The notes below the pieces were generated by a model, which worked only from the letters and a program-made list of their open reading frames with translations, was not told the DNA's origin and did not search any database. Of a stretch of 64,000 nt of DNA, positions 1-64,000 are shown piece by piece. The stretch lies in NCBI GenBank assembly GCA_015143295.1, contig CM026553.1, positions 2,046,001 through 2,110,000 on the forward strand, written 5' to 3'. This DNA is from Tetracentron sinense (lineage: Eukaryota; Streptophyta; Magnoliopsida; Trochodendrales; Trochodendraceae). The stretch's first letter is position 1. Each line of letters opens with the position of its first letter. The position numbers were made by a program, and so were the translations under genes.

Positions 1-813
1 AGGAGCAATGAAGCCCTCTGGTTGCTTCATATAGATGTCTTCATCTAACATTCCGTTAAGGAAAGCAGTTTTGATATCCATTTGTCATATCTCATAGTCA
101 TGGTGTGCAACTATAGCTAGCAATATCTTGATGGATTTGAGCATAGCTACTGGAGAAAAGGTATCCTCATAATCAACTCCTTGAATTTGAGTATAACCTT
201 TTGCAATAAGTCTAGCTTTATAGGTCTCCACGTTACCATCGGTACCCTTCTTCCTTTTATAAATCAATTTGCATTCAATTGGCCTTATACCATCTAGTGG
301 GTCTACTAAAGTCTAGATGCCATTGTCATACATGGAATATATTTAAGCATTCATGGCTTTATTCCATGTAATGTAGCTTCCTGATAAGTATTAGGATCCG
401 TATCCTCATCATCAAGGGTAACTAGATAAACCTCATTATTGTAATACTGAAGTCTATTTGGTGGTCTTGAAACTCTTTCAGACCTTCTCAGTGGAACAAA
501 ATTAGAAGAATTATTAATAGAAGGATTATATTCAGTTTAGTCACTGGCTGTGTTGTTTTTCATCTCATGAAATTCAACCTTCTTAAGGAGATCCATTTCG
601 TCGTCCAAGAAAGTTGCATGATGCCTAACAACTATTGTTTGGTCTACCTTAGAGTAGAAATAGAAACCCTTAGTTTCTTTTGGATACCCTGCAAAATTTC
701 ATTTCTCTGTCCTAGATTCCAACTTAGTGGGTTCGAGTTTGCGAACATGTGCAGGACAACCCCATACCCTTAGATGTTGTAAACTAGGTTTTCGCCCAAT
801 CCACAATTCATAG
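1..813 (-). pseudogene. E fragment: integrase C-terminal part and N-terminal reverse transcriptase
   Basis: The minus strand translates to copia Pol, with the stretch YKARLIAKGYTQ of the N-terminal RVT_2 reverse transcriptase domain near 85-267. Sequence nearer 814 matches the end of integrase and the variable linker of element F at 41400-41900. Reverse transcriptase copies the element RNA into DNA in the cytoplasmic particle. The segment ends at the B insertion (TSD 809-813) and resumes at 20321. It is a broken fossil. Confidence 0.85.
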
Positions 814-1047
814 TGTAGAGCCCCAAAATTTCATTTCACTAAGTAGTGAATGGTGTGAATAGTTTTCTCGTGTGAACTTGTGCACTAGCAAGCTTTAATT
901 GAATATACGAGGTTGAAAGTATGGAGCACATGTTCTAGCGGGTCTATATATCACTAAGAAGTATGCTTTAGGCATAAAAGAGTGTTAGAATTGGATTGGA
1001 GGAGATTCAAGTAGTGTAAACAAGGTTTTACAGCAAAACAGGGGATC

Positions 1048-1232
1048 ACCGATCGATCGGAGATACCTCCGATCGACCGGTCTTCTACCGATTGCTCGGT
1101 AGCTATCGAGCGGTCAACTTTTTTGTATGGAAAAATTTTCCAGAGAGGGTGCTTTCAACCGATCACTCGGCTGAAACCACCAATCGACCGGTAAGCCACC
1201 GATCGCTCGGTCTATACCACCGATCGATCGGT
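1048..1232 (+). promoter_or_regulatory. Eight-site palindrome array in U3 of B
   Basis: Eight 14-bp imperfect palindromes with consensus ACCGATCGNTCGGT start at 1048, 1068, 1087, 1101, 1158, 1179, 1198 and 1219. The start-to-start spacing 20-19-14-57-21-19-21 recurs exactly in the LTRs of D and S. The central gap holds a TGTATGG block. The array ends about 57 bp upstream of a TATA box. A binding platform for a dimeric protein is inferred. Confidence 0.8.
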
Positions 1233-1288
1233 CATACGCAGATTTTCTTCATTAAGGGTGTTTACGACTTTAACCACCACCCCTTGCC

Positions 1289-1296
1289 TATAAATA
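1289..1296 (+). promoter_or_regulatory. TATA box of B 5' LTR
   Basis: TATAAATA lies directly downstream of the palindrome array and upstream of an A/G-rich leader, as expected for the U3/R promoter of an LTR. The same sequence occurs at 18961-18968 in the 3' LTR. Confidence 0.75.
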
Positions 1297-1799
1297 GGCT
1301 GCGTTCGTGCCTTAGGGTTTGAGAAACCCTCTGTGCCCTATCTTAGGAGATTTTGAGAGAGAGAATGAGGAGAGGAACTACTTGTGATCAAGCTTGAAGG
1401 AAGATCAAGCTCTTTTTGGTGATTCTCAACCAAGAACTCAAGGTTCTTGCTTGTTCAAGCTTTTGGGAATCAAAGACTTTGATTTCACCAAGGTAGATAC
1501 ACTCTACTACCAATCTTGCAATCCTACTAGTTGTTATATATGATTCTCCTCACTCTATGCTATATATATATACGTATATCTTGGATGTTATGGTGTGAAA
1601 GTATGAAAGATAATATTATGATGCACTCTAAGGGTTTGATAAAATACCTCTAAGAGATTTTTATGCTTAAATATGACGATTTCTCTCATATGCTCATATG
1701 CTCGCATGTCTCGCATGAATCGATATTTTCCATGGATTTCTCAAAGTACGAAAAGTGTTTTTCACTAAATGACCAATAAGGAACGATTCTAAGTAACTC

Positions 1800-1935
1800 T
1801 ATGATTTCTCTAAGATCATCTCACAAGTTATACGGATCATACTATGCTCACAAGGAACTCTATGATAAGCTCTAAGATCGTCTCACAAGCTCTACGGATC
1901 ATAAATGTAACGCTCTAAGATCTCTAAGGATATGC
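1800..1935 (+). repeat. Short tandem repeats in B LTR
   Basis: A diverged unit of about 60 bp containing CTCTAAGATC, TCTCACAAG and TACGGATCAT is repeated about twice, with a partial third. The same array is in the 3' LTR near 19470-19630. It falls inside the candidate leader intron. Confidence 0.65.
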
Positions 1936-2696
1936 TCTATGTGCTCTATGGTATCTCCATATCTCTACGGATCATAATGTGTAACGACCCAGAATTTTAA
2001 TATAATAAAATTATGTGTTTATGGGTCCTTAATGGAGGTTAATTAGTTAATTATTTGTTAAATTAATAAAAAGTGGATTTTGCTTGGGATTGAAGTGCGC
2101 CGAGGAAATCTCAGTCTCTTTTGGCAAAAATCGCACACAGTGTGCCGGTTGACTGCCGGGACACAACCCTATCGTATCTGTTCCGTCAGGTACCATTTCG
2201 CGGGACCGCGGGGCCATTATGTGTGATAAAATTGAGAAAAACGGTAAATTTTCATATTTCCAGAAATTAAGTGGGACCCAATATCTGTTGGAAATCCTAA
2301 TAGAAATCCATGCGGTTGACACTAATGTGTGTCGGTCAGCCGTGGGGACTAATGTCTGTCGTCTCAGCAGTTAGTTATCTCAAACGAAGAAGCAATAGCG
2401 TGTTTTGTGTCCGAAATCAGAAAATTAGTGGGTTTTGCAATTTTCTTCTGGACTAAAGTACAGCTGTCAAAACTAAGTATTTTTCTCCAAAATTTTTACA
2501 GTAGGTGTCGGACTGCCCCAAGTTCGGTTACCTAAAATTTCGTCAAAATCGGACTCTATGTAGTAGGATTTCGAATGCGGTAAATGCAAAAAAATTCAAA
2601 AATTGGTCAATCAGTCAACCGGTCAAACGAGTTAACTGGTCAACTCTCCACACCTTATTGGTCATGTGCTTTTGCACATGATCCCATCTCATTACT

Positions 2697-2704
2697 TATA
2701 TAAA
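2697..2704 (+). promoter_or_regulatory. TATA box of A 5' LTR
   Basis: TATATAAA precedes the GA-rich leader by about 65 bp, in the position expected for transcription start at the U3/R border. Confidence 0.65.
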
Positions 2705-2768
2705 GAGGGTTAAAATCCTCATTCCTTCACAAAATTCTACAGAGACAGTATGCTGCCCAGATTTTTTT

Positions 2769-2833
2769 AGAGAGAGAAAGTGAGGAGAGAGAAAGGAAGA
2801 GAGAGAAAGAGGAGAGAGAAAGAAGAGAGAAGC
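2769..2833 (+). repeat. GA-rich purine tract in A leader
   Basis: About 63 bp of almost pure GAGAGA/GAAAG sequence just downstream of the TATA box; repeated at about 10704-10768 in the 3' LTR. C has a similar tract at the equivalent place. Confidence 0.8.
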
Positions 2834-3419
2834 GGGTCCTTGACATATTTTGACATCCCCGACGCGTTGGCGGCGTCTGATTTTCTCTCTGGTGTCTCGT
2901 TTTGCATGTAGAGAGAGAAAAAAAGGTAGAGAGAAAGTGGAGAGAGAAAGTTGCATGCGCTCTACCTTGGGGTTGGTCATCCTTCCGAGCGCGTTGGCGA
3001 TATCCTTTTTGCCTACGAGACCTCGAAACTCGTGAAGCAAGTAAAATCGCTCTCTTTTCTTCTCTTTTTTCGCTTATTTTGCTATATTATTTCATGTGAA
3101 GTATATGCATGTCTTTTGACGTGAATGAAAAAGGGTAGGAGACCCCTATGTGATGTTGTGATTTTATGTGGTCCATCGGGGAGCCCAGATCGGGTCCTGG
3201 GTAAATTGTATCGCCACTCTAGGGTGACGAAAAGTTGTTTTGCATGTCTTGTAAGGCTATGGAGACATCCATTAGCTTGAAAACCTTCCCTAACGGGACG
3301 GTGTGTTACCGGAGTTAGTTCACGGGCGCGAGGCCCAAGTATTTCAGTTAATCAAGTGAGGCTTGGGTTAACTGGGGTTAACCTATGGTTAGAAAATCTA
3401 ACCAGGGTTAAGTATAGTC

Positions 3420-3850
3420 TGTGGTTCATCTTTGACTAGGTCAGGAGAGACGGTGTCCAGTAAGGCCCGGGGTTCCTCCGTGACTGATAGTCGGGAGATG
3501 TCGGTCTGTTTGTCTAGGTCATCCGTGGTGCCTCTTGGACTAGGTCAGGAGTGGCGGTATCCTGCATGGCCCGTGGTTCCTCCGTAATTGATAGTTAGGA
3601 GATGTTGGAGTCCTAGGGAGTTTAAAGTGGCTGAACATCAGATAGTGTATAGTCCGGGGTTCCTCTCTGGGTGGGTCAGAAGATGTCGGTACCGTGTCTA
3701 TCGGGGTCCCTTCTTGGTAGAACGTTAGGAGATGTCGGCATTGGTATAAATGTTGGGGTTCCTTCGTAGACTAGCCAGAAAATGACGGTAGGCAGGTTGG
3801 TCGGGGTTCCTTCTTGACTGATACCCAGGACGATGACGGCGAATACACGG
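3420..3850 (+). repeat. Degenerate GGTTCCTCC repeat array in A 5' LTR
   Basis: At least six diverged units of about 60-70 bp, each with a GGGGTTCCTCC-like core followed by a GTCAGGAGATGTCGG-like core. Copy two is in the 3' LTR (about 11360-11790). The LTRs of C carry a homologous array, including GTCCAGTAAGGCCCGGGG in both families. It lies within the candidate leader intron. Confidence 0.75.
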
Positions 3851-4760
3851 TAGATGTTGCCAGTCAGTTGAATGGAAAAGTATTATCCTTATTGGGTGAA
3901 TGCCCATGTTGTGTGTGTAAGCTTCGGATACGAAGTGGTCTGAGTTGGTATTCTCAGGGTTGGTGTATTTATCTGAGTTGGTGGACTTATGGTTCGGTAT
4001 GGAATCATCGGATTCCAGGTGAGTTGGGTTGGTATTCCCAAGGTTTGGTCATGTTCGGGTGAAAGCCGGAACAGCATGTGTGAGTTTAAATGACTCAATG
4101 TATTATGGTTATGATTTAGAGACTTTAAGCTAAACATTTGTAGGCTGTGGCTAATTAATAGAGTCTCAGGACTCGAAATGAAACATGATTGATGATCGAA
4201 ACGATAATTTGGTAATATAATACATTCATAACTGAACCTCATAATTGGAAAGTAATGTGAGGTCGGGAACCTCTGTTAGGGTGACGTAACCCTAAGTAAC
4301 CTTGGGTCACAATTTATTATATACTGTTCTATTTTACTGTAACATGCAAATTGAACTGCTTATTATATCATCATTGATGCGTGTTATTATGTGGAAAATA
4401 GTTTAGAAGGATTGTGGTTTTATTGGGCTTCATAACTCACTGACTTTTTATGTCAGCAGATCTCGGAGCTGCTGACCAGTAAGTGAAAAGTCCAACTGGA
4501 CATTTTGGAAGCTTGTACGAGTTGTACCCGGCGTGATAGAAGCGCCTACTTTTGTAAAACAAACTTGATGTAAATAATACAGGTATATGGTTTGTATGAT
4601 GACTATTGTGATGACAGGTATTATTTTCTTTTTGGAAGCATCTGATAAATGTTTAAATTTCCCGTATTTTCGCAGGTAAAGTCTTTCGCTTGCATGATTT
4701 GACTAACGAACGCGCGTCTCGAAACTTGATTCCTTAGGCGCGAGTTCAAGGCGTCACAAT

Positions 4761-4772
4761 TGGTATCAAAGT
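4761..4772 (+). promoter_or_regulatory. A primer binding site
   Basis: TGGTATCAAAGT, two bases after the LTR end, resembles the plant initiator-tRNA-Met primer site TGGTATCAGAGC, where minus-strand DNA synthesis starts. Confidence 0.8.
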
Positions 4773-4936
4773 CAATAGGAATAACCATCACACAAATCAT
4801 ACTTGTGCATAATACACCTAAGAACTGTTGGATAGGCGATCCCTTAGAGATTTATTCGATATTCCTAGTTGAGTTATTGTTGTACATGTCATGTTTCGAA
4901 ATCAGACATTGATTTGGAATATGTGCATGTGCAAGA

Positions 4937-5173
4937 ATGACAAGGACGCACCGAATTCCCAGAAAGAGGGAGATAGCTCTGTTTGAGTGGGCGGTGACTA
5001 TGCAAAGAAGACGTCACGCCGGATGGTCGTGTTACCGCACTATACACCTAAAGGCGGTAAAACGACTCCACAAGGGATTGACCGCACAAGCAATGCACGA
5101 ATCCCTAAGAAAGAGCGAGATTGATTGGTTGTTGAGAGAGGCTAGACCTGAGACAGAGGACCAGGCACCATAG
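4937..5173 (+). CDS. Conserved small reading frame upstream of gag in A (78 codons)
   Basis: An open frame of 78 codons lies 178 nt after the LTR and 326 nt before gag. It is basic and shares with the 69-codon frame of C at 25033 the pattern KR-(x)5-W-(x)3-M ... GW-(x)2-YRTIHLKAV-(x)2-L. In the nine-codon core YRTIHLKAV the two elements differ at four bases, all third positions and all synonymous. Spacing to LTR and gag is nearly the same in both. The ATG was chosen because it aligns with that of C. No known family is recognised; no signal peptide or membrane segment is visible. Possible roles include a small RNA-binding accessory protein or a translation-controlling upstream frame; both are guesses. 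Confidence 0.6.
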   Translation: MTRTHRIPRKREIALFEWAVTMQRRRHAGWSCYRTIHLKAVKRLHKGLTAQAMHESLRKSEIDWLLREARPETEDQAP

Positions 5174-5499
5174 GAGGGTAGTGTAGCAGTCTCACCGATA
5201 GAGGTTGAGACTTACGAAGTATAGGATCATGGTGGAAGAGCGTGGTGCATCTATATCGTTTTGGCATTTTGGAATATAATAGATGCCCTACTTGATCTTT
5301 CCATCATTAGATCACTTTTTGTATGTGTACAGCTACATGATGTTTTGTATACGCTGGTGTACTATATACTGTACAGTGTTGCTTTGTATATATTAAAGAT
5401 GAAGTGAATGAAATGTCTCTTTTTGGATATTGAATTCTCAGTGCATTTCAGTTTCATTTTATTATTAAAAGTTCGTTACTTTATAATTATAGGTGAATC

Positions 5500-6524
5500 A
5501 TGCCACCTCGACGAGCACCCGAGAATACCTTGGCTGGGGCATTCGAGGCTATTACAGCCCTAGCCAACCTAATTCAGCAACAACAGGCCCAGAATATGAA
5601 TGGAAATGGGAATGGTAGTCGTATCCCCATTGCTACCATACCAGAGCATAGGAATGTGACCTGATTGGAGAAGTTTAAGAGGCTTGGACCATCGGCCTTT
5701 TCGGGCACTATTGATCCGCTGAAGGCGGAGAACTGGATCAGAAGTTTGGAAAAAGTTTTTAGGGCTATGTCCTTGCCAGAAAATGACAAGCCCGAGTTCA
5801 CTATCTTTCTACTTGAAGGAGAAGCGGAACATTGGTGGACCACAGTGGAAAGGACAATTCCACCGCATCAGAGGCCCGTGACTTGGGCAAAATTTACTGA
5901 ATTGGTTTATGAGCGCTATTTTTCGGCGTCGATGAAAAAGAGGAAGGAGATGGAGTTTCTTCAGCTGACCCAAGGAAATATGTCGGTTAGCGAGTATAAA
6001 CAAAAGTTTAATCAACTCTCGAGGTTCGCTGCGAGATTTGTCGAGGATGAGCAGTGGAGGATTGAGAAATTTGAAGAAGGATTGAAGCCAGCTATCAGAG
6101 GGAAATTGGCAGCTCAACGATTTACCTCATTCTCAGAGATATTAGATAGAGCACTCAGAGTAGAGTGAGTGCATGAAGAACTGGCACAATCTAGTGCTGG
6201 CAAAGGCAAAGGAACAGTTGGAAAGCCCTGGATAAAGGAGAATAATCGGCAGTTTACTGGGAAAATAAAGTTCGAGGACATGAAAAGCCAAGGGTCTACA
6301 TGAAGATTGGGGCTTAAGTGCGAGAAATGTGGCTAGGGCCATTTGACCAAGGACTATAGAGCGAAGGTTTGCTTCCAGTGCGGAAAGCCTAGACACTTCG
6401 AGAAGGATTGCCCTAAGGCTCAACCACTAGCGTTGGAAGGCGGAAAAGGAAGAGTGTTTTCAATTACCCAGGAAGAGGCACAGCAGACCGAAGGTGTCAT
6501 CGAAGGTAAACTTTTAGTATTTTA
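5500..6524 (+). pseudogene. gag: A gag (capsid and nucleocapsid)
   Basis: It starts MPPRRAPENTLAGAFEA and carries the plant retrotransposon Gag domain (AEHWWTT, QLTQGNMSVSEY, FEEGLKPAIRGKLAAQRF) followed by zinc knuckles, the second being CFQCGKPRHFEKDC (C-x2-C-x4-H-x4-C). Gag would form the cytoplasmic particle and bind the element RNA. The start aligns with gag of C at 25565. A broken fossil. Confidence 0.85.
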
Positions 6525-6540
6525 AGTACTCGCTTATGCT

Positions 6541-9500
6541 TTGATTGACACTGGTGCTACACACTCGTTTGTCTCTACTCGTTTTGCTAAACACATAAGT
6601 TCCAAGCCTGATACACTCAAAAGCATGATGTCTATATCTACACCATCAGGGAAAGTTTTGTGCACAAAAATAGTCTATGATAGGTGTCCCATACTTGTCA
6701 ATAGTGTACGGATGTTAGTAGATCTGATTGTGTTAGACATGAAGGATTATAATATTATCATAGGGATGGATTGGTTGGCTAATTACCATGCAGTGGTAGA
6801 TTGTAATGCCAATAAAGTGATATTTCGAATTCCGGACATCCCAGAGTTTGAAATGTAAGGGATTATCCGAGGTCAAGCACCCAAGCTAATATCAGCAATT
6901 AAAGCATGTCACCTTCTAGATAAGAGGTGTACTGGGTATTTAGTTGCAGTGGTGGTCGATATAGATGAAGATGACACTTTAGAGAATACCCCGGTGGTCA
7001 GAGAGTTTCGAGATGTGTTTCCTGATGAATTACTAGGACTCCCTCCTACTAGAGAAATCGATTTTACAATCGATGTTACTCCGGGTGTAGACTCGATATC
7101 TAAAACACCGTATCGGATGGCTCTGGCTGAGTTGCAAGAACTAAAGATTCAGTTGCAAGACCTATTAGATAAGGGTTTGATCCGTCCTAGTGTTTCACCA
7201 TGGGGAGCACCGGTGTTATTTGTTCGAAAGAAAGACGAGAGTCTGCGTCTGTGTATAGATTATTGTCTGCTGAATAAAGCGACGACCAAGAATAAGTATC
7301 CTCTCCCCAGGATCGATGATCTATTTGATCAGCTGCAAGGCGCCCAAGTGTTTTCAAAGATTGATTTATGGTCCAGCTATCACCAATTGAGGGTCAAAGA
7401 AGAAGATATTCAGAAGACAGCATTCCGAACTCGGTATGGTCACTACGAGTTCTTGGTGATGCCTTTTGGACTGACAAATGCACCTGCGGCCTTTATGGAG
7501 TTGATGAATCGTCTTTTCAGGCCGTACTTGGATCAGTTTATTGTGGTATTTATTGATGATATCTTGGTGTACTCACCTAGTCGTGAGCAGCATGCTGAGC
7601 ACTTGAGGATTACACTACAGACATTAAAAGATAATCAGCTGAATGCTAAGTTCTCCAAGTGCGAGTTTTGGATGGAAGAGGTAGCCTTTCTTGGGCATAT
7701 TGTGTCAAGAAATGGAATATCAGTTGATCCTTCCAAGATTCAGGCAATAACCGATTGGGCAAGGCCATCCACTGTTACTGAAGTTCAAAGTTTTCTGGGA
7801 TTGGCTGGGTACTACCACAGATTTGTAGAAGGTTTCTCGAAAATAGCAGCTCCATTAACGGAATTGACTAAGAAAGATGTGAAGTTCGAATGGACGGCAT
7901 CTCGGGAGCGAAGCTTTCAAGAATTAAAGAAGAGATTAACAACTGCTCTAGTATTGACAACTCCCTTAGGATCTGGAGGATTTGAGGTGTATTGTGATGC
8001 TTCCAGTAAGGGACTCGATTGTGTCTTAATGCAAAACAAAAAGGTCATTGCTTATGGTTCGAGACAACTCAAGACTCACGAACGGAATTATCTCATGCAT
8101 GACCTGGAGTTAGCTACGGTAGTGTTCGCACTAAAATTTTGGAGACATTATCTTTATGGAGAGAAGTTGGTGATCTATAGTGATCACAAGAGTTTAAAGT
8201 ATCTATTCTCCCAAAAGGAACTCAATATGCGACAGCGTAGATGGATGAAATTCTTGAAGGATTATGACTATGTAATCCAGTATCATCCTGGTAAGGGTAA
8301 CGTGGTTGCTGATGCCCTGAGTAGAAAGACAGTTGGATCTGTAGCATATATGAGGGCAGAGCGATGGAAGATGATCGAAGAATTCAAGAGTTGGAATCTG
8401 AGTCTAGGATTCCAGGGTAATAGTGCCAAGTTGGCTAGTATTCAGGCCAAGCCAGTGTTATTACAAAAGATTCAAGAAGCACAGTTGGAAGATCAGGAGA
8501 TCAAAGTTATCAGAGATAAGATTCTTCAAGGAAAAATGGGTGATTTTGAAGAATCTGAAGATGGAATACTTCGATTCAAAGGTCGAATCTGTGTGCCTAG
8601 AAATCCTGAGTTGAAGAATGAACTGCTCAATGAGGCACATCGATCTCGTTTTACGGTGCACCCTGGAAGTTCAAAGATGTATCAGGATGTGAAGAATAAC
8701 TACTGGTAGAATGACATGAAGAGAGAAATTGTAGAGTATGTATCTCGATGCCTTGTTTGTCAGCAAGTCAAAGCAGAACATCAGAAACCACCTGGATTGT
8801 TAAATTCATAGCCTATTCCCGAGTGGAAATGGAAGCACATTACGATGGATTTTGTGGTAGGGTTACCAAAAACAAGGAGTGGACATGATGCCGTTTGGGT
8901 GATAGTTGATCGATTAACAAAGTCGGCTCACTTTCTTGCTATCAAGGATACCATAACCCTGGAAAATTTATCAAAGTTGTACATCAAGGAGATTGTGAAG
9001 CTGCATGGCGTGCCGGTATTTATTGTGTCAGATCGTGATCCGTGATTTACTTCCTGATTTTGGAGGAGCTTGCAAGAAGCTTTAGGTACGCAGCTAAACA
9101 TGAGTACAGCTTATCATCCGCAAACTGATGGACAGTCTGAGCGCACAGTACAAACTCTAGAAGATATGATGCGCACTTGCAGTCTGGACTTTCAGGGAAA
9201 CTGGGATGATCACTTGCCATTGATTGAGTTTGCATATAATAACAGTTATCAGGCAAGTATTCAAATGGCTCCTTACGAGGCCTTGTACGGCAGGAGTTGT
9301 CGATCACCAGTATGTTGGACTGAAGTAGGAGAACGTAAACTACTGGGACCTGAGTTGGTGCAAGAAACAACAAAGAAGATCGAGTTAATTCGATCGAGGT
9401 TATTATCTGCACAAAGTCGACAGAAAAGCTATGCGGATAGAAAGTGACGAGACATAGAGTTTCAAGTCGGCCATCATGTCTTCTTGAAAATCTCTCCATC

Positions 9501-9867
9501 AAAAGGTATTGTACGATTCGGAAAGCGGGGAAAGTTAAGTCCGCGATTCATTGGACCTTTTGAGATTTTGGCTAAAATAGGAGGTGTAGCCTACCGTTTG
9601 GCGTTACCACCAGAGCTGGCAAGGGTTCACAATGTATTCCATATATCCCTGTTGAGAAAATATGTACCTGATCCCTCGCATGTGATACGATATGAACCAA
9701 TTCAAGTCAGAGAGGACTTAACTTTTGAAGAAAAGCCAGTGATAATTTTGTACCGTAAGGAACAGGTGTTACGAAACAAAACGATTAAGCTAGTTAAAAT
9801 TTTATGGGAACACCATAGCATAGAGGAAGCCAATAGGAGCAATCATCCTCAGTTATTTGATGATTAG
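6541..9867 (+). pseudogene. pol: A pol (PR-RT-RNaseH-INT-chromodomain-like)
   Basis: Domains in order: aspartic protease (IDTGATHSFVS), reverse transcriptase ([33 protein letters not shown]), RNase H (VYCDASSKG), integrase with zinc-binding HHCC part and DDE core ([28 protein letters not shown]), then a C-terminal tail of the Tekay/Del chromodomain type ([19 protein letters not shown]). This is the Ty3/gypsy order. There is no sign of the gag-protease intron seen in B and D. A broken fossil with several breaks. Confidence 0.92.
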
Positions 9868-9898
9868 TGTATATGTAAATTTCGAGGATGAAATTTTT

Positions 9899-9914
9899 TG
9901 TAAGGAGGGGAGAT
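9899..9914 (+). promoter_or_regulatory. A polypurine tract
   Basis: GTAAGGAGGGGAGA directly upstream of the 3' LTR; primer site for plus-strand DNA synthesis. Confidence 0.8.
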
Positions 9915-12696
9915 TATAACGACCCAGAATTTTAATATAATAAAATTATGTGTTTATGGGTCCTTAATGGAGGTTAATTAGTTAATTATTTGTTAAATGA
10001 ATAAAAAGTGGATTTCACTCGGGATTGAAGTGCACCGAGGAAATCTCAGTATCTTTTGGCGAAAATCGTACACAGTGTGTTGGTCGACTGCCGGGACACA
10101 CCCCTACCGTATCGGTTCCGTCAGGTACCATTTCGCGGGACCGCGGGACCATTATGTGTGATAAAATTGAGAAAAATGGGAAATTTCTATATTTCCAGAA
10201 ATTAAGTGGGACCCAATATCTGTTAGAGAGCCTAATAGAAATCCATACGGTTGACACTAATGCGTGTCGGTCGGCCGTGGGGACTAATGTCTGTCGTCTC
10301 GGCAGTTAGTTATCTCAAACGAAGAAGCGATAGCGTGTTTTGTGTCCGAAATCAGAAAATTAGTGGGTTTTGTAATTTTCTTCCGGAATAAAGTGTAGCT
10401 GTCAAAACTTAGTATTTTTTCCCGAAATTTTTGCAGTAGGTGTCGGACTGCCCCAAGTTTGGTCACCTAAAATTTCGTCAAAATCGGACTCTATGTAGTA
10501 GGATTTCGGATGTCGTAAATACAAAAAAGTTCAAAAATTGGTCAATCAGTCAACCGGTCAAACGAGTTGACCAGTTAACTCTCCATACCTTATTGGTCAT
10601 GTGCTTTTGCACATGATCCCATCTCATTACTTAGATAAAGAGGGTTAAAATCCTCATTCCCTCACAAAATTCTATAGAGACAGCATGCTGCCCAGATTTT
10701 TTTAGAGAGAGAAAGTGAGGAGAGAGAAAGGAAGAGAGAGAAAGAGGAGAGAGAAAGAAGAGAGAAGCGGGTCCTTCACATATTTTGACGTCCCCGACGC
10801 GTTGGTGGCGTGTGATTTTCTCTCCGGCGTCTCGTTTTGCGTGTAGAGAGAGAGAAAAAGGTAGAGAGAGAAAGTGGAGAGAGAAAGTTGCATGCGGTCT
10901 ACCTTGGGGTTGATCATCCTTTCGAGCGCGTTGGCGACATCCATTTTTGCCTACGAGACCTCAAAACACGTGAAGCAAGTAAGACCCCTCTCTTTTCATC
11001 TCTTTTTCTACTTATTTTGCTATATTATTTCATGTGAAGTATATGCATGTCTTTTGAAGTGAATGAAAAAGGGTCGGAGACCCCTATGTGATGTTGTGAT
11101 TTTATGTAGTCCATCGAGGAGCCTAGATCGGATCCCGGGTAAATTGTATCGTCACTCTAGGGTGACGAAAAGTTGTTTTGCATGTCTTGTAAGGCTATGG
11201 AGACATCCATTAGCTTAAAAACGTTCCCTAACGGGACGGTGTGTTACCGGAGTTAGTTCACGGGCGCGAGGCCCAAGTATTTTAGTTAATCAAGTGAGGC
11301 TTGGGTTAACTGGGGTTAACCTATGGTTAGAAAATCTAACCAGGGTTAAGTATAGTCCGTGGTTCCTCTTTGACTAGGTCAGGAGAGACGGTGTCCAGTA
11401 AGGCCCGGGGTTCCTCCGTGACTGATAGTCGGGAGATGTCGGTCTGTTTGTCTAGGTCGTCCGTGGTGCCTCTTGGACTAGGTCAGGACTGGCGGTGTCC
11501 TGCATGGCCCGTAGTTCCTCTGTAATTGATAGTCAGAAGATGTCGGAATCCTAGGGAGTTTAAAGTGGCTGAACATTAGATAGTGTATAGTCTGGGGTTC
11601 CTCTCTGGGTGGGTCAAAAGATGTCGGCACCGTGTCTATCGGGGTCCCTTCTTGGTGGAACGCCAGGAGATGTCGGCATTGGTATAGATGTCGGGGTTCC
11701 TTCGTAGACTAGCCAGAAGATGACGGTAGGCAGGTTGGTCGGGGTTCCTTCTTGACTGATACCCAGGGCGATGACGGCGAATACACGGTAGATGTTGCCA
11801 GTCAGTTGAATGGAAAAGTATTGTCCTTATTGGGTGAATGCCCATGTTGTGTGTGTAAGCTTCGGATACGAAGTGGTCTGAGTTGGTATACTCAGGGTTG
11901 GTGTATTTGTCTGAGTTGGTGGACTCATGGTTCGGTATGGAATCATCGGATTCCAAGTGAGTTGGGTTGGTATACCCAAGGTTTGGTCATGTTCGGGTGA
12001 AAGCCGAAACAGCGTGTGTGAGTCTAAATGACTCAATGTATTATGGTTATGATTCAGAGACTTTAAGCTAAACATTTGTGGGCTGTGGCTAATTAATAGA
12101 GTCTCAGGACTCGAAATGAAACATGATTGATGATCGAAACGATAATTTGGTAATATAATACATTCATAACTGAACCTCATAATTGGAAAGTAATGTGAGG
12201 TCGGGAACCTCTGTTAGGGTGACGTAACCCTAAGTGACCTTGGGTCACAATTTATTATATACTCTTCTATTTTACTGTAACATGCAAATTGAACTGCTTA
12301 TTATATCATTATTGATGTGTGTTATTATATGGAAAATAGTTTAGAAGGATTGTGGTTTTATTGGGCTTCATAGCTCACTGACTTTTTATGTCAGCAGATC
12401 TCGGAGCTGTTGACCAGTAAGTGAAAAGTCCAACTGGACATTTTGGAAGCTTGTACGAGTTGTACCCAGCGTGATAGAAGCGCCTACTTTTGTAAAACAA
12501 ACTTGATGTAAATAATACAGGTATATGGTTTGTATGATGACTATTGTGATGATAGGTATTATTTGCTTTTTGGAAGCATCTGATAAATGTTTAAATTTCC
12601 TGCATTTTCACGGGTAAAGTCTTCTGCTTGCATGATTTAACGAACGAACGCGTGTCTCGGAACTTGATTCCCTAGGCGCGAGTTCCGGGCGTCGCA
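9915..12696 (+). repeat. A 3' LTR
   Basis: Matches 1980-4758 throughout, including the GA tract, degenerate repeats and CTGAC...CAG block near 12378-12399. Ends GGCGTCGCA next to TSD TAATG. Confidence 0.93.
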
Positions 12697-13316
12697 TAAT
12701 GACTCTAAGTAACTCCATGAACTCACAAGAACTCACATGGCTATGCTTATCGCATGACTCACACAGATATGGTTTTGGTTTTGGATTTCGGATTTCATGA
12801 CATATGCTATATATGCTTTCTACGCTTTGATATGCTTTAAGGATTTCATTCTCTATGATTCGTATGCTCTATGCTTAAGGCTCCATTCGATCTATGTGAC
12901 ATGGAGCCATGGTTGGAGGAAGAGTACTTCGACGCAGAGCCTTCCATGGATCATTATTAGGATGATGGTCCTATCGATAGGTGTCGAGACTTCGACTTTT
13001 ATTGATCGGCAGACTTAGAACTTTAAGATGTTATTTGTTATGTGAGTGTGGAGTTTTTCCACTCCACTTTTGGGTTTCTCACATGTATATACTTTTGTTG
13101 GTTCAGACTTGAACCGAGTTATAGGAGTTATTATTTTGCTTCCGCTATGTTTGGTATCTTATTTCCGTTGTGCATTGTATTTCGTTTCCGCTATGTTGTT
13201 CAGGTTTTCTGGCAGGTCTCCACGTGTGCCTTATGTATTATACTGGAGGTATGATATGGTGGTCACGAGTCAATGTATCCCTAACTCCTAGGGGGTATTT
13301 TGGGTCGTGAAAGACT

Positions 13317-13328
13317 TGGTATCAGAGC
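13317..13328 (+). promoter_or_regulatory. B primer binding site
   Basis: TGGTATCAGAGC, four bases after the 5' LTR end: exact plant initiator-tRNA-Met primer site. Confidence 0.9.
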
Positions 13329-13719
13329 CTAGGCATGTGGTCACATAAGCTATAGGGATTGGTTTCCCTTGGGCTAAGTGGAAGTAAGTTCTATGAGTTG
13401 AACTTAGAACTCAGTTGTCTTAGGCTTGTTACCACGACATAACCGGTATCAAGTGAATCCTTAGGTCGGTTTAGGGTCTTAGTCTATCCTATTCTATCTT
13501 ATTTGAGGTTGTCATTAGTCGTATTACCAAGGATAGATACCCAACACAAGGATCTTAGTTACGCTAGGACACTCTAAGTTATACTTATCTGATTATGTGT
13601 ATACCTCGATGTATACGATATTCATAATAGCAATTCATGTATATTGAACTGCTATATGATGTGAGGTTGGTATCCAAGTTAGACTCATGTTTTGCCAATT
13701 GATCTCAGGATTTGATATC
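13329..13719 (+). other. B untranslated leader with candidate intron
   Basis: No small coding frame like that of A and C is present. A consensus donor GTAAGT at 13384 and an acceptor-like CTCAG at 13704-13708, eleven bases before the gag ATG, would bound a 325-nt intron. A block at about 13670-13691 just upstream is identical to the leader of D near 50826-50847. Confidence 0.4.
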
Positions 13720-14922
13720 ATGAGACGCGGCATTCGTGGTCGAGGTTACCATACTCGGAGGGCCGAGAGTGAAGTTCCGAGAGAAGAGGAACCGTTGTAT
13801 TTCAAGAATGCTATGGACTCCATAGCCGAGACTTTGGCATTGTTGGCAGTGAGACCTACTCCTACCCCACCGGCTACTCCAGTACCTACACCGGTGCATC
13901 ACACCACGGGGCTTGAAGCTTTCCGGAGACTGTGGCCTCTGACATTTTACGGTACTCTGGACCCAATGGTGGCAGAGTCTTGGATTATGCAGCTGGAGAA
14001 GACCTTCCGGGCTCTCTGATGTACTGAGGAGCAACGAGTAGAATGGGCTTCCTTCGTGATGGAAGGTGAAGCCGAACATTGGTGGCAAGCTGCCCAAAGG
14101 CAGAGAGTGCCCTAGACTTGGGCAGAGTTCTTAGAGACTTTCAGAGAGCAGTACTTTCCTAGGTTTATTCAAGAGCAAAAAGTGAGGGAGTTTATGCTCT
14201 TGGAGAAAGAGTCGATGAGCGTAGCCGAGTATGAGGCTAAGTTCACCGAATTATCAAGGTTTGCTACGCACTTGGTTGCTACTGAGGACCTATGGGTCAG
14301 GAAGTTTGAGATGGGCTTGAAGGCCTTTATTCGAGATCGAGTATCTATTCTCCAGTTGGAGTCTTGGAGAGAGATAGCAGGGAAGGCGAAGATCGCCGAG
14401 AAGTATGCAGAAGACTTTACGAGAAGAAGAGACAGTGGCTTCTCGAAAAAAGCATGTCTCGGGATCAGTCTAGTGGTTCATCGTCCGAGAAGAGGAGTAG
14501 GACTACACCGTACCAATTCTCCTAGCCGATGCCGGCTCAGAGACCTTCTTTTGTGCCTCGGGCACCACGCCCTATGACATCACAAGCTATGAGGGTTATG
14601 CCTCCGGCTTCCTCCGCATCGCAGACTTTTGAGGAATGCACAGTTTGTGGTCGTCGGCACAAGACCGGGGATTGCCGCAGGATGTCAGGTGGATGCTTCC
14701 ACTGTGGCGAGATGAGCCACATGATTCAAGATTGCCCATGTAAGCAGTCGTAGACTAGGCCACAGGGAGTTCGGCCTCCAGGCAGGCAGACTTCATTACA
14801 GGGGTCTTCATCGCAGGCCTCTAGATCCGTGCCGCCCACCCAGCAGCCTCGTCAGGCTAACCAAGGCAGGGTCTTTGCCATGACTGATAGAGACGCACAT
14901 GCATCTGATGATGTTATGCAAG
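13720..14922 (+). pseudogene. gag: B gag
   Basis: Starts MRRGIRGRGYHTRR, aligned with gag of D (MRRNTRGRGYNTRG). The Gag core (AESWIMQLEKTFRAL, EKESMSVAEYEAKF) is followed by two zinc knuckles, CTVCGRRHKTGDC with shortened spacing C-x2-C-x3-H-x4-C and CFHCGEMSHMIQDC with C-x2-C-x4-H-x4-C. The frame runs into the candidate intron donor at 14923. A broken fossil. Confidence 0.85.
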
Positions 14923-15057
14923 GTACGTGCAAGTTTGATCTTGACTAAGTTCTAATGTTGCCATGATGTGTGGTATATATGTATCCTATGTGATGTTTTG
15001 CTATGCTTGGATCTATGTGAATAGTTTATGTTATAACTTGGGTAGTTAAATTCTCAG
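14923..15057 (+). other. Candidate intron between gag and protease in B
   Basis: 135 nt bounded by CAAG/GTACGTG and TTCTCAG/GTT, with a T-rich, stop-containing interior. Protein similarity to gypsy Pol ends at the donor and resumes in phase at the acceptor. D has a 134-nt counterpart at the same point with different interior sequence. Introns within gag-pol are known in plant Ogre (Ty3/gypsy, Tat) elements; use here is inferred. Confidence 0.7.
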
Positions 15058-18000
15058 GTTCATTACTAGTGAATGAGTGGTTGGCAAGAGTGTTGATTGA
15101 CAAGGGATCCACTCATTCATTCGTCTCACCTAGTTTTACCAAAGGCTTTACATCCGAGCCGAGTAAGCTACCTCGGGAGTTGTCCATTTCGACTCCATTG
15201 GGCAAGTCTATTGAGATAGATAAAGTGTCTCAGGGCAGTGTTGTGCAAGTTCTGCAGTATGAGTTGCTAGTAGACCTGATCATTCTGAGATTTCAGGATT
15301 GGGATTTCGACGTCATCCTAGGTATGGATTGGCTCTCAGCTCACCATGGGCATGTAGCGTGTTTCGAGAAGGTGGTGAATTTTAAACCCACTGGGTTGAA
15401 GCCATTTCATTTCAGAGGACTTCAGAGGAGAGACATTGCTCGTTTTACAGCTCTTAGTCTCGAGAAGGTGGAAGGGCGAGACTCCACATCTATGCCCGTT
15501 GTGTGCGACTATATGGATGTCTTTCCGGAGATCTTACCGGGATTGCCTCTTGATCGGGCAATTGAGTTCGCAATTGAGTTCGCGATTGAGTTAGCTCCAA
15601 CATGGCGCCGATTTCTAGGGCTCCGTACAGGATGGCCCCTATTGAGTTAAAGGAGTTAAAGGAGCAGTTGGACAAATTGCAAGGCCTTGGCTTCATTCGG
15701 CCAAGTGTCTCACCTTGGGGAGCTCCGGTGCTCTTTGTGAAGAAGAAAGATGGGTCTATGCGTATGTACATTGACTACCGGCAATTGAACAAGGTCATGA
15801 TCAAGAATCGTTATCCATTGCCTCGGATAGATGACTTGTTTGATCAGCTGAAAGGTGCGAAGTTCTTTTCCAAGATTGACCTTCGATCTGGTTATCATCA
15901 GTTGAAGATCAAGAAGGAAGACATTCCAAAGACAGCGTTCAGGACTCGATACGGCCATTACGAGTTTTTAGTCATGTCTTTTGGGCTGACTAACGCGTCG
16001 GCAGCATTTATGGATCTGATGAACTGGGTGTTCAGATCATCTCTCGATTGGTGTGTGATTGTGTTTGTAGATGATATCCTTGTGTATTCACAGTCACAGG
16101 ATGATCACACGAGAGATCTCCGCTTTGTATTGCAGCTTCGGGAGCATAGTCTGTATGCTAAGTTGAGTAAGTGCGAGTTTTGGCTGAACAAGGTGTCATT
16201 TCTTGAACATGTAGTGTCCGCTGAAGGTATCTCAGTCGATCCTACAAAGATTGAGGCAATGATGAATTGGGAAAGGCCGAAAAGTGTTACCGAGATTCGT
16301 AGTTTTCTCGGCCTGGCAGGATACTACAGGAGGTTTGTGGAGGGATTTTCAAGTTTAGTAACTCCGCTTACCTATCTCACGCGAAAAATACTAAGTTCAC
16401 TTGGAGTGACAAGTGCGAGGTGATTTTCCAAGAGTTGAAGAAGAGGCTTACCACAGCCCCTGTTCTCACGGTTCCATCTGGAAATGGTGGTTTCGAAGTC
16501 TGTAGTGATGCTTCACTAGTTGGACTTGGATGTGTTTTGATGCAGCATAAACAAGTGGTCGCCTATGCTTCCCTTCAGTTAAAGGAGCATGAGCAAAACT
16601 ACCCTACTCACGACTTAGAGCTTGCAACCGTCGTGTTTGCATTGAAAATTTGGCGTCACTACCTCTACGGGGAAGAATTTGTGGTGTTCACGGATCACAA
16701 GAGCTTGAAGTATCTTTTCCTCCAGAAGGAGTTGAATATGAGGCAGCGATGATGGATGGAGTTCATGAAGGACTACGATTGTTCTATCCAGTACCATCCG
16801 GGTAAGGCTAATGTGGTAGCTGATGCTCTTAGTAGGAAACCCTATGGGGTTATGGCTCACTTGAGAGTACAAGAGTGGAAGTTGCTGAATGATATGTGTA
16901 ACTTAGATATTACTCTCAGGCGTGTGACCTTCGGGTCGGTAATGGCCAACATTGTGGTTAGGCCGCATATTTTGAACCAGATCAAGGAGTTGCAAGATTC
17001 AGATGTCGAATTGCTTGCTTATCGAGACAAGTCGGTTAGTAATGGCAGTCAGGAGTTTGCTTTGAATGGTGATGGTGCTATCACGTTCAAAGGCAGGTTG
17101 TGCGTTCCAGCCGACACGGTGTTAAGGGGTGAGATTTTGGATGAGGCTCACCGATCCAAGTATACGGTACATCCGGGAGGTACTAAGATGTATCAGAATC
17201 TGAAGAGGCACTACTGGTGGCGAAATATGAAGAGGAAAGTCATCGAGTATATTGCTAGATGTTTGGTATGCCAGCAAGTGAAAGTCGAGCATCAGAGGTC
17301 GGCAGGTCTGTTACAGTCCCTCCCTATTCCAGAATTGAAATGGGAGAATATCTCAATGGATTTCATCGTGGGTTTGCTGCGAACGGCGAAGGGCTCCGAT
17401 GCTATTTGGGTGATTGTAGACAGATTGACTAAGTCTGAACATTTCCTTCCGTATCGGACTACTTTCAATGCAAATCAGTTAGTAGCCTTGTATGTCAAGG
17501 AGGTGGTTCGTCTGCACGATGTGCCAGTTTCTATCGTATCTGATCGAGATCCTAGGTTTACTTCCAGGTTCTGGAAAACTTTTCAGGATGCTATGGGTTC
17601 TCGTTTGGAATTCAGCACTGCCTTTAATTCTCAAACCGATGGGCAGACTGAACCAGGTAAATCAGGTTGTGGAAGATATGCTCCGAGCTTGTTTGCTAGA
17701 CTTTCAGGGTAGTTGGGAGGAACAATTGCCGTTGGTTGAGTTCGCCTACAACAATAGTTATCAGGCAAGCATCCAAATGACATCTTTTGAAGCTCTGTAT
17801 GGTCGGAGTTGCAGATCACCACTATACTGGGATGAAGTTGGTGAGAGAAAGGTACTTGGTCCTGAGTTGATTGAGCAGACCGCAGAAAGGGTAAAGGTTA
17901 TCCGGGAGAGATTGAAAACTGCTCAGAATAGGCAAAAGAGCTATGCGGATACTCGCCCCCGAGATTGGAATTCCGAGTTGGAGATCGGGTCTTTGTGAAG

Positions 18001-18396
18001 ATTTTTCCAAGTAGGGGAATCATGCGATTCGGAAAGAAGGGAAAGCTCAGTCCTAGGTACATAGGATCATTTGAGATCATCACGAGGGTTGGTGAGGTTG
18101 CTTACAGGGTAGCACTACCGCCTCACATGGTAGCAATCCATAATGTATTTCACATCTCTATGCTTAGGAAATACATTTTGGATCCGTCTCACGTCATTGC
18201 TCTTGATCCTGTGGAGATTAGAGAGGATCTCACATTGGTTGAGCAACCAGTTCAGATTTTGGATCGTCGTGATCAAGTCTTGCGCAATAAGACTATCCCT
18301 TTAGTCCTTGTGAAGTGGCAACATCATTCTACGAAAAAGGCTACATGGGAACGAGAAGTCGATGTGAAGGAAAAGTACCCTCACTTGTTTGAGTGA
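15058..18396 (+). pseudogene. pol: B pol (PR-RT-RNaseH-INT-chromodomain-like)
   Basis: Order: protease ([19 protein letters not shown]), RT ([27 protein letters not shown]), RNase H ([19 protein letters not shown]), integrase zinc part ([23 protein letters not shown]) and core ([21 protein letters not shown]), chromodomain-like tail ([18 protein letters not shown]). Closest to D within this window. A broken fossil with several breaks. Confidence 0.9.
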
Positions 18397-18473
18397 ATTT
18401 CTTGTTGGGTTTTGTATGTATTTTGTCCTTCTTATGCTTTTGGTATCATTCTAATTTCGAGGATGAAATTCTT

Positions 18474-18487
18474 GTAAGGGGGAGGGA
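18474..18487 (+). promoter_or_regulatory. B polypurine tract
   Basis: GTAAGGGGGAGGGA immediately upstream of the 3' LTR. Confidence 0.8.
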
Positions 18488-18719
18488 TGTAGAGCCCTAA
18501 AATTTCATTTCACTAAGTAGTGAATGGTGTGAATAGTGTTCTAGTGTGAACTTGTGCACTAGCAAGCTTTAATTGAATATACGAGGTTGAAAGTATGGAG
18601 CACATGTTCTAGCGGGTCTATATATCACTAAGAAGTATGTTTTAGGCATAAAAGAGTTAGAATTGGATTGGAGGAGATTCAAGTAATGTAAACAAGGTTT
18701 TACAGCAAAACAGGGGATC

Positions 18720-18904
18720 ACCGATCGCTCGGTGATACCTCCAATCGACCTGTCTTCTACCGATCGCTCGGTAGCTATCGAGCAGTCAACTTTTTTGTAT
18801 GGGGAAACTTTCCAGATAGGGTGTTTTCAACTGATCGCTCAGCTGAAACCACCGATCGACTGGTAAGCCACCGATCGCTCGGTCTATACCACCGATCGAT
18901 CGGT
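18720..18904 (+). promoter_or_regulatory. Palindrome array in U3 of B 3' LTR
   Basis: Second copy of the eight ACCGATCGNTCGGT-like sites of the B LTR, with somewhat more mutated sites, upstream of the TATA box at 18961-18968. Confidence 0.75.
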
Positions 18905-19872
18905 CATACGCAGATTTTCTTCATTAAGGGTGTTTACGACTTTAACCACCACCCCTTGCCTATAAATAGGCTGAGTTCGTGCCTTAGGGTTTCAGAAACC
19001 CTCTGTGCCCTATCTTAGGAGATTCTGAGAGAGAGAAGGAGGAGAGGAACTACTTGTGATCAAGCTTGAAGGAAGATCAAGCTCTTTTTGGTGATTCTCA
19101 ACCAAGAACTCAAGGTTCTTGCTTGTTCAAGCTTTTGGGAATCAAAGTCTTTGATTTCACCAAGGTAGATACACTCTACTACCAATCTTGCAATCCTACT
19201 AGTTGCTATATATGATTCTCCTCACTTTATGCTATATATATATACGTATATCTTGGATGTTATGGTGTGAAAGTATGAAAGATAATATTATGATGCACTC
19301 TAAGGGTTTGATGAAATAACTTTAAGGGATTTTTATGCGTAAATATGACGATTTCTCTCATATGCTCGCATGTCTCGCATGAATCGATGTTTTCCATGGA
19401 TTTCTCAAAGTACGAAAAGTGTTTTTCATTAAATGACTAATAAGGAATGATTCTAAGTAACTCTATGATTTCTCTCAGATCGTCTCACAAGCTCTACGGA
19501 TCATACTGTGCTCACAAGGAACTCTATGATAAGCTCTAAGATCGTCTCACAAGCTCTACGGATCATAAATGTAACGCTCTAAGATCTCTAAGGATATGCT
19601 CTATGTGCTCTATGGTATCTCCATGTCTCTACGGATCATAATGACTCTAAGTAACTCCATGAACTCACAAGGCTATGATTATCGCATGACTCACACGGAT
19701 ATGGTTTTGGTTTTGAATTTCGGATTTCATCACATATGCTATATATGATTTCTACGCTTTGATATGCTTTAAGGATTTCATTCTCCATGATTTGTATGCT
19801 CTATGCTTAATGCTTTATTGTTATTAGTTTGTATACGCTGAGTATTCCACGCTCAGCCAATATTTGTTATCA

Positions 19873-20013
19873 TCAGCAGGTGCTCGGGCTCCATTCGATC
19901 TATGTGGCACGGAGCCATGGTTGGAGGAAGAGTACTTCGACCTAGAGCCTTCCATGGATCATTATCAGGACGATGGTCCTATAGATAGGTGTCAAGACTT
20001 CGACTTTTGTTGA
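19873..20013 (+). CDS. EPW-type acidic reading frame in B 3' LTR
   Basis: An open frame of 141 nt ending TGA encodes an acidic peptide with the core TEPWLEEEYFD and the ending DFDFC. It aligns without length change with the 141-nt frames in D and S (core PEPWVEEEY, ending LDYC). The conserved Pro and Glu codons differ at third positions between the families. The start is unclear: D and S open with ATG at the matching place, B does not. No known protein family is recognised. It lies in R/U5, so it would be in both the leader and the 3' untranslated part of the element RNA. Confidence 0.45.
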   Translation, partial: SAGARAPFDLCGTEPWLEEEYFDLEPSMDHYQDDGPIDRCQDFDFC

Positions 20014-20320
20014 TCAGCAGACTTAGAACTTTAAGATGTTATTTGTTATGTGAGTGTGGGGTTTGTCCACTCCACTTTTGGGTTTCTCATATGTATATAC
20101 TTTTGTTGGTTCAGACTTGAACCGAGTTATAGGAGTTATTGTTTTGCTTCCGCTATGTTTGGTATTTTATTTCCGCTGTGCATTGTATTTCATTTCCGCT
20201 ATGTTGTTCAGGTTTTCTGGCAGGTCTCCATGTGTGCCTTATGTATTATACTGGAGGTATGATACGGCAGTCACGAGTCAATGTATCCCTAACTCCTAGG
20301 GGGTATTTTGGGTCGCGACA

Positions 20321-21915
20321 CATAGGGTGTAACTGGAATAGACTTAGATGGAACCCGGTTCAGAATATAAATGGAAGTTTGTAAAGCATATCCCAAAAGA
20401 TATGAAGGAACATCGGCATGGCTCATCATAGAGCGAACCATATCTAATAAGGTATAGTTTCTTCTTTTAGGAACTCCATTTTGTTGAGGAGAGGCAGGAC
20501 TTGTCCATTGCGAGATAATCCCATTATCCCTTAAGTAATCCATAAACTCGTTGGTGAGGTATTCGCCACCTCGATCTGATCGAAGTGTCTTTATGGATTT
20601 GTCAGTTTGATTCTCAACTTCTAATCTGAATTCTTTGAACTTTTCAAAGGTGTCAGATTTGTGTTGCATCAAATAGACATATCCATATCTAGAATAGTCA
20701 TAGGTAAATGTGACAAAATACCGGTATTGACCTCATGCAACAATGTTAAATGGGCCACATACATCATTATGTATTAGTCTTAGCTTTTCTTCAACTCTTC
20801 CTACCTTTTTAGAGTAAGGCTTCTTGGTCATCTTCCCTTCGAGAAAAGACTCGCAAGTAGGGAGTGGTTCTACCTTGAGGAATTTAAGGGGACCATCTAT
20901 TACTAACCTCTTGATCCTATCAAGATTAAAATGACCAAGTCTCTTATGCCAAAGATAAGTAGACTCGGTGCAATGTCTCTTCATTCCTGACATTCTAGAT
21001 GATGAGGCATTGTCACTTTGCAAACATTCATTATTTACCAAAGGAAATATTAAATAAAGACCATTAATGAGATTACTAGTAATCAAGACCATTCCATCTT
21101 TCTTAATTTCAACAATTGAATTAAAATTGATTGAGAATCCATAAAATAAGAGCTAGATACTAAAATCAAATTACGATGTGTTGAAGGCACAAAAAAGCAG
21201 TCTTCTAAAATTAATGTCTTTCCATTAGGTAAATAAAGAGTAAACAAGCCGATTGAGTTCACTACAACATTTGCACCGGAGCCAACTTTAAGCTTCTGCT
21301 CATGTTTGGTCGGCTTTCTGGTTTCCTTGAACCCCTGCAAACAATTGCAAACATGTACAGTGGATCCAGAGTCCACGCACCATGAGTTAGGAGGATCATC
21401 CAAAAAGTGAGACTCAACAGTAATCAATACTTCAAAGCATCTCATACCTTGAGTATTGCCTCCACCCTTCTTAAGAGTTACGAGGTAAGTCCTAGAGTTC
21501 CTCTTCCAATGGCCTATTTTATCACAGTGTAAGCACTTTCCATTACCTTTGTTTTCCTTGCCAGCTTTTCCTGAAGAACCTTTGGCAACTCTTGCCTTAC
21601 CCTTATTATCTTTAAACTTACCTTTACCCTTATTCTTCTTTCTAAACTTTTTAGATCGATTGGAGGTATCAGGTTTATCGACAGTTAAAATTTCACCATT
21701 TGTTGACTTTTTGATCAATGTGAGTTCATAAGCTCACTCAGTGACATTTCACTCTTGTTCATGTTATAATTTAACATGAACGAATTGAAGGATGAAGGGA
21801 GTGACTGCAGAACAGTGTCAACCAGAGTGATGGCATCCAGCTCTCCACCAAGAATTTCCAGTTAGTTCAATAGGCCCATCATCTTAATAATGTGCTCCCT
21901 GACTGGAGTTCCCTC
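20321..21915 (-). pseudogene. E fragment: protease, GAG-pre-integrase and integrase core; CCHC knuckle
   Basis: Minus strand, from 21718 downward: basic nucleocapsid with CLHCDKIGHWKRNS-type knuckle, protease motif WCVDSGSTVHVCN, GAG-pre-integrase HKRLGHFNLDRIKRLV, and integrase core (DRGGEYLTNEF, SPQQNGVPKRRNYTLLDM). This is the copia order, with integrase before reverse transcriptase. It joins 813 on one side (across B) and 32974 on the other (across C). A broken fossil. Confidence 0.88.
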
Positions 21916-22360
21916 TGTCACGACCTAGAATTTTGAAATAAAATTTGAGGTTTTCATACTTGTTAATTAGCATAATTAATTAAAAGATTAATATTAAAAT
22001 AATTTGGACCCTCAATTAGGCCAATTAAATTAAATTAATAATATTGAGGGTTAACTAGAGGCCTTAACCATGATTATGTCAAGTTAAGTACTTAAGGTAC
22101 AAGGAGGTGATGGGTGGGCTTCTCAAAGTACATAAGGTACAATGAGGATGGGTGAATGACTAAATTCAAAAGACAAGAAAAAGAAAAGGCAATGAAGGGA
22201 GGGGAGGGTATGGTTGCTTGACACCTCACCACCCCCATCATTTCATTCTCTCATCCCTCACATCACTCCCTCACCTCTCCCTCACTCCCACACGTCACCC
22301 TCTCCCTCTCCTTTTCTCTTATGCACACACACCCCCTTTTTGAGGGGAGTCTCATAAAAA

Positions 22361-22444
22361 TAGAAGGGAGAGAAAGAGAGAGCAAGAAAGAAAGAGGAAA
22401 GAAAGGAGAGGAAGGAAAGAAAGAAGAAGGAAAGGAAGAAAGGG
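22361..22444 (+). repeat. GA-rich purine tract in C leader
   Basis: About 84 bp of GAAAG/GGAAG purine sequence; second copy at about 30435-30519 in the 3' LTR. Analogous in place to that of A though not the same sequence. Confidence 0.8.
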
Positions 22445-23082
22445 GTTGTGCTTGCTCAAGGAGTGATCTTGGGAGACCTCATTCTAGGACTTCAAAGAAT
22501 CATCAAGAGGTAGATTTCTCTCCTCTTCTACCTTATTTTCTATCTTATTATAGAATCATTGAATGTTTTTTTTTTTTTTTGAGTTATTATTTAATTGTTG
22601 ATTATGGGAAGATAGGGTTGATTAACTCATGTGATACAATTTTGATTTAGGAAATGAGGTGATAAATTGGTATTTTGTGGCTTTGATTTGGGGGTTTAAG
22701 AACTTTTAGATTTTCGAGTATACTTGAACTCAAATTTTAGGGAACAAACTCAAGAGACTTATGTATGAATTCATAGGGGTCAACCAAATGCTCAAACAAT
22801 TGCTACTAAGGAACAATAATTTGTAGATAGGGGTTTATGAAGACTTGAAATGTTAATGATTTATAGAAACTTGAAATGTTTGATTTATGGTAACTTGAAT
22901 ATTTGTATTTACATATTGTTAGAAATAAATTATGTGCTTGAAATGAGTTAGGGTTGTGTAAATTACTAAGAAATGTCTTGAATATTGGAAATAAATGCCA
23001 TGTTTTTCCTTTAATGTTGTTTGAATTCTTGACTTGAAATGAGTTTAGAAACAAGATGATTTTTTTGTATGATTCTAAAATA

Positions 23083-23103
23083 GTAATAATAATAATAATA
23101 ATG
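23083..23103 (+). repeat. (TAA)n microsatellite in C 5' LTR
   Basis: About six TAA units; the 3' LTR copy near 31180-31203 is longer by one or two units. Confidence 0.8.
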
Positions 23104-23789
23104 AGTTTGATTTTTGATTATATAAATCTACTAGAAATTTTAAGGTATTAAATGGAATGTTTTGAAACCCAAAACTTGAGTAAAGTATGCTTGATATGGG
23201 TTGAAAAAAAAGAGTTTTATAGATTAAAATTTTGCTATTTCAAAATAGAGTTGAGATTCACTACCTTGTTTCATTTGGGTTGAAAACAAAAGGGTTTCGT
23301 GACTTAAAAATTATATAATTACAAGCTTGAGATGAGATCTAGTTTATGACATGTTAGAGTTGGAAACCAAGAGGCTTTTGTGAGTTAATATTTTGTAACT
23401 ATAAAATATGAGTTGAGCACATTATTTGCATGTTTAATTTATTTAAGAAAAAGAACAAGAAAGTGTTATGAAATAAATAAATAAACTCTACGAGATGGTT
23501 TAGGTTTGAATCCATGTAGATTTTATGAATTAATTATTCTATAGTTCGGTTAAAAAATTGTAAAGAAGCATGAATGTTGATTTAGTTTGAAACTATGAAC
23601 TTGGAATGAATTTTCTTGACTTTGGAAAAAAATAATGAATGATGATTTAGTTGGATACTACGAACTTAGATCATGTATTTATTTTTGTAAACAAAAATAG
23701 ATGTTTAATTTATGTTAGAAGTCTTATGAAGATGAATTTCTATTACCATGAGCTAAAAATACAAACTCAAAGGCTATAGCGTGAGTCTT

Positions 23790-24150
23790 GGGAGCCATGG
23801 TGCCTCCAGTTGCTTGTTCGGAGAGGCGGAGTATAAACAGGGTTCATACAGTGGTTAGGTCAGGAGATGTCGGTGTCCCTGTGTTGTCAGTTAAGTGACT
23901 TAACATGTTATGATGTATAGCCGGAGTACCTCCAGTTGGTTAGGTTAGGAGAGACAGTAATAGTGCTATTGGAGTTCCTCCAATTGGCTGTAAGTCAGGA
24001 GAGACAGTGTCCAGTAAGGCCCGGGGTGCCTCCATTGACTTAATAAGAGAGACGACTTCCGTAGAGCGTCGGGGTGCCTCCATTGTTGTAGCCATGAGAT
24101 GCGATAGGCAGGATTGCCGGGGTGCCTCTGTGACTGATGATCAGGAGAGA
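23790..24150 (+). repeat. Degenerate GGGGTGCCTCC repeat array in C 5' LTR
   Basis: Five to six diverged units of about 60-70 bp with GGTGCCTCC and GTCAGGAGAGACGGTG cores, homologous to the array of A; second copy at about 31890-32260. Confidence 0.7.
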
Positions 24151-24875
24151 CGGTGACCACATAATAATTATGTTGAAGTCGACTTAATTTAGGACAATTA
24201 GTCCTAGCGGATGAAGACCCGGAGTATGTAGTTAGTCTACAGATTTAAGGTTGTATCGGATCTATGGGTCTAGGGTTGTATTGAGTCTAAATGACTTAAG
24301 GTACGGTCATACATGGACTAAGGTCCGGTCTTGAATAACCATGGGTTGTCATATGAATGAAACTTGTGTGAATTGATAAGCTAGGATTTATACAGTTATC
24401 TTTCTTGATATTATTGTTACTTTATTATGCTCTTGCATATGCTACTTTGGGTAATATAACTTGAACTGCTAATTCCTGTATGTTACTGTTATCAATGATG
24501 CATAGAATATAGTTAGAAGGATTGAGAATTTTGCTGAGCCTCATAGCTCACTGACATCTCATGTCAACAGATCAAGACGCCGTAGTTCATTGAATCTGAA
24601 CTTAGAAGAACGTTTTGGGGGAAATCATAAAAGGCTATATTTGGTATATGATAGATGTTTTTTTTTGTGAAAGACTTAATGGTACTTAATATAGGTATTT
24701 GTTTTGATGTGATGGTTATTGTGATGACCAATCATAATTGCTTTTAAGCTCTGGATATAAGGTTTAAAATTTACCGCACTTTTGGTGGGCATAAGTCTTT
24801 CGCTTTGTGTTAATGACGATCGGGCACGCGTCTTAGAATATAATTCCCTAAGGCGCATGTTCGGGGTGTCACAGT

Positions 24876-24887
24876 TGATATCAGAGC
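24876..24887 (+). promoter_or_regulatory. C primer binding site
   Basis: TGATATCAGAGC, two bases after the LTR end, close to the initiator-tRNA-Met primer site. Confidence 0.8.
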
Positions 24888-25032
24888 TAAAGTAATAACC
24901 ATCAGAACAAATCATACTTGACGAATAAAATATCGTTATAAATCAATCCTAGTTTCGTAGTTTGAGATGCTACTATACATCACATATTTCAAAATCAGAT
25001 AGTGATTTGGGAATTGTGTGCATATGTAGGAA

Positions 25033-25242
25033 ATGGCGAAAATGATTTGGACCACGTCAAAAAGAGATTTGGATATTCTTAAATGGGTAACGGCAATGAA
25101 AGCACGACACCACCAGGGATGGCAGGTGTACCGCACCATACACCTAAAAGCTGTCCAACCCTTACCACATATTGCAACACGGGAATATCGTGCGCTTGTG
25201 AAGGCTCGTAAGCAGCACATTGAATTAGAAGAGGGACCTTGA
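25033..25242 (+). CDS. Conserved small reading frame upstream of gag in C (69 codons)
   Basis: Partner of the A frame at 4937. It lies 159 nt after the LTR and 322 nt before gag (A: 178 and 326). Residues shared with A include KR, W, M, R-x-H-x-GW, YRTIHLKAV and a following L; the flanks are free to vary and the C-terminal third is hardly alignable. The YRTIHLKAV core differs from A only at synonymous third positions. Rich in Lys, Arg and His, acidic at the very end. No family recognised. A chance frame is unlikely given the substitution pattern, but it could act in cis rather than as a protein. Confidence 0.6.
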   Translation: MAKMIWTTSKRDLDILKWVTAMKARHHQGWQVYRTIHLKAVQPLPHIATREYRALVKARKQHIELEEGP

Positions 25243-25564
25243 GATGAGGTTGAAGATAACCCTGATATAGTCGAAGGAGATCAGGCATGATATGCCTGAG
25301 ATTAGAAACTTTTGGGCGGGGAAGACCAAAGTACATCTTTATAGTATTTTAGGGTTAGGAGATGTCTTAGTCGGTCTTCTTTTTGTATACAATCTTAATA
25401 TAGTAATGACAACATCTAGTGAAGAACAACTTTTTGGGGATTAGACTATGTATGCGTTTATGGAATATTAAATGAAATGGAAGTATTTTGGGCCCTAGAG
25501 TTTTTAGTATATTCCTTGAATTCAAGTTGGTAACAAGGATGTTGTTTCCTACTATAAGACAATC

Positions 25565-26575
25565 ATGCCGCCTCGTCATGCACCCGAGAATACCCTAGCT
25601 GGAGCTTTTGAAGCAATCTCAGCCTTAGCCAACCTGATACAGCAGCAAACTCAAAATGCAAGCCATAATGGTAACCGCATTTCCATTGTCACAGTCCCTG
25701 AGCACGGAAATGAGGATAGGCTGGCAAAGTTCAAGAGACTTGGACAAGTAGCCTTCACTTGGACTACTGACCCGTTGAAAGCAGAGAGTTGGATAAGGGG
25801 ACTAGAGAAAATTTTTAGGGCCATGTCTTGCCTAGAAGAGGTCAAGCCAGAACTTGCAATTTCTATGCTCGAAGGAGAAGCCGAGCATTGGTGGACTACT
25901 ACCGAGCGAACGATTCTAGAACATCAAAAACCAGTGAGCTGGACGAAGTTCACAAACTTGTTTTTTGAGCGGTATTTCTCAGCAACCATGAAGAAGAAGG
26001 AGATGGAGTTTCTTCAGTTGACACAGGGAAATATGTCAGTAAGCGAGTATGAACAGAAGTTCAATCAACTCTCCCGATTCGCAGTCAGGTTCATGGAGGA
26101 CGGACAATGGAGAGTGGAGAAATTTGAGGAAGGGTTGAAGCCAGCCATCAGGGGGAAACTGGCGGCCCAGAGATTCACGTCATTTTCCAAATTACTTGAC
26201 AGAGCATTGAGAGTAGAAAGGATTCACGATGAAATGACCCCAATAAGTTCTGGCAAAGGAAAATGGCCTATGGGAAGACCATGGGAAGGAAAGAGTAATA
26301 ACCGATTTATCAGAAAAAGAAAGTTTGAGGAGACCAGAGGCAAAGGATCGCCATCTGGAGCAGGACTGAAGTGCGAGTAGTGCAGCCAAACCCACCTGAC
26401 CAAGGACTGCAGTAGATCAAGAAACTGCTACCAGTGCGGGAAACCTGGACACTTCAAAAGAGACTGTCCTCAGACGCAACCGTTGGTCATTGAGGGCGAA
26501 AAGGGGCGAGTCTTCACCATTACTCGGGAGGAAGCATAGGAAAATGAAGGCGTCATTGAAGGTAAACTCTTGATC
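25565..26575 (+). pseudogene. gag: C gag
   Basis: Starts MPPRHAPENTLAGAFEA like A; Gag core with AEHWWTTTERT, LTQGNMSVSEYEQKF and FEEGLKPAIRGKLAAQRF; basic linker; two zinc knuckles, the second NCYQCGKPGHFKRDC. Particle and RNA-binding protein of the element. A broken fossil. Confidence 0.87.
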
Positions 26576-29500
26576 TTTCAAACGCCTGCATATGCTTTGA
26601 TTGATACTGGTGCTATGCATTCCTTCGTATCTACGCATTTTGCTAAGAACTTAGGAATTAAGCCTGATACACTCAAACACATGATGTCAATCTCTACACC
26701 GTCAGGAAAATTTTTGTGCACTAAAACAATTTACGATGGATGCCCCATACTTATAAACAGTGTGCAGATGATAGTAGATTTAATCTTATTGGATATGAAG
26801 GATTACGACATCATCTTAGGGATGGATTGGTTAGTCAACTACCATGCAGTGGTAGATTGTAATGCAAAGAAGGTAACCTTTTGAATTCCGGGTATTCCAG
26901 AATTTGAAATGCAAGGGATTGCCAGAGGTTCGAAACCTAAGTTGATCTCAGCAATTAAGGCTTGCCACCTATTGGGAAAAGGGTGTAAAGGATACTTAGC
27001 CTCGGTAATATTGGATAAAGATGATGATATTACAATATATAATACCCTAGTGGTAAAGGAGTTTCGAGATATATTTCCAAAGGAACTACCAGGACTCCCT
27101 CCCACTAGAGAAATTGATTTCACCATTGATATCACACTAGGTGTGGCCCCTATATCCAAGGCACCATATCGAATGGCTCCAGCGGAACTTCAAGAATTAA
27201 AAATCCAATTACAAGATCTATTGGATAAGGGTCTGATTCGCCCTAGTACTTCACCTTGGGGAGCACCAGTATTGTTTGTCAAAAAGAAAGATGGGAGTAT
27301 GCGATTATGTATTGATTATCATTTGCTGAATCAAGCAACGCTAAAAAATAGATACCCCCTCCCCAGAATAGATGATTTGTTCGATCAGTTAAAGGGAGCA
27401 CAAGTATTCTCCAAGATAGACCTAAGGTCAGGCTATCACCAACTGAAGATTAAAGATGAAGATATTCAGAAGACAGCTTTTCGGACTTGTTACGGCTACT
27501 ACGAGTTTTTGGTGATGCCTTTTGGACTGACCAATGCACTTGCAGCTTTAATGGAGTTGATGAACCGTCTTTTCAAATCATACTTGGATCAATTTATAGT
27601 AGTATTTATTGACGATATACTTATGTACTCCCCCAGTCAGGAGAAACATGAAACAGACTTGAGAGTTATGCTACAGATCTTACGAGATAATCAGTTGTAT
27701 GCTAAATTCTCTAAGTGTGAGTTTTAGATGGAGGAGGTAACCTTCCTTGGGCATATTGTGTCAAGAAATGGGATATCCGTAGATCCCTCCAAGGTTCAAG
27801 CAGTAACTGATTGGGAAAAACCAACCATCGTGACTGAGATTCGAAGTTTCCTTGGGTTGGTCGGGTACCATAGAAGATTTTTTGAGAGGTTTTCTAAGAT
27901 AGCTGCTCCATTAACCAAATTAACTAAGAAAGATGTCAAGTTCGAATGGACAGTAGCGCGTGAGCGGAGTTTTCTAGAATTGAAAAGTAGATTAACTTCG
28001 GCTCCAGTGTTGACGACTCCCTCAGGGAATAGAGGATTTGAAGTTTATTGTGATGCTTCGCGTAAAGGACTGGGATGTGTCCTGATTTAAGACAAGAAGG
28101 TCATTGCTTATGGTTCAAGACAGTTAAAAGTACACGAGCAAAATTATCCCACACATGACCTTGAGTTGGCAGCTGTAGTCGTTGCACTGAAAATTTGTAG
28201 ACACTATCTTTATGGGGAAAAGATGGTGGTCTACAGTGACCACAAGAGTTTGAAATATTTATTCTCCTAAAATGAACTTAACATGCGGCAAAGGAGAGGG
28301 ATGGAATATCTAAAAGACTACGATTAAGTTACACAATATCATCCAGGAAACGAAAATGTGGTGGCGGATGCCTTAAGTCGGAAGACTGTAGGATCAGTGG
28401 CGTATATGAGGGCAGAAATATGGAAAATGATCGAAGAATTCAAAAATTGGAATCTAAGTCTGGGACCCCAAAGAAAAGATGTCAAGTTAGCTAGCCTTCA
28501 AGTCAGGCCGGTATTATTACAGAAAATTCAAGAAGCATAGTTAGAGGACGAAGAAATAAAATCTATCAGAGGCAAAATGCTTCAAGGAAAATGGGGTGAT
28601 TTTTAAAGACTCAGATGATAGAATACTTCGATTTAGGAGTCGAATCTATGTACCAGGAAACCCCGAATTGAAGAAAGAATTACTTGATGAAGCACACTGA
28701 TCTCGTTTCGCGGTACACCCTGGGGGTACTAAAATGTACCATAACTTGAAAAACAATTACTGGTGGAACAACATGAAGAGGGAGATCGCTGAGTATGTAT
28801 CTCATTTTTTGGTCTGTCAGCAAGTGAAAGCCAAACACCAAAGACCACCCGGATTACTACAATCGTTGCCCATCCCCGAGTGGAAATGGGAGCATATCAT
28901 AATGGATTTCGTGGTAGGGTTGCCCAAAACAAGAAGTGGAAACGATGCGGTTCAGGTAATAGTGGACCGTCTTACTAAGTCAGCCCACTTCCTTGCCATC
29001 AAGGATACCATCACCTTGGAAAATCTGTCCAAGTTGTACATCCAAGAAATAGTTAAGTTGCACGGAGTATCGGTGTCTATTGTGTCAGATCGCGATTCGC
29101 GTTTCACTACCCGATTTTGGCAGAGTTTGCAAAAAGCCTTGGGAACACGATTAAACATGAGTATAGCTTTTCACCTCTAGACAGATGAGCAATCCGAGCG
29201 TATGATACAAATTCTAGAAGATATGATGCGCACATGCAGTCTGGACTTTCAAGGGAAATGGAACAATCACTTGTCATTAATCGAATTTGCATATAACAAT
29301 AGTTACCAGGCAAGTATCCAAATGGCCCTGTATGAGGCATTATATGGCCGCAGTTGTCGGTCGCCAGTATGCTGGACTGAAGTAGGTGAGCGTAGGTTGC
29401 TGGGACCCAAATTGGTGCAGGAGACAACAAAGCAAATTGAGTTAATTCGATCGAGATTATTGTCTGCACAAAGCCGACAAAAGAGCTATGCTGATGGTAA

Positions 29501-29942
29501 GCATCGAGACTTAGAGTTTCAAGTGGGCGATCATGTTTTTCTGAGGATTTCCCCATCAAAGGGGATCATGAGATTTGGAAAATGGGGAAAATTAAGTCGG
29601 TTCATCAGACCCTTTAAGGTTTTGGCTAAAGTAGGAGGTGTAGCTTACCGTTTAGCATTACCATCAGAACTGGAGAAGGTACATAATGTGTTCCATATAT
29701 CGATGCTGAGAAAATATGTACTTGACCCGTCACATGTGATTCAGTACGAGCCGATCCAAGTGAATGATGATATGACCTTTGACGAAAAGCCGGTGAAGAT
29801 AATGGATCACAAGGAGCAAGTGTTGAGAAATAAAACCATCAAGCTAGTCAAAGTGTTGTGGCAACATCACGACATAGAAGAAGCCACATGGGAGCTCGAA
29901 GATGCTATCATGAGCAAATACCCTCATTTGTTTGATAACTAA
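26576..29942 (+). pseudogene. pol: C pol (PR-RT-RNaseH-INT-chromodomain-like)
   Basis: Protease (IDTGAMHSFVSTHFA), RT ([40 protein letters not shown]), RNase H ([12 protein letters not shown]), integrase (HHCC part near [10 protein letters not shown], core [13 protein letters not shown]) and chromodomain-like tail ([20 protein letters not shown], then EEATWELE). Gag and protease follow without an intron-like gap. A broken fossil with many breaks. Confidence 0.9.
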
Positions 29943-29974
29943 TATATGCATCAAATTTCGAGGATGAAATTGTT

Positions 29975-29989
29975 GTAAGGAGGGGAGAA
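29975..29989 (+). promoter_or_regulatory. C polypurine tract
   Basis: GTAAGGAGGGGAGAA directly before the 3' LTR; same form as in A. Confidence 0.8.
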
Positions 29990-32973
29990 TGTCACGACCT
30001 ATAATTTTGAAATATAATTTGAGGTTTTGATCCTTGTTAATTAGCATAATTAATTAAAAGATTAATATTAAAATAATCTGGACCCTCAATTAGGCCAATT
30101 AAATTAAATTAATAATATTGAGGGTTAACTAGAGAACTTAACCATGATTAAGTCAAGTTAAGTACTTAAGGTACAAGGAGGTGATGGGTGGGCTTCTTAG
30201 AGAACATAAGGTACAATGAGGATGGGTGAATGACTAAATTCAAAAGACAAGGAAAAAAAAAGTCAATGAGGGGAGGGGAGTGTATGGTTGCTTGACACCT
30301 CACCACCCCCATCATTTCATTTTCTCATCCCTCACATCACTTCCTCACCTCTCCCTCACTCCCACACGTCACCCTTTCCCTCTCTTTTTCTCTTATGCAC
30401 ACACACCCCCTTTTTGGGGGTAGTCTCACAAAAATAGAAGGGAGAGAAAGAGAGAGCAAGAAAGAAAGAGGAAAGAAAGGAGAGGAAGGAAAGAAAGAAG
30501 AAGGAAAGGAAGAAAGGGGTTGTGCTTGCTCAAGGAGTGATCTTGGGAGACCTCATTCTAGGATTTCAAAGAATCATCAAGAGGTAGATTTCTCTCCTCT
30601 TCTACCTTATTTTCTATCTTATTATAGAATCATTGAATGTCTTTTTTTGAGTTATTATTTAATTGATGATTATGGGAAGATAGGGTTGATTAACTAATGT
30701 GGTACAATTTTGATTTAAGAAATGAGGTGACAAATTGGTATTTTGTGGCTTTGATTTGGGGGTTTAAGAAACCTTAGATTTTCGAGTATACTTGAACTCA
30801 AATTTTAGGGAATAAAGTCAAAAGACTTATGTATGAATTCATAGGGGTCAACCAAATGCCCAAACAATTGCTACTATGGAATAATAATTTGTAGAAAGGG
30901 GTTTATGGAGACTTGAAATGTTAATGATTTATGGAAACTTGAAATGTTTATGATTTATGGAAACTTGAAATGTTGGTGGTTTATGGAAACTTGAATATTT
31001 GTATTCACATATTGTTAGAAATAAATTATATGCTTGAAATGAGTTAGGGTTGTGTAAATTACTAAGAAATGTCTTGAATATTGGAAATAAATGCCATATT
31101 TTTCCTTTAATGTTGTTTGAATTCTTGACCTGAAATGAGTTTAGAAATAAGATGATTTTTTTGTATGATTCTAAAATAGTAATAATAATAATAATAATAA
31201 TAATGAGTTTGATTTTTGATTATATAAATCTACTAGAAATTTTAAGGTATAAAATGGAATGTTTTGAAACCCAAAACTTGAGTAAAGTATGCTTGATATG
31301 GGTTGAAAAAAAAGAGTTTTATAGATTAAAATTTTGCTATTTCAAAATAGAGTTGAGATTCACTACCTTGTTTCATTTGGGTTGAAAACAAAAAGGTTTC
31401 ATGACTTAAAAATTATATAATTACAAGCTTGAGCTGAGATCTAGTTTATGACATGTTAGAGTTGGAAACTAAGAGGCTTTTGTGAGTTAATATTTTGTAA
31501 CTATAAAATATGAGTTGAGCACATTATTTGCATGTTTAATTTATTTAAGAAAAAGAACAAGAAAGTGTTATGAAATAAATAAATAAACTCTACGAGATGG
31601 TTTAGGTTTGAATCCATGTAGATTTTATGAATTAATTATTCTATAGTTCGGTTAAAAAATTGTAAAGAAGCATGAATATTGATTTAGTTTGAAACTATGA
31701 ACTTAGAATGGATTTTCTTGACTTTGGAAAAAAAAATAAATGATGATTTAGTTGGATACTACGAACTTAGATCATGTATTTATTTTTGTAAACAAAAATA
31801 GATGTTTAATTTATGTTAGAAGTCTTGTGGAGATGAATTTCTATTACCATGAGCTAAAAATACAAACTCAAAGGCTATAGCGTGAGTCTTGGGAGCCATG
31901 GTGCCTCCGGTTGCTTGTTCGGAGAGGCGGAGTATAAACAGGGTTCATACAGTGGTTAGGTCAGGAGATGTTGGTGTCCCAGTGTTGTCAGTTAAGTGAC
32001 TTAACATGTTATGATGTATAGCCAGAGTACCTCCAGTTGGTTAGGTCAGGAGAGACGGTAACAGTGCTATCGGGGTTCCTCCACTTGGCTGTAAGTCAGG
32101 AGAGACGGTGTCCAGTAAGTCCCGGGGTGCCTCCATTGACTTAATAGGAGAGACGGCTTCCGTAGAGCGTCGGGGTGCCTCCATTGTTGTAGCCATGAGA
32201 TGCAATAAGCAGGATTGCCGGGGTGCCTCTGTGACTGATGATCAGGAGAGATGGTGACCACATAATAATTATGTTGAAGTTGACTTAATTTAGGACAATT
32301 AGTCCTAGCGGATGAAGACCCGGGGTATGTAGTTAGTCTACAGATTTAAGGTTGTATTGGATCTATGGGTCTAGGGTTGTATTGAGTCTGAATGACTCAG
32401 GGTATGGTCATACATGGACTAAGGTCCGGTGTTGAATAACCATGGGTTGTCATATGAATGAAACTTGTGTGAATTGATAAGCTAGGATTTATACGGTTAT
32501 GTTTCTTGATATTATTGTTACTTTATTATGCTCTTGCATATGCTACTTTGGGTAATATAACTTGAACTGCTAATTCATGTATGTTACTGTTATCAATGAT
32601 GCATAGAATATAGTTAGAAGGATTGAGAATTTTGCTGAGCCTCATAGCTCACTGACATCTCATGTCAACAGATCAAGACGCCGTAGTTCGTTGAATCTGG
32701 ACTTAGAAGAACGTTTTGGGGGAAATCGTAAAAGACTATATTTGGCGTATGATAGATGTGTTTTTTTGTAAAAGACTTAACGGTAGTTAATACAGGTATT
32801 TGTTTTGATGTGATGGTTATTGTGATGACCAATCATAATTGCTTTTAAGCTCTTGATATAAAGTTTAAAATTTACCGTACTTTGGTGGGCATAAGTCTTC
32901 TGCTGTGTGTTAATGACGATCGGGCACGCGTCTTAAAATATAATTCCCTAAGGCGCGGGTTCGGGTTGTCACA
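29990..32973 (+). repeat. C 3' LTR
   Basis: 2.98 kb, matches 21916-24873 throughout. Ends GGTTGTCACA before TSD CCCTC at 32974. Confidence 0.93.
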
Positions 32974-34769
32974 CCCTCAGCCATCTTGGTGTTAACAAGG
33001 GATTTGAATTTGACTTGTCGAGTTGATCTAGTTTGCTCACCAAACATCTTATGTAGGCCTGTCATGATCTAATCAAACGATAAAAATGATAGTATTAGGG
33101 ATCTATTGTATTCATTAATACCTATTAGATTATGGGTCTGTTTCTAATGGTATTGCCAATTTGGGAAGAATCAATTGGCATCGAAAACCTAGACATTGGC
33201 TTAATGTGATCCTACCTTTGGATACATCATCACATTGCCTTGAATAGGCAAATAAAAACTATCTTCTCCAATTTCACAGATCTCATCTTGTGAATTTTGG
33301 TACATTCGATCTACTATCTGATCTATAAGGGATGTTATACTCATGCTTTAGCGTTATTATATAATAACTTTTATTCATGTGCCCACCTACCATGAACCTA
33401 CTAAACACCTAGCGAAAGCTCACGCTTTGGTGTTATTGCTCCCACTATTTGCTTATATAGTTTTCACTATATTCACACATAAGTGAGAGGGATTGGGACC
33501 GGCTTTGGCCTATTAGCTTACTCACACTCCCCACTATATGATCACATAGTGTATGACAGAAGATCATAATACTTAGGGACTTGTCCCCAGTCTTATATAC
33601 ACATAATATATCAAGGACAATTATTTCAAAAGAATAATTAAACAACAGATATCATCTCATGATAAATAAACAACCAATATCATCTCATGATAATAATAAC
33701 AGTAATATACGAGATTAATCGCTATGGGTCAATAAATTAAAATGCATAGATACAAGAAAATGAGAAAAAAAAAAAGGTAGCTCGTAAACTCCTTCACGAT
33801 CCCTTCTCTTATCATCTTATCGAGATCATCATCGCAGCATCCTCCTTCACAGCATCTCCACCAATGCATTAAACAGAATTTAAATGACATTAGGGAAACC
33901 AGTATTCTATTCGCCCTTTTCAGGGAAACCAAATGAATCTGCCTTGTACAGATTGCCAAAACCTACTACATATTATCCTCTTATATGAATGCATGAATGA
34001 TAAATAATTTATCATAAAATATGACTCATAACTATAATCTCATATAAAATAGATGCTACATGGTGATAGAGTACTTTTCCTTATTTTAAACGGATTTAAA
34101 ATTTGATAACAATTATCAAATCGCTCGATAAAATCTATATCTTATATAGATCAAACCCCAAAAAAAATAAAACAATTATATTTTCCATAAAAGAATTTTC
34201 ATAAAATTATATTTAAAATATATGATAGCATTTTCTTAAAATCTCTACAAAATTTTATTTCTTTCCCGAATGCAAGATCCTTTCTCGAATGCAAGATCCT
34301 TTCATATAGATTGGTTCTACTATTATCCAAGATTGGTTCTACTATTATCCAAGATTAAAATAAAATTAAGAGAAATCGAAAATCCTAAATAAGATCTCAT
34401 CATAAATTAGGGTTTTATAATTTTTCTAATAAATCTATTTATGGGAAAAATCATTTATTAATTATTTTAAACAATTAATAAATATATATTAAATGATCAA
34501 ATCATTTCAAAAGAAATTTCAAAATACACTCTTTATTTCGAATTTAATTATATCACATATAATGATAGTTTTTTAAAAATATTTATTTATCATTATCAAA
34601 TCTCATTCAATAATATAATAAAATAATTATTTATTTATTCATCTCATGAAATAATAAAATAATAAAAACTATGAGCAATATTAAATAGATCTAAATTAAA
34701 TTCATCTCATGAATTAAATTATCCATTTAATTACCTTATTAAAATAGACAAAAAATACTCACTAACCAT
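32974..34769 (-). pseudogene. E fragment: gag start and long untranslated leader
   Basis: The minus strand carries a short piece of copia gag next to 32979 (matching F near 39720-39810) and then about 1.7 kb of AT-rich leader collinear with F 37720-39440. The leader holds no convincing gene; a 76-codon frame at 33729-33959 is not kept in F. The gag piece is a broken fossil. Confidence 0.75.
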
Positions 34770-34781
34770 GCTCTGATACCA
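34770..34781 (-). promoter_or_regulatory. E primer binding site
   Basis: Minus strand TGGTATCAGAGC, two bases inside the LTR end; exact initiator-tRNA-Met type. Confidence 0.88.
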
Positions 34782-34783
34782 CT

Positions 34784-37005
34784 TGTAGGGGGATCCGGAT
34801 AAAAATTTAAGAGGAAAACAGGATCCCCTAGATCTTAACACCATAAAAGGCATCAAAAACTATCTAAGAGTTTTAGTCATATCACCTCGGTGAATGAAAT
34901 TCACCGGTCAAGCTTAATCCACTCGAACCTTCAGAAATCTTTGTAGAGATTTCTCCAAAAATACTCGAAGCTCGATCATTGTTCTTCGCTATCCCCACGA
35001 AGCATTTAGAATCTCCTTTGGAATTGTTGAAGCAAGAGAAAGAAGATGGAGTAATGGTGTAGACCTTCTAAGGTTGAAAACCCTAGATTTGCAAAACCCA
35101 ACTTGGACCACCTAGTAGCTCACGAAAATCCTAGGGAATATCCCTAGGTACTCACAGTTTGGAGAGAGGAGAGGGAGAGAGAAAAAATTCTGGAGAATTG
35201 TGATTATTCCTCTCATACATTTTTGGGCTTGGGGTATTTATAGAATGGATCTAATCCATATCCTACTCCAACTATAACTTATCTTTTAAGAAGTTATTAT
35301 TAATAATAACTCTTATTATTAATTTAAATAAAATCCTAGTTTAACTATAACTAGTTTAGTTATAGTAATCCTACTAATTAAAGAGTCCTTATTAAAAGAG
35401 GATTCCTTAATTAATAGGGATAAGTCAACAACCAACAAAGAGAGGAATCCTAGTCAAACTAGGATACCTCAAACCACAAAGGGGGGGGGGGGGGGGGGGG
35501 GGGCGTGAGCATCAAGGGGAGCGTGAGTTTTGAGGAGTTTAATACTCCTTGTGGCAATCCAACTCCATGTCATCTTAATCCTAATTGCAATCCAACCATT
35601 GGATTTTAATTCCTTAATTAATAGAGTTATTACTCAATAATTATTCAAGTAACCAAATCCCAATCCAATTAGGATTTCCAAAGTGGGCGCCCCACCCTAG
35701 AGTTTAAACCCATGGGCTTGGGCCCATATTAAAGGTCCATATTAATGGGTTTATGGATCTGGCTCAAACCCATTTTCCCTTTAATTAGGTTAATTAAATA
35801 ATTATTAAAATAATCCCTAGATTTAAATTAACAATTAATTTTAACCATAGATTAACTTTTAATCTATTTAATTAATGATTAACTTTTAATCATTTAAATA
35901 ATTGATTAACATTTAATCAATTATTGAGCTTGTATTTCTTATGTGAGCATCTCCACAGATTGCTCTAGGACATTCTTACCCTGGCTTACCCAATGTTATC
36001 CCATTGACCCTAAACAGGAATTACATCGGAATTGCAAGTGACGTGAGATATTCATGTTGCAATTGAATCCCAGTGTATGAACATTTAACCAAGACAGATC
36101 CCGCCACATGAACATTTTAATTCGATTTATCCATCCAAATGCATTATCCTTAATGGGCCTTTGAGATTGACATACTATCTAACTCATACCCCATTGCACA
36201 TCATCCGGTTTTCCAAGACTTATGATTAAGCCATAAGAAACAATTTCTCATGAAAAACATTTTGAGAAAATCATTTTATAAGTATAATATCTTTTAATAA
36301 AAGTATATTTCAAACTTATTTTGATTTCAAAATCACCTGCGTAGGATTTGAACTTAATCAACTGTCTTACCAGGAACTTGGATAATCTCTTAAATTAATG
36401 AGCATGGATTTCTTTTTTGAAATTCATCATGACTCGAACAGCTTTCTGACTATCCAACTGTCACTGTATTGGATTCCCTAAGTTAGAAAATACGTTGGTG
36501 GAATCAAAACACTCAGATCATTGCTCAGTCATAGATGAATATATCAGATCTAAGGATCTTCGAAACTGTTTAATGGGAATGATCTGATAGTATGTTTATT
36601 CAAGAGATCTCAAATTTAATGCAATCAGTCAGTGTAAATTTAAGCACCCATATACTGATGTGTAGTCTCCACTATAATAGTTCGAGATAGAACTACATCT
36701 CAACTATTAAGAACATCTTAGCATTTCGGCAGCCATATAAGTTAAGTCCCTAGCTTCACCCACAGCTGTGACTATATAAGGTATAAGGAACTAGAAAGTT
36801 ATATCTGCCTGTGATAATCTAATCACATAACTTTCCTACAATATATCCTATGGACCTTTATCGATATCTCATATTCTATAGATCATCTCTTGATCATGGT
36901 CAATTACCCATAATGAATACACAATAGATTAAGAAGATGTCCTTATTAATAAAATTAATAAGAGTCTAACAATCTAAATGACTTTTCTGGGCATCATGTC
37001 TAACA
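34784..37005 (-). repeat. E 5' LTR
   Basis: On the minus strand it runs TGTTAGACATG to CCCCCTACA, 2.22 kb, homologous to the F 3' LTR (43090-58112 without D). It contains a 23-base G run at 35481-35503 (plus strand). Confidence 0.88.
35481..35503 (+). repeat. Uninterrupted run of 23 G
   Basis: Homopolymer inside the E LTR; the matching place in F (about 57404-57436) has only short C/G runs. Its true length may be uncertain because such runs are hard to sequence. Confidence 0.85.
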
Positions 37006-37705
37006 CGAGTTTGACTAGGATTCCTCCCTTTGTTGGTTGTTGACTTATCCCTATTAATTAAGAAATCCTCTTTTAATAAGGACTCTTTCATTAGTAGGAT
37101 TACTATAACTAAAGTAGTTATAGTTAAACTAGGATTTTATTTAAATTAATAATAAGAGTTATTATTAATAAATAACTTCTTAAAAAATAAGTTATACTTG
37201 GAGTAGGATATTGATTAGATCTATTATATAAATACCCCAAGACCAAAAACGTATGGGCAAGAGAATTCAAAATTCTCCAGAATTTTTTCACTCTCCCTCT
37301 CCTCTCTTTCCAAACCGTGGGCACCTAGGGAGTCTCCCTAAGATTTTCATGAGCTATAAGAGTGCATCTAAGTTGGGTTGTGCTATTTTAGGGTTTTGAA
37401 CCTTAAGGTTGTTGGTGATAGAAGGTCTAAACCATTGATCCATCTTCTTCCTCTTACTTCAACAATTCCAAAGAGAGATTCTAAAGCTTCGTGGGGATAG
37501 CGAAGAACAAGGATCGAGCTTCGAGTATTTCTTCGAGAAATCTCTACAAAGAGTTCTGCTTGTTCGAGTGGATTAAGCTTCACAAGTGAACATCATTCAC
37601 CGAGGTGATATGACTAAAAATCTTAAATAGTTTTTGATGCTTTCTATGGTGTTAAGATCTAGGGGATCCTGTTTTCCGTATAATTTTTATCCGGATCCCC
37701 CTTCA
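37006..37705 (+). repeat. F 5' LTR, 3' portion
   Basis: About 700 bp matching 57447-58112 of the F 3' LTR, ending CCCCCTTCA before the primer site. It starts directly at the outer end of E; CGAGT at 37006-37010 is the expected E target duplication. Confidence 0.85.
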
Positions 37706-37707
37706 AG

Positions 37708-37719
37708 TGGTATCAGAGC
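37708..37719 (+). promoter_or_regulatory. F primer binding site
   Basis: TGGTATCAGAGC two bases after the LTR; initiator-tRNA-Met type. Confidence 0.9.
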
Positions 37720-39440
37720 TCATGGTTAGGAGTATTTTTTGTTTATTTTGATAAGATAATTAAATGGATGATTTAATTAATGAGATGAATTAAATTTAGA
37801 TCTATCTAATATTGTTCGTAGTTTTTATTATTTTATTTGTTCATGAGTTGAATAAATAAATATTTATTTTATTATATTATTGAATGGACTTGGTAATGAT
37901 AATTTAATAATTTTAAAAACTAGTAATATATGTGATATAATTAAATTCAAAATAAAGAGTTTATTTTGAAATTCCTTTTTAAATGATTTGATCATTTAAT
38001 ATATATTTATTAATTGCTTAAAATAATTAATATATGATTTTTCCTATAAATAGATTTTATTCGAAAAATTATAAAAACCCTAATTTATGATGAGATCATA
38101 TTCAGGATTTTCGATTCTCTTAATTTTTAATTTTAATCTTGGATAATTGTAGAACCAATCTTGGATTATAGTAGAACCAATCTATATGAAAGGATCTTGC
38201 TTTCGAGAAAGGATCTTGCATTCAAGAAAGAAATAAAATATTGTAGAAATTTTAAGAAAATTCTATCTTATATTTAAAAAAATAATTTTATGAAAATTGT
38301 TTTATGAAAAATTAAGTTGTTTTATTCTCCAGTGTTTGATCTATATGAGATATAGAATTTTATCGAGCGAATCGATAATTGTTAACAAATTTTAAATCAT
38401 TTTAAAATAAGAAAAATTACTCCATCACCATATAGCATCTTTTTTTTATATATGAGATTAAAGTTATGGGTCATATTTTATGATAAATTATTTATCATTC
38501 ATGCATTCATATTAGAGGTTAATATGTAGTAGGTTTTGACAATCTGTAAAGGGCAGATTCATTCGGTTTCCCTGAAAAGGATGAATGGAATACTGGTTTC
38601 CTTAATGTCATTATTTTATCATGCATTGGTGGAGATGCTGTTAAGGAGGATGCTGTGATGATGATCTCGATAAGATGATAAAGGAAGGGATCGTGAAGGA
38701 GTTTACAAGCTGCCTTTATTCTTATCTCATTCTCTTACATCCATGCATTTTAATTTACTGACCCATAGCGATTAATCTCATATATTATTGTTTTTATTAT
38801 CATGAGATGATAATTGTTGTTTATTTTATCATGAGATGATATCTGTTTATATGTTTAATTATTCTGTTGAAGTAATTGTCTTAATATATCATATGTATAT
38901 AAGACTGGGGACAAATCCCTAAGTATTATAATCTTCTACCATACACTATGTGATCCTATAGTGGGGAGTGTGAGTAAGCTGACAAGCCAAAGCCGGGCCC
39001 AATCCCTTTCACTTATGTGTGAACATCGTGAAATATATATAAGTAAATAGTGAGAGCAATAACGCTAAAGCGTGAGCTTTCATTAGGTGTTTATTAGGTT
39101 CATGGTAGGTGGACACATGAATAAGAGATATTATACAATAATGATAAAGTGTGAGTATAACATCCCTTATAGATCAAACAGTAGATCGAATGTTCCAGAA
39201 TTCACAAGATGAGATCTTTGAAATTAGAGAAGATAGTTTCTATCTACCTTTTCAAGGCGATGTGATATTGTGCCCAAAGGCAGGATCACATTAAGCCAGT
39301 GTTTAGGTTTTCGATGCCAATTGATTCTTCCCAAATTGGCAATACCATTAGAAACAGACACATAATCTAAGAGGTATTAATGAATACAATAGATTCCTAA
39401 TACTATCTTTTTTGTCATTTGATTAGATCATGATAGGCCT
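37720..39440 (+). other. F untranslated leader
   Basis: AT-rich, about 1.7 kb, without a convincing coding frame. It is an inverted copy of the E leader (32979-34769). Confidence 0.7.
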
Positions 39441-40310
39441 ACATCCATTGACTGAAATTCTTCGTAATTAAAAGTTAGTAGAAATTAACTATGTAGACTG
39501 GAAAAGAAAAATTAGAATAGTATTTGCTGCTGATAACCTTGACCTATGTCTTAAGACACCTAAACCTGAAATTCCTCCAGATGCTTCACTGGCCCAAAAG
39601 GCTGAGTTAGAGCAATGGGAGAGGTCTAATTAGATGACCAAGTGTTACATTCTGGCTTCGATGTCTAACATCTTGCAAAGCCAGCATGAACACATGGATA
39701 AGGCTTCTGACATTTTGCAAAACCTACATGAGATGTTTGGTGAGCAAAATAGATCAGCTCGACAAATTAAATTGAAATCCCTTGTTAACACCAAGATGGC
39801 TGAGGGAACTCTAGTCAGGGAGCACATCAGAAAGATGATGGGCTTATTGAATGAACCTAAAATTCTTGGTAGAGAGATGGATACCAGCACTCAGGTTGAC
39901 ACTGTTCTATAGTCACTCCTTTCGTACTTCAATTCGTTCGTGTTAAATTATAACATGAAGAAGAGTGAAATGTAACTAAGTGAGCTTATGAACTCACTTA
40001 TGTCTATAGAAGATTTGATCAAAAAGTCAACAAAGGGTGAAATTTTAACTGTCGATAAACCTGATGCCTCCAATGGATCTAATAAGTTTAGAAAGAAGAA
40101 TAAGGGTAAAGGTAAGTTTAAAGACAATAAAGGTAAGGCAAAAGTTGCCAAAGGTTCATCAAGAGATGCTGGCAAGGATAAGAAGGGCATTGGAAAGTGT
40201 TTCCACTGTGGTAAAATAGGCTACTGGAATAGGAATTGTAGGACTTACCTCGTAACTCTTAAGAAGGGTGGCGGCAGTACTCAGGGTATGAGATGCTTTG
40301 AAGTACTTAT
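39441..40310 (+). pseudogene. gag: F gag (copia)
   Basis: Copia Gag (UBN2-type) with the stretch LHEMFGEQNRSARQIKLKSL and TKMAEGTLVREH, then a Lys-rich nucleocapsid with the knuckle CFHCGKIGYWNRNC (C-x2-C-x4-H-x4-C). A broken fossil. Confidence 0.85.
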
Positions 40311-42930
40311 TACTGTTGAGTCTAACTTTTTGGATGGTCCTCCTAACTCATGGTGCGTGGATTCTAGATCCACTGTACACGTTTGCAATTGGTTGCAGAG
40401 GTTTAAGGAAATTAGAAAGCTGACCAAATAGGAGCAGAAGCTTAAGGTTGGCTCCGGTGCAAATGTTGCAGTGAAGTCAATCGGCTTGTTTACTCTTTAT
40501 TTACCTAATGGAAAGACATTAATTTTAGAAGATTGCTTTTATGTGCCTTTTGCATATCGTAATTTGATTTCAGTATCTAGACTCTTATTTTATAGATTCT
40601 CTATCAATTTTAATTCAATTTTTGAAATTAAGAAAGATCGAATGGTCTTGATTACTAGTAATCTCATTAATGGTCTTTATTTAATATTTCCTTTGGTAAA
40701 TAATGAATGTTTGCGAAGTGACAATATCTCATCATCTAGAATGTTAGGAATGAAGAGACATTACACTGAGTCTACTTATCTTTGGCATAAAAGACTTGGT
40801 CACATTAATCTTGATAGGATCAAGAGGTTAGTAACAGATGGTCCCCTTGAATTGCTCAAGGTAGAACCACTCCCTACTTGCGAGTCTTGTCTTGAAGGGA
40901 ACATGACCAAGAAGCCTTACCCTAAAATGGTAGTAAGAGCTGAAGAAAAGTTAAGACTAATTCATAGTGATGTATGTGGTCCATCTAACATTGTTGTATG
41001 AGGGCAATACCGGTATTTTGTCACATTTACCGATGACTATTCCAGATATGGATATGTCTATTTGATGCAACACAAATCAGACACATTTGAAAAGTTTAAT
41101 GAATTCATATTAGAAGTTGAGAATCAAACTGACAAATCCATAAAGACACTTTGATCAGATCGAGGTGGTGAATACCTCACAACGAGTTTGTGGATTACTT
41201 AAGCGATAATGGGATTATCTCGCAATGGACAAGTCCTACCTCTCCTCAACAAAAAGGAGTTTCTGAAAGAAGAAACCGGACCTTATTAGATATGGTTCGC
41301 TCTATGTTGAGCCATGCTGATGTTCCTTCATATCTTTGAGGATATGCTTTACAAACTGCCATTTATATTCTGACCCGGGTTCCATCTAAGTCTATTCCGA
41401 TTACACCCTATGAATTGTGGACTGGGAGAAAACCTAGTTTATAGCATCTATGGGTATGGGGTTGCCCTATGCATGTTCGCAAACTCGAACCCACTAAGTT
41501 GGAATCTAGGACAGAGAAATAGAATTTTTTAGGGTATCCAAAAGAAACTAAAGGTTTCTATTTCTACTCCAAGGTAGACCAAACAATAGTTGTTAGGTTT
41601 CATGCCACTTTCTTGGAGGAAGAAATGGATCTCCTTAAGAAGGTTGAATTTCATGAGATGAAAGACAACACAGCCAGTGTCAAAACTGAACCTAATCCTT
41701 CTATTAATGATTCTCCTAATTCAATTCCACTGAGAAGGTCTGAAAGAGTTTCTAGACCACCAGATAGACTTCAGTATTACAATAATGAGGTTTATCTATT
41801 TACCCCTAATGATAAGGATACGGATCATAATACTTATCAGAAAGCTACATTAGATGTAGATGCATCTCAATGTAATAAAGCCATAAATGCTGAAATAGAT
41901 TCCATGTATGACAACGGCGTCTGGACTTTACTAGATCCATCAGATGGTATAAGGCCGATTGGATGCAAATGGATTTACAAAAGGAAGAAGGATGCCGATG
42001 GTAACGTGGAGACCTATAAAGCTAGAATTGTTGCAAAAGGTTACACTCAAATTCAAGGAGTTGATTATGAGGATACCTTTTTGCTAGAAGCTATGCTCAA
42101 ATCCATCAGGATATTGCTAGCTATAGCTGCACACGATGACCATGAGATATGGCAAATGGATGTCAACACTGTTTTCCTTAACGGAATGTTAGATGAAGAC
42201 ATCTATATGAAGCAACCAGAGGGCTTCATTGCTCCTAACCAGGAGAACATGGTATGCAAGCTCAACAAGTCGATATATGGTTTGAAACAAGCTTCTAGAA
42301 GCTGGAACTAAAGATTTGATCTTTCGATCAAAGAATTTGGATTCCAAAATAATTTGGAAGAATCTTATATTTACAAGAAGGATAGTGGGAGAGCAGTAGC
42401 ATACCTAATTCTATATGTTGTTGACATTCTACTCATTGGGAATGATGTAGGGATGTTATCATCAGTCAAGATATGAATTTCTCAGTATTTCTCAATGAAA
42501 GACTTGGGAGAAGCATCTTATATTCTTGAAATAAAGATTCTGAGAGATAGAAAATGCTGAATCTTGGAATTGAGCCAAACTTCCTACATAGACAAGATAT
42601 TGTCTAGGTACAATATGAGTGATTGTAAGACAATACTCATTCCTTTTAGACATGATGTCACTTTGTCTAAAAAGATGACCCCTACATCAGCTGATGAGAT
42701 AGAGCAGATGAAGAGATGCCCTTATGCTTTGACAGTAGGGAGCCTCATGTATGCCATGTTATGTAATAGACCGGATATTTGTCATGCAATGGGAGTTGTT
42801 ACTCGGTTCCAAAGCAATCCAAGTATGAGATAATTGGACTGCTGTGAAGCATATCATGAGTACCTGAAAAGGGCTAGGGATTATCTGCTTACTTTTCACT
42901 TAGAGGAAGTACCTTCTCGTTAATGAGATT
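40311..42930 (+). pseudogene. pol: F pol (PR-INT-RT-RNaseH, copia order)
   Basis: Protease region near WCVDSRSTVHVCN, GAG-pre-integrase HKRLGHINLDRIKRLV, integrase core, then RVT_2 reverse transcriptase (WIYKRKKDADGNVETYKAR, MDVNTVFLNGMLDEDIYMKQ, NKSIYGLKQASRSW) and RNase H remnants to about 42900. Integrase before RT defines Ty1/copia. The exact copia lineage is not resolved. A broken fossil with many breaks. Confidence 0.9.
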
Positions 42931-43078
42931 ATTGAGAGATAGGGAAGATGTAGTTGTTACAAAGATTAGGTCTCACCTAATGTTGCTGACTCGATGACCA
43001 AGACTTTATCAAATAAAGTATTTGTAACACACTTAGATAGTATGAGATTGAAATCTGTGGTACAATGACTTTTAGGGC

Positions 43079-43088
43079 AAGTGGGAGA
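43079..43088 (+). promoter_or_regulatory. F polypurine tract
   Basis: AAGTGGGAGA immediately before the 3' LTR. Confidence 0.75.
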
Positions 43089-43684
43089 TTGTTAGACATG
43101 ATGCCCAGAAAAGTCATTTAGATTGTTAGATTCTTATTAATTTGATTAATAAAGACTTCTTCTTAATCTATTGTGTATTCATTATGGGTAATTGACCATG
43201 ATCATGAGATGATCTATACGATATGAGATATCGATAAAGGTTCATAGGATATATTGTAGAAAAGTTATGTGATTGGATTATCACAGGTAGATATAACTTT
43301 CCGGTTCCTTATACCTTATATAGTCACAACTGTGGGTGAAGCTGGACACTTGACTTATATGGCTGCCAGAATGCTAAGATGTTCTCAATAGTTGAGAAGT
43401 TGTAACGCCCCGAAATACCCCCTAGGAGTTTAGGGATATTTTAGGTGTCACACTGCGTACCTATCAAACTATCCTGCAATGCACAAGATAAAATACAATA
43501 CTAACAACAATAATCAGAGCGCGGAAGCTATCATATATGCGGAAGCGTAAACAAATTTTCATTTCTTCGGATGATCCAAAATGGTATTCCAAGTTGACAT
43601 AAATACAAAACACATCTAAGTCTAAGGTGGACAGGCCCACCTATCAAAATATCAAAATACATAAGACCCTCTCATACTCTCCCC

Positions 43685-43825
43685 TCAACAGTAGTCGAGG
43701 TATGGCCACGCATCGAGGTCTCGGTCCGCCTGAGACTGTAATGGAATAGCCGGCTCTCTCTCCTCTATATACTCTTCCTCGACCCAAGGCTCCGGGTCAA
43801 GGGCTCCCTCAGTACCTGCCGACAT
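43685..43825 (-). CDS. EPW-type 46-codon acidic reading frame in D 3' LTR
   Basis: ATG-to-TGA frame of 46 codons opening MSAGT, core LDPEPWVEEEYIEERE, ending WPYLDYC; strongly acidic. The S frame has the same length, start and end, with about ten codons changed synonymously and about nine non-synonymously, and none changed in PEPWVEEEY. B and G share the core. No known family. It directly follows a stem-loop. The ATGTCGGCAGGT at its start also looks like a 3' splice site, so translation and splicing are competing readings. Too short for usual gene finders. Confidence 0.5.
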   Translation of the reverse strand: MSAGTEGALDPEPWVEEEYIEEREPAIPLQSQADRDLDAWPYLDYC

Positions 43826-43834
43826 GAAAGTACG

Positions 43835-43855
43835 GCTGAGCATGGAATACTCAGC
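43835..43855 (-). other. Stem-loop before the EPW frame in D
   Basis: GCTGAG and CTCAGC separated by a nine-base loop; the same stem occurs in S (52992-53012) and B (19837-19857), with a related GAGTAC/GTACTC stem in G. The sequence TGAG...CTCA also occurs in C. Confidence 0.55.
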
Positions 43856-44112
43856 GAGGACAAGCTACTAGCAGACCATAACAATAATAAAACACACAAT
43901 AGTAATATCATACCAGCAGTAATAGACACATCACAAAGAAACAGTATAGGTCATGACACAATACAAGCATCCTGACGTGCGTACATGAATGCGAAAACGC
44001 CGATAAACCTCATGCTTGAAAACCCCTGTCATGCCCGGTATGCCTCGTAGAAATCATGTATGCTTGCATGCATGAATGCATGATCATCATCTTGTAAACT
44101 TCCATCTTGTAA

Positions 44113-44592
44113 CTTGTGAGCCAGAGGCTAGCACCCGAATGTCCTTGGGCTACCAACCTCCTTGTTATGCAATGCACTTGTGAGCCAGAGGCTAGTACCC
44201 GAATGTCCCTGGGCTACCAACCTCCTTGTTATGCAATGCACTTGTGAGCCAGAGGCTAGCACCCGAATGTCCCTGGGCTACCAACCTCCTTGTTATACAA
44301 TGCACTTGTGAGCCAGAGGCTAGCACCCGAATGTCCCTGGGCTACCAACCTCCTTGTTATGCAATGCAGGGTTTTCTTGTGAGCCAGAGGTTAGTACCCG
44401 AATCCTCCCTGGGCTACCAACCTCCTTGACAATAGGTGATTTTTATTACTTGTTTAGTTTTCTTGTGAGCCAGAGGTTAGCACCCGAATGTCCCTGGGCT
44501 ACCAACCTCCTTGACAATAGGTGTTTTAGGGGTTATCTTGTGAGCCAGAGGTTAGTACCCGAATCCTCCCTGGGCTACCAACCTCCTTGACA
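44113..44592 (-). repeat. 64-bp minisatellite in D 3' LTR (seven units)
   Basis: Units containing CTTGTGAGCCAGAGG and GGGCTACCAACCTCCTTG start at 44113, 44177, 44241, 44305, 44378, 44462 and 44537: four at exactly 64 bp, then three with longer spacers. The copy in the other LTR (about 54102-54586) has the same seven units. Confidence 0.88.
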
Positions 44593-45578
44593 TGCAATAT
44601 TTTCTTGTTGTTTATTATATGCACATGTTCTTGAAATCTCGATTCATGCTATCATGCGTGCTCATGTACGTGTCCATAGTGACAATCATGATAATGGGAA
44701 TAACCAAAATATGACATTACAATTCAATTCATGATATGAACATAGGTAACATAAGTAGTTTGCATAACATTTGATCAATTTATCATTTATAAGAACGCAT
44801 ATATAAAACCCATTTCCATATTCTTCATTGAGATCATTTATTCATAGTTTAGGTATCTTGTCAAACACTTTCATACATTATTCCTTAGTAGTTTATCTCC
44901 TTCTTTTAAATGCATATTTTCCATTCAATCACACAATGGTAAGTTTGTTATTTGTACTATGCCCATCCTCCATTTTCCAATCCACAACCCACACATCATA
45001 CATCACATTCGGCATCCAATCGCCACATCCAATCTCCCATCCACACATTCATTCCATTTCCCTTATCTTGTTTATATTTGTTGAGTTAATACAATGCATA
45101 GGGAAGGGAAAGCATAATATATATAATCACCATTTACACTAGAAAACCTAGGTTATTGCTAGGGAAAGTTAGTAGGGTGTACTAACCTTAGATCAAGGCT
45201 TGATCTTGAAGAAACCTTGAAATAGAAGCTCTATTTGGAAGGAGGAAACCTTTGCTTGAAGGGGACTTGAGTTGGGGAAGAAACCCTTTTCAAAAACGTG
45301 AGTGAGTGCTGCCCTAGCTTGGAGAATGCACCCCACACGAGCTTGAGCCTTGAGCTTGAAGCAATCCAAGCTTGAGGACGACCTAGGATGGTCCACCCCT
45401 TTGATTCCTTCCTCAATGGAAATCCTAGGTTAGAAACCCCTTCTTCTCACTCTCTATCTCTCAATTTCTCTTAAGTGATGAGAATGAGGCCTTAAGGCTC
45501 GGGCAAAGCCTTATAGGAAAGGGTTTAACCCCCAAAAGATGAAAATGCCCTTAATGAAATTTCTGCAAAAACGCGAAG

Positions 45579-45763
45579 ACCGAGCGATCGGTGGTTATGA
45601 CCGATCGATCGGTTGCCTACTGAGCGATCGGTGTTTATGACCGATCGACCGGTCAAAAACTCACTCTCTGGAAAATCTCCCCATACAAATTTTCTGACCG
45701 TGCGATAGCTACCGATCGATCGGTTATGGACCGATCGATCGCTGACTGGACCGAGCGATCGGT
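45579..45763 (-). promoter_or_regulatory. Eight-site palindrome array in D 3' LTR
   Basis: Sites (plus coordinates) at 45579, 45600, 45619, 45640, 45697, 45711, 45730 and 45750. Spacing 21-19-21-57-14-19-20 is the exact mirror of B, as it should be on the opposite strand. Confidence 0.8.
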
Positions 45764-45998
45764 TCTCTGTATAGCTGGACTGTTTTGACTATATCTTTTG
45801 ACTCGCTCGTCGGATTTCGACGATTCAACTTGCATTGGGTTCGTCTTTCGAAAACGCACATTTCTGATGTTTCGGAATTTCCGATTTCTCCCTTATTTAT
45901 TAATTAGACTATAAAAACGGTCAATTAGCTACGAAGGTGCTATTCATTTAGCTACGAAGGTGCTATTCATTAAGGATGAAAAAGTCCGGGGTGCTACA

Positions 45999-46012
45999 TT
46001 CTCCCCCCCTTA
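45999..46012 (-). promoter_or_regulatory. D polypurine tract
   Basis: Minus strand GTAAGGGGGGAGAA next to the LTR. Confidence 0.82.
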
Positions 46013-46090
46013 CAAAAATTTCGTCCCCGAAATTTGGACGATACATACATGCACAAGATCAAAACAAAATTACAAGCCATATGCACAAGT

Positions 46091-49000
46091 CTATTCAAAC
46101 AACTCGGGATACTTTGCTTTGACTTCGGCTTCACGCTCCCACGTGGCTTCTTCTCGGGCATGATGTTGCCATTGCACGAGGACTAGCGGAATAGTCTTGT
46201 TGCGAAGCACTTGATCTCTCCTATCCAAAATATGAACCGGCTTCTCAACTAAAGTGAGGTCCTCTCGGATCTCTATCGGATCAAGCTCGATGATATGAGA
46301 AGGATCCGAGATGTACTTCCGGAGCATAGAGACATGGAATACATTATGGACCGCCGCCATGTGAGCGGGCAAAGCAACACGGTAAGCCACCTCGCCAACT
46401 CGAGTAATGATCTCGAACGGACCCACATATCTCGGGCTAAGCTTGCCTTTCTTCCCGAATCGCATAACACCTTTGGTCGGTGAAATCCTTACAAACACAA
46501 AATCACCGACTCGGAATTCAAGATCCCTCCTTCGGTTGTCGGCATAGTTTTTCTGTCTATCTTGTACGGTCTTTAACCTCTCCCGGATAAGCTTGACCCT
46601 ATCCGCGGTTTGTTCAATTAACTCAGGGCCCAAAATCTTTCTTTCTCCCACTTCATCCCAATACAACGGAGATCTACAACTCCTTCCGTACAAAGCCTCG
46701 AAAGGCGCCATTTGTATGCTTTCTTGGTAACTATTGTTGTAAGCGAATTCCACCAAAGGTAGGTGATCTTCCCAACTTCCCTTGAAGTCTAGCATACATG
46801 CTCGGAGCATATCTTCAAGAACTTGATTCACCCTCTCGGTTTGCCCGTCGGTCTGTGGGTGGAAAGCTGTGCTAAAGTCTAACCGGGAGCCCATTGCACC
46901 TTGAAAACTTTTCCAAAACCTGGATGTGAATCTTGGGTCTCTATCCGACACAATACTCACTGGCACCCCGTGTAATCGGACTATTTCCTTGATGTATAGC
47001 TCCGCTAACTGATTGGAGTTGAATGTAGTCTGGTACGGTAAGAAATGAGCGGACTTCGTGAGTCTATCAACAACTACCCATATAGCATCGGTCTTCCTAA
47101 CCGTCTTCGGCAACCCCACGATAAAGTCCATAGAGATATGTTCCCATTTCCACTCAGGAATGGGGAGAGACTGCAAAAGACCCGCCGGTCTCAAATGCTC
47201 TGCTTTCACCTGTTGGCATACCAAACACCGTGCCACATACTCCGCAACCTCCCTCTTCATGTTTCGCCACCAAAAGTGACTCTTGAGGTTCCGATACATC
47301 TTTGTCCCCCCGGGATGCACTGTATACTTAGACCGGTGAGCTTCGTCCATAATCTCTCTCCGAAGGTCTGCATTGGCTGGGACACAAAGCCTTCCCTTGA
47401 ATGTAATAGCACCTCGGCTAGTGAGAGAGAAGTCCGTACTACCCTTGGCCACTTCCCTATCCCGAAAAACCAACAAGTCAGTGTCCGTGGCTTGATACTC
47501 CTGGATCAAGTCTATAAGGTACGGCCGAACTGTAACATTTGCCAAAACCGGACTGCGGACAGAATCGTTCACACTTATGTCTAGATTTGCCAAATCGTCT
47601 AACAGTCTCCATTCCCGCACCAACATGTGAGCCAACAACCCCGATGGTTTCCTACTCAAAGCGTCTGCCACCACATTTGCTTTTCCCGGGTGATATTGGA
47701 TCGTGCACTCATAGTCTTTTAAGAACTCAATCCAACGCCGTTGTCGCAAATTGAGCTCTTTTTGGGAAAAGAGGTACTTGAGGCTCTTGTGGTCCGTGTA
47801 CACATAGAACTCCACCCCGTACAGATAATGTCGCCAAATTTTGAGTGCAAACACGACCGCCGCAAGCTCCAAGTCGTGAGTGGGGTAGTTCTTTTCATGC
47901 TCTTTCAACTGCCTTGATGCATAGGCAATGACCTTCTTGTGTTGCATTAGGACACACCCGAGTCCAACATGCGAGGCATCACTGTACACCTCATACCCAA
48001 AAGGTCCAGATGGCACAGTAAGGACAGGGGCTGTGGTGAGGCGTTTCTTCAACTCTTGGAAACTTACTTCACATCGGTCACTCCAACTGAACTTTGCATT
48101 TTTCCTTGTCAAGTAGGTGAGAGGTGCAGCCAAACTGGAGAATCCCTACACAAATCTCCGGTAGTAGCCTGCCAATCCGAGGAAACTACGTATCTCTGTG
48201 ACGCTCTTGGGCCTCTCCCAACTCGTGACTGCCTCAACCTTGGCTGGATCTACAGAAATGCCCTCGGCCGACACCACGTGTCCAAGAAATGCGACCTTCT
48301 CTAACCAGAACTCGCACTTACTCAATTTGGCATATAGCCTATGCTCTCTCAACATCTCCAGAGCGAGGCGGAGGTCTCGTGCGTGATCTTCCCGTGTCTG
48401 GGAATACACCAAAATGTCATCAATGAATACAATCACGCATCGATCCAAGTAAGATCGGAACACCCGGTTCATCAAATCCATGAATGCCGCCGGTGCATTC
48501 GTCAGCCCAAAAGGCATGACAAGGAACTCGTAATGCCCATACCGAGTCCTAAAAGCCGTCTTCGGAACATCTTCCGCCTTGATCCTTAATTGATGATACC
48601 CCGATCTAAGATCAATTTTGGAGAAGAATCTCGCTCCCTTCAGTTGGTCGAACAAGTCATCGATCCTTGGCAAGGGATAACGATTCTTGATAGTTACCTT
48701 GTTCAACTGACGGTAGTCTATACACATTCTCATCGACCCGTCTTTCTTCTTTACAAAAAGGACCGGAGCTCCCCACGGTGACACACTTGGTCGGATGAAA
48801 CCAAGTTGTTGTAACTCCTCAATTTGCTTCTTCAATTCTTCAAGCTCTATCGGGGCCATTCTATATGGGGCTCTTGAAATCGGAGCGGTGCCCGGAGTAA
48901 GCTCTATAGCGAACTCAATCTCCGGATTTGGAGGTAACCCGGGAAGTTCCTCCGGAAACACGTCCAAGAAATCACTCACGACCGGAATGGCCGAGGAGTT

Positions 49001-49422
49001 TTGTGCTTCTAGGTTTGTTACACTCAAGGCTGCGAGGCGAGCAATGTCCCTCTCTCTTAATCCTCGGAAGTGAAAAGGCTTACCCCCTTCCGGCTTGAAA
49101 TTCACCATCTTCTCAAAACACGCAACATGCCCGTGATGGTTTGACAACCAATCCATCCCTAAGATGACATCAAAATCCAAGTCTTGAAAATCTAGGACGA
49201 TGAGATCGGCTAACAGTTCATTCTCCCCCACTTGAACCACACTATCCCAGAATATCTTGTCCGTATCAACTGACTTGCCGAGTGGAGTTGCAATGGTCAA
49301 CTCCTGCTCCAACGAAGTAGCCTTAGTCGAAAAGCCCTTTGCAAAACTTGGGGAGACAAAAGAGTGAGTAGATCCTGTGTCTATCAACACTCGAGCGAGA
49401 CACTCGTTCACTAATAAAGCGC
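46091..49422 (-). CDS. pol: D pol (PR-RT-RNaseH-INT-chromodomain), nearly whole
   Basis: From the 5' side: protease [20 protein letters not shown] with [50 protein letters not shown] and the catalytic [12 protein letters not shown]; RNase H ([31 protein letters not shown]); integrase zinc part ([26 protein letters not shown]) and DDE core ([40 protein letters not shown]); chromodomain-like end ([26 protein letters not shown]). Would copy element RNA and insert the DNA; the chromodomain may steer insertion to heterochromatin. About one break is visible. Begins at the acceptor of the candidate intron. Confidence 0.93.
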
Positions 49423-49556
49423 CTGTGCGATTAAGTAACTAATATCAGTAGATTTCAAATAGTAACAAGCATCATACATAGGTAACCCTTAGTATAAATA
49501 ACCGCATAACAAACCATAGAAATTTTATACAACTTAAACTCAAAATTCTCGCGTAC
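49423..49556 (-). other. Candidate intron between gag and protease in D
   Basis: 134 nt on the minus strand, CAAG/GTACGCG to ATCGCACAG/GC, interior T-rich with stops. Same position relative to the protein as the 135-nt candidate in B. That it persists in a young, nearly whole element argues that it is functional. Confidence 0.72.
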
Positions 49557-50793
49557 CTTGCACGACATCGTCGGATGCACGTGCATCCCCCTCGGATAAG
49601 GCAAAGACTCGGCCCTGTGTGGCTGGGCGAGGAGGCCGGGTAGACTGTGAGGCCCTCGAAGCCTGAGAAGAGCTAGGCTGAGATATCTGCCTAATCGGGG
49701 GCTTGCTCCCTGAAGACTGAGTTGGCAATTGACGCCGGGGACAATCTCTGACCATGTGGCCTTGGTCACCACAATGGAAGCAACTTCCTGAAACTCTCCG
49801 GCATTCTCCCGCTGGATGCCTCCTCCCACAAAGAGTGCAAACATCATGCAAATAGGAGGACGGAGCATACCCCGTAGCCTGAGTAACTGCGGGGCGAGGA
49901 GCATATGAGGTAGCCGGGCGAAAAGCCGGTGGAGCGAAAGAGCTGGGAGCCTGTGGTGCTGAATACATCCTCTGTGACTGAGCCGGGCCTGCAGACTGAT
50001 ACAAGCTCGTCCTTGCTCTTTTCTCCCCTGAACTACTCGACTGTCCTTTTTCCATTCCTCTCCTTTTGAAGAACTCCTCGGAGTTCGACTCGGCCAATAG
50101 TGCTTTATCAACAACTTCAGAATATGTCTCATGTCTAAACATCGAGACTCGGTCCTTGAGATAGGCCTTCAACCCCCTCTTGAATTTCCGGGCCTTCATA
50201 GCCTCGGTCGCTATCATGTGTGGAGCAAATCGAGATAGCTCCGAAAATTTGGCTTCATAAGCCGCTACGGACATATTACCTTGCTCCAAGGTAATGAATT
50301 CGACTTCCATCTTTTCTTTCATCCCGACTGGGAAGTACTTCTTGTTGAAAACCTCCAAGAATTCCTCCCAAGTCCAATCTTGACCTTGCCGGGTCAACTC
50401 TCGGGTCCGAAGTGCAGACTTCCACCAATGATCGGCCTCGCCTTCAAGCATAAAGGCGGCCCATGTGACCCTTTCCACTTCAGTAGGTGCTAATACCGAG
50501 AATATCTTCTCAAGTTGCCGGATCCAACCCTCGGCAACAAGTGGATCAATGCTTCCACAAAAAGTTGGAGGCCTCATCCTCCGAAAAGCTTCTATCCCGG
50601 CTTGGGCTCGGTTAGGAGGAGCCGGTATGAGTGCCGCATTAGGCGGAGTGGCCGGTTGCCTTGCCGCCAACATAGCCAAAGTCTCGGCTATGGATGCGAA
50701 TGCTTGGGCAAAGTCGGGTTGATCATCACCCGATGGAGCATCACCTCCATTACCCCTCGTGTTGTACCCGCGACCCCGGGTATTGCGTCTCAT
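49557..50793 (-). CDS. gag: D gag
   Basis: Start taken at MRRNTRGRGYNTRG, aligned with B; a further in-frame ATG lies seven codons upstream. Gag core with AEGWIRQLEKIFSVLAPTE, EGEADHWWKSALR and EQGNMSVAAYEAKFSELSRF; Ser- and Pro-rich linker; two zinc knuckles, CTLCGRRHPAGEC (C-x2-C-x3-H-x4-C) and CFHCGDQGHMVRDC (C-x2-C-x4-H-x4-C). Looks whole. Encodes the particle protein. Confidence 0.9.
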
Positions 50794-51104
50794 GATTTCT
50801 CCTGAGAACGACAATACAACATGAGTCTAACTTGGATACGCATTTAATACAATTTCGCAATTCACTTAATACCTATTCATCAAGCACATTTAATAAGTAC
50901 AACACAAATAATGTACACATGGTATATAACACAATAGCATAACATACAATCCGTGTTCCTAGCGTAGGACTCTATGTTCGGTTGAAGTTCAACCCATTTT
51001 GACTAAGACTAACTTGTTAGTCTATACTTGGAATACAACTCTCTAAGGTGATTCTAATACCTTGTTCAATCATCTAAGTGACCCTAGGGACTCTAATACC
51101 TAGG
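50794..51104 (-). other. D untranslated leader with candidate intron
   Basis: No coding frame seen. An acceptor-like CTCAG (50802-50806) lies just before gag as in B, and a donor-like AAG/GTATTA at 51060 would give a 259-nt intron. A block near 50826-50847 is identical to the B leader. Confidence 0.35.
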
Positions 51105-51116
51105 GCTTTGATACCA
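51105..51116 (-). promoter_or_regulatory. D primer binding site
   Basis: Minus strand TGGTATCAAAGC, three bases after the LTR end; initiator-tRNA-Met type. Confidence 0.85.
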
Positions 51117-51386
51117 CTCTGTAACGCCCCGAAATACCCCCTAGGAGTTTAGGGATATTTTAGGTGTCACACTGTGTAGCACCCCGGACTTTTTCATCTT
51201 TAATGAATGGCACTTTCATAGCTAATTGGCCGTTTTCGTAGTCTAATTAATAAACAAGGGAGAAATTGGAAATTCTAAAATGTCAGAAATGTGCGTTTTT
51301 GAAAGATGAACCCAACGCAAGTTGAATCGTCGAAATCCGACGAGCGAGTCAAAAGATATGGTCAAAACAGTCCAGACAGATAGAGC

Positions 51387-51571
51387 ACCGATCGCTCGGT
51401 CCAGTCAGCGATCGATCGGTCCATAACCGATCGATCGGTAGCTATCGCACGGTCAGAAATTTTGTATGGGGAAATTTTCCAGAGAGTGAGTTTTTGACCG
51501 ATCGATCGGTCATAAACACCGATCGCTCGGTAGGCAACCGATCGATCGGTCATAACCACCGATCGCTCGGT
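51387..51571 (+). promoter_or_regulatory. Eight-site palindrome array in S
   Basis: Sites at 51387, 51407, 51426, 51440, 51497, 51518, 51537 and 51558; spacing 20-19-14-57-21-19-21, identical to B. Confidence 0.82.
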
Positions 51572-52553
51572 CTTCGCGTTTTTGCAGAAATTTCAGTAAG
51601 GGCTTTATCGTCTTTTGGGGGTTAAACCCTTTCTCCTTAAGGCTTGCCCGAGCCTTAGGGCATCATTCACTATACTTAGAGAGATTTGGGAGATAAGAGA
51701 GAAGAGAAAAGGGTTTCCTAAACCTAGGTTGCTTTTGGAGAAGAAATCAAAGGGGTGAAGACCCTAGATCGTCCCCAATCACGTTTTCTTCAAGATTTCA
51801 ACTCGAGCTCGTGTGGAGGTGCATTCTCCAAGCTAGGGCAGCACTCACTCACGTTTTGAAAGAGGTTTCTTCCCCCAACTCAAGTCCCCTTCAAGCAAAG
51901 GCTTCCTCCTTCCAAATAGAGCTTCTATTTCAAGGTTTCTTCAAGATCAAACCTTGATCTAAGGTTAGTACACCCTACTAACTTTCCCTAGCAATAACCT
52001 AGGTTTTTTAGTGTAAATGGTGATTATATATATTATGCTTTTCCTTCCCTATGCATTGTATTAACTCAACAAATATAAACAAGATAGGGGAATGGAATAA
52101 ATGTGTGGATGGGATGTCGATTGAGGCGATTGGATGCCGTATGGATGTTGTGTGATGTGTGAAAAGGAAAATGGAAGATGGGCACTTTACAAATAACGAA
52201 TGTACCTTGATGTCTTGATGAAAAATACGCACTAAATAAGGGAAATGGAAGGACTAAGAAATGTGGCCCACCGGGTGTTTGATAAAATGACTAAACAAGG
52301 GATAAATGGACTTAATGAAGAAAATGGAAATAGAAATTGTGTAAATGTTCTTAGAAATGATAAATTGCTCAAATGTGCTATATGTTGCCTAAATTTTCAT
52401 ACCACTATGTTAAGGATTGAAATGCCATAGTCATGTGATCCGCCCATTCAAGTATGTCATCATGATTACCACTATTGACAAGCACACAAGCACGCATGCA
52501 TGCATGAAACCGGGTTTTTCCAAGATTGTATTTGTATATGAAATGAATCAAGA

Positions 52554-52746
52554 ACATGACAAGGAGGTTGGTAGCCCCAGGAAGGGTGCTAGCCTCTGGC
52601 TCACAAGTGAAATGCAAGAAAGAACATGACAAGGAGGTTGGTAGCCCAAGGAAGGGTGCTAGCCTCTGGCTCACAAGAGAAACGGAACAAGAACATGACA
52701 AGGAGGTTGGTAGCCCAAGGAAGGGTGCTAGCCTCTGGCTCACAAG
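52554..52746 (+). repeat. Minisatellite in S (three units)
   Basis: Three units of about 70 bp starting at 52554, 52624 and 52693, reverse-complement relatives of the D 64-bp unit (GACAAGGAGGTTGGTAGCC ... GCCTCTGGCTCACAAG). Three here against seven in D. Confidence 0.85.
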
Positions 52747-53021
52747 TATACAAGTCAAGAACAAATCAAGACATGAAATACAAGACAAGACACGATACAC
52801 ATACATGATTTGACCGAGACACGAAAAAGGTTTCCGAGACATGAGTTTTACCGAGGTTTTTGCATTCATATACGCATGTCAAGATATGGCTATGTATCTT
52901 ATGCTTTCACTATTGCTTTAAATTAATATCTTGTATTGCTCACTGTTGTTATGCGTTCGTTATTGTTATGGTTAGCTAGTAGTTTGTACTCGCTGAGTAT
53001 TCCATGCTCAGCCGTACTTTT

Positions 53022-53162
53022 ATGTCGGCAGGTACCGTGGATGTCCTCGACCCCGAGCCTTGGGTCGAGGAGGAGTATGTAGAGGAGAGGGAGCCACCTA
53101 TCCCATGGCAGTCTCAAGAGGATGGGGACTTGGATGTGTGGCCATACCTCGACTACTGTTGA
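53022..53162 (+). CDS. EPW-type 46-codon acidic reading frame in S
   Basis: ATG-to-TGA frame opening MSAGT, core LDPEPWVEEEYVEERE, ending WPYLDYC. Identical length to that of D, with no insertions or deletions although the surrounding LTR has many. Preceded by a GCTGAG/CTCAGC stem-loop at 52992-53012. Function unknown; see D copy. Confidence 0.5.
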   Translation: MSAGTVDVLDPEPWVEEEYVEEREPPIPWQSQEDGDLDVWPYLDYC

Positions 53163-53676
53163 GAGGAGAGTGTTAGAGAGTTCCTTTTTGTATTTTGATA
53201 GGTGGGCATGTCCACCTTTACTTTGATTGTATTTAGTATATGTTAACTTGGAATACGATATGGAGTAATAGAAGAAAAGAAAAAGTTGGCTTATGCTTCC
53301 GCATTTATGTTTAGTTTCCGCGCTCTGATTATCATTGTATTATATTATGTTTAGCCTCTTGTATTACAGGATGGTTTGACAGGTACACGTAGTCACCTCT
53401 AAAGTATCCCTTAACTCCTAGGGGGTATTTTGGGGCGTGACACACTGCGTACCTATCAAACTATCCTGCAATGCACAAGATAAAATACAATACTAACAAC
53501 GATAATCAGAGCGCGGAAGCTATCATATATGCGGAAGCGTAAACAAATTTTCATTTCTTCGGATGATCCAAAATGGTATTCCAAGTTGACATAAATACAA
53601 AACACATCTAAGTCTAAGGTGGACAGGCCCACCTATCAAAATATCAAAATACATAAGACCCTCTCATACTCTCCCC

Positions 53677-53817
53677 TCAACAGTAGTCGAGGTATGGCCA
53701 CGCATCGAGGTCTCGGTCCGCCTGAGACTGTAATGGAATAGCCGGCTCTCTCTCCTCTATATACTCTTCCTCGACCCAAGGCTCCGGGTCAAGGGCTCCC
53801 TCAGTACCTGCCGACAT
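53677..53817 (-). CDS. EPW-type reading frame in D 5' LTR
   Basis: Second copy of the 43685-43825 frame, identical by eye, as expected for the near-identical LTRs. Confidence 0.5.
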   Translation of the reverse strand: MSAGTEGALDPEPWVEEEYIEEREPAIPLQSQADRDLDAWPYLDYC

Positions 53818-54101
53818 GAAAGTACGGCTGAGCATGGAATACTCAGCGAGGACAAGCTACTAGCAGACCATAACAATAATAAAACACACAATAGTAATAT
53901 CATACCAGCAGTAATAGACACATCACAAAGAAACAGTATAGGGCATGACACAATACAAGCATCCTGACGTGCGTACATGAATGCGAAAACGCCGATAAAC
54001 CTCATGCTTGAAAACCCCTGTCATGCCCGGTATGCCTCGTAGAAATCATGTATGCCTGCATGCATGAATGCATGATCATCATCTTGTAAACTTCCATCTT
54101 G

Positions 54102-54586
54102 TAACTTGTGAGCCAGAGGCTAGCACCCGAATGTCCTTGGGCTACCAACCTCCTTATTATGCAATGCACTTGTGAGCCAGAGGCTAGTACCCGAATGTCC
54201 CTGGGCTACCAACCTCCTTGTTATGCAATGCACTTGTGAGCCAGAGGCTAGCACCCGAATGTCCCTGGGCTACCAACCTCCTTGTTATACAATGCACTTG
54301 TGAGCCAGAGGCTAGCACCCGAATGTCCCTGGGCTACCAACCTCCTTGTTATGCAATGCAGGGTTTTCTTGTGAGCCAGAGGTTAGTACCCGAATCCTCC
54401 CTGGGCTACCAACCTCCTTGACAATAGGTGATTTTTATTACTTGTTTAGTTTTCTTGTGAGCCAGAGGTTAGCACCCCGAATGTCCCTGGGCTACCAACC
54501 TCCTTGACAATAGGTGTTTTAGGGGTTATCTTGTGAGCCAGAGGTTAGTACCCGAATCCTCCCTGGGCTACCAACCTCCTTGACAT
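54102..54586 (-). repeat. 64-bp minisatellite in D 5' LTR (seven units)
   Basis: Copy of the array at 44113-44592 with the same unit order. Confidence 0.88.
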
Positions 54587-55571
54587 GCAATATTTTCTTG
54601 TTGTTTATTATATGCACATGCTCTTGAAATCTCGATTCATGCTATCATGCGTGCTCATGTACGTGTCCATAGTGACAATCATGATAATGGGAATAACCAA
54701 AATATGACATTACAATTCAATTCATGATATGAACATAGGTAACATAAGTAGTTTGCATAACATTTGATCAATTTATCATTTATAAGAACGCATATATAAA
54801 ACCCATTTCCATATTCTTCATTGAGATCATTTATTCATAGTTTAGGTATCTTGTCAAACACTTTCATACATTATTCCTTAGTAGTTTATCTCCTTCTTTT
54901 AAATGCATATTTTCCATTCAATCACACAATGGTAAGTTTGTTATTTGTACTATGCCCATCCTCCATTTTCCAATCCACAACCCACACATCATACATCACA
55001 TTCGGCATCCAATCGCCACATCCAATCTCTCATCCACACATTCATTCCATTTCCCTTATCTTGTTTATATTTGTTGAGTTAATACAATGCATAGGGAAGG
55101 GAAAGCATAATATATATAATCACCATTTACACTAGAAAACCTAGGTTATTGCTAGGGAAAGTTAGTAGGGTGTACTAACCTTAGATCAAGGCTTGATCTT
55201 GAAGAAACCTTGAAATAGAAGCTCTATTTGGAAGGAGGAAACCTTTGCTTGAAGGGGACTTGAGTTGGGGAAGAAACCCTTTTCAAAAACGTGAGTGAGT
55301 GCTGCCCTAGCTTGGAGAATGCACCCCACACGAGCTTGAGCCTTGAGCTTGAAGCAATTCAAGCTTGAGGACGACCTAGGATGGTCCACCCCTTTGATTC
55401 CTTCCTCAATGGAAATCCTAGGTTAGAAACCCCTTCTTCTCACTCTCTATCTCTCAATTTCTCTTAAGTGATGAGAATGAGGCCTTAAGGCTCGGGCAAA
55501 GCCTTATAGGAAAGGGTTTAACCCCCAAAAGACGAAAATACCCTTAATGAAATTTCTGCAAAAACGCGAAG

Positions 55572-55756
55572 ACCGAGCGATCGGTGGTTATGACCGATCG
55601 ATCGGTTGCCTACCGAGCGATCGGTGTTTATGACCGATCGACCGGTCAAAAACTCACTCTCTGGAAAATCTCCCCATACAAATTTTCTGACCGTGCGATA
55701 GCTACCGATCGATCGGTTATGGACCGATCGATCGCTGACTGGACCGAGCGATCGGT
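55572..55756 (-). promoter_or_regulatory. Palindrome array in D 5' LTR
   Basis: Copy of 45579-45763 with the same eight sites; this LTR drives the genomic RNA of D. Confidence 0.8.
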
Positions 55757-58112
55757 TCTCTGTATGGCTGGACTGTTTTGACTATATCTTTTGACTCGCT
55801 CGTCGGATTTCGATGATTCAACTTGCATTGGGTTCGTCTTTCGAAAACGCACATTTCTGATGTTTCGGAATTTCTGATTTCTCCCTTATTTATTAATTAG
55901 ACTACAAAAACGGCCAATTAGCTACGAAGGTGCTAATCATTTAGCTACGAAGGTGCTATTCATTAAGGATGAAAAAGTCCGGGGTGCTACAGAAGTACTT
56001 CTATCTCAAACTATTGTAGTGGAGACTACACATCAGCACATGGGTGCTTAAATGCACAATGACTGATTGCATTCAATGAGAGACCCCTTGCATAAACATA
56101 CTATCTGATAGTTGATCTCTTTTTCACATTGAACAGTTTCGATGATCCTTAGATCTGATGAGTTCAACTATGACTGAGCAGTGATTTGACTGTTTTGATT
56201 CCATCAAAGTATTTTCTACCGAGTTAGTCTATAGGTACTCCCAAATATACTCCCGAATATACTCCTTAATCCTAACCATTTATAACCAACCATTAAGGGT
56301 TAGGATTTGAGTTGGCTTATTTTGTCTTTTCTAATGCCACATCAGCTCTAATCCTAACCGTTTATAGTTGAGATAAACGGATAAGATTGGGGAGTATATT
56401 TAGGAGTACACTTTGGGAGTATCCCTAGACTAATTCTTTTCTACCTTAAGGAATACGATACAGTGACAGTTGGATAGTCAGAAAGCTGTTCGAGTCATGA
56501 AGAATTTCAAACAAGAAATCCATGCTTATTTATTTGAGGAATTATCTAAGTTCCGGGTAAGACAGTTGATTAAGTTCAAATCCTACGTAGGTGATTTTGA
56601 AATCAAAATAAGTTTTGAAATATACTTTTATTGAAAGATATTATACTTATAAAATGATTTTCTCAAAATGTTTTTCATAAGAAATTGTTTCTCATGGCTT
56701 AATCATAATTCTTGGAAACCCGGATGATGTGCAATGGGCTATGAGTTAGATAGTATGTCAATCTTGAAGGCTCATTAGGGATAATGTATTTGGAATGATA
56801 AATCGAATTTAAATGTTCATGTGGCAGGATCCGTATTAGTTAATGTTCATACACTGGGATTTAATTACAGCATGGATATCTCACGTCACTTGCAATTCCG
56901 ATGTAATTCCTGTTTAGGGTCAATGGGATAACATTGGGTAAGTCAGGGTAAGAATGTCCTAGAGCAATCTGTGGAGATGCTCACTTGAGAAATACAAGCT
57001 CAATAATTGATTAAATGTTAATCAATTATTTAAGTGATTAAAATTTAATCATTAATTAAATAGATTAAAAGTTAATCTATGGTTTAAATTAATTGTTAAT
57101 TTAAATCTAGGGATTATTTTAATAATTATTTAATTAACCTAATTAAAGGGGGAATAGGTTTGACCCATATCCATAAACCCATTAATATGGACCTTTAATA
57201 TGGGCCCACGCCCATGGATTTAAACCCTAGGGTGGGGCGCCCACTTTGGAAATCCTAATTAGATTGGGATTTGGTTACTTGAATAATTATTGAGTAATAA
57301 CTCTATTAATTATGGAATTAAAGTCCAATGGTTGGATTGAAAGTAGGATTAAGATAAGATGGATTTGGATTGCAAAAAGGAGTCTAGCACTCCCCAAACC
57401 ACACGCCCCCTTGATGCTCACAACCGCCCCTTTGTGGTTTAGGTTTCCTAGTTTGACTAGGATTCCTCCATTTGTTTGTTGTTAACTTATCCCTATTAAT
57501 TAAGGAATCCTCTTTTCATAAGGACACTTTAATTAGTAGGATTACTATAACTAAAGTAGTTCTAGTTAAACTAGGATTTTATTTAAATTAATAATAAGAG
57601 TTATTATTAATAAATAGCTTCTTAAAGGATAAGTTATACTTGGAGTAGGATATGGATTAGATCCATTCTATAAATACCCTAAGACCAAAAATGTATGGGC
57701 AAGAGAATTCAAAATTCTCCAAACCGTGGGCACTTAGGGAGTCTCCCTAGGATTTTTGTGAGCTATAAGGGTGCATCCAAGTTGGGTTTTGCTATTTTAG
57801 GGTTTTGAACCTTAAGGTTGTTGGTGATAGAAGGTCTATACCATTGATCCATCTTCTTGCTCTTGCTTCAACAATTCAAAAGAGATTTTCTAAAGCTTCG
57901 TGGGGATAGCGAAGAACAAGGATCGAGCTTTGAGTATTTCTTCGAGAAATCTCTACAAAGAGTTCTGACGGTTCGAGTAGATTAAGCTTCACCGATGAAC
58001 ACCATTCACCAAAGTGATATGACAAACTCTTAGATAGTTTTTGATGCTTTCTATGGTGTTGAGATCTAGGGGATCCTGCTTTCCGCATAATTTTTATACG
58101 CATCCCCCTTCA

Positions 58113-58328
58113 GACCTCTGTACTTTGGCGTGTTCCAACAATACTTTAAGGGAGGTACGTTATATTTCAAATTACTGGATGGTTTGAGTTTTATAGATCG
58201 AATTTTATTATTGATATTTTGGAGATTAATGTTTAGCATTGCCTTGTATGTATGTGATTGACAGATTTAAGAAATGTAACGGGCCCAAAGTTCCATTATG
58301 TCCAAGGTGGGGTTTTGGGATCGTTACA
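58113..58328 (+). repeat. LTR-tail-like fragment next to F
   Basis: Ends GGGGTTTTGGGATCGTTACA, resembling the ends of the gypsy LTRs here (D ends GGGGCGTTACA on its own strand). It may be the right remnant of an older LTR into which F inserted. Also, 58275-58328 begins TGTAACG and ends CGTTACA. Confidence 0.35.
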
Positions 58329-59686
58329 ACCCGTCTCAGCAGTCCCAGAATATTTCAGACCAACTTAATCATTCTCCACAAAATCCATAACCAATTACTA
58401 TCATTTTCAATGGTCCCTACCAGAAAATCCTAACTCCACCCCTGATTATTAGGGCTTACGGCATTAAAAAGATTCATGGGTTGGTTAGAATCTTACTATG
58501 TTTATTTGACTTATTTTAATTAATTTTACATTTTTCTTTAGAGTTATTTTTATTTTGCTTTGGCAAATATATGTACATAACCATATATCAATTACATACT
58601 TACCAAAAAAAAATCATCAATTACATGAGTGGCAAGAAGAATAACATGTTCAATACAAAGACATGGTTTTTCATCATCTACAATGTTTTTTCTTGGCTTT
58701 GCTTTGCCATCATATCATTTTAAGCATGGACTCATGACGACATTACGGATTAATTATTGAATATTACAATGTCCCTTGTAAGTATGGGTTGTGTTGGAAT
58801 TCGTTTATTGAGAATGTCAATCAGGAATTGGAGATTTATCAAGAGCGGATATGGTTTTAATAATGTACTATATGTACAGGGATATTTACAATGACTCCTC
58901 ATTGGGGTCTATATATACAGGTGAAATCGGTCACAAGATATAAACATTATCACATCTAAATCAAACATAATCTGAGTTGAATCATTTAAAAAATATAATT
59001 GATACTAATCTAATTGTGATAAGATACAGTGATTAGTGTATCTCTTTCACCTTTACTCCCTCTCAAATACATGATGATAGATAAATCTTCATGTGTTTGC
59101 ATGAAATGGAAGTCAGCCTTTATAATTTCAGTGCACAATTATGAGTCACTTGCTAGTCTTGTGTGTTGTTTTTCTGCCTAGGAGATGATGTGGTAGTAGA
59201 GAGAGAAAGTACCTCTGTGGGCTTGGAAAGTCGTGCAAGCAGTGAGCCTCAAAGGGGCATTCGTAGGCCAAGAAAAGATGAGCCAAAAAATAGCCTTGGA
59301 CGTGATAAATAGACCTCTATAGCTTGAAAAGAAGGCCCTTATAGGTTATAAGGAAAGAGAAAATATGCATAATTGGCCAAAGAAAGGTCCCTTTGATGGG
59401 CCAAGAGATGAAGAAAGGCCTTGGTTGTTGTGATCTCTAATGGATCTAGGATAAGAACATTGATGGGCCCAACTAGAATTTGGCTCCTTTTTTTTTTTAA
59501 CCAAACATATATAGGGAATTCGGCAATTAATTTTTTTTGCTGAGGGTATCATTTAACTATGGTTTGTGGTTAGGAAAATGGTTAGTGGTTAGCTTGGGAG
59601 ATTGGAGTTCTTGTGGACTACTTGTCACCCTGGGGAAGTTGGAATTTAGCTCAAGGAGAGAAAACAGAGTTGAGAATGATTTTCAA
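58329..59686. other. Unassigned AT-rich stretch
   Basis: No convincing gene, RNA or recognised element. Short frames (60-70 codons) have no recognisable motifs. A poly-T run lies near 59488-59497 and a TATATATA-type run near 58910. The piece at about 58790-59150 could be an old LTR remnant, but I cannot bound it. Confidence 0.4.
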
Positions 59687-61404
59687 TGTAACAGTGTAGG
59701 AGTGAGTGTAATTGTTTTTGGATCATTCAAAGATCAATTATAGTTATAGTGATCTGAAATTTATTACAGTTGATGAGCATTGAATGCGACATACTCGCTG
59801 CAAAAAATAGCCGTTGGCATTTAATGCGATATTTTAGAATTTTTTTTGTGCTATCTAGTTGATTAGAGGAGCTTCCTGATCGGCTGGATGGCTGCTTGAT
59901 CACCTGGATCAGTTTCCTGATCGGCTGGATCATAAAAACGCATTTTATGTCGTTTTGTTCTATCTAGTCGATTAGAGGAGGGAGTGATCGACTGGATGGA
60001 CCATCTAGTTGGCTGGATGGCTGCTTGATCGCCTGGATCAATTCCCTAATCAGCTGGATCATAAAAACGCATTTTATGAGGTTTTGTTCTATCCAGTCGA
60101 TTAGAGGAGGGAGTGATCGACTAGATGGACCATCTAATGAGCTGGATGGTCCTCCTGATCGTCTGGATAGACCAAAAAACTTGTAGTTTTTGATTTTTTT
60201 GATTTTTAATGATTTTTCTTTGACTTTAATGACTTGCACGAATTTCAAAGTCTTTAATTATGTTAGTGAAACATGATTAACAACTCATAATGATCTTTTG
60301 AATGATCTAAAATAGATTAGCAAAGAGAATCAACCTGATCAGTACATACAGACAATTTTTGAAAAAAATTGTTTTATCCAGTCGATCATAGGGCTTGATT
60401 GATCGACTGGATGGTCTGCCTAATTGGCTGGATGGCTGCTTGATCGCCTGGATCAGTTCCTTGATCAGCTGGATCATAAAAACGCATTTTATGAGGTTTT
60501 GTTCTATCCAGTCGATTAGAGGAGGGAGTGATCGACTGGATGGGCCATCTAATGGGCTAGATGGTCCTCCTGATCGGCTGGATAGACCAAAAAACTTCCA
60601 GTTTTTGGTTTTTCTGATTTTTCTTTGACTTTAATGACTTGCACGAATTTCAAAGTCTTTAATTATGTTAGTGAAACATGATTAACAACTCATAATGATC
60701 TTTTGAATGATCTAAAATAGATTAGCAAAGAGAATCAACCTGATCAGTACATGCAGATAATTTTTGAAAAAATTTGTTTGATCCAGTCGATCACAAGGCT
60801 TGCTTGATCGACTGGATGGTCTGCCTAATCGGCTGGATGGCATATCTGATCGACTTGATAGACTAATTTTATTTGCAGAATCCATTTTCAAAACCTTTAA
60901 GATATGATTTGATTCCAAGGTATTGTAATTAAACTTTATTAGTATAATTAGCATGTTTTAAGGTCCATAATCATATTTAAATATTTGTTCAAGGGACCTA
61001 TGGTCAATCTAAGGTATTTTGAGCTTTTTCACCAAATCAACCACTTAAGGATTTTTACAAGAAATCCTAAACAAACTACTTACTACCTAGACTAAGACCT
61101 TGATGGAGATGATCTTTGCGCTTAAATGGTCTTCAGCAGCAGTGTCTTCAAGACAATCTTCCAAAATCCTTTTTGTTGATAGTTGAACATCTTCTTGAAG
61201 CTTTGATTTGGAATTTTCATCATGTCTTGACTTGGTCTTTTCATTAAAGGTTCTTGAATATGCTTGAAATCCCTTTTCCAATTCTTGAAAACTGTAGAAT
61301 AAATTTCTCATGGAAGACATTAGTATTACAAGATTCATTTCATTATTTATGTCATCATTAAAACTAATTGAGGGTCATATAGTTGTAACCTTAAGGCTAA
61401 TAAT
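59687..61404 (-). repeat. Presumed 3' LTR of H
   Basis: Starts next to the innermost polypurine motif. Left border set tentatively at a TGTAACA on the plus strand. Holds many GATCGACTGGATGG-like short palindromic motifs. Confidence 0.5.
59842..60870. repeat. Tandem repeats in H LTR
   Basis: A unit of about 405-415 bp is duplicated (for example GGCTGGATGGCTGCTTGATC at 60011 and 60426; GACTTGCACG at 60231 and 60636), with a third partial copy after 60770. Nested in it is a shorter unit of about 125 bp with CAGTCGATTAGAGG and AAAACGCATTTTATG. Confidence 0.8.
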
Positions 61405-61498
61405 CTCCCCCTTTTTGATGATGACACATATAATGTAATGAAATGAGTTAAGCTCCCCCTCAACAGATACTTTCCATAAAAAATATGAGAGCTCCCCC
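61405..61498 (-). promoter_or_regulatory. Three polypurine motifs of H
   Basis: Minus-strand GGGGGAG at 61405-61411, 61454-61460 (approximately) and 61492-61498. The first is adjacent to the presumed LTR. Confidence 0.65.
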
Positions 61499-61827
61499 TA
61501 AGCATGTGCTGATAAGAAAAAATTATTAAGTTGGAACAAAGAGAAGTTCCACAAAGGAGTTCTTTAGAGATTTTTCAGTTAAATACCAAGAAAAGTTCCA
61601 TAAGAGGATTTATTTTAATTTCAAGAATCAAGAGAAGTTCCATGACATTCACAAAGAAAATTATTATAACACAAAGGAATTTAAAAAAAATTCTCATTTT
61701 TTCATATGTTTCAAAAAAAAAATCCATACATATACAACAAAAAAAAATCCATTCTCATACATTTCATTCTTATTTCTTCCCCTTGTCAACATAAAAAAAA
61801 AATATAGAAGAACAAAAAAACACAAAG

Positions 61828-62504
61828 CTACAATCCATCTTGCTTTTGCTTCTTGATGAGATCAGCAACCTTTGTAAAAACATCCTCTTGAGCGGCTGTA
61901 TCTTCAGGTGCTGATGACTTGAGTTCTTCTTCACTGTTGGAGTGAGTTGGGGAGTCACCAAAGGAGTTAGAAGAGGAGGACTGAGCTAGATCTTCATCTA
62001 AGGAGGGAAGATAGATGATAGGATCTCCTTTGACAGTACCTTGCATGGGCTGTTTTCCCTTGGATTTTGAAGAAGATGGAGCTTGAGAAGGAGGGGTAGA
62101 AGTGGAGGCTCTAGTATCTAAGCTGACCAAAAAATTATTGATCTTCTTGATTTCATCAGTGGATTTCAAAATTATGGAGGCTGACACTGAATCATGTTCA
62201 GCCATATCAAGGAGTAGCTTCCCTTGGGTCTTCAATTGAAGTTCTGAAGAGTCCACTTGCCCTTGGATCACTTTTGTCACTTTGTCCAACTTTATAAACT
62301 CTTCCATTTGATCTCCTTCCAGCCTTTGCAGTAGAGAAGTCACTGTATCCACTATGTTTTTAGTGACTTCACAATCCATGTTCACAGTTCCTAGGACTGA
62401 ATAGGCTGCATCTAATCTATCCTTCATATCTTCATGTCCAGCAACTAATGAGGCTTCAGTTGAGGACAACCTTTCTCTCATCTCAGCTCTGAAGTTAGCT
62501 AAGG
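61828..62504 (-). pseudogene. H C-terminal reading frame (coiled-coil protein)
   Basis: About 225 codons to a stop, cut at its 5' side by G. The first two thirds have leucine/valine heptad-like spacing suggestive of a coiled coil (MKDRLDAAYSVLGTV, VTSLLQRLEGDQMEEF), followed by a Ser/Pro/Lys-rich stretch (STPPSQAPSSSKSKGKQP) and an acidic end. No membrane segment is visible. Its place before the polypurine tracts fits the variable or envelope-like C-terminal frame of Sireviruses, but I do not recognise the family. Confidence 0.5.
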
Positions 62505-64000
62505 TGTAACGACCCCAAAATCCTACAAGGCTAAAATAGGACTTTGGAATCGTCACATTACTTAAACCTACTTAAAATCCATGCATACAAGGCTTACTAC
62601 ACGAGTCTCCAAAATGAGAGTAGAAAAAAATTCCGATTTTATCAAACTCAAACTATCCTATACAACGGTCATCTGCCCAACATAATAAAATCCAACATAA
62701 ACAAAAATGTCTAATACTCAACTATAAAATAATCCAATAAGTAACATCAACTAAAAGTCTACTGCAAAACTCTTAAACCAAAGAAAACATAAGCTAATAG
62801 GGGTAATTATCAAAGCCCCTGGCTCCCTCCTCAGTCGGCCCACCTTCTCCTCCTTCCTCGGCGTAGTCTCTTCAATCCACGGCTCCGTTGTGTGCCCCTG
62901 CTCTAAACCTGCCAAGACAAAGTCTGACTGAGTACAAAAGTACTCGGTATATATAAAATCCAACCAATAATGTAGTAAACCTGTACTTAGTTAAAATCAT
63001 ATCCAATAGCGTAATAACATAGTCAGAGTGCGGAAGAACATGTGCTCATACACATCATATCATTACCTTGACTCGTGTACTTGTGAGAACTTTAGATTTA
63101 GTAGACAACATACTTATGAGATGCTTATGCTTATGAGACCACGTGCTTGTGAGATGCTTATGCTTATGCACTTATTCAGATCATACAGTGATGTGACATG
63201 CCGTTATTGGCGGATACAGACCATGCCTAAGAAATCATAAAATGGACATGCCGTTCTTGGCGGATACGGACCATGCCATGCTCATGCTTATTTAGAATGT
63301 CATACGTATGCCATGCTTATGCTTGTGGTCCACATGTGTGACTTGTGAGACTCTTATCTTAACATACATGTGCATTTGTGCTTCAGTGTCGAAATTAACA
63401 TTCGAGTTGGTAATCGCTTAGATTCCAATCTCCCACCATGGAAACTCCACTATACTGTCCCATACCAAATAGTTAGAGAATTCCCGGTTTGAGAGATTTT
63501 CCTCTAAGTTCTTACCTTCCCGACTATCAATTTCCATGCAAGTAATTAGACATACTTAACAAATAATCACATATACATATCTTATCATGATTCTTAGTAC
63601 AATTCATAATCAATTTCTTACAATTCCATAGTAATGTATTAGTATTTATCCTCTCAAGCATTTTCACAAACACCTTGGGTACATAGATCATGAACCCATT
63701 TCCCTTTCCACATTTCAAACATTTCGTCAAACCATAATTCATCCATACAATCTAATTACAATCCACATCCACATATTAATCCCATCCTCCATAGTATTTC
63801 CCATCCTCTATACATTACATCCACATCATTAATCCATATTTCCATCCATAATAACTTACTTCATACAAAAATAGGGAAAAACACCTCTAATTTCTATTTC
63901 TATCATTTCTATCATATTAACATTCACAAAACATTAAAATAAAGTTGATTGGGATAGTATATCGACCTTAGGGATCCTTCCCTTGGATCCAAATTGCTCC
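62505..64000 (-). mobile_element. Element G: gypsy LTR, minus strand, runs off the window
   Basis: Begins TGTAACGACCCC within the H frame; TAAGG at 62500-62504 is the expected target duplication. Orientation is set by the GAGTAC/GTACTC stem-loop (about 62929-62946), the TTGGCAGGT block and the EPW frame, which all read on the minus strand as in D. No internal region is reached. Confidence 0.65.
62751..62963 (-). CDS. EPW-type reading frame in G LTR
   Basis: A 70-codon frame containing LAGLEQGHTTEPWIEETTPR. The TEPWIEE core falls at the same point after the stem-loop and GGCAGGT as in B, D and S; downstream residues are not alignable. The Pro codon differs (CCG here, CCT in D and S, CCA in B). 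Confidence 0.4.
   Translation of the reverse strand: MDFIYTEYFCTQSDFVLAGLEQGHTTEPWIEETTPRKEEKVGRLRREPGALIITPISLCFLWFKSFAVDF

Follow-up and report, generated by a model that had tools for sequence, protein, structure and literature searches.

Long terminal repeats (LTRs) are normally treated as regulatory DNA, and a reading frame kept within them raises the question of whether it is translated and, if so, from which RNA. In the 64,000 nt of Tetracentron sinense DNA analysed here (the window), an earlier inspection of the letters alone (the sequence-only reading) had described a 46-codon acidic micro-frame within the LTRs of gypsy elements. The frame is real and coding-like, but it is probably not an independent micro-ORF. 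The reading preferred here, at a probability of about 0.6, is that a spliced Gag RNA would join a donor at the end of gag to an acceptor in the 3′ LTR, giving Gag an acidic tail, and that use of a local acceptor would give Gag-Pol.

LTR frames in the window and the genome

The frame of LTR S (53022–53162, plus strand) translates as MSAGTVDVLDPEPWVEEEYVEEREPPIPWQSQEDGDLDVWPYLDYC followed by a stop. Counted from a splice-site-like G|GT, the coding exon of S occupies 53032..53162, with 43 codons and then TGA. Element D carries the frame twice, at 43685–43825 and 53677–53817 as had been described, both on the minus strand; its two LTR copies are identical, with exons at 43685..43815 in the 3′ LTR (where it is predicted to end a spliced Gag RNA) and 53677..53807 in the 5′ LTR. 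In element B the frame claimed at 19873–20013 (plus strand) is open but lacks an ATG, and the exon of this 3′ LTR runs from 19880 to 20013, 44 codons from G|GT. A decayed copy in the 5′ LTR of B (~12879..13005, plus strand) is interrupted by an in-frame TAA and ends differently. That LTR (814–1979 and 12695–13310) is split by element A (1982–12696) and has lost the hairpin and acceptor that precede the frame elsewhere. LTR G (exon start 62868..62908, minus strand, after GGCAG|) has the EPWIEE core already described and a tail that differs from those of S, D and B; what it shares is the core only.

Two features of the original description hold in part. The frame was attributed to at least four gypsy families, and it is present in S, D and B, with its core in G; however, S and D are close relatives, so the window contains fewer independent families than claimed. 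They differ at 23 of 141 nt, with 4, 6 and 13 differences at codon positions 1, 2 and 3. The constant length of 141 nt in B, D and S is correct as framed but is partly a product of the start chosen: with AG|GT as the start, the count is 43 codons for D and S and 44 for B. In the other tabulated subfamilies the LTR tails are 36–58 codons long from the same point.

Elements of this kind are presumably Tekay/Del, a name that follows the sequence-only reading. The pol part of D (46091..48133, minus strand) encodes RNase H, integrase and a weak chromodomain and ends 92 nt before the 3′ LTR. Pfam matches are RT_RNaseH (48–141), Integrase_H2C2 (255–311) and, below the cut-off, rve (331–426), with RT-RNaseH preceding integrase as in Ty3/gypsy elements; the Chromo match (635–679; E 1.5e-4) scores 22.1 bits, below its cut-off of 25.1. 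A Pfam search with two of the LTR frames gave no match, and the S frame searched against the protein database gave no candidate.

Across the 1.16-Gb genome the encoded core GARCCNTGGNTNGARGA is matched 14,547 times, compared with 30 matches to the same pattern reversed, and the hairpin preceding the frame has 23,317 genome matches with up to 2 mismatches; the core figures are counted matches that were not each checked as LTR. The frame core is well above chance both in the genome and at hairpin sites, with PWxE in frame at 35 of 39 hairpin–acceptor sites. These 39 sites come from a pattern search of 29 records (288,200 bases). Since the pattern itself demands the hairpin and [CT]AGG, and 20 further sites used below are exact hairpin matches on one contig, decayed copies are under-sampled.

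Splice-site-like start and putative leader intron

In the families read, the conserved part starts at a 3′ splice-site-like GCAG|GT that follows a hairpin and a T-rich stretch. The order of hairpin, T-rich stretch and AG|GT is shared by the aligned S, D, B and G sequences and the 39 pattern sites; in S the three occupy 52992..53031 (plus strand). The hairpin is GCTGAG...CTCAGC, or CGAGTAC...GTACTC in G. The spacer between hairpin and AG varies by 1–3 nt and is therefore not a reading frame; downstream of AG|GT the frame is maintained, in phase 1 (G|GT encoding Gly). The LTR frame is very likely entered at this AG|GT by splicing.

One candidate partner lies in the same LTR. The longest ATG-free stretch is 551 nt in D, 551 nt in S and 413 nt in B; under first-order resampling a stretch of that length was reached in 0/300 trials for D and at frequencies of 0.003 for S and 0.01 for B, D and S being relatives. 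No such stretch is present in the LTRs of elements A and C. The stretch ends about 50 nt past a putative donor, which in D and S is the best by score (AAG|GTTAGTAC) and in B the third (AAG|GTAGATAC). The predicted intron would begin at 51964 in S (solo LTR 51175..53442, plus strand, with CACTG on both flanks), at 45186 in D (3′ LTR 43401..45998, minus strand, 2598 nt, TATA-like box at ~45515) and at 19165 in B (3′ LTR 18488..20324, plus strand, TATA-like box at ~18961). Among the 23 sites whose upstream sequence is long enough, including those in the window, 13 show the same arrangement. It suggests that the LTR holds a leader intron whose acceptor would be the CAG|GT.

Because the acceptor is also in the 5′ LTR, it could have a purely leader role, paired solely with the donor of its own LTR; the frame would then be a by-product or be translated from a non-AUG start. 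The recurrent donor arrangement fits such a role, as do some D- and S-family copies in which CAA replaces TAA at the junction and an open stretch of about 35 codons spans it. In the window, however, D and S show an in-frame TAA directly before the junction, B has a TGA four codons before it, and the link with an intron in gag, described below, would be left unexplained. A search of the genome for the D-type junction, as left by loss of the leader intron from an LTR, gave one match with 2 mismatches against 2 in the control. Exon 1 was tried as coding sequence and rejected: 0 of 24 joins of leader to exon 2 have an in-frame ATG that reaches the junction without a stop, and its frame is not conserved. 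Since leader exon 1 does not code in frame, translation must reach the selected frame by another route, and a role confined to the leader is unlikely.

A free micropeptide, translated alone from ATGTCGGCAG in the leader or in a subgenomic RNA, is likewise improbable. It would agree with the coding constraint on the frame and with the ATG TCG GCA GGT (or TCG ACA GGT) found in frame in D, S, F4, F5 and F6 copies. This ATG, however, is part of the acceptor motif ATGTC..CAG. The motif is also present in the LTRs of C and of locus L023 (and, by eye, of A), all without a long frame, and an in-frame ATG is absent at that place from B-type, F7 and G LTRs. In the comparison LTR of family C the acceptor CATGTCAACAG|ATC (24571..24593, plus strand) is followed by a stop after 7 codons. 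Additionally, an ATG-rich stretch lies upstream in the unspliced leader, and a spliced leader would lose the ATG. The claim that the peptide starts at its own ATG in the genomic leader is thus not favoured: the ATG is a component of the acceptor motif, several families do not have it in frame, and the 24 leader joins point the same way.

Upstream of the TATA-like box in both D and B lie palindromes with the core CGATCGATCG. In the D LTR the arrays lie at ~45,590–45,761 (minus strand), and arrays occupy the same place in B and at many loci. The window holds 13 exact cores against 0.06 expected at random. Arrays of 4–8 palindromes (one mismatch allowed in the core) are located upstream of 21 of 23 hairpin sites, some of which share an array, and the flanks differ by family (ACC...GGT, TAC...GTA or TGC...GCA).

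Coding selection on the LTR exon

The LTR exons fall into thirteen clusters at 20% distance. Estimates of dN/dS, proposed with the original description as its check, were made for twelve chosen pairs in five groups, dropping codons with gaps or stops; the pairs share copies and the exon is short. All pairs are within groups, because B-type and D-type exons are too far apart for safe codon alignment. In frame 0, dN/dS is 0.15 for D–S, 0.18 and 0.08 for B-type, 0.07 for F4, and 0.24 and 0.14 for F5. In a third B-type pair dS is saturated, with changes at 20 of 25.7 synonymous and 11 of 103 nonsynonymous sites. The shifted frames of D–S, B-type, F4 and F5 pairs give 0.61–5.01. Purifying selection is therefore evident in four of the five groups (0.07–0.24), much as in gag, where the same method gives 0.13–0.23 in 6 of 9 pairs with unsaturated dS. 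The exception is F6, which keeps PW[IM]E yet is nearly unconstrained, with early stops and dN/dS of 0.45–0.89 in five pairs.

Among 24 D-type copies, variants found in at least 2 copies comprise 14 synonymous, 9 nonsynonymous and 1 stop, and singletons 15 synonymous and 19 nonsynonymous. Together 29 of 58 variants are synonymous against a neutral expectation of 24% (binomial 1.6e-5, with sites taken as independent, though LTR pairs of a single element account for some of the shared variants). These tallies omit copies with less than 85% or 86% identity to the window copy, including the frame-shifted copies at L014_7232 and L015_8280, as well as the second window copy of D; locus L029 was left out of the scripted analyses. 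When eight S-type copies are considered separately, their singletons show no constraint (3 synonymous, 9 nonsynonymous, 2 stop), a pattern that is as expected of decay after insertion but lends no support. Of the 20 further sites, 19 yielded an exon and L070 yielded no site. Seventeen of these exons are D/S-like and free of frame shifts, 14 being intact and 3 interrupted by a stop; the other two are an F4 and an F6 exon. Regarding frame shifts, for which the sequence-only reading had also looked to young copies, the extra sample contains none among its 17 D/S-like copies, but the two D-type copies just named are shifted in the earlier sample.

The reported variation of conserved codons at third positions is borne out at the core Pro: a synonymous change of its third base has 4,074 genome matches (control 9), against 275 (control 19) for a change of the second base. 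Here too matches were counted and not each checked as LTR, and copies of one subfamily are not independent. All four third bases occur among the matches listed. That the LTR frame is a selected coding exon can be accepted with high confidence.

A constraint of this kind could be mimicked by an RNA or DNA element, such as an exonic splicing enhancer or a packaging or dimerisation signal, and the purine-rich GAGGA runs with the adjoining conserved hairpin would suit an enhancer. This is very improbable: the constraint is specific to one frame, the core Pro takes every third base among the matches listed while its second base is rarely changed, and the lengths of the subfamilies differ by whole codons.

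The gag end and a predicted second Gag isoform

The gag open frame of D (49543..50826, minus strand, 428 codons) contains Retrotrans_gag, Ty3_capsid and zf-CCHC and, unspliced, ends in ASDDVVQGTREF*. Between gag and protease the frame is broken by a T-rich stretch with stops, and the protease start resumes after CACAG|GC or CTCAG|GT. In D the putative intron (49423..49556, minus strand) is 134 nt long, with a phase-1 donor AAG|GTACGC, an acceptor CGCACAG|GC and a T content of 0.42 against 0.18 and 0.33 in its flanks. In B (14923..15057, plus strand) it is 135 nt long, with a phase-1 donor AAG|GTACGT and an acceptor TTCTCAG|GT. The donor AAG|GTACG[CT] is present in phase 1 in all six aligned elements, namely D, B and four D-like loci (five D-like elements in all). 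There the gag end reads ...ASDDV[VM]Q-G|GT, with the donor in the context VVQ-G|GTACG, and gag is open for 423 codons upstream of the donor in D and at locus L014.

This donor is the sole phase-1 coding donor common to the six aligned elements, and its phase matches that of the LTR acceptor; the other conserved coding GT sites are in a different phase or absent from B, the phases having been worked out by hand. The same gag–pro break is found at two F5 loci (L022 and L024). Elements A, C and L023 have contiguous gag–pro (G[RQ]VF[STA]IT...EG[VI]I.GKL...) and a similar LTR acceptor followed by 6–7 codons only (A read by eye). Intron and long LTR frame thus occur together in D, B, the four D-like loci and F5, and neither occurs in A, C and L023.

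The least probable of the alternatives is that the LTR exon codes but is joined to a pol donor, an earlier gag donor or an exon captured from the host. The evidence of selection leaves the partner unspecified, and in the five D-like elements gag contains another phase-1 donor (D internal 892, AAG|GTAATA), but this donor was not seen in B, and a search of the pol end found no conserved phase-1 donor. A donor that went unrecognised could be the true partner of the LTR acceptor.

Under the preferred reading, in which the gag-end donor is joined to the 3′ LTR, the full-length transcript would offer that donor two acceptors. The local acceptor, 134–135 nt away in D and B, would restore the Gag-Pol frame. 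The 3′-LTR acceptor would skip pol and yield a subgenomic Gag mRNA whose last exon supplies the acidic tail and its own stop; coding use is more likely here, as a terminal exon spliced to gag, than in the 5′ LTR. The 5′-LTR copy, renewed with the 3′ copy at each reverse transcription, would probably serve as an untranslated acceptor of the leader intron. From unspliced RNA, Gag would end at GTREF* or similar. The choice of splice would set the ratio of Gag to Gag-Pol and provide Gag with alternative ends. The predicted tails are 36–58 residues long in the tabulated subfamilies (43–44 in D, S and B), have a PW[VIL]EE core, and carry a net charge of −9 to −13 in the eight tails considered; EPWVEEEYIEER is an example peptide.

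Spliced copies and relatives were also searched. A search of the genome for a spliced fossil of the D/S-type junction between gag and LTR exon (up to 2 mismatches) found none among 28 matches, all of which run into gag-intron sequence. These 28 gag copies have the donor by construction, having been pulled by the junction pattern; the local acceptor AG is visible in 24 of them and missing or mutated at L033, L036, L044 and L054. The Gag tail is absent from the 12 Gag relatives read out of 54 protein-database matches. A complete F4 gag and any F6 gag were not recovered, the gag end being deleted in the one F4 copy seen. As a separate observation, one Gag from another source (P0003) has 59% identity over 58% of the query and ends in DDVVQGTSSQSFITAWY, as if the gag intron were retained.

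The wider model states that a large group of plant Ty3/gypsy elements makes a second Gag isoform by long-range alternative splicing that links the end of gag to the 3′ LTR of the same element, with the LTR encoding a fast-diversifying, selected acidic domain and one acceptor serving the leader intron in the 5′ LTR as well as the Gag tail in the 3′ LTR. It is judged slightly better than even. Confidence in the preferred reading is reduced slightly by the unconstrained S-type singletons and by the fact that five of the six aligned elements are D-like. If true, a selected coding exon in LTRs that have more than twenty thousand genome matches would be a part of the Gag repertoire that annotation has missed in an abundant group of plant elements, and splicing would offer an explanation of how Gag is produced in excess of Pol. 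The acidic tail could alter particle assembly or the RNA binding of basic Gag.

A review describes plant LTR elements as generally without introns, with Ogre and EVADE as exceptions (PMC12786077), to which an account of BARE adds CRR and Bagy2 (PMC3735527). In the Ty1/copia elements EVADE, BARE1 and Drosophila copia, splicing gives a short Gag-only RNA (shGAG) and an excess of Gag (PMC12786077, PMC3735527, PMC7730604). The present elements resemble these in having a conserved donor at the gag end (six of six aligned elements) and a proposed Gag-only splicing; the Drosophila copia splice removes most of pol, and Gag in EVADE and BARE1 ends soon after the junction, whereas here 36–58 codons would follow the predicted junction before the stop. 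Unlike shGAG, the system proposed here belongs to a Ty3/gypsy element, its predicted acceptor lies within the 3′ LTR, and the end that Gag would gain is acidic and conserved.

Among plant Ty3/gypsy elements, the polyprotein frame of Ogre is described as completed by splicing of a short intron between GAG-PROT and RT (PMC6317226); here, however, the break lies between gag and protease, and a second predicted acceptor lies in the LTR. In CRR a splice removes rt and makes two ORFs, and Bagy2 has a spliced env RNA (PMC3735527); the passage on them does not mention an LTR-encoded Gag tail. The CRM group A chromoviruses are described as encoding the integrase end, or CR motif, in the 3′ LTR (PMC3059260). 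The likeness is a chromovirus coding sequence in the 3′ LTR, but there the integrase frame runs on into the LTR, while here pol stops 92 nt before it in D (about the same in B) and splicing would connect the LTR part to gag. An extra protein of ~400 aa with an NLS, the 5′ aORF, is described for sunflower Tekay (PMC11728184); it too is an additional Tekay protein, but it is positioned upstream of gag-pol and differs in this from the LTR exon. No description of a gag–pro intron or of an LTR-encoded Gag tail in Tekay/Del elements was found in the open-access literature, as far as its text was available.

Two minor observations concern the arrangement and history of the elements. The solo LTR S (51170–53447 with its CACTG flanks) sits in the last bases of the 5′ LTR of D in the opposite orientation. 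In the F5 loci L022 and L024, about 90% of the compared pol residues are common with D, against only about 60% (L022) and 54% (L024, partial) in gag, and the LTR exon differs strongly; joint evolution of gag and LTR, or their exchange, may lie behind this.
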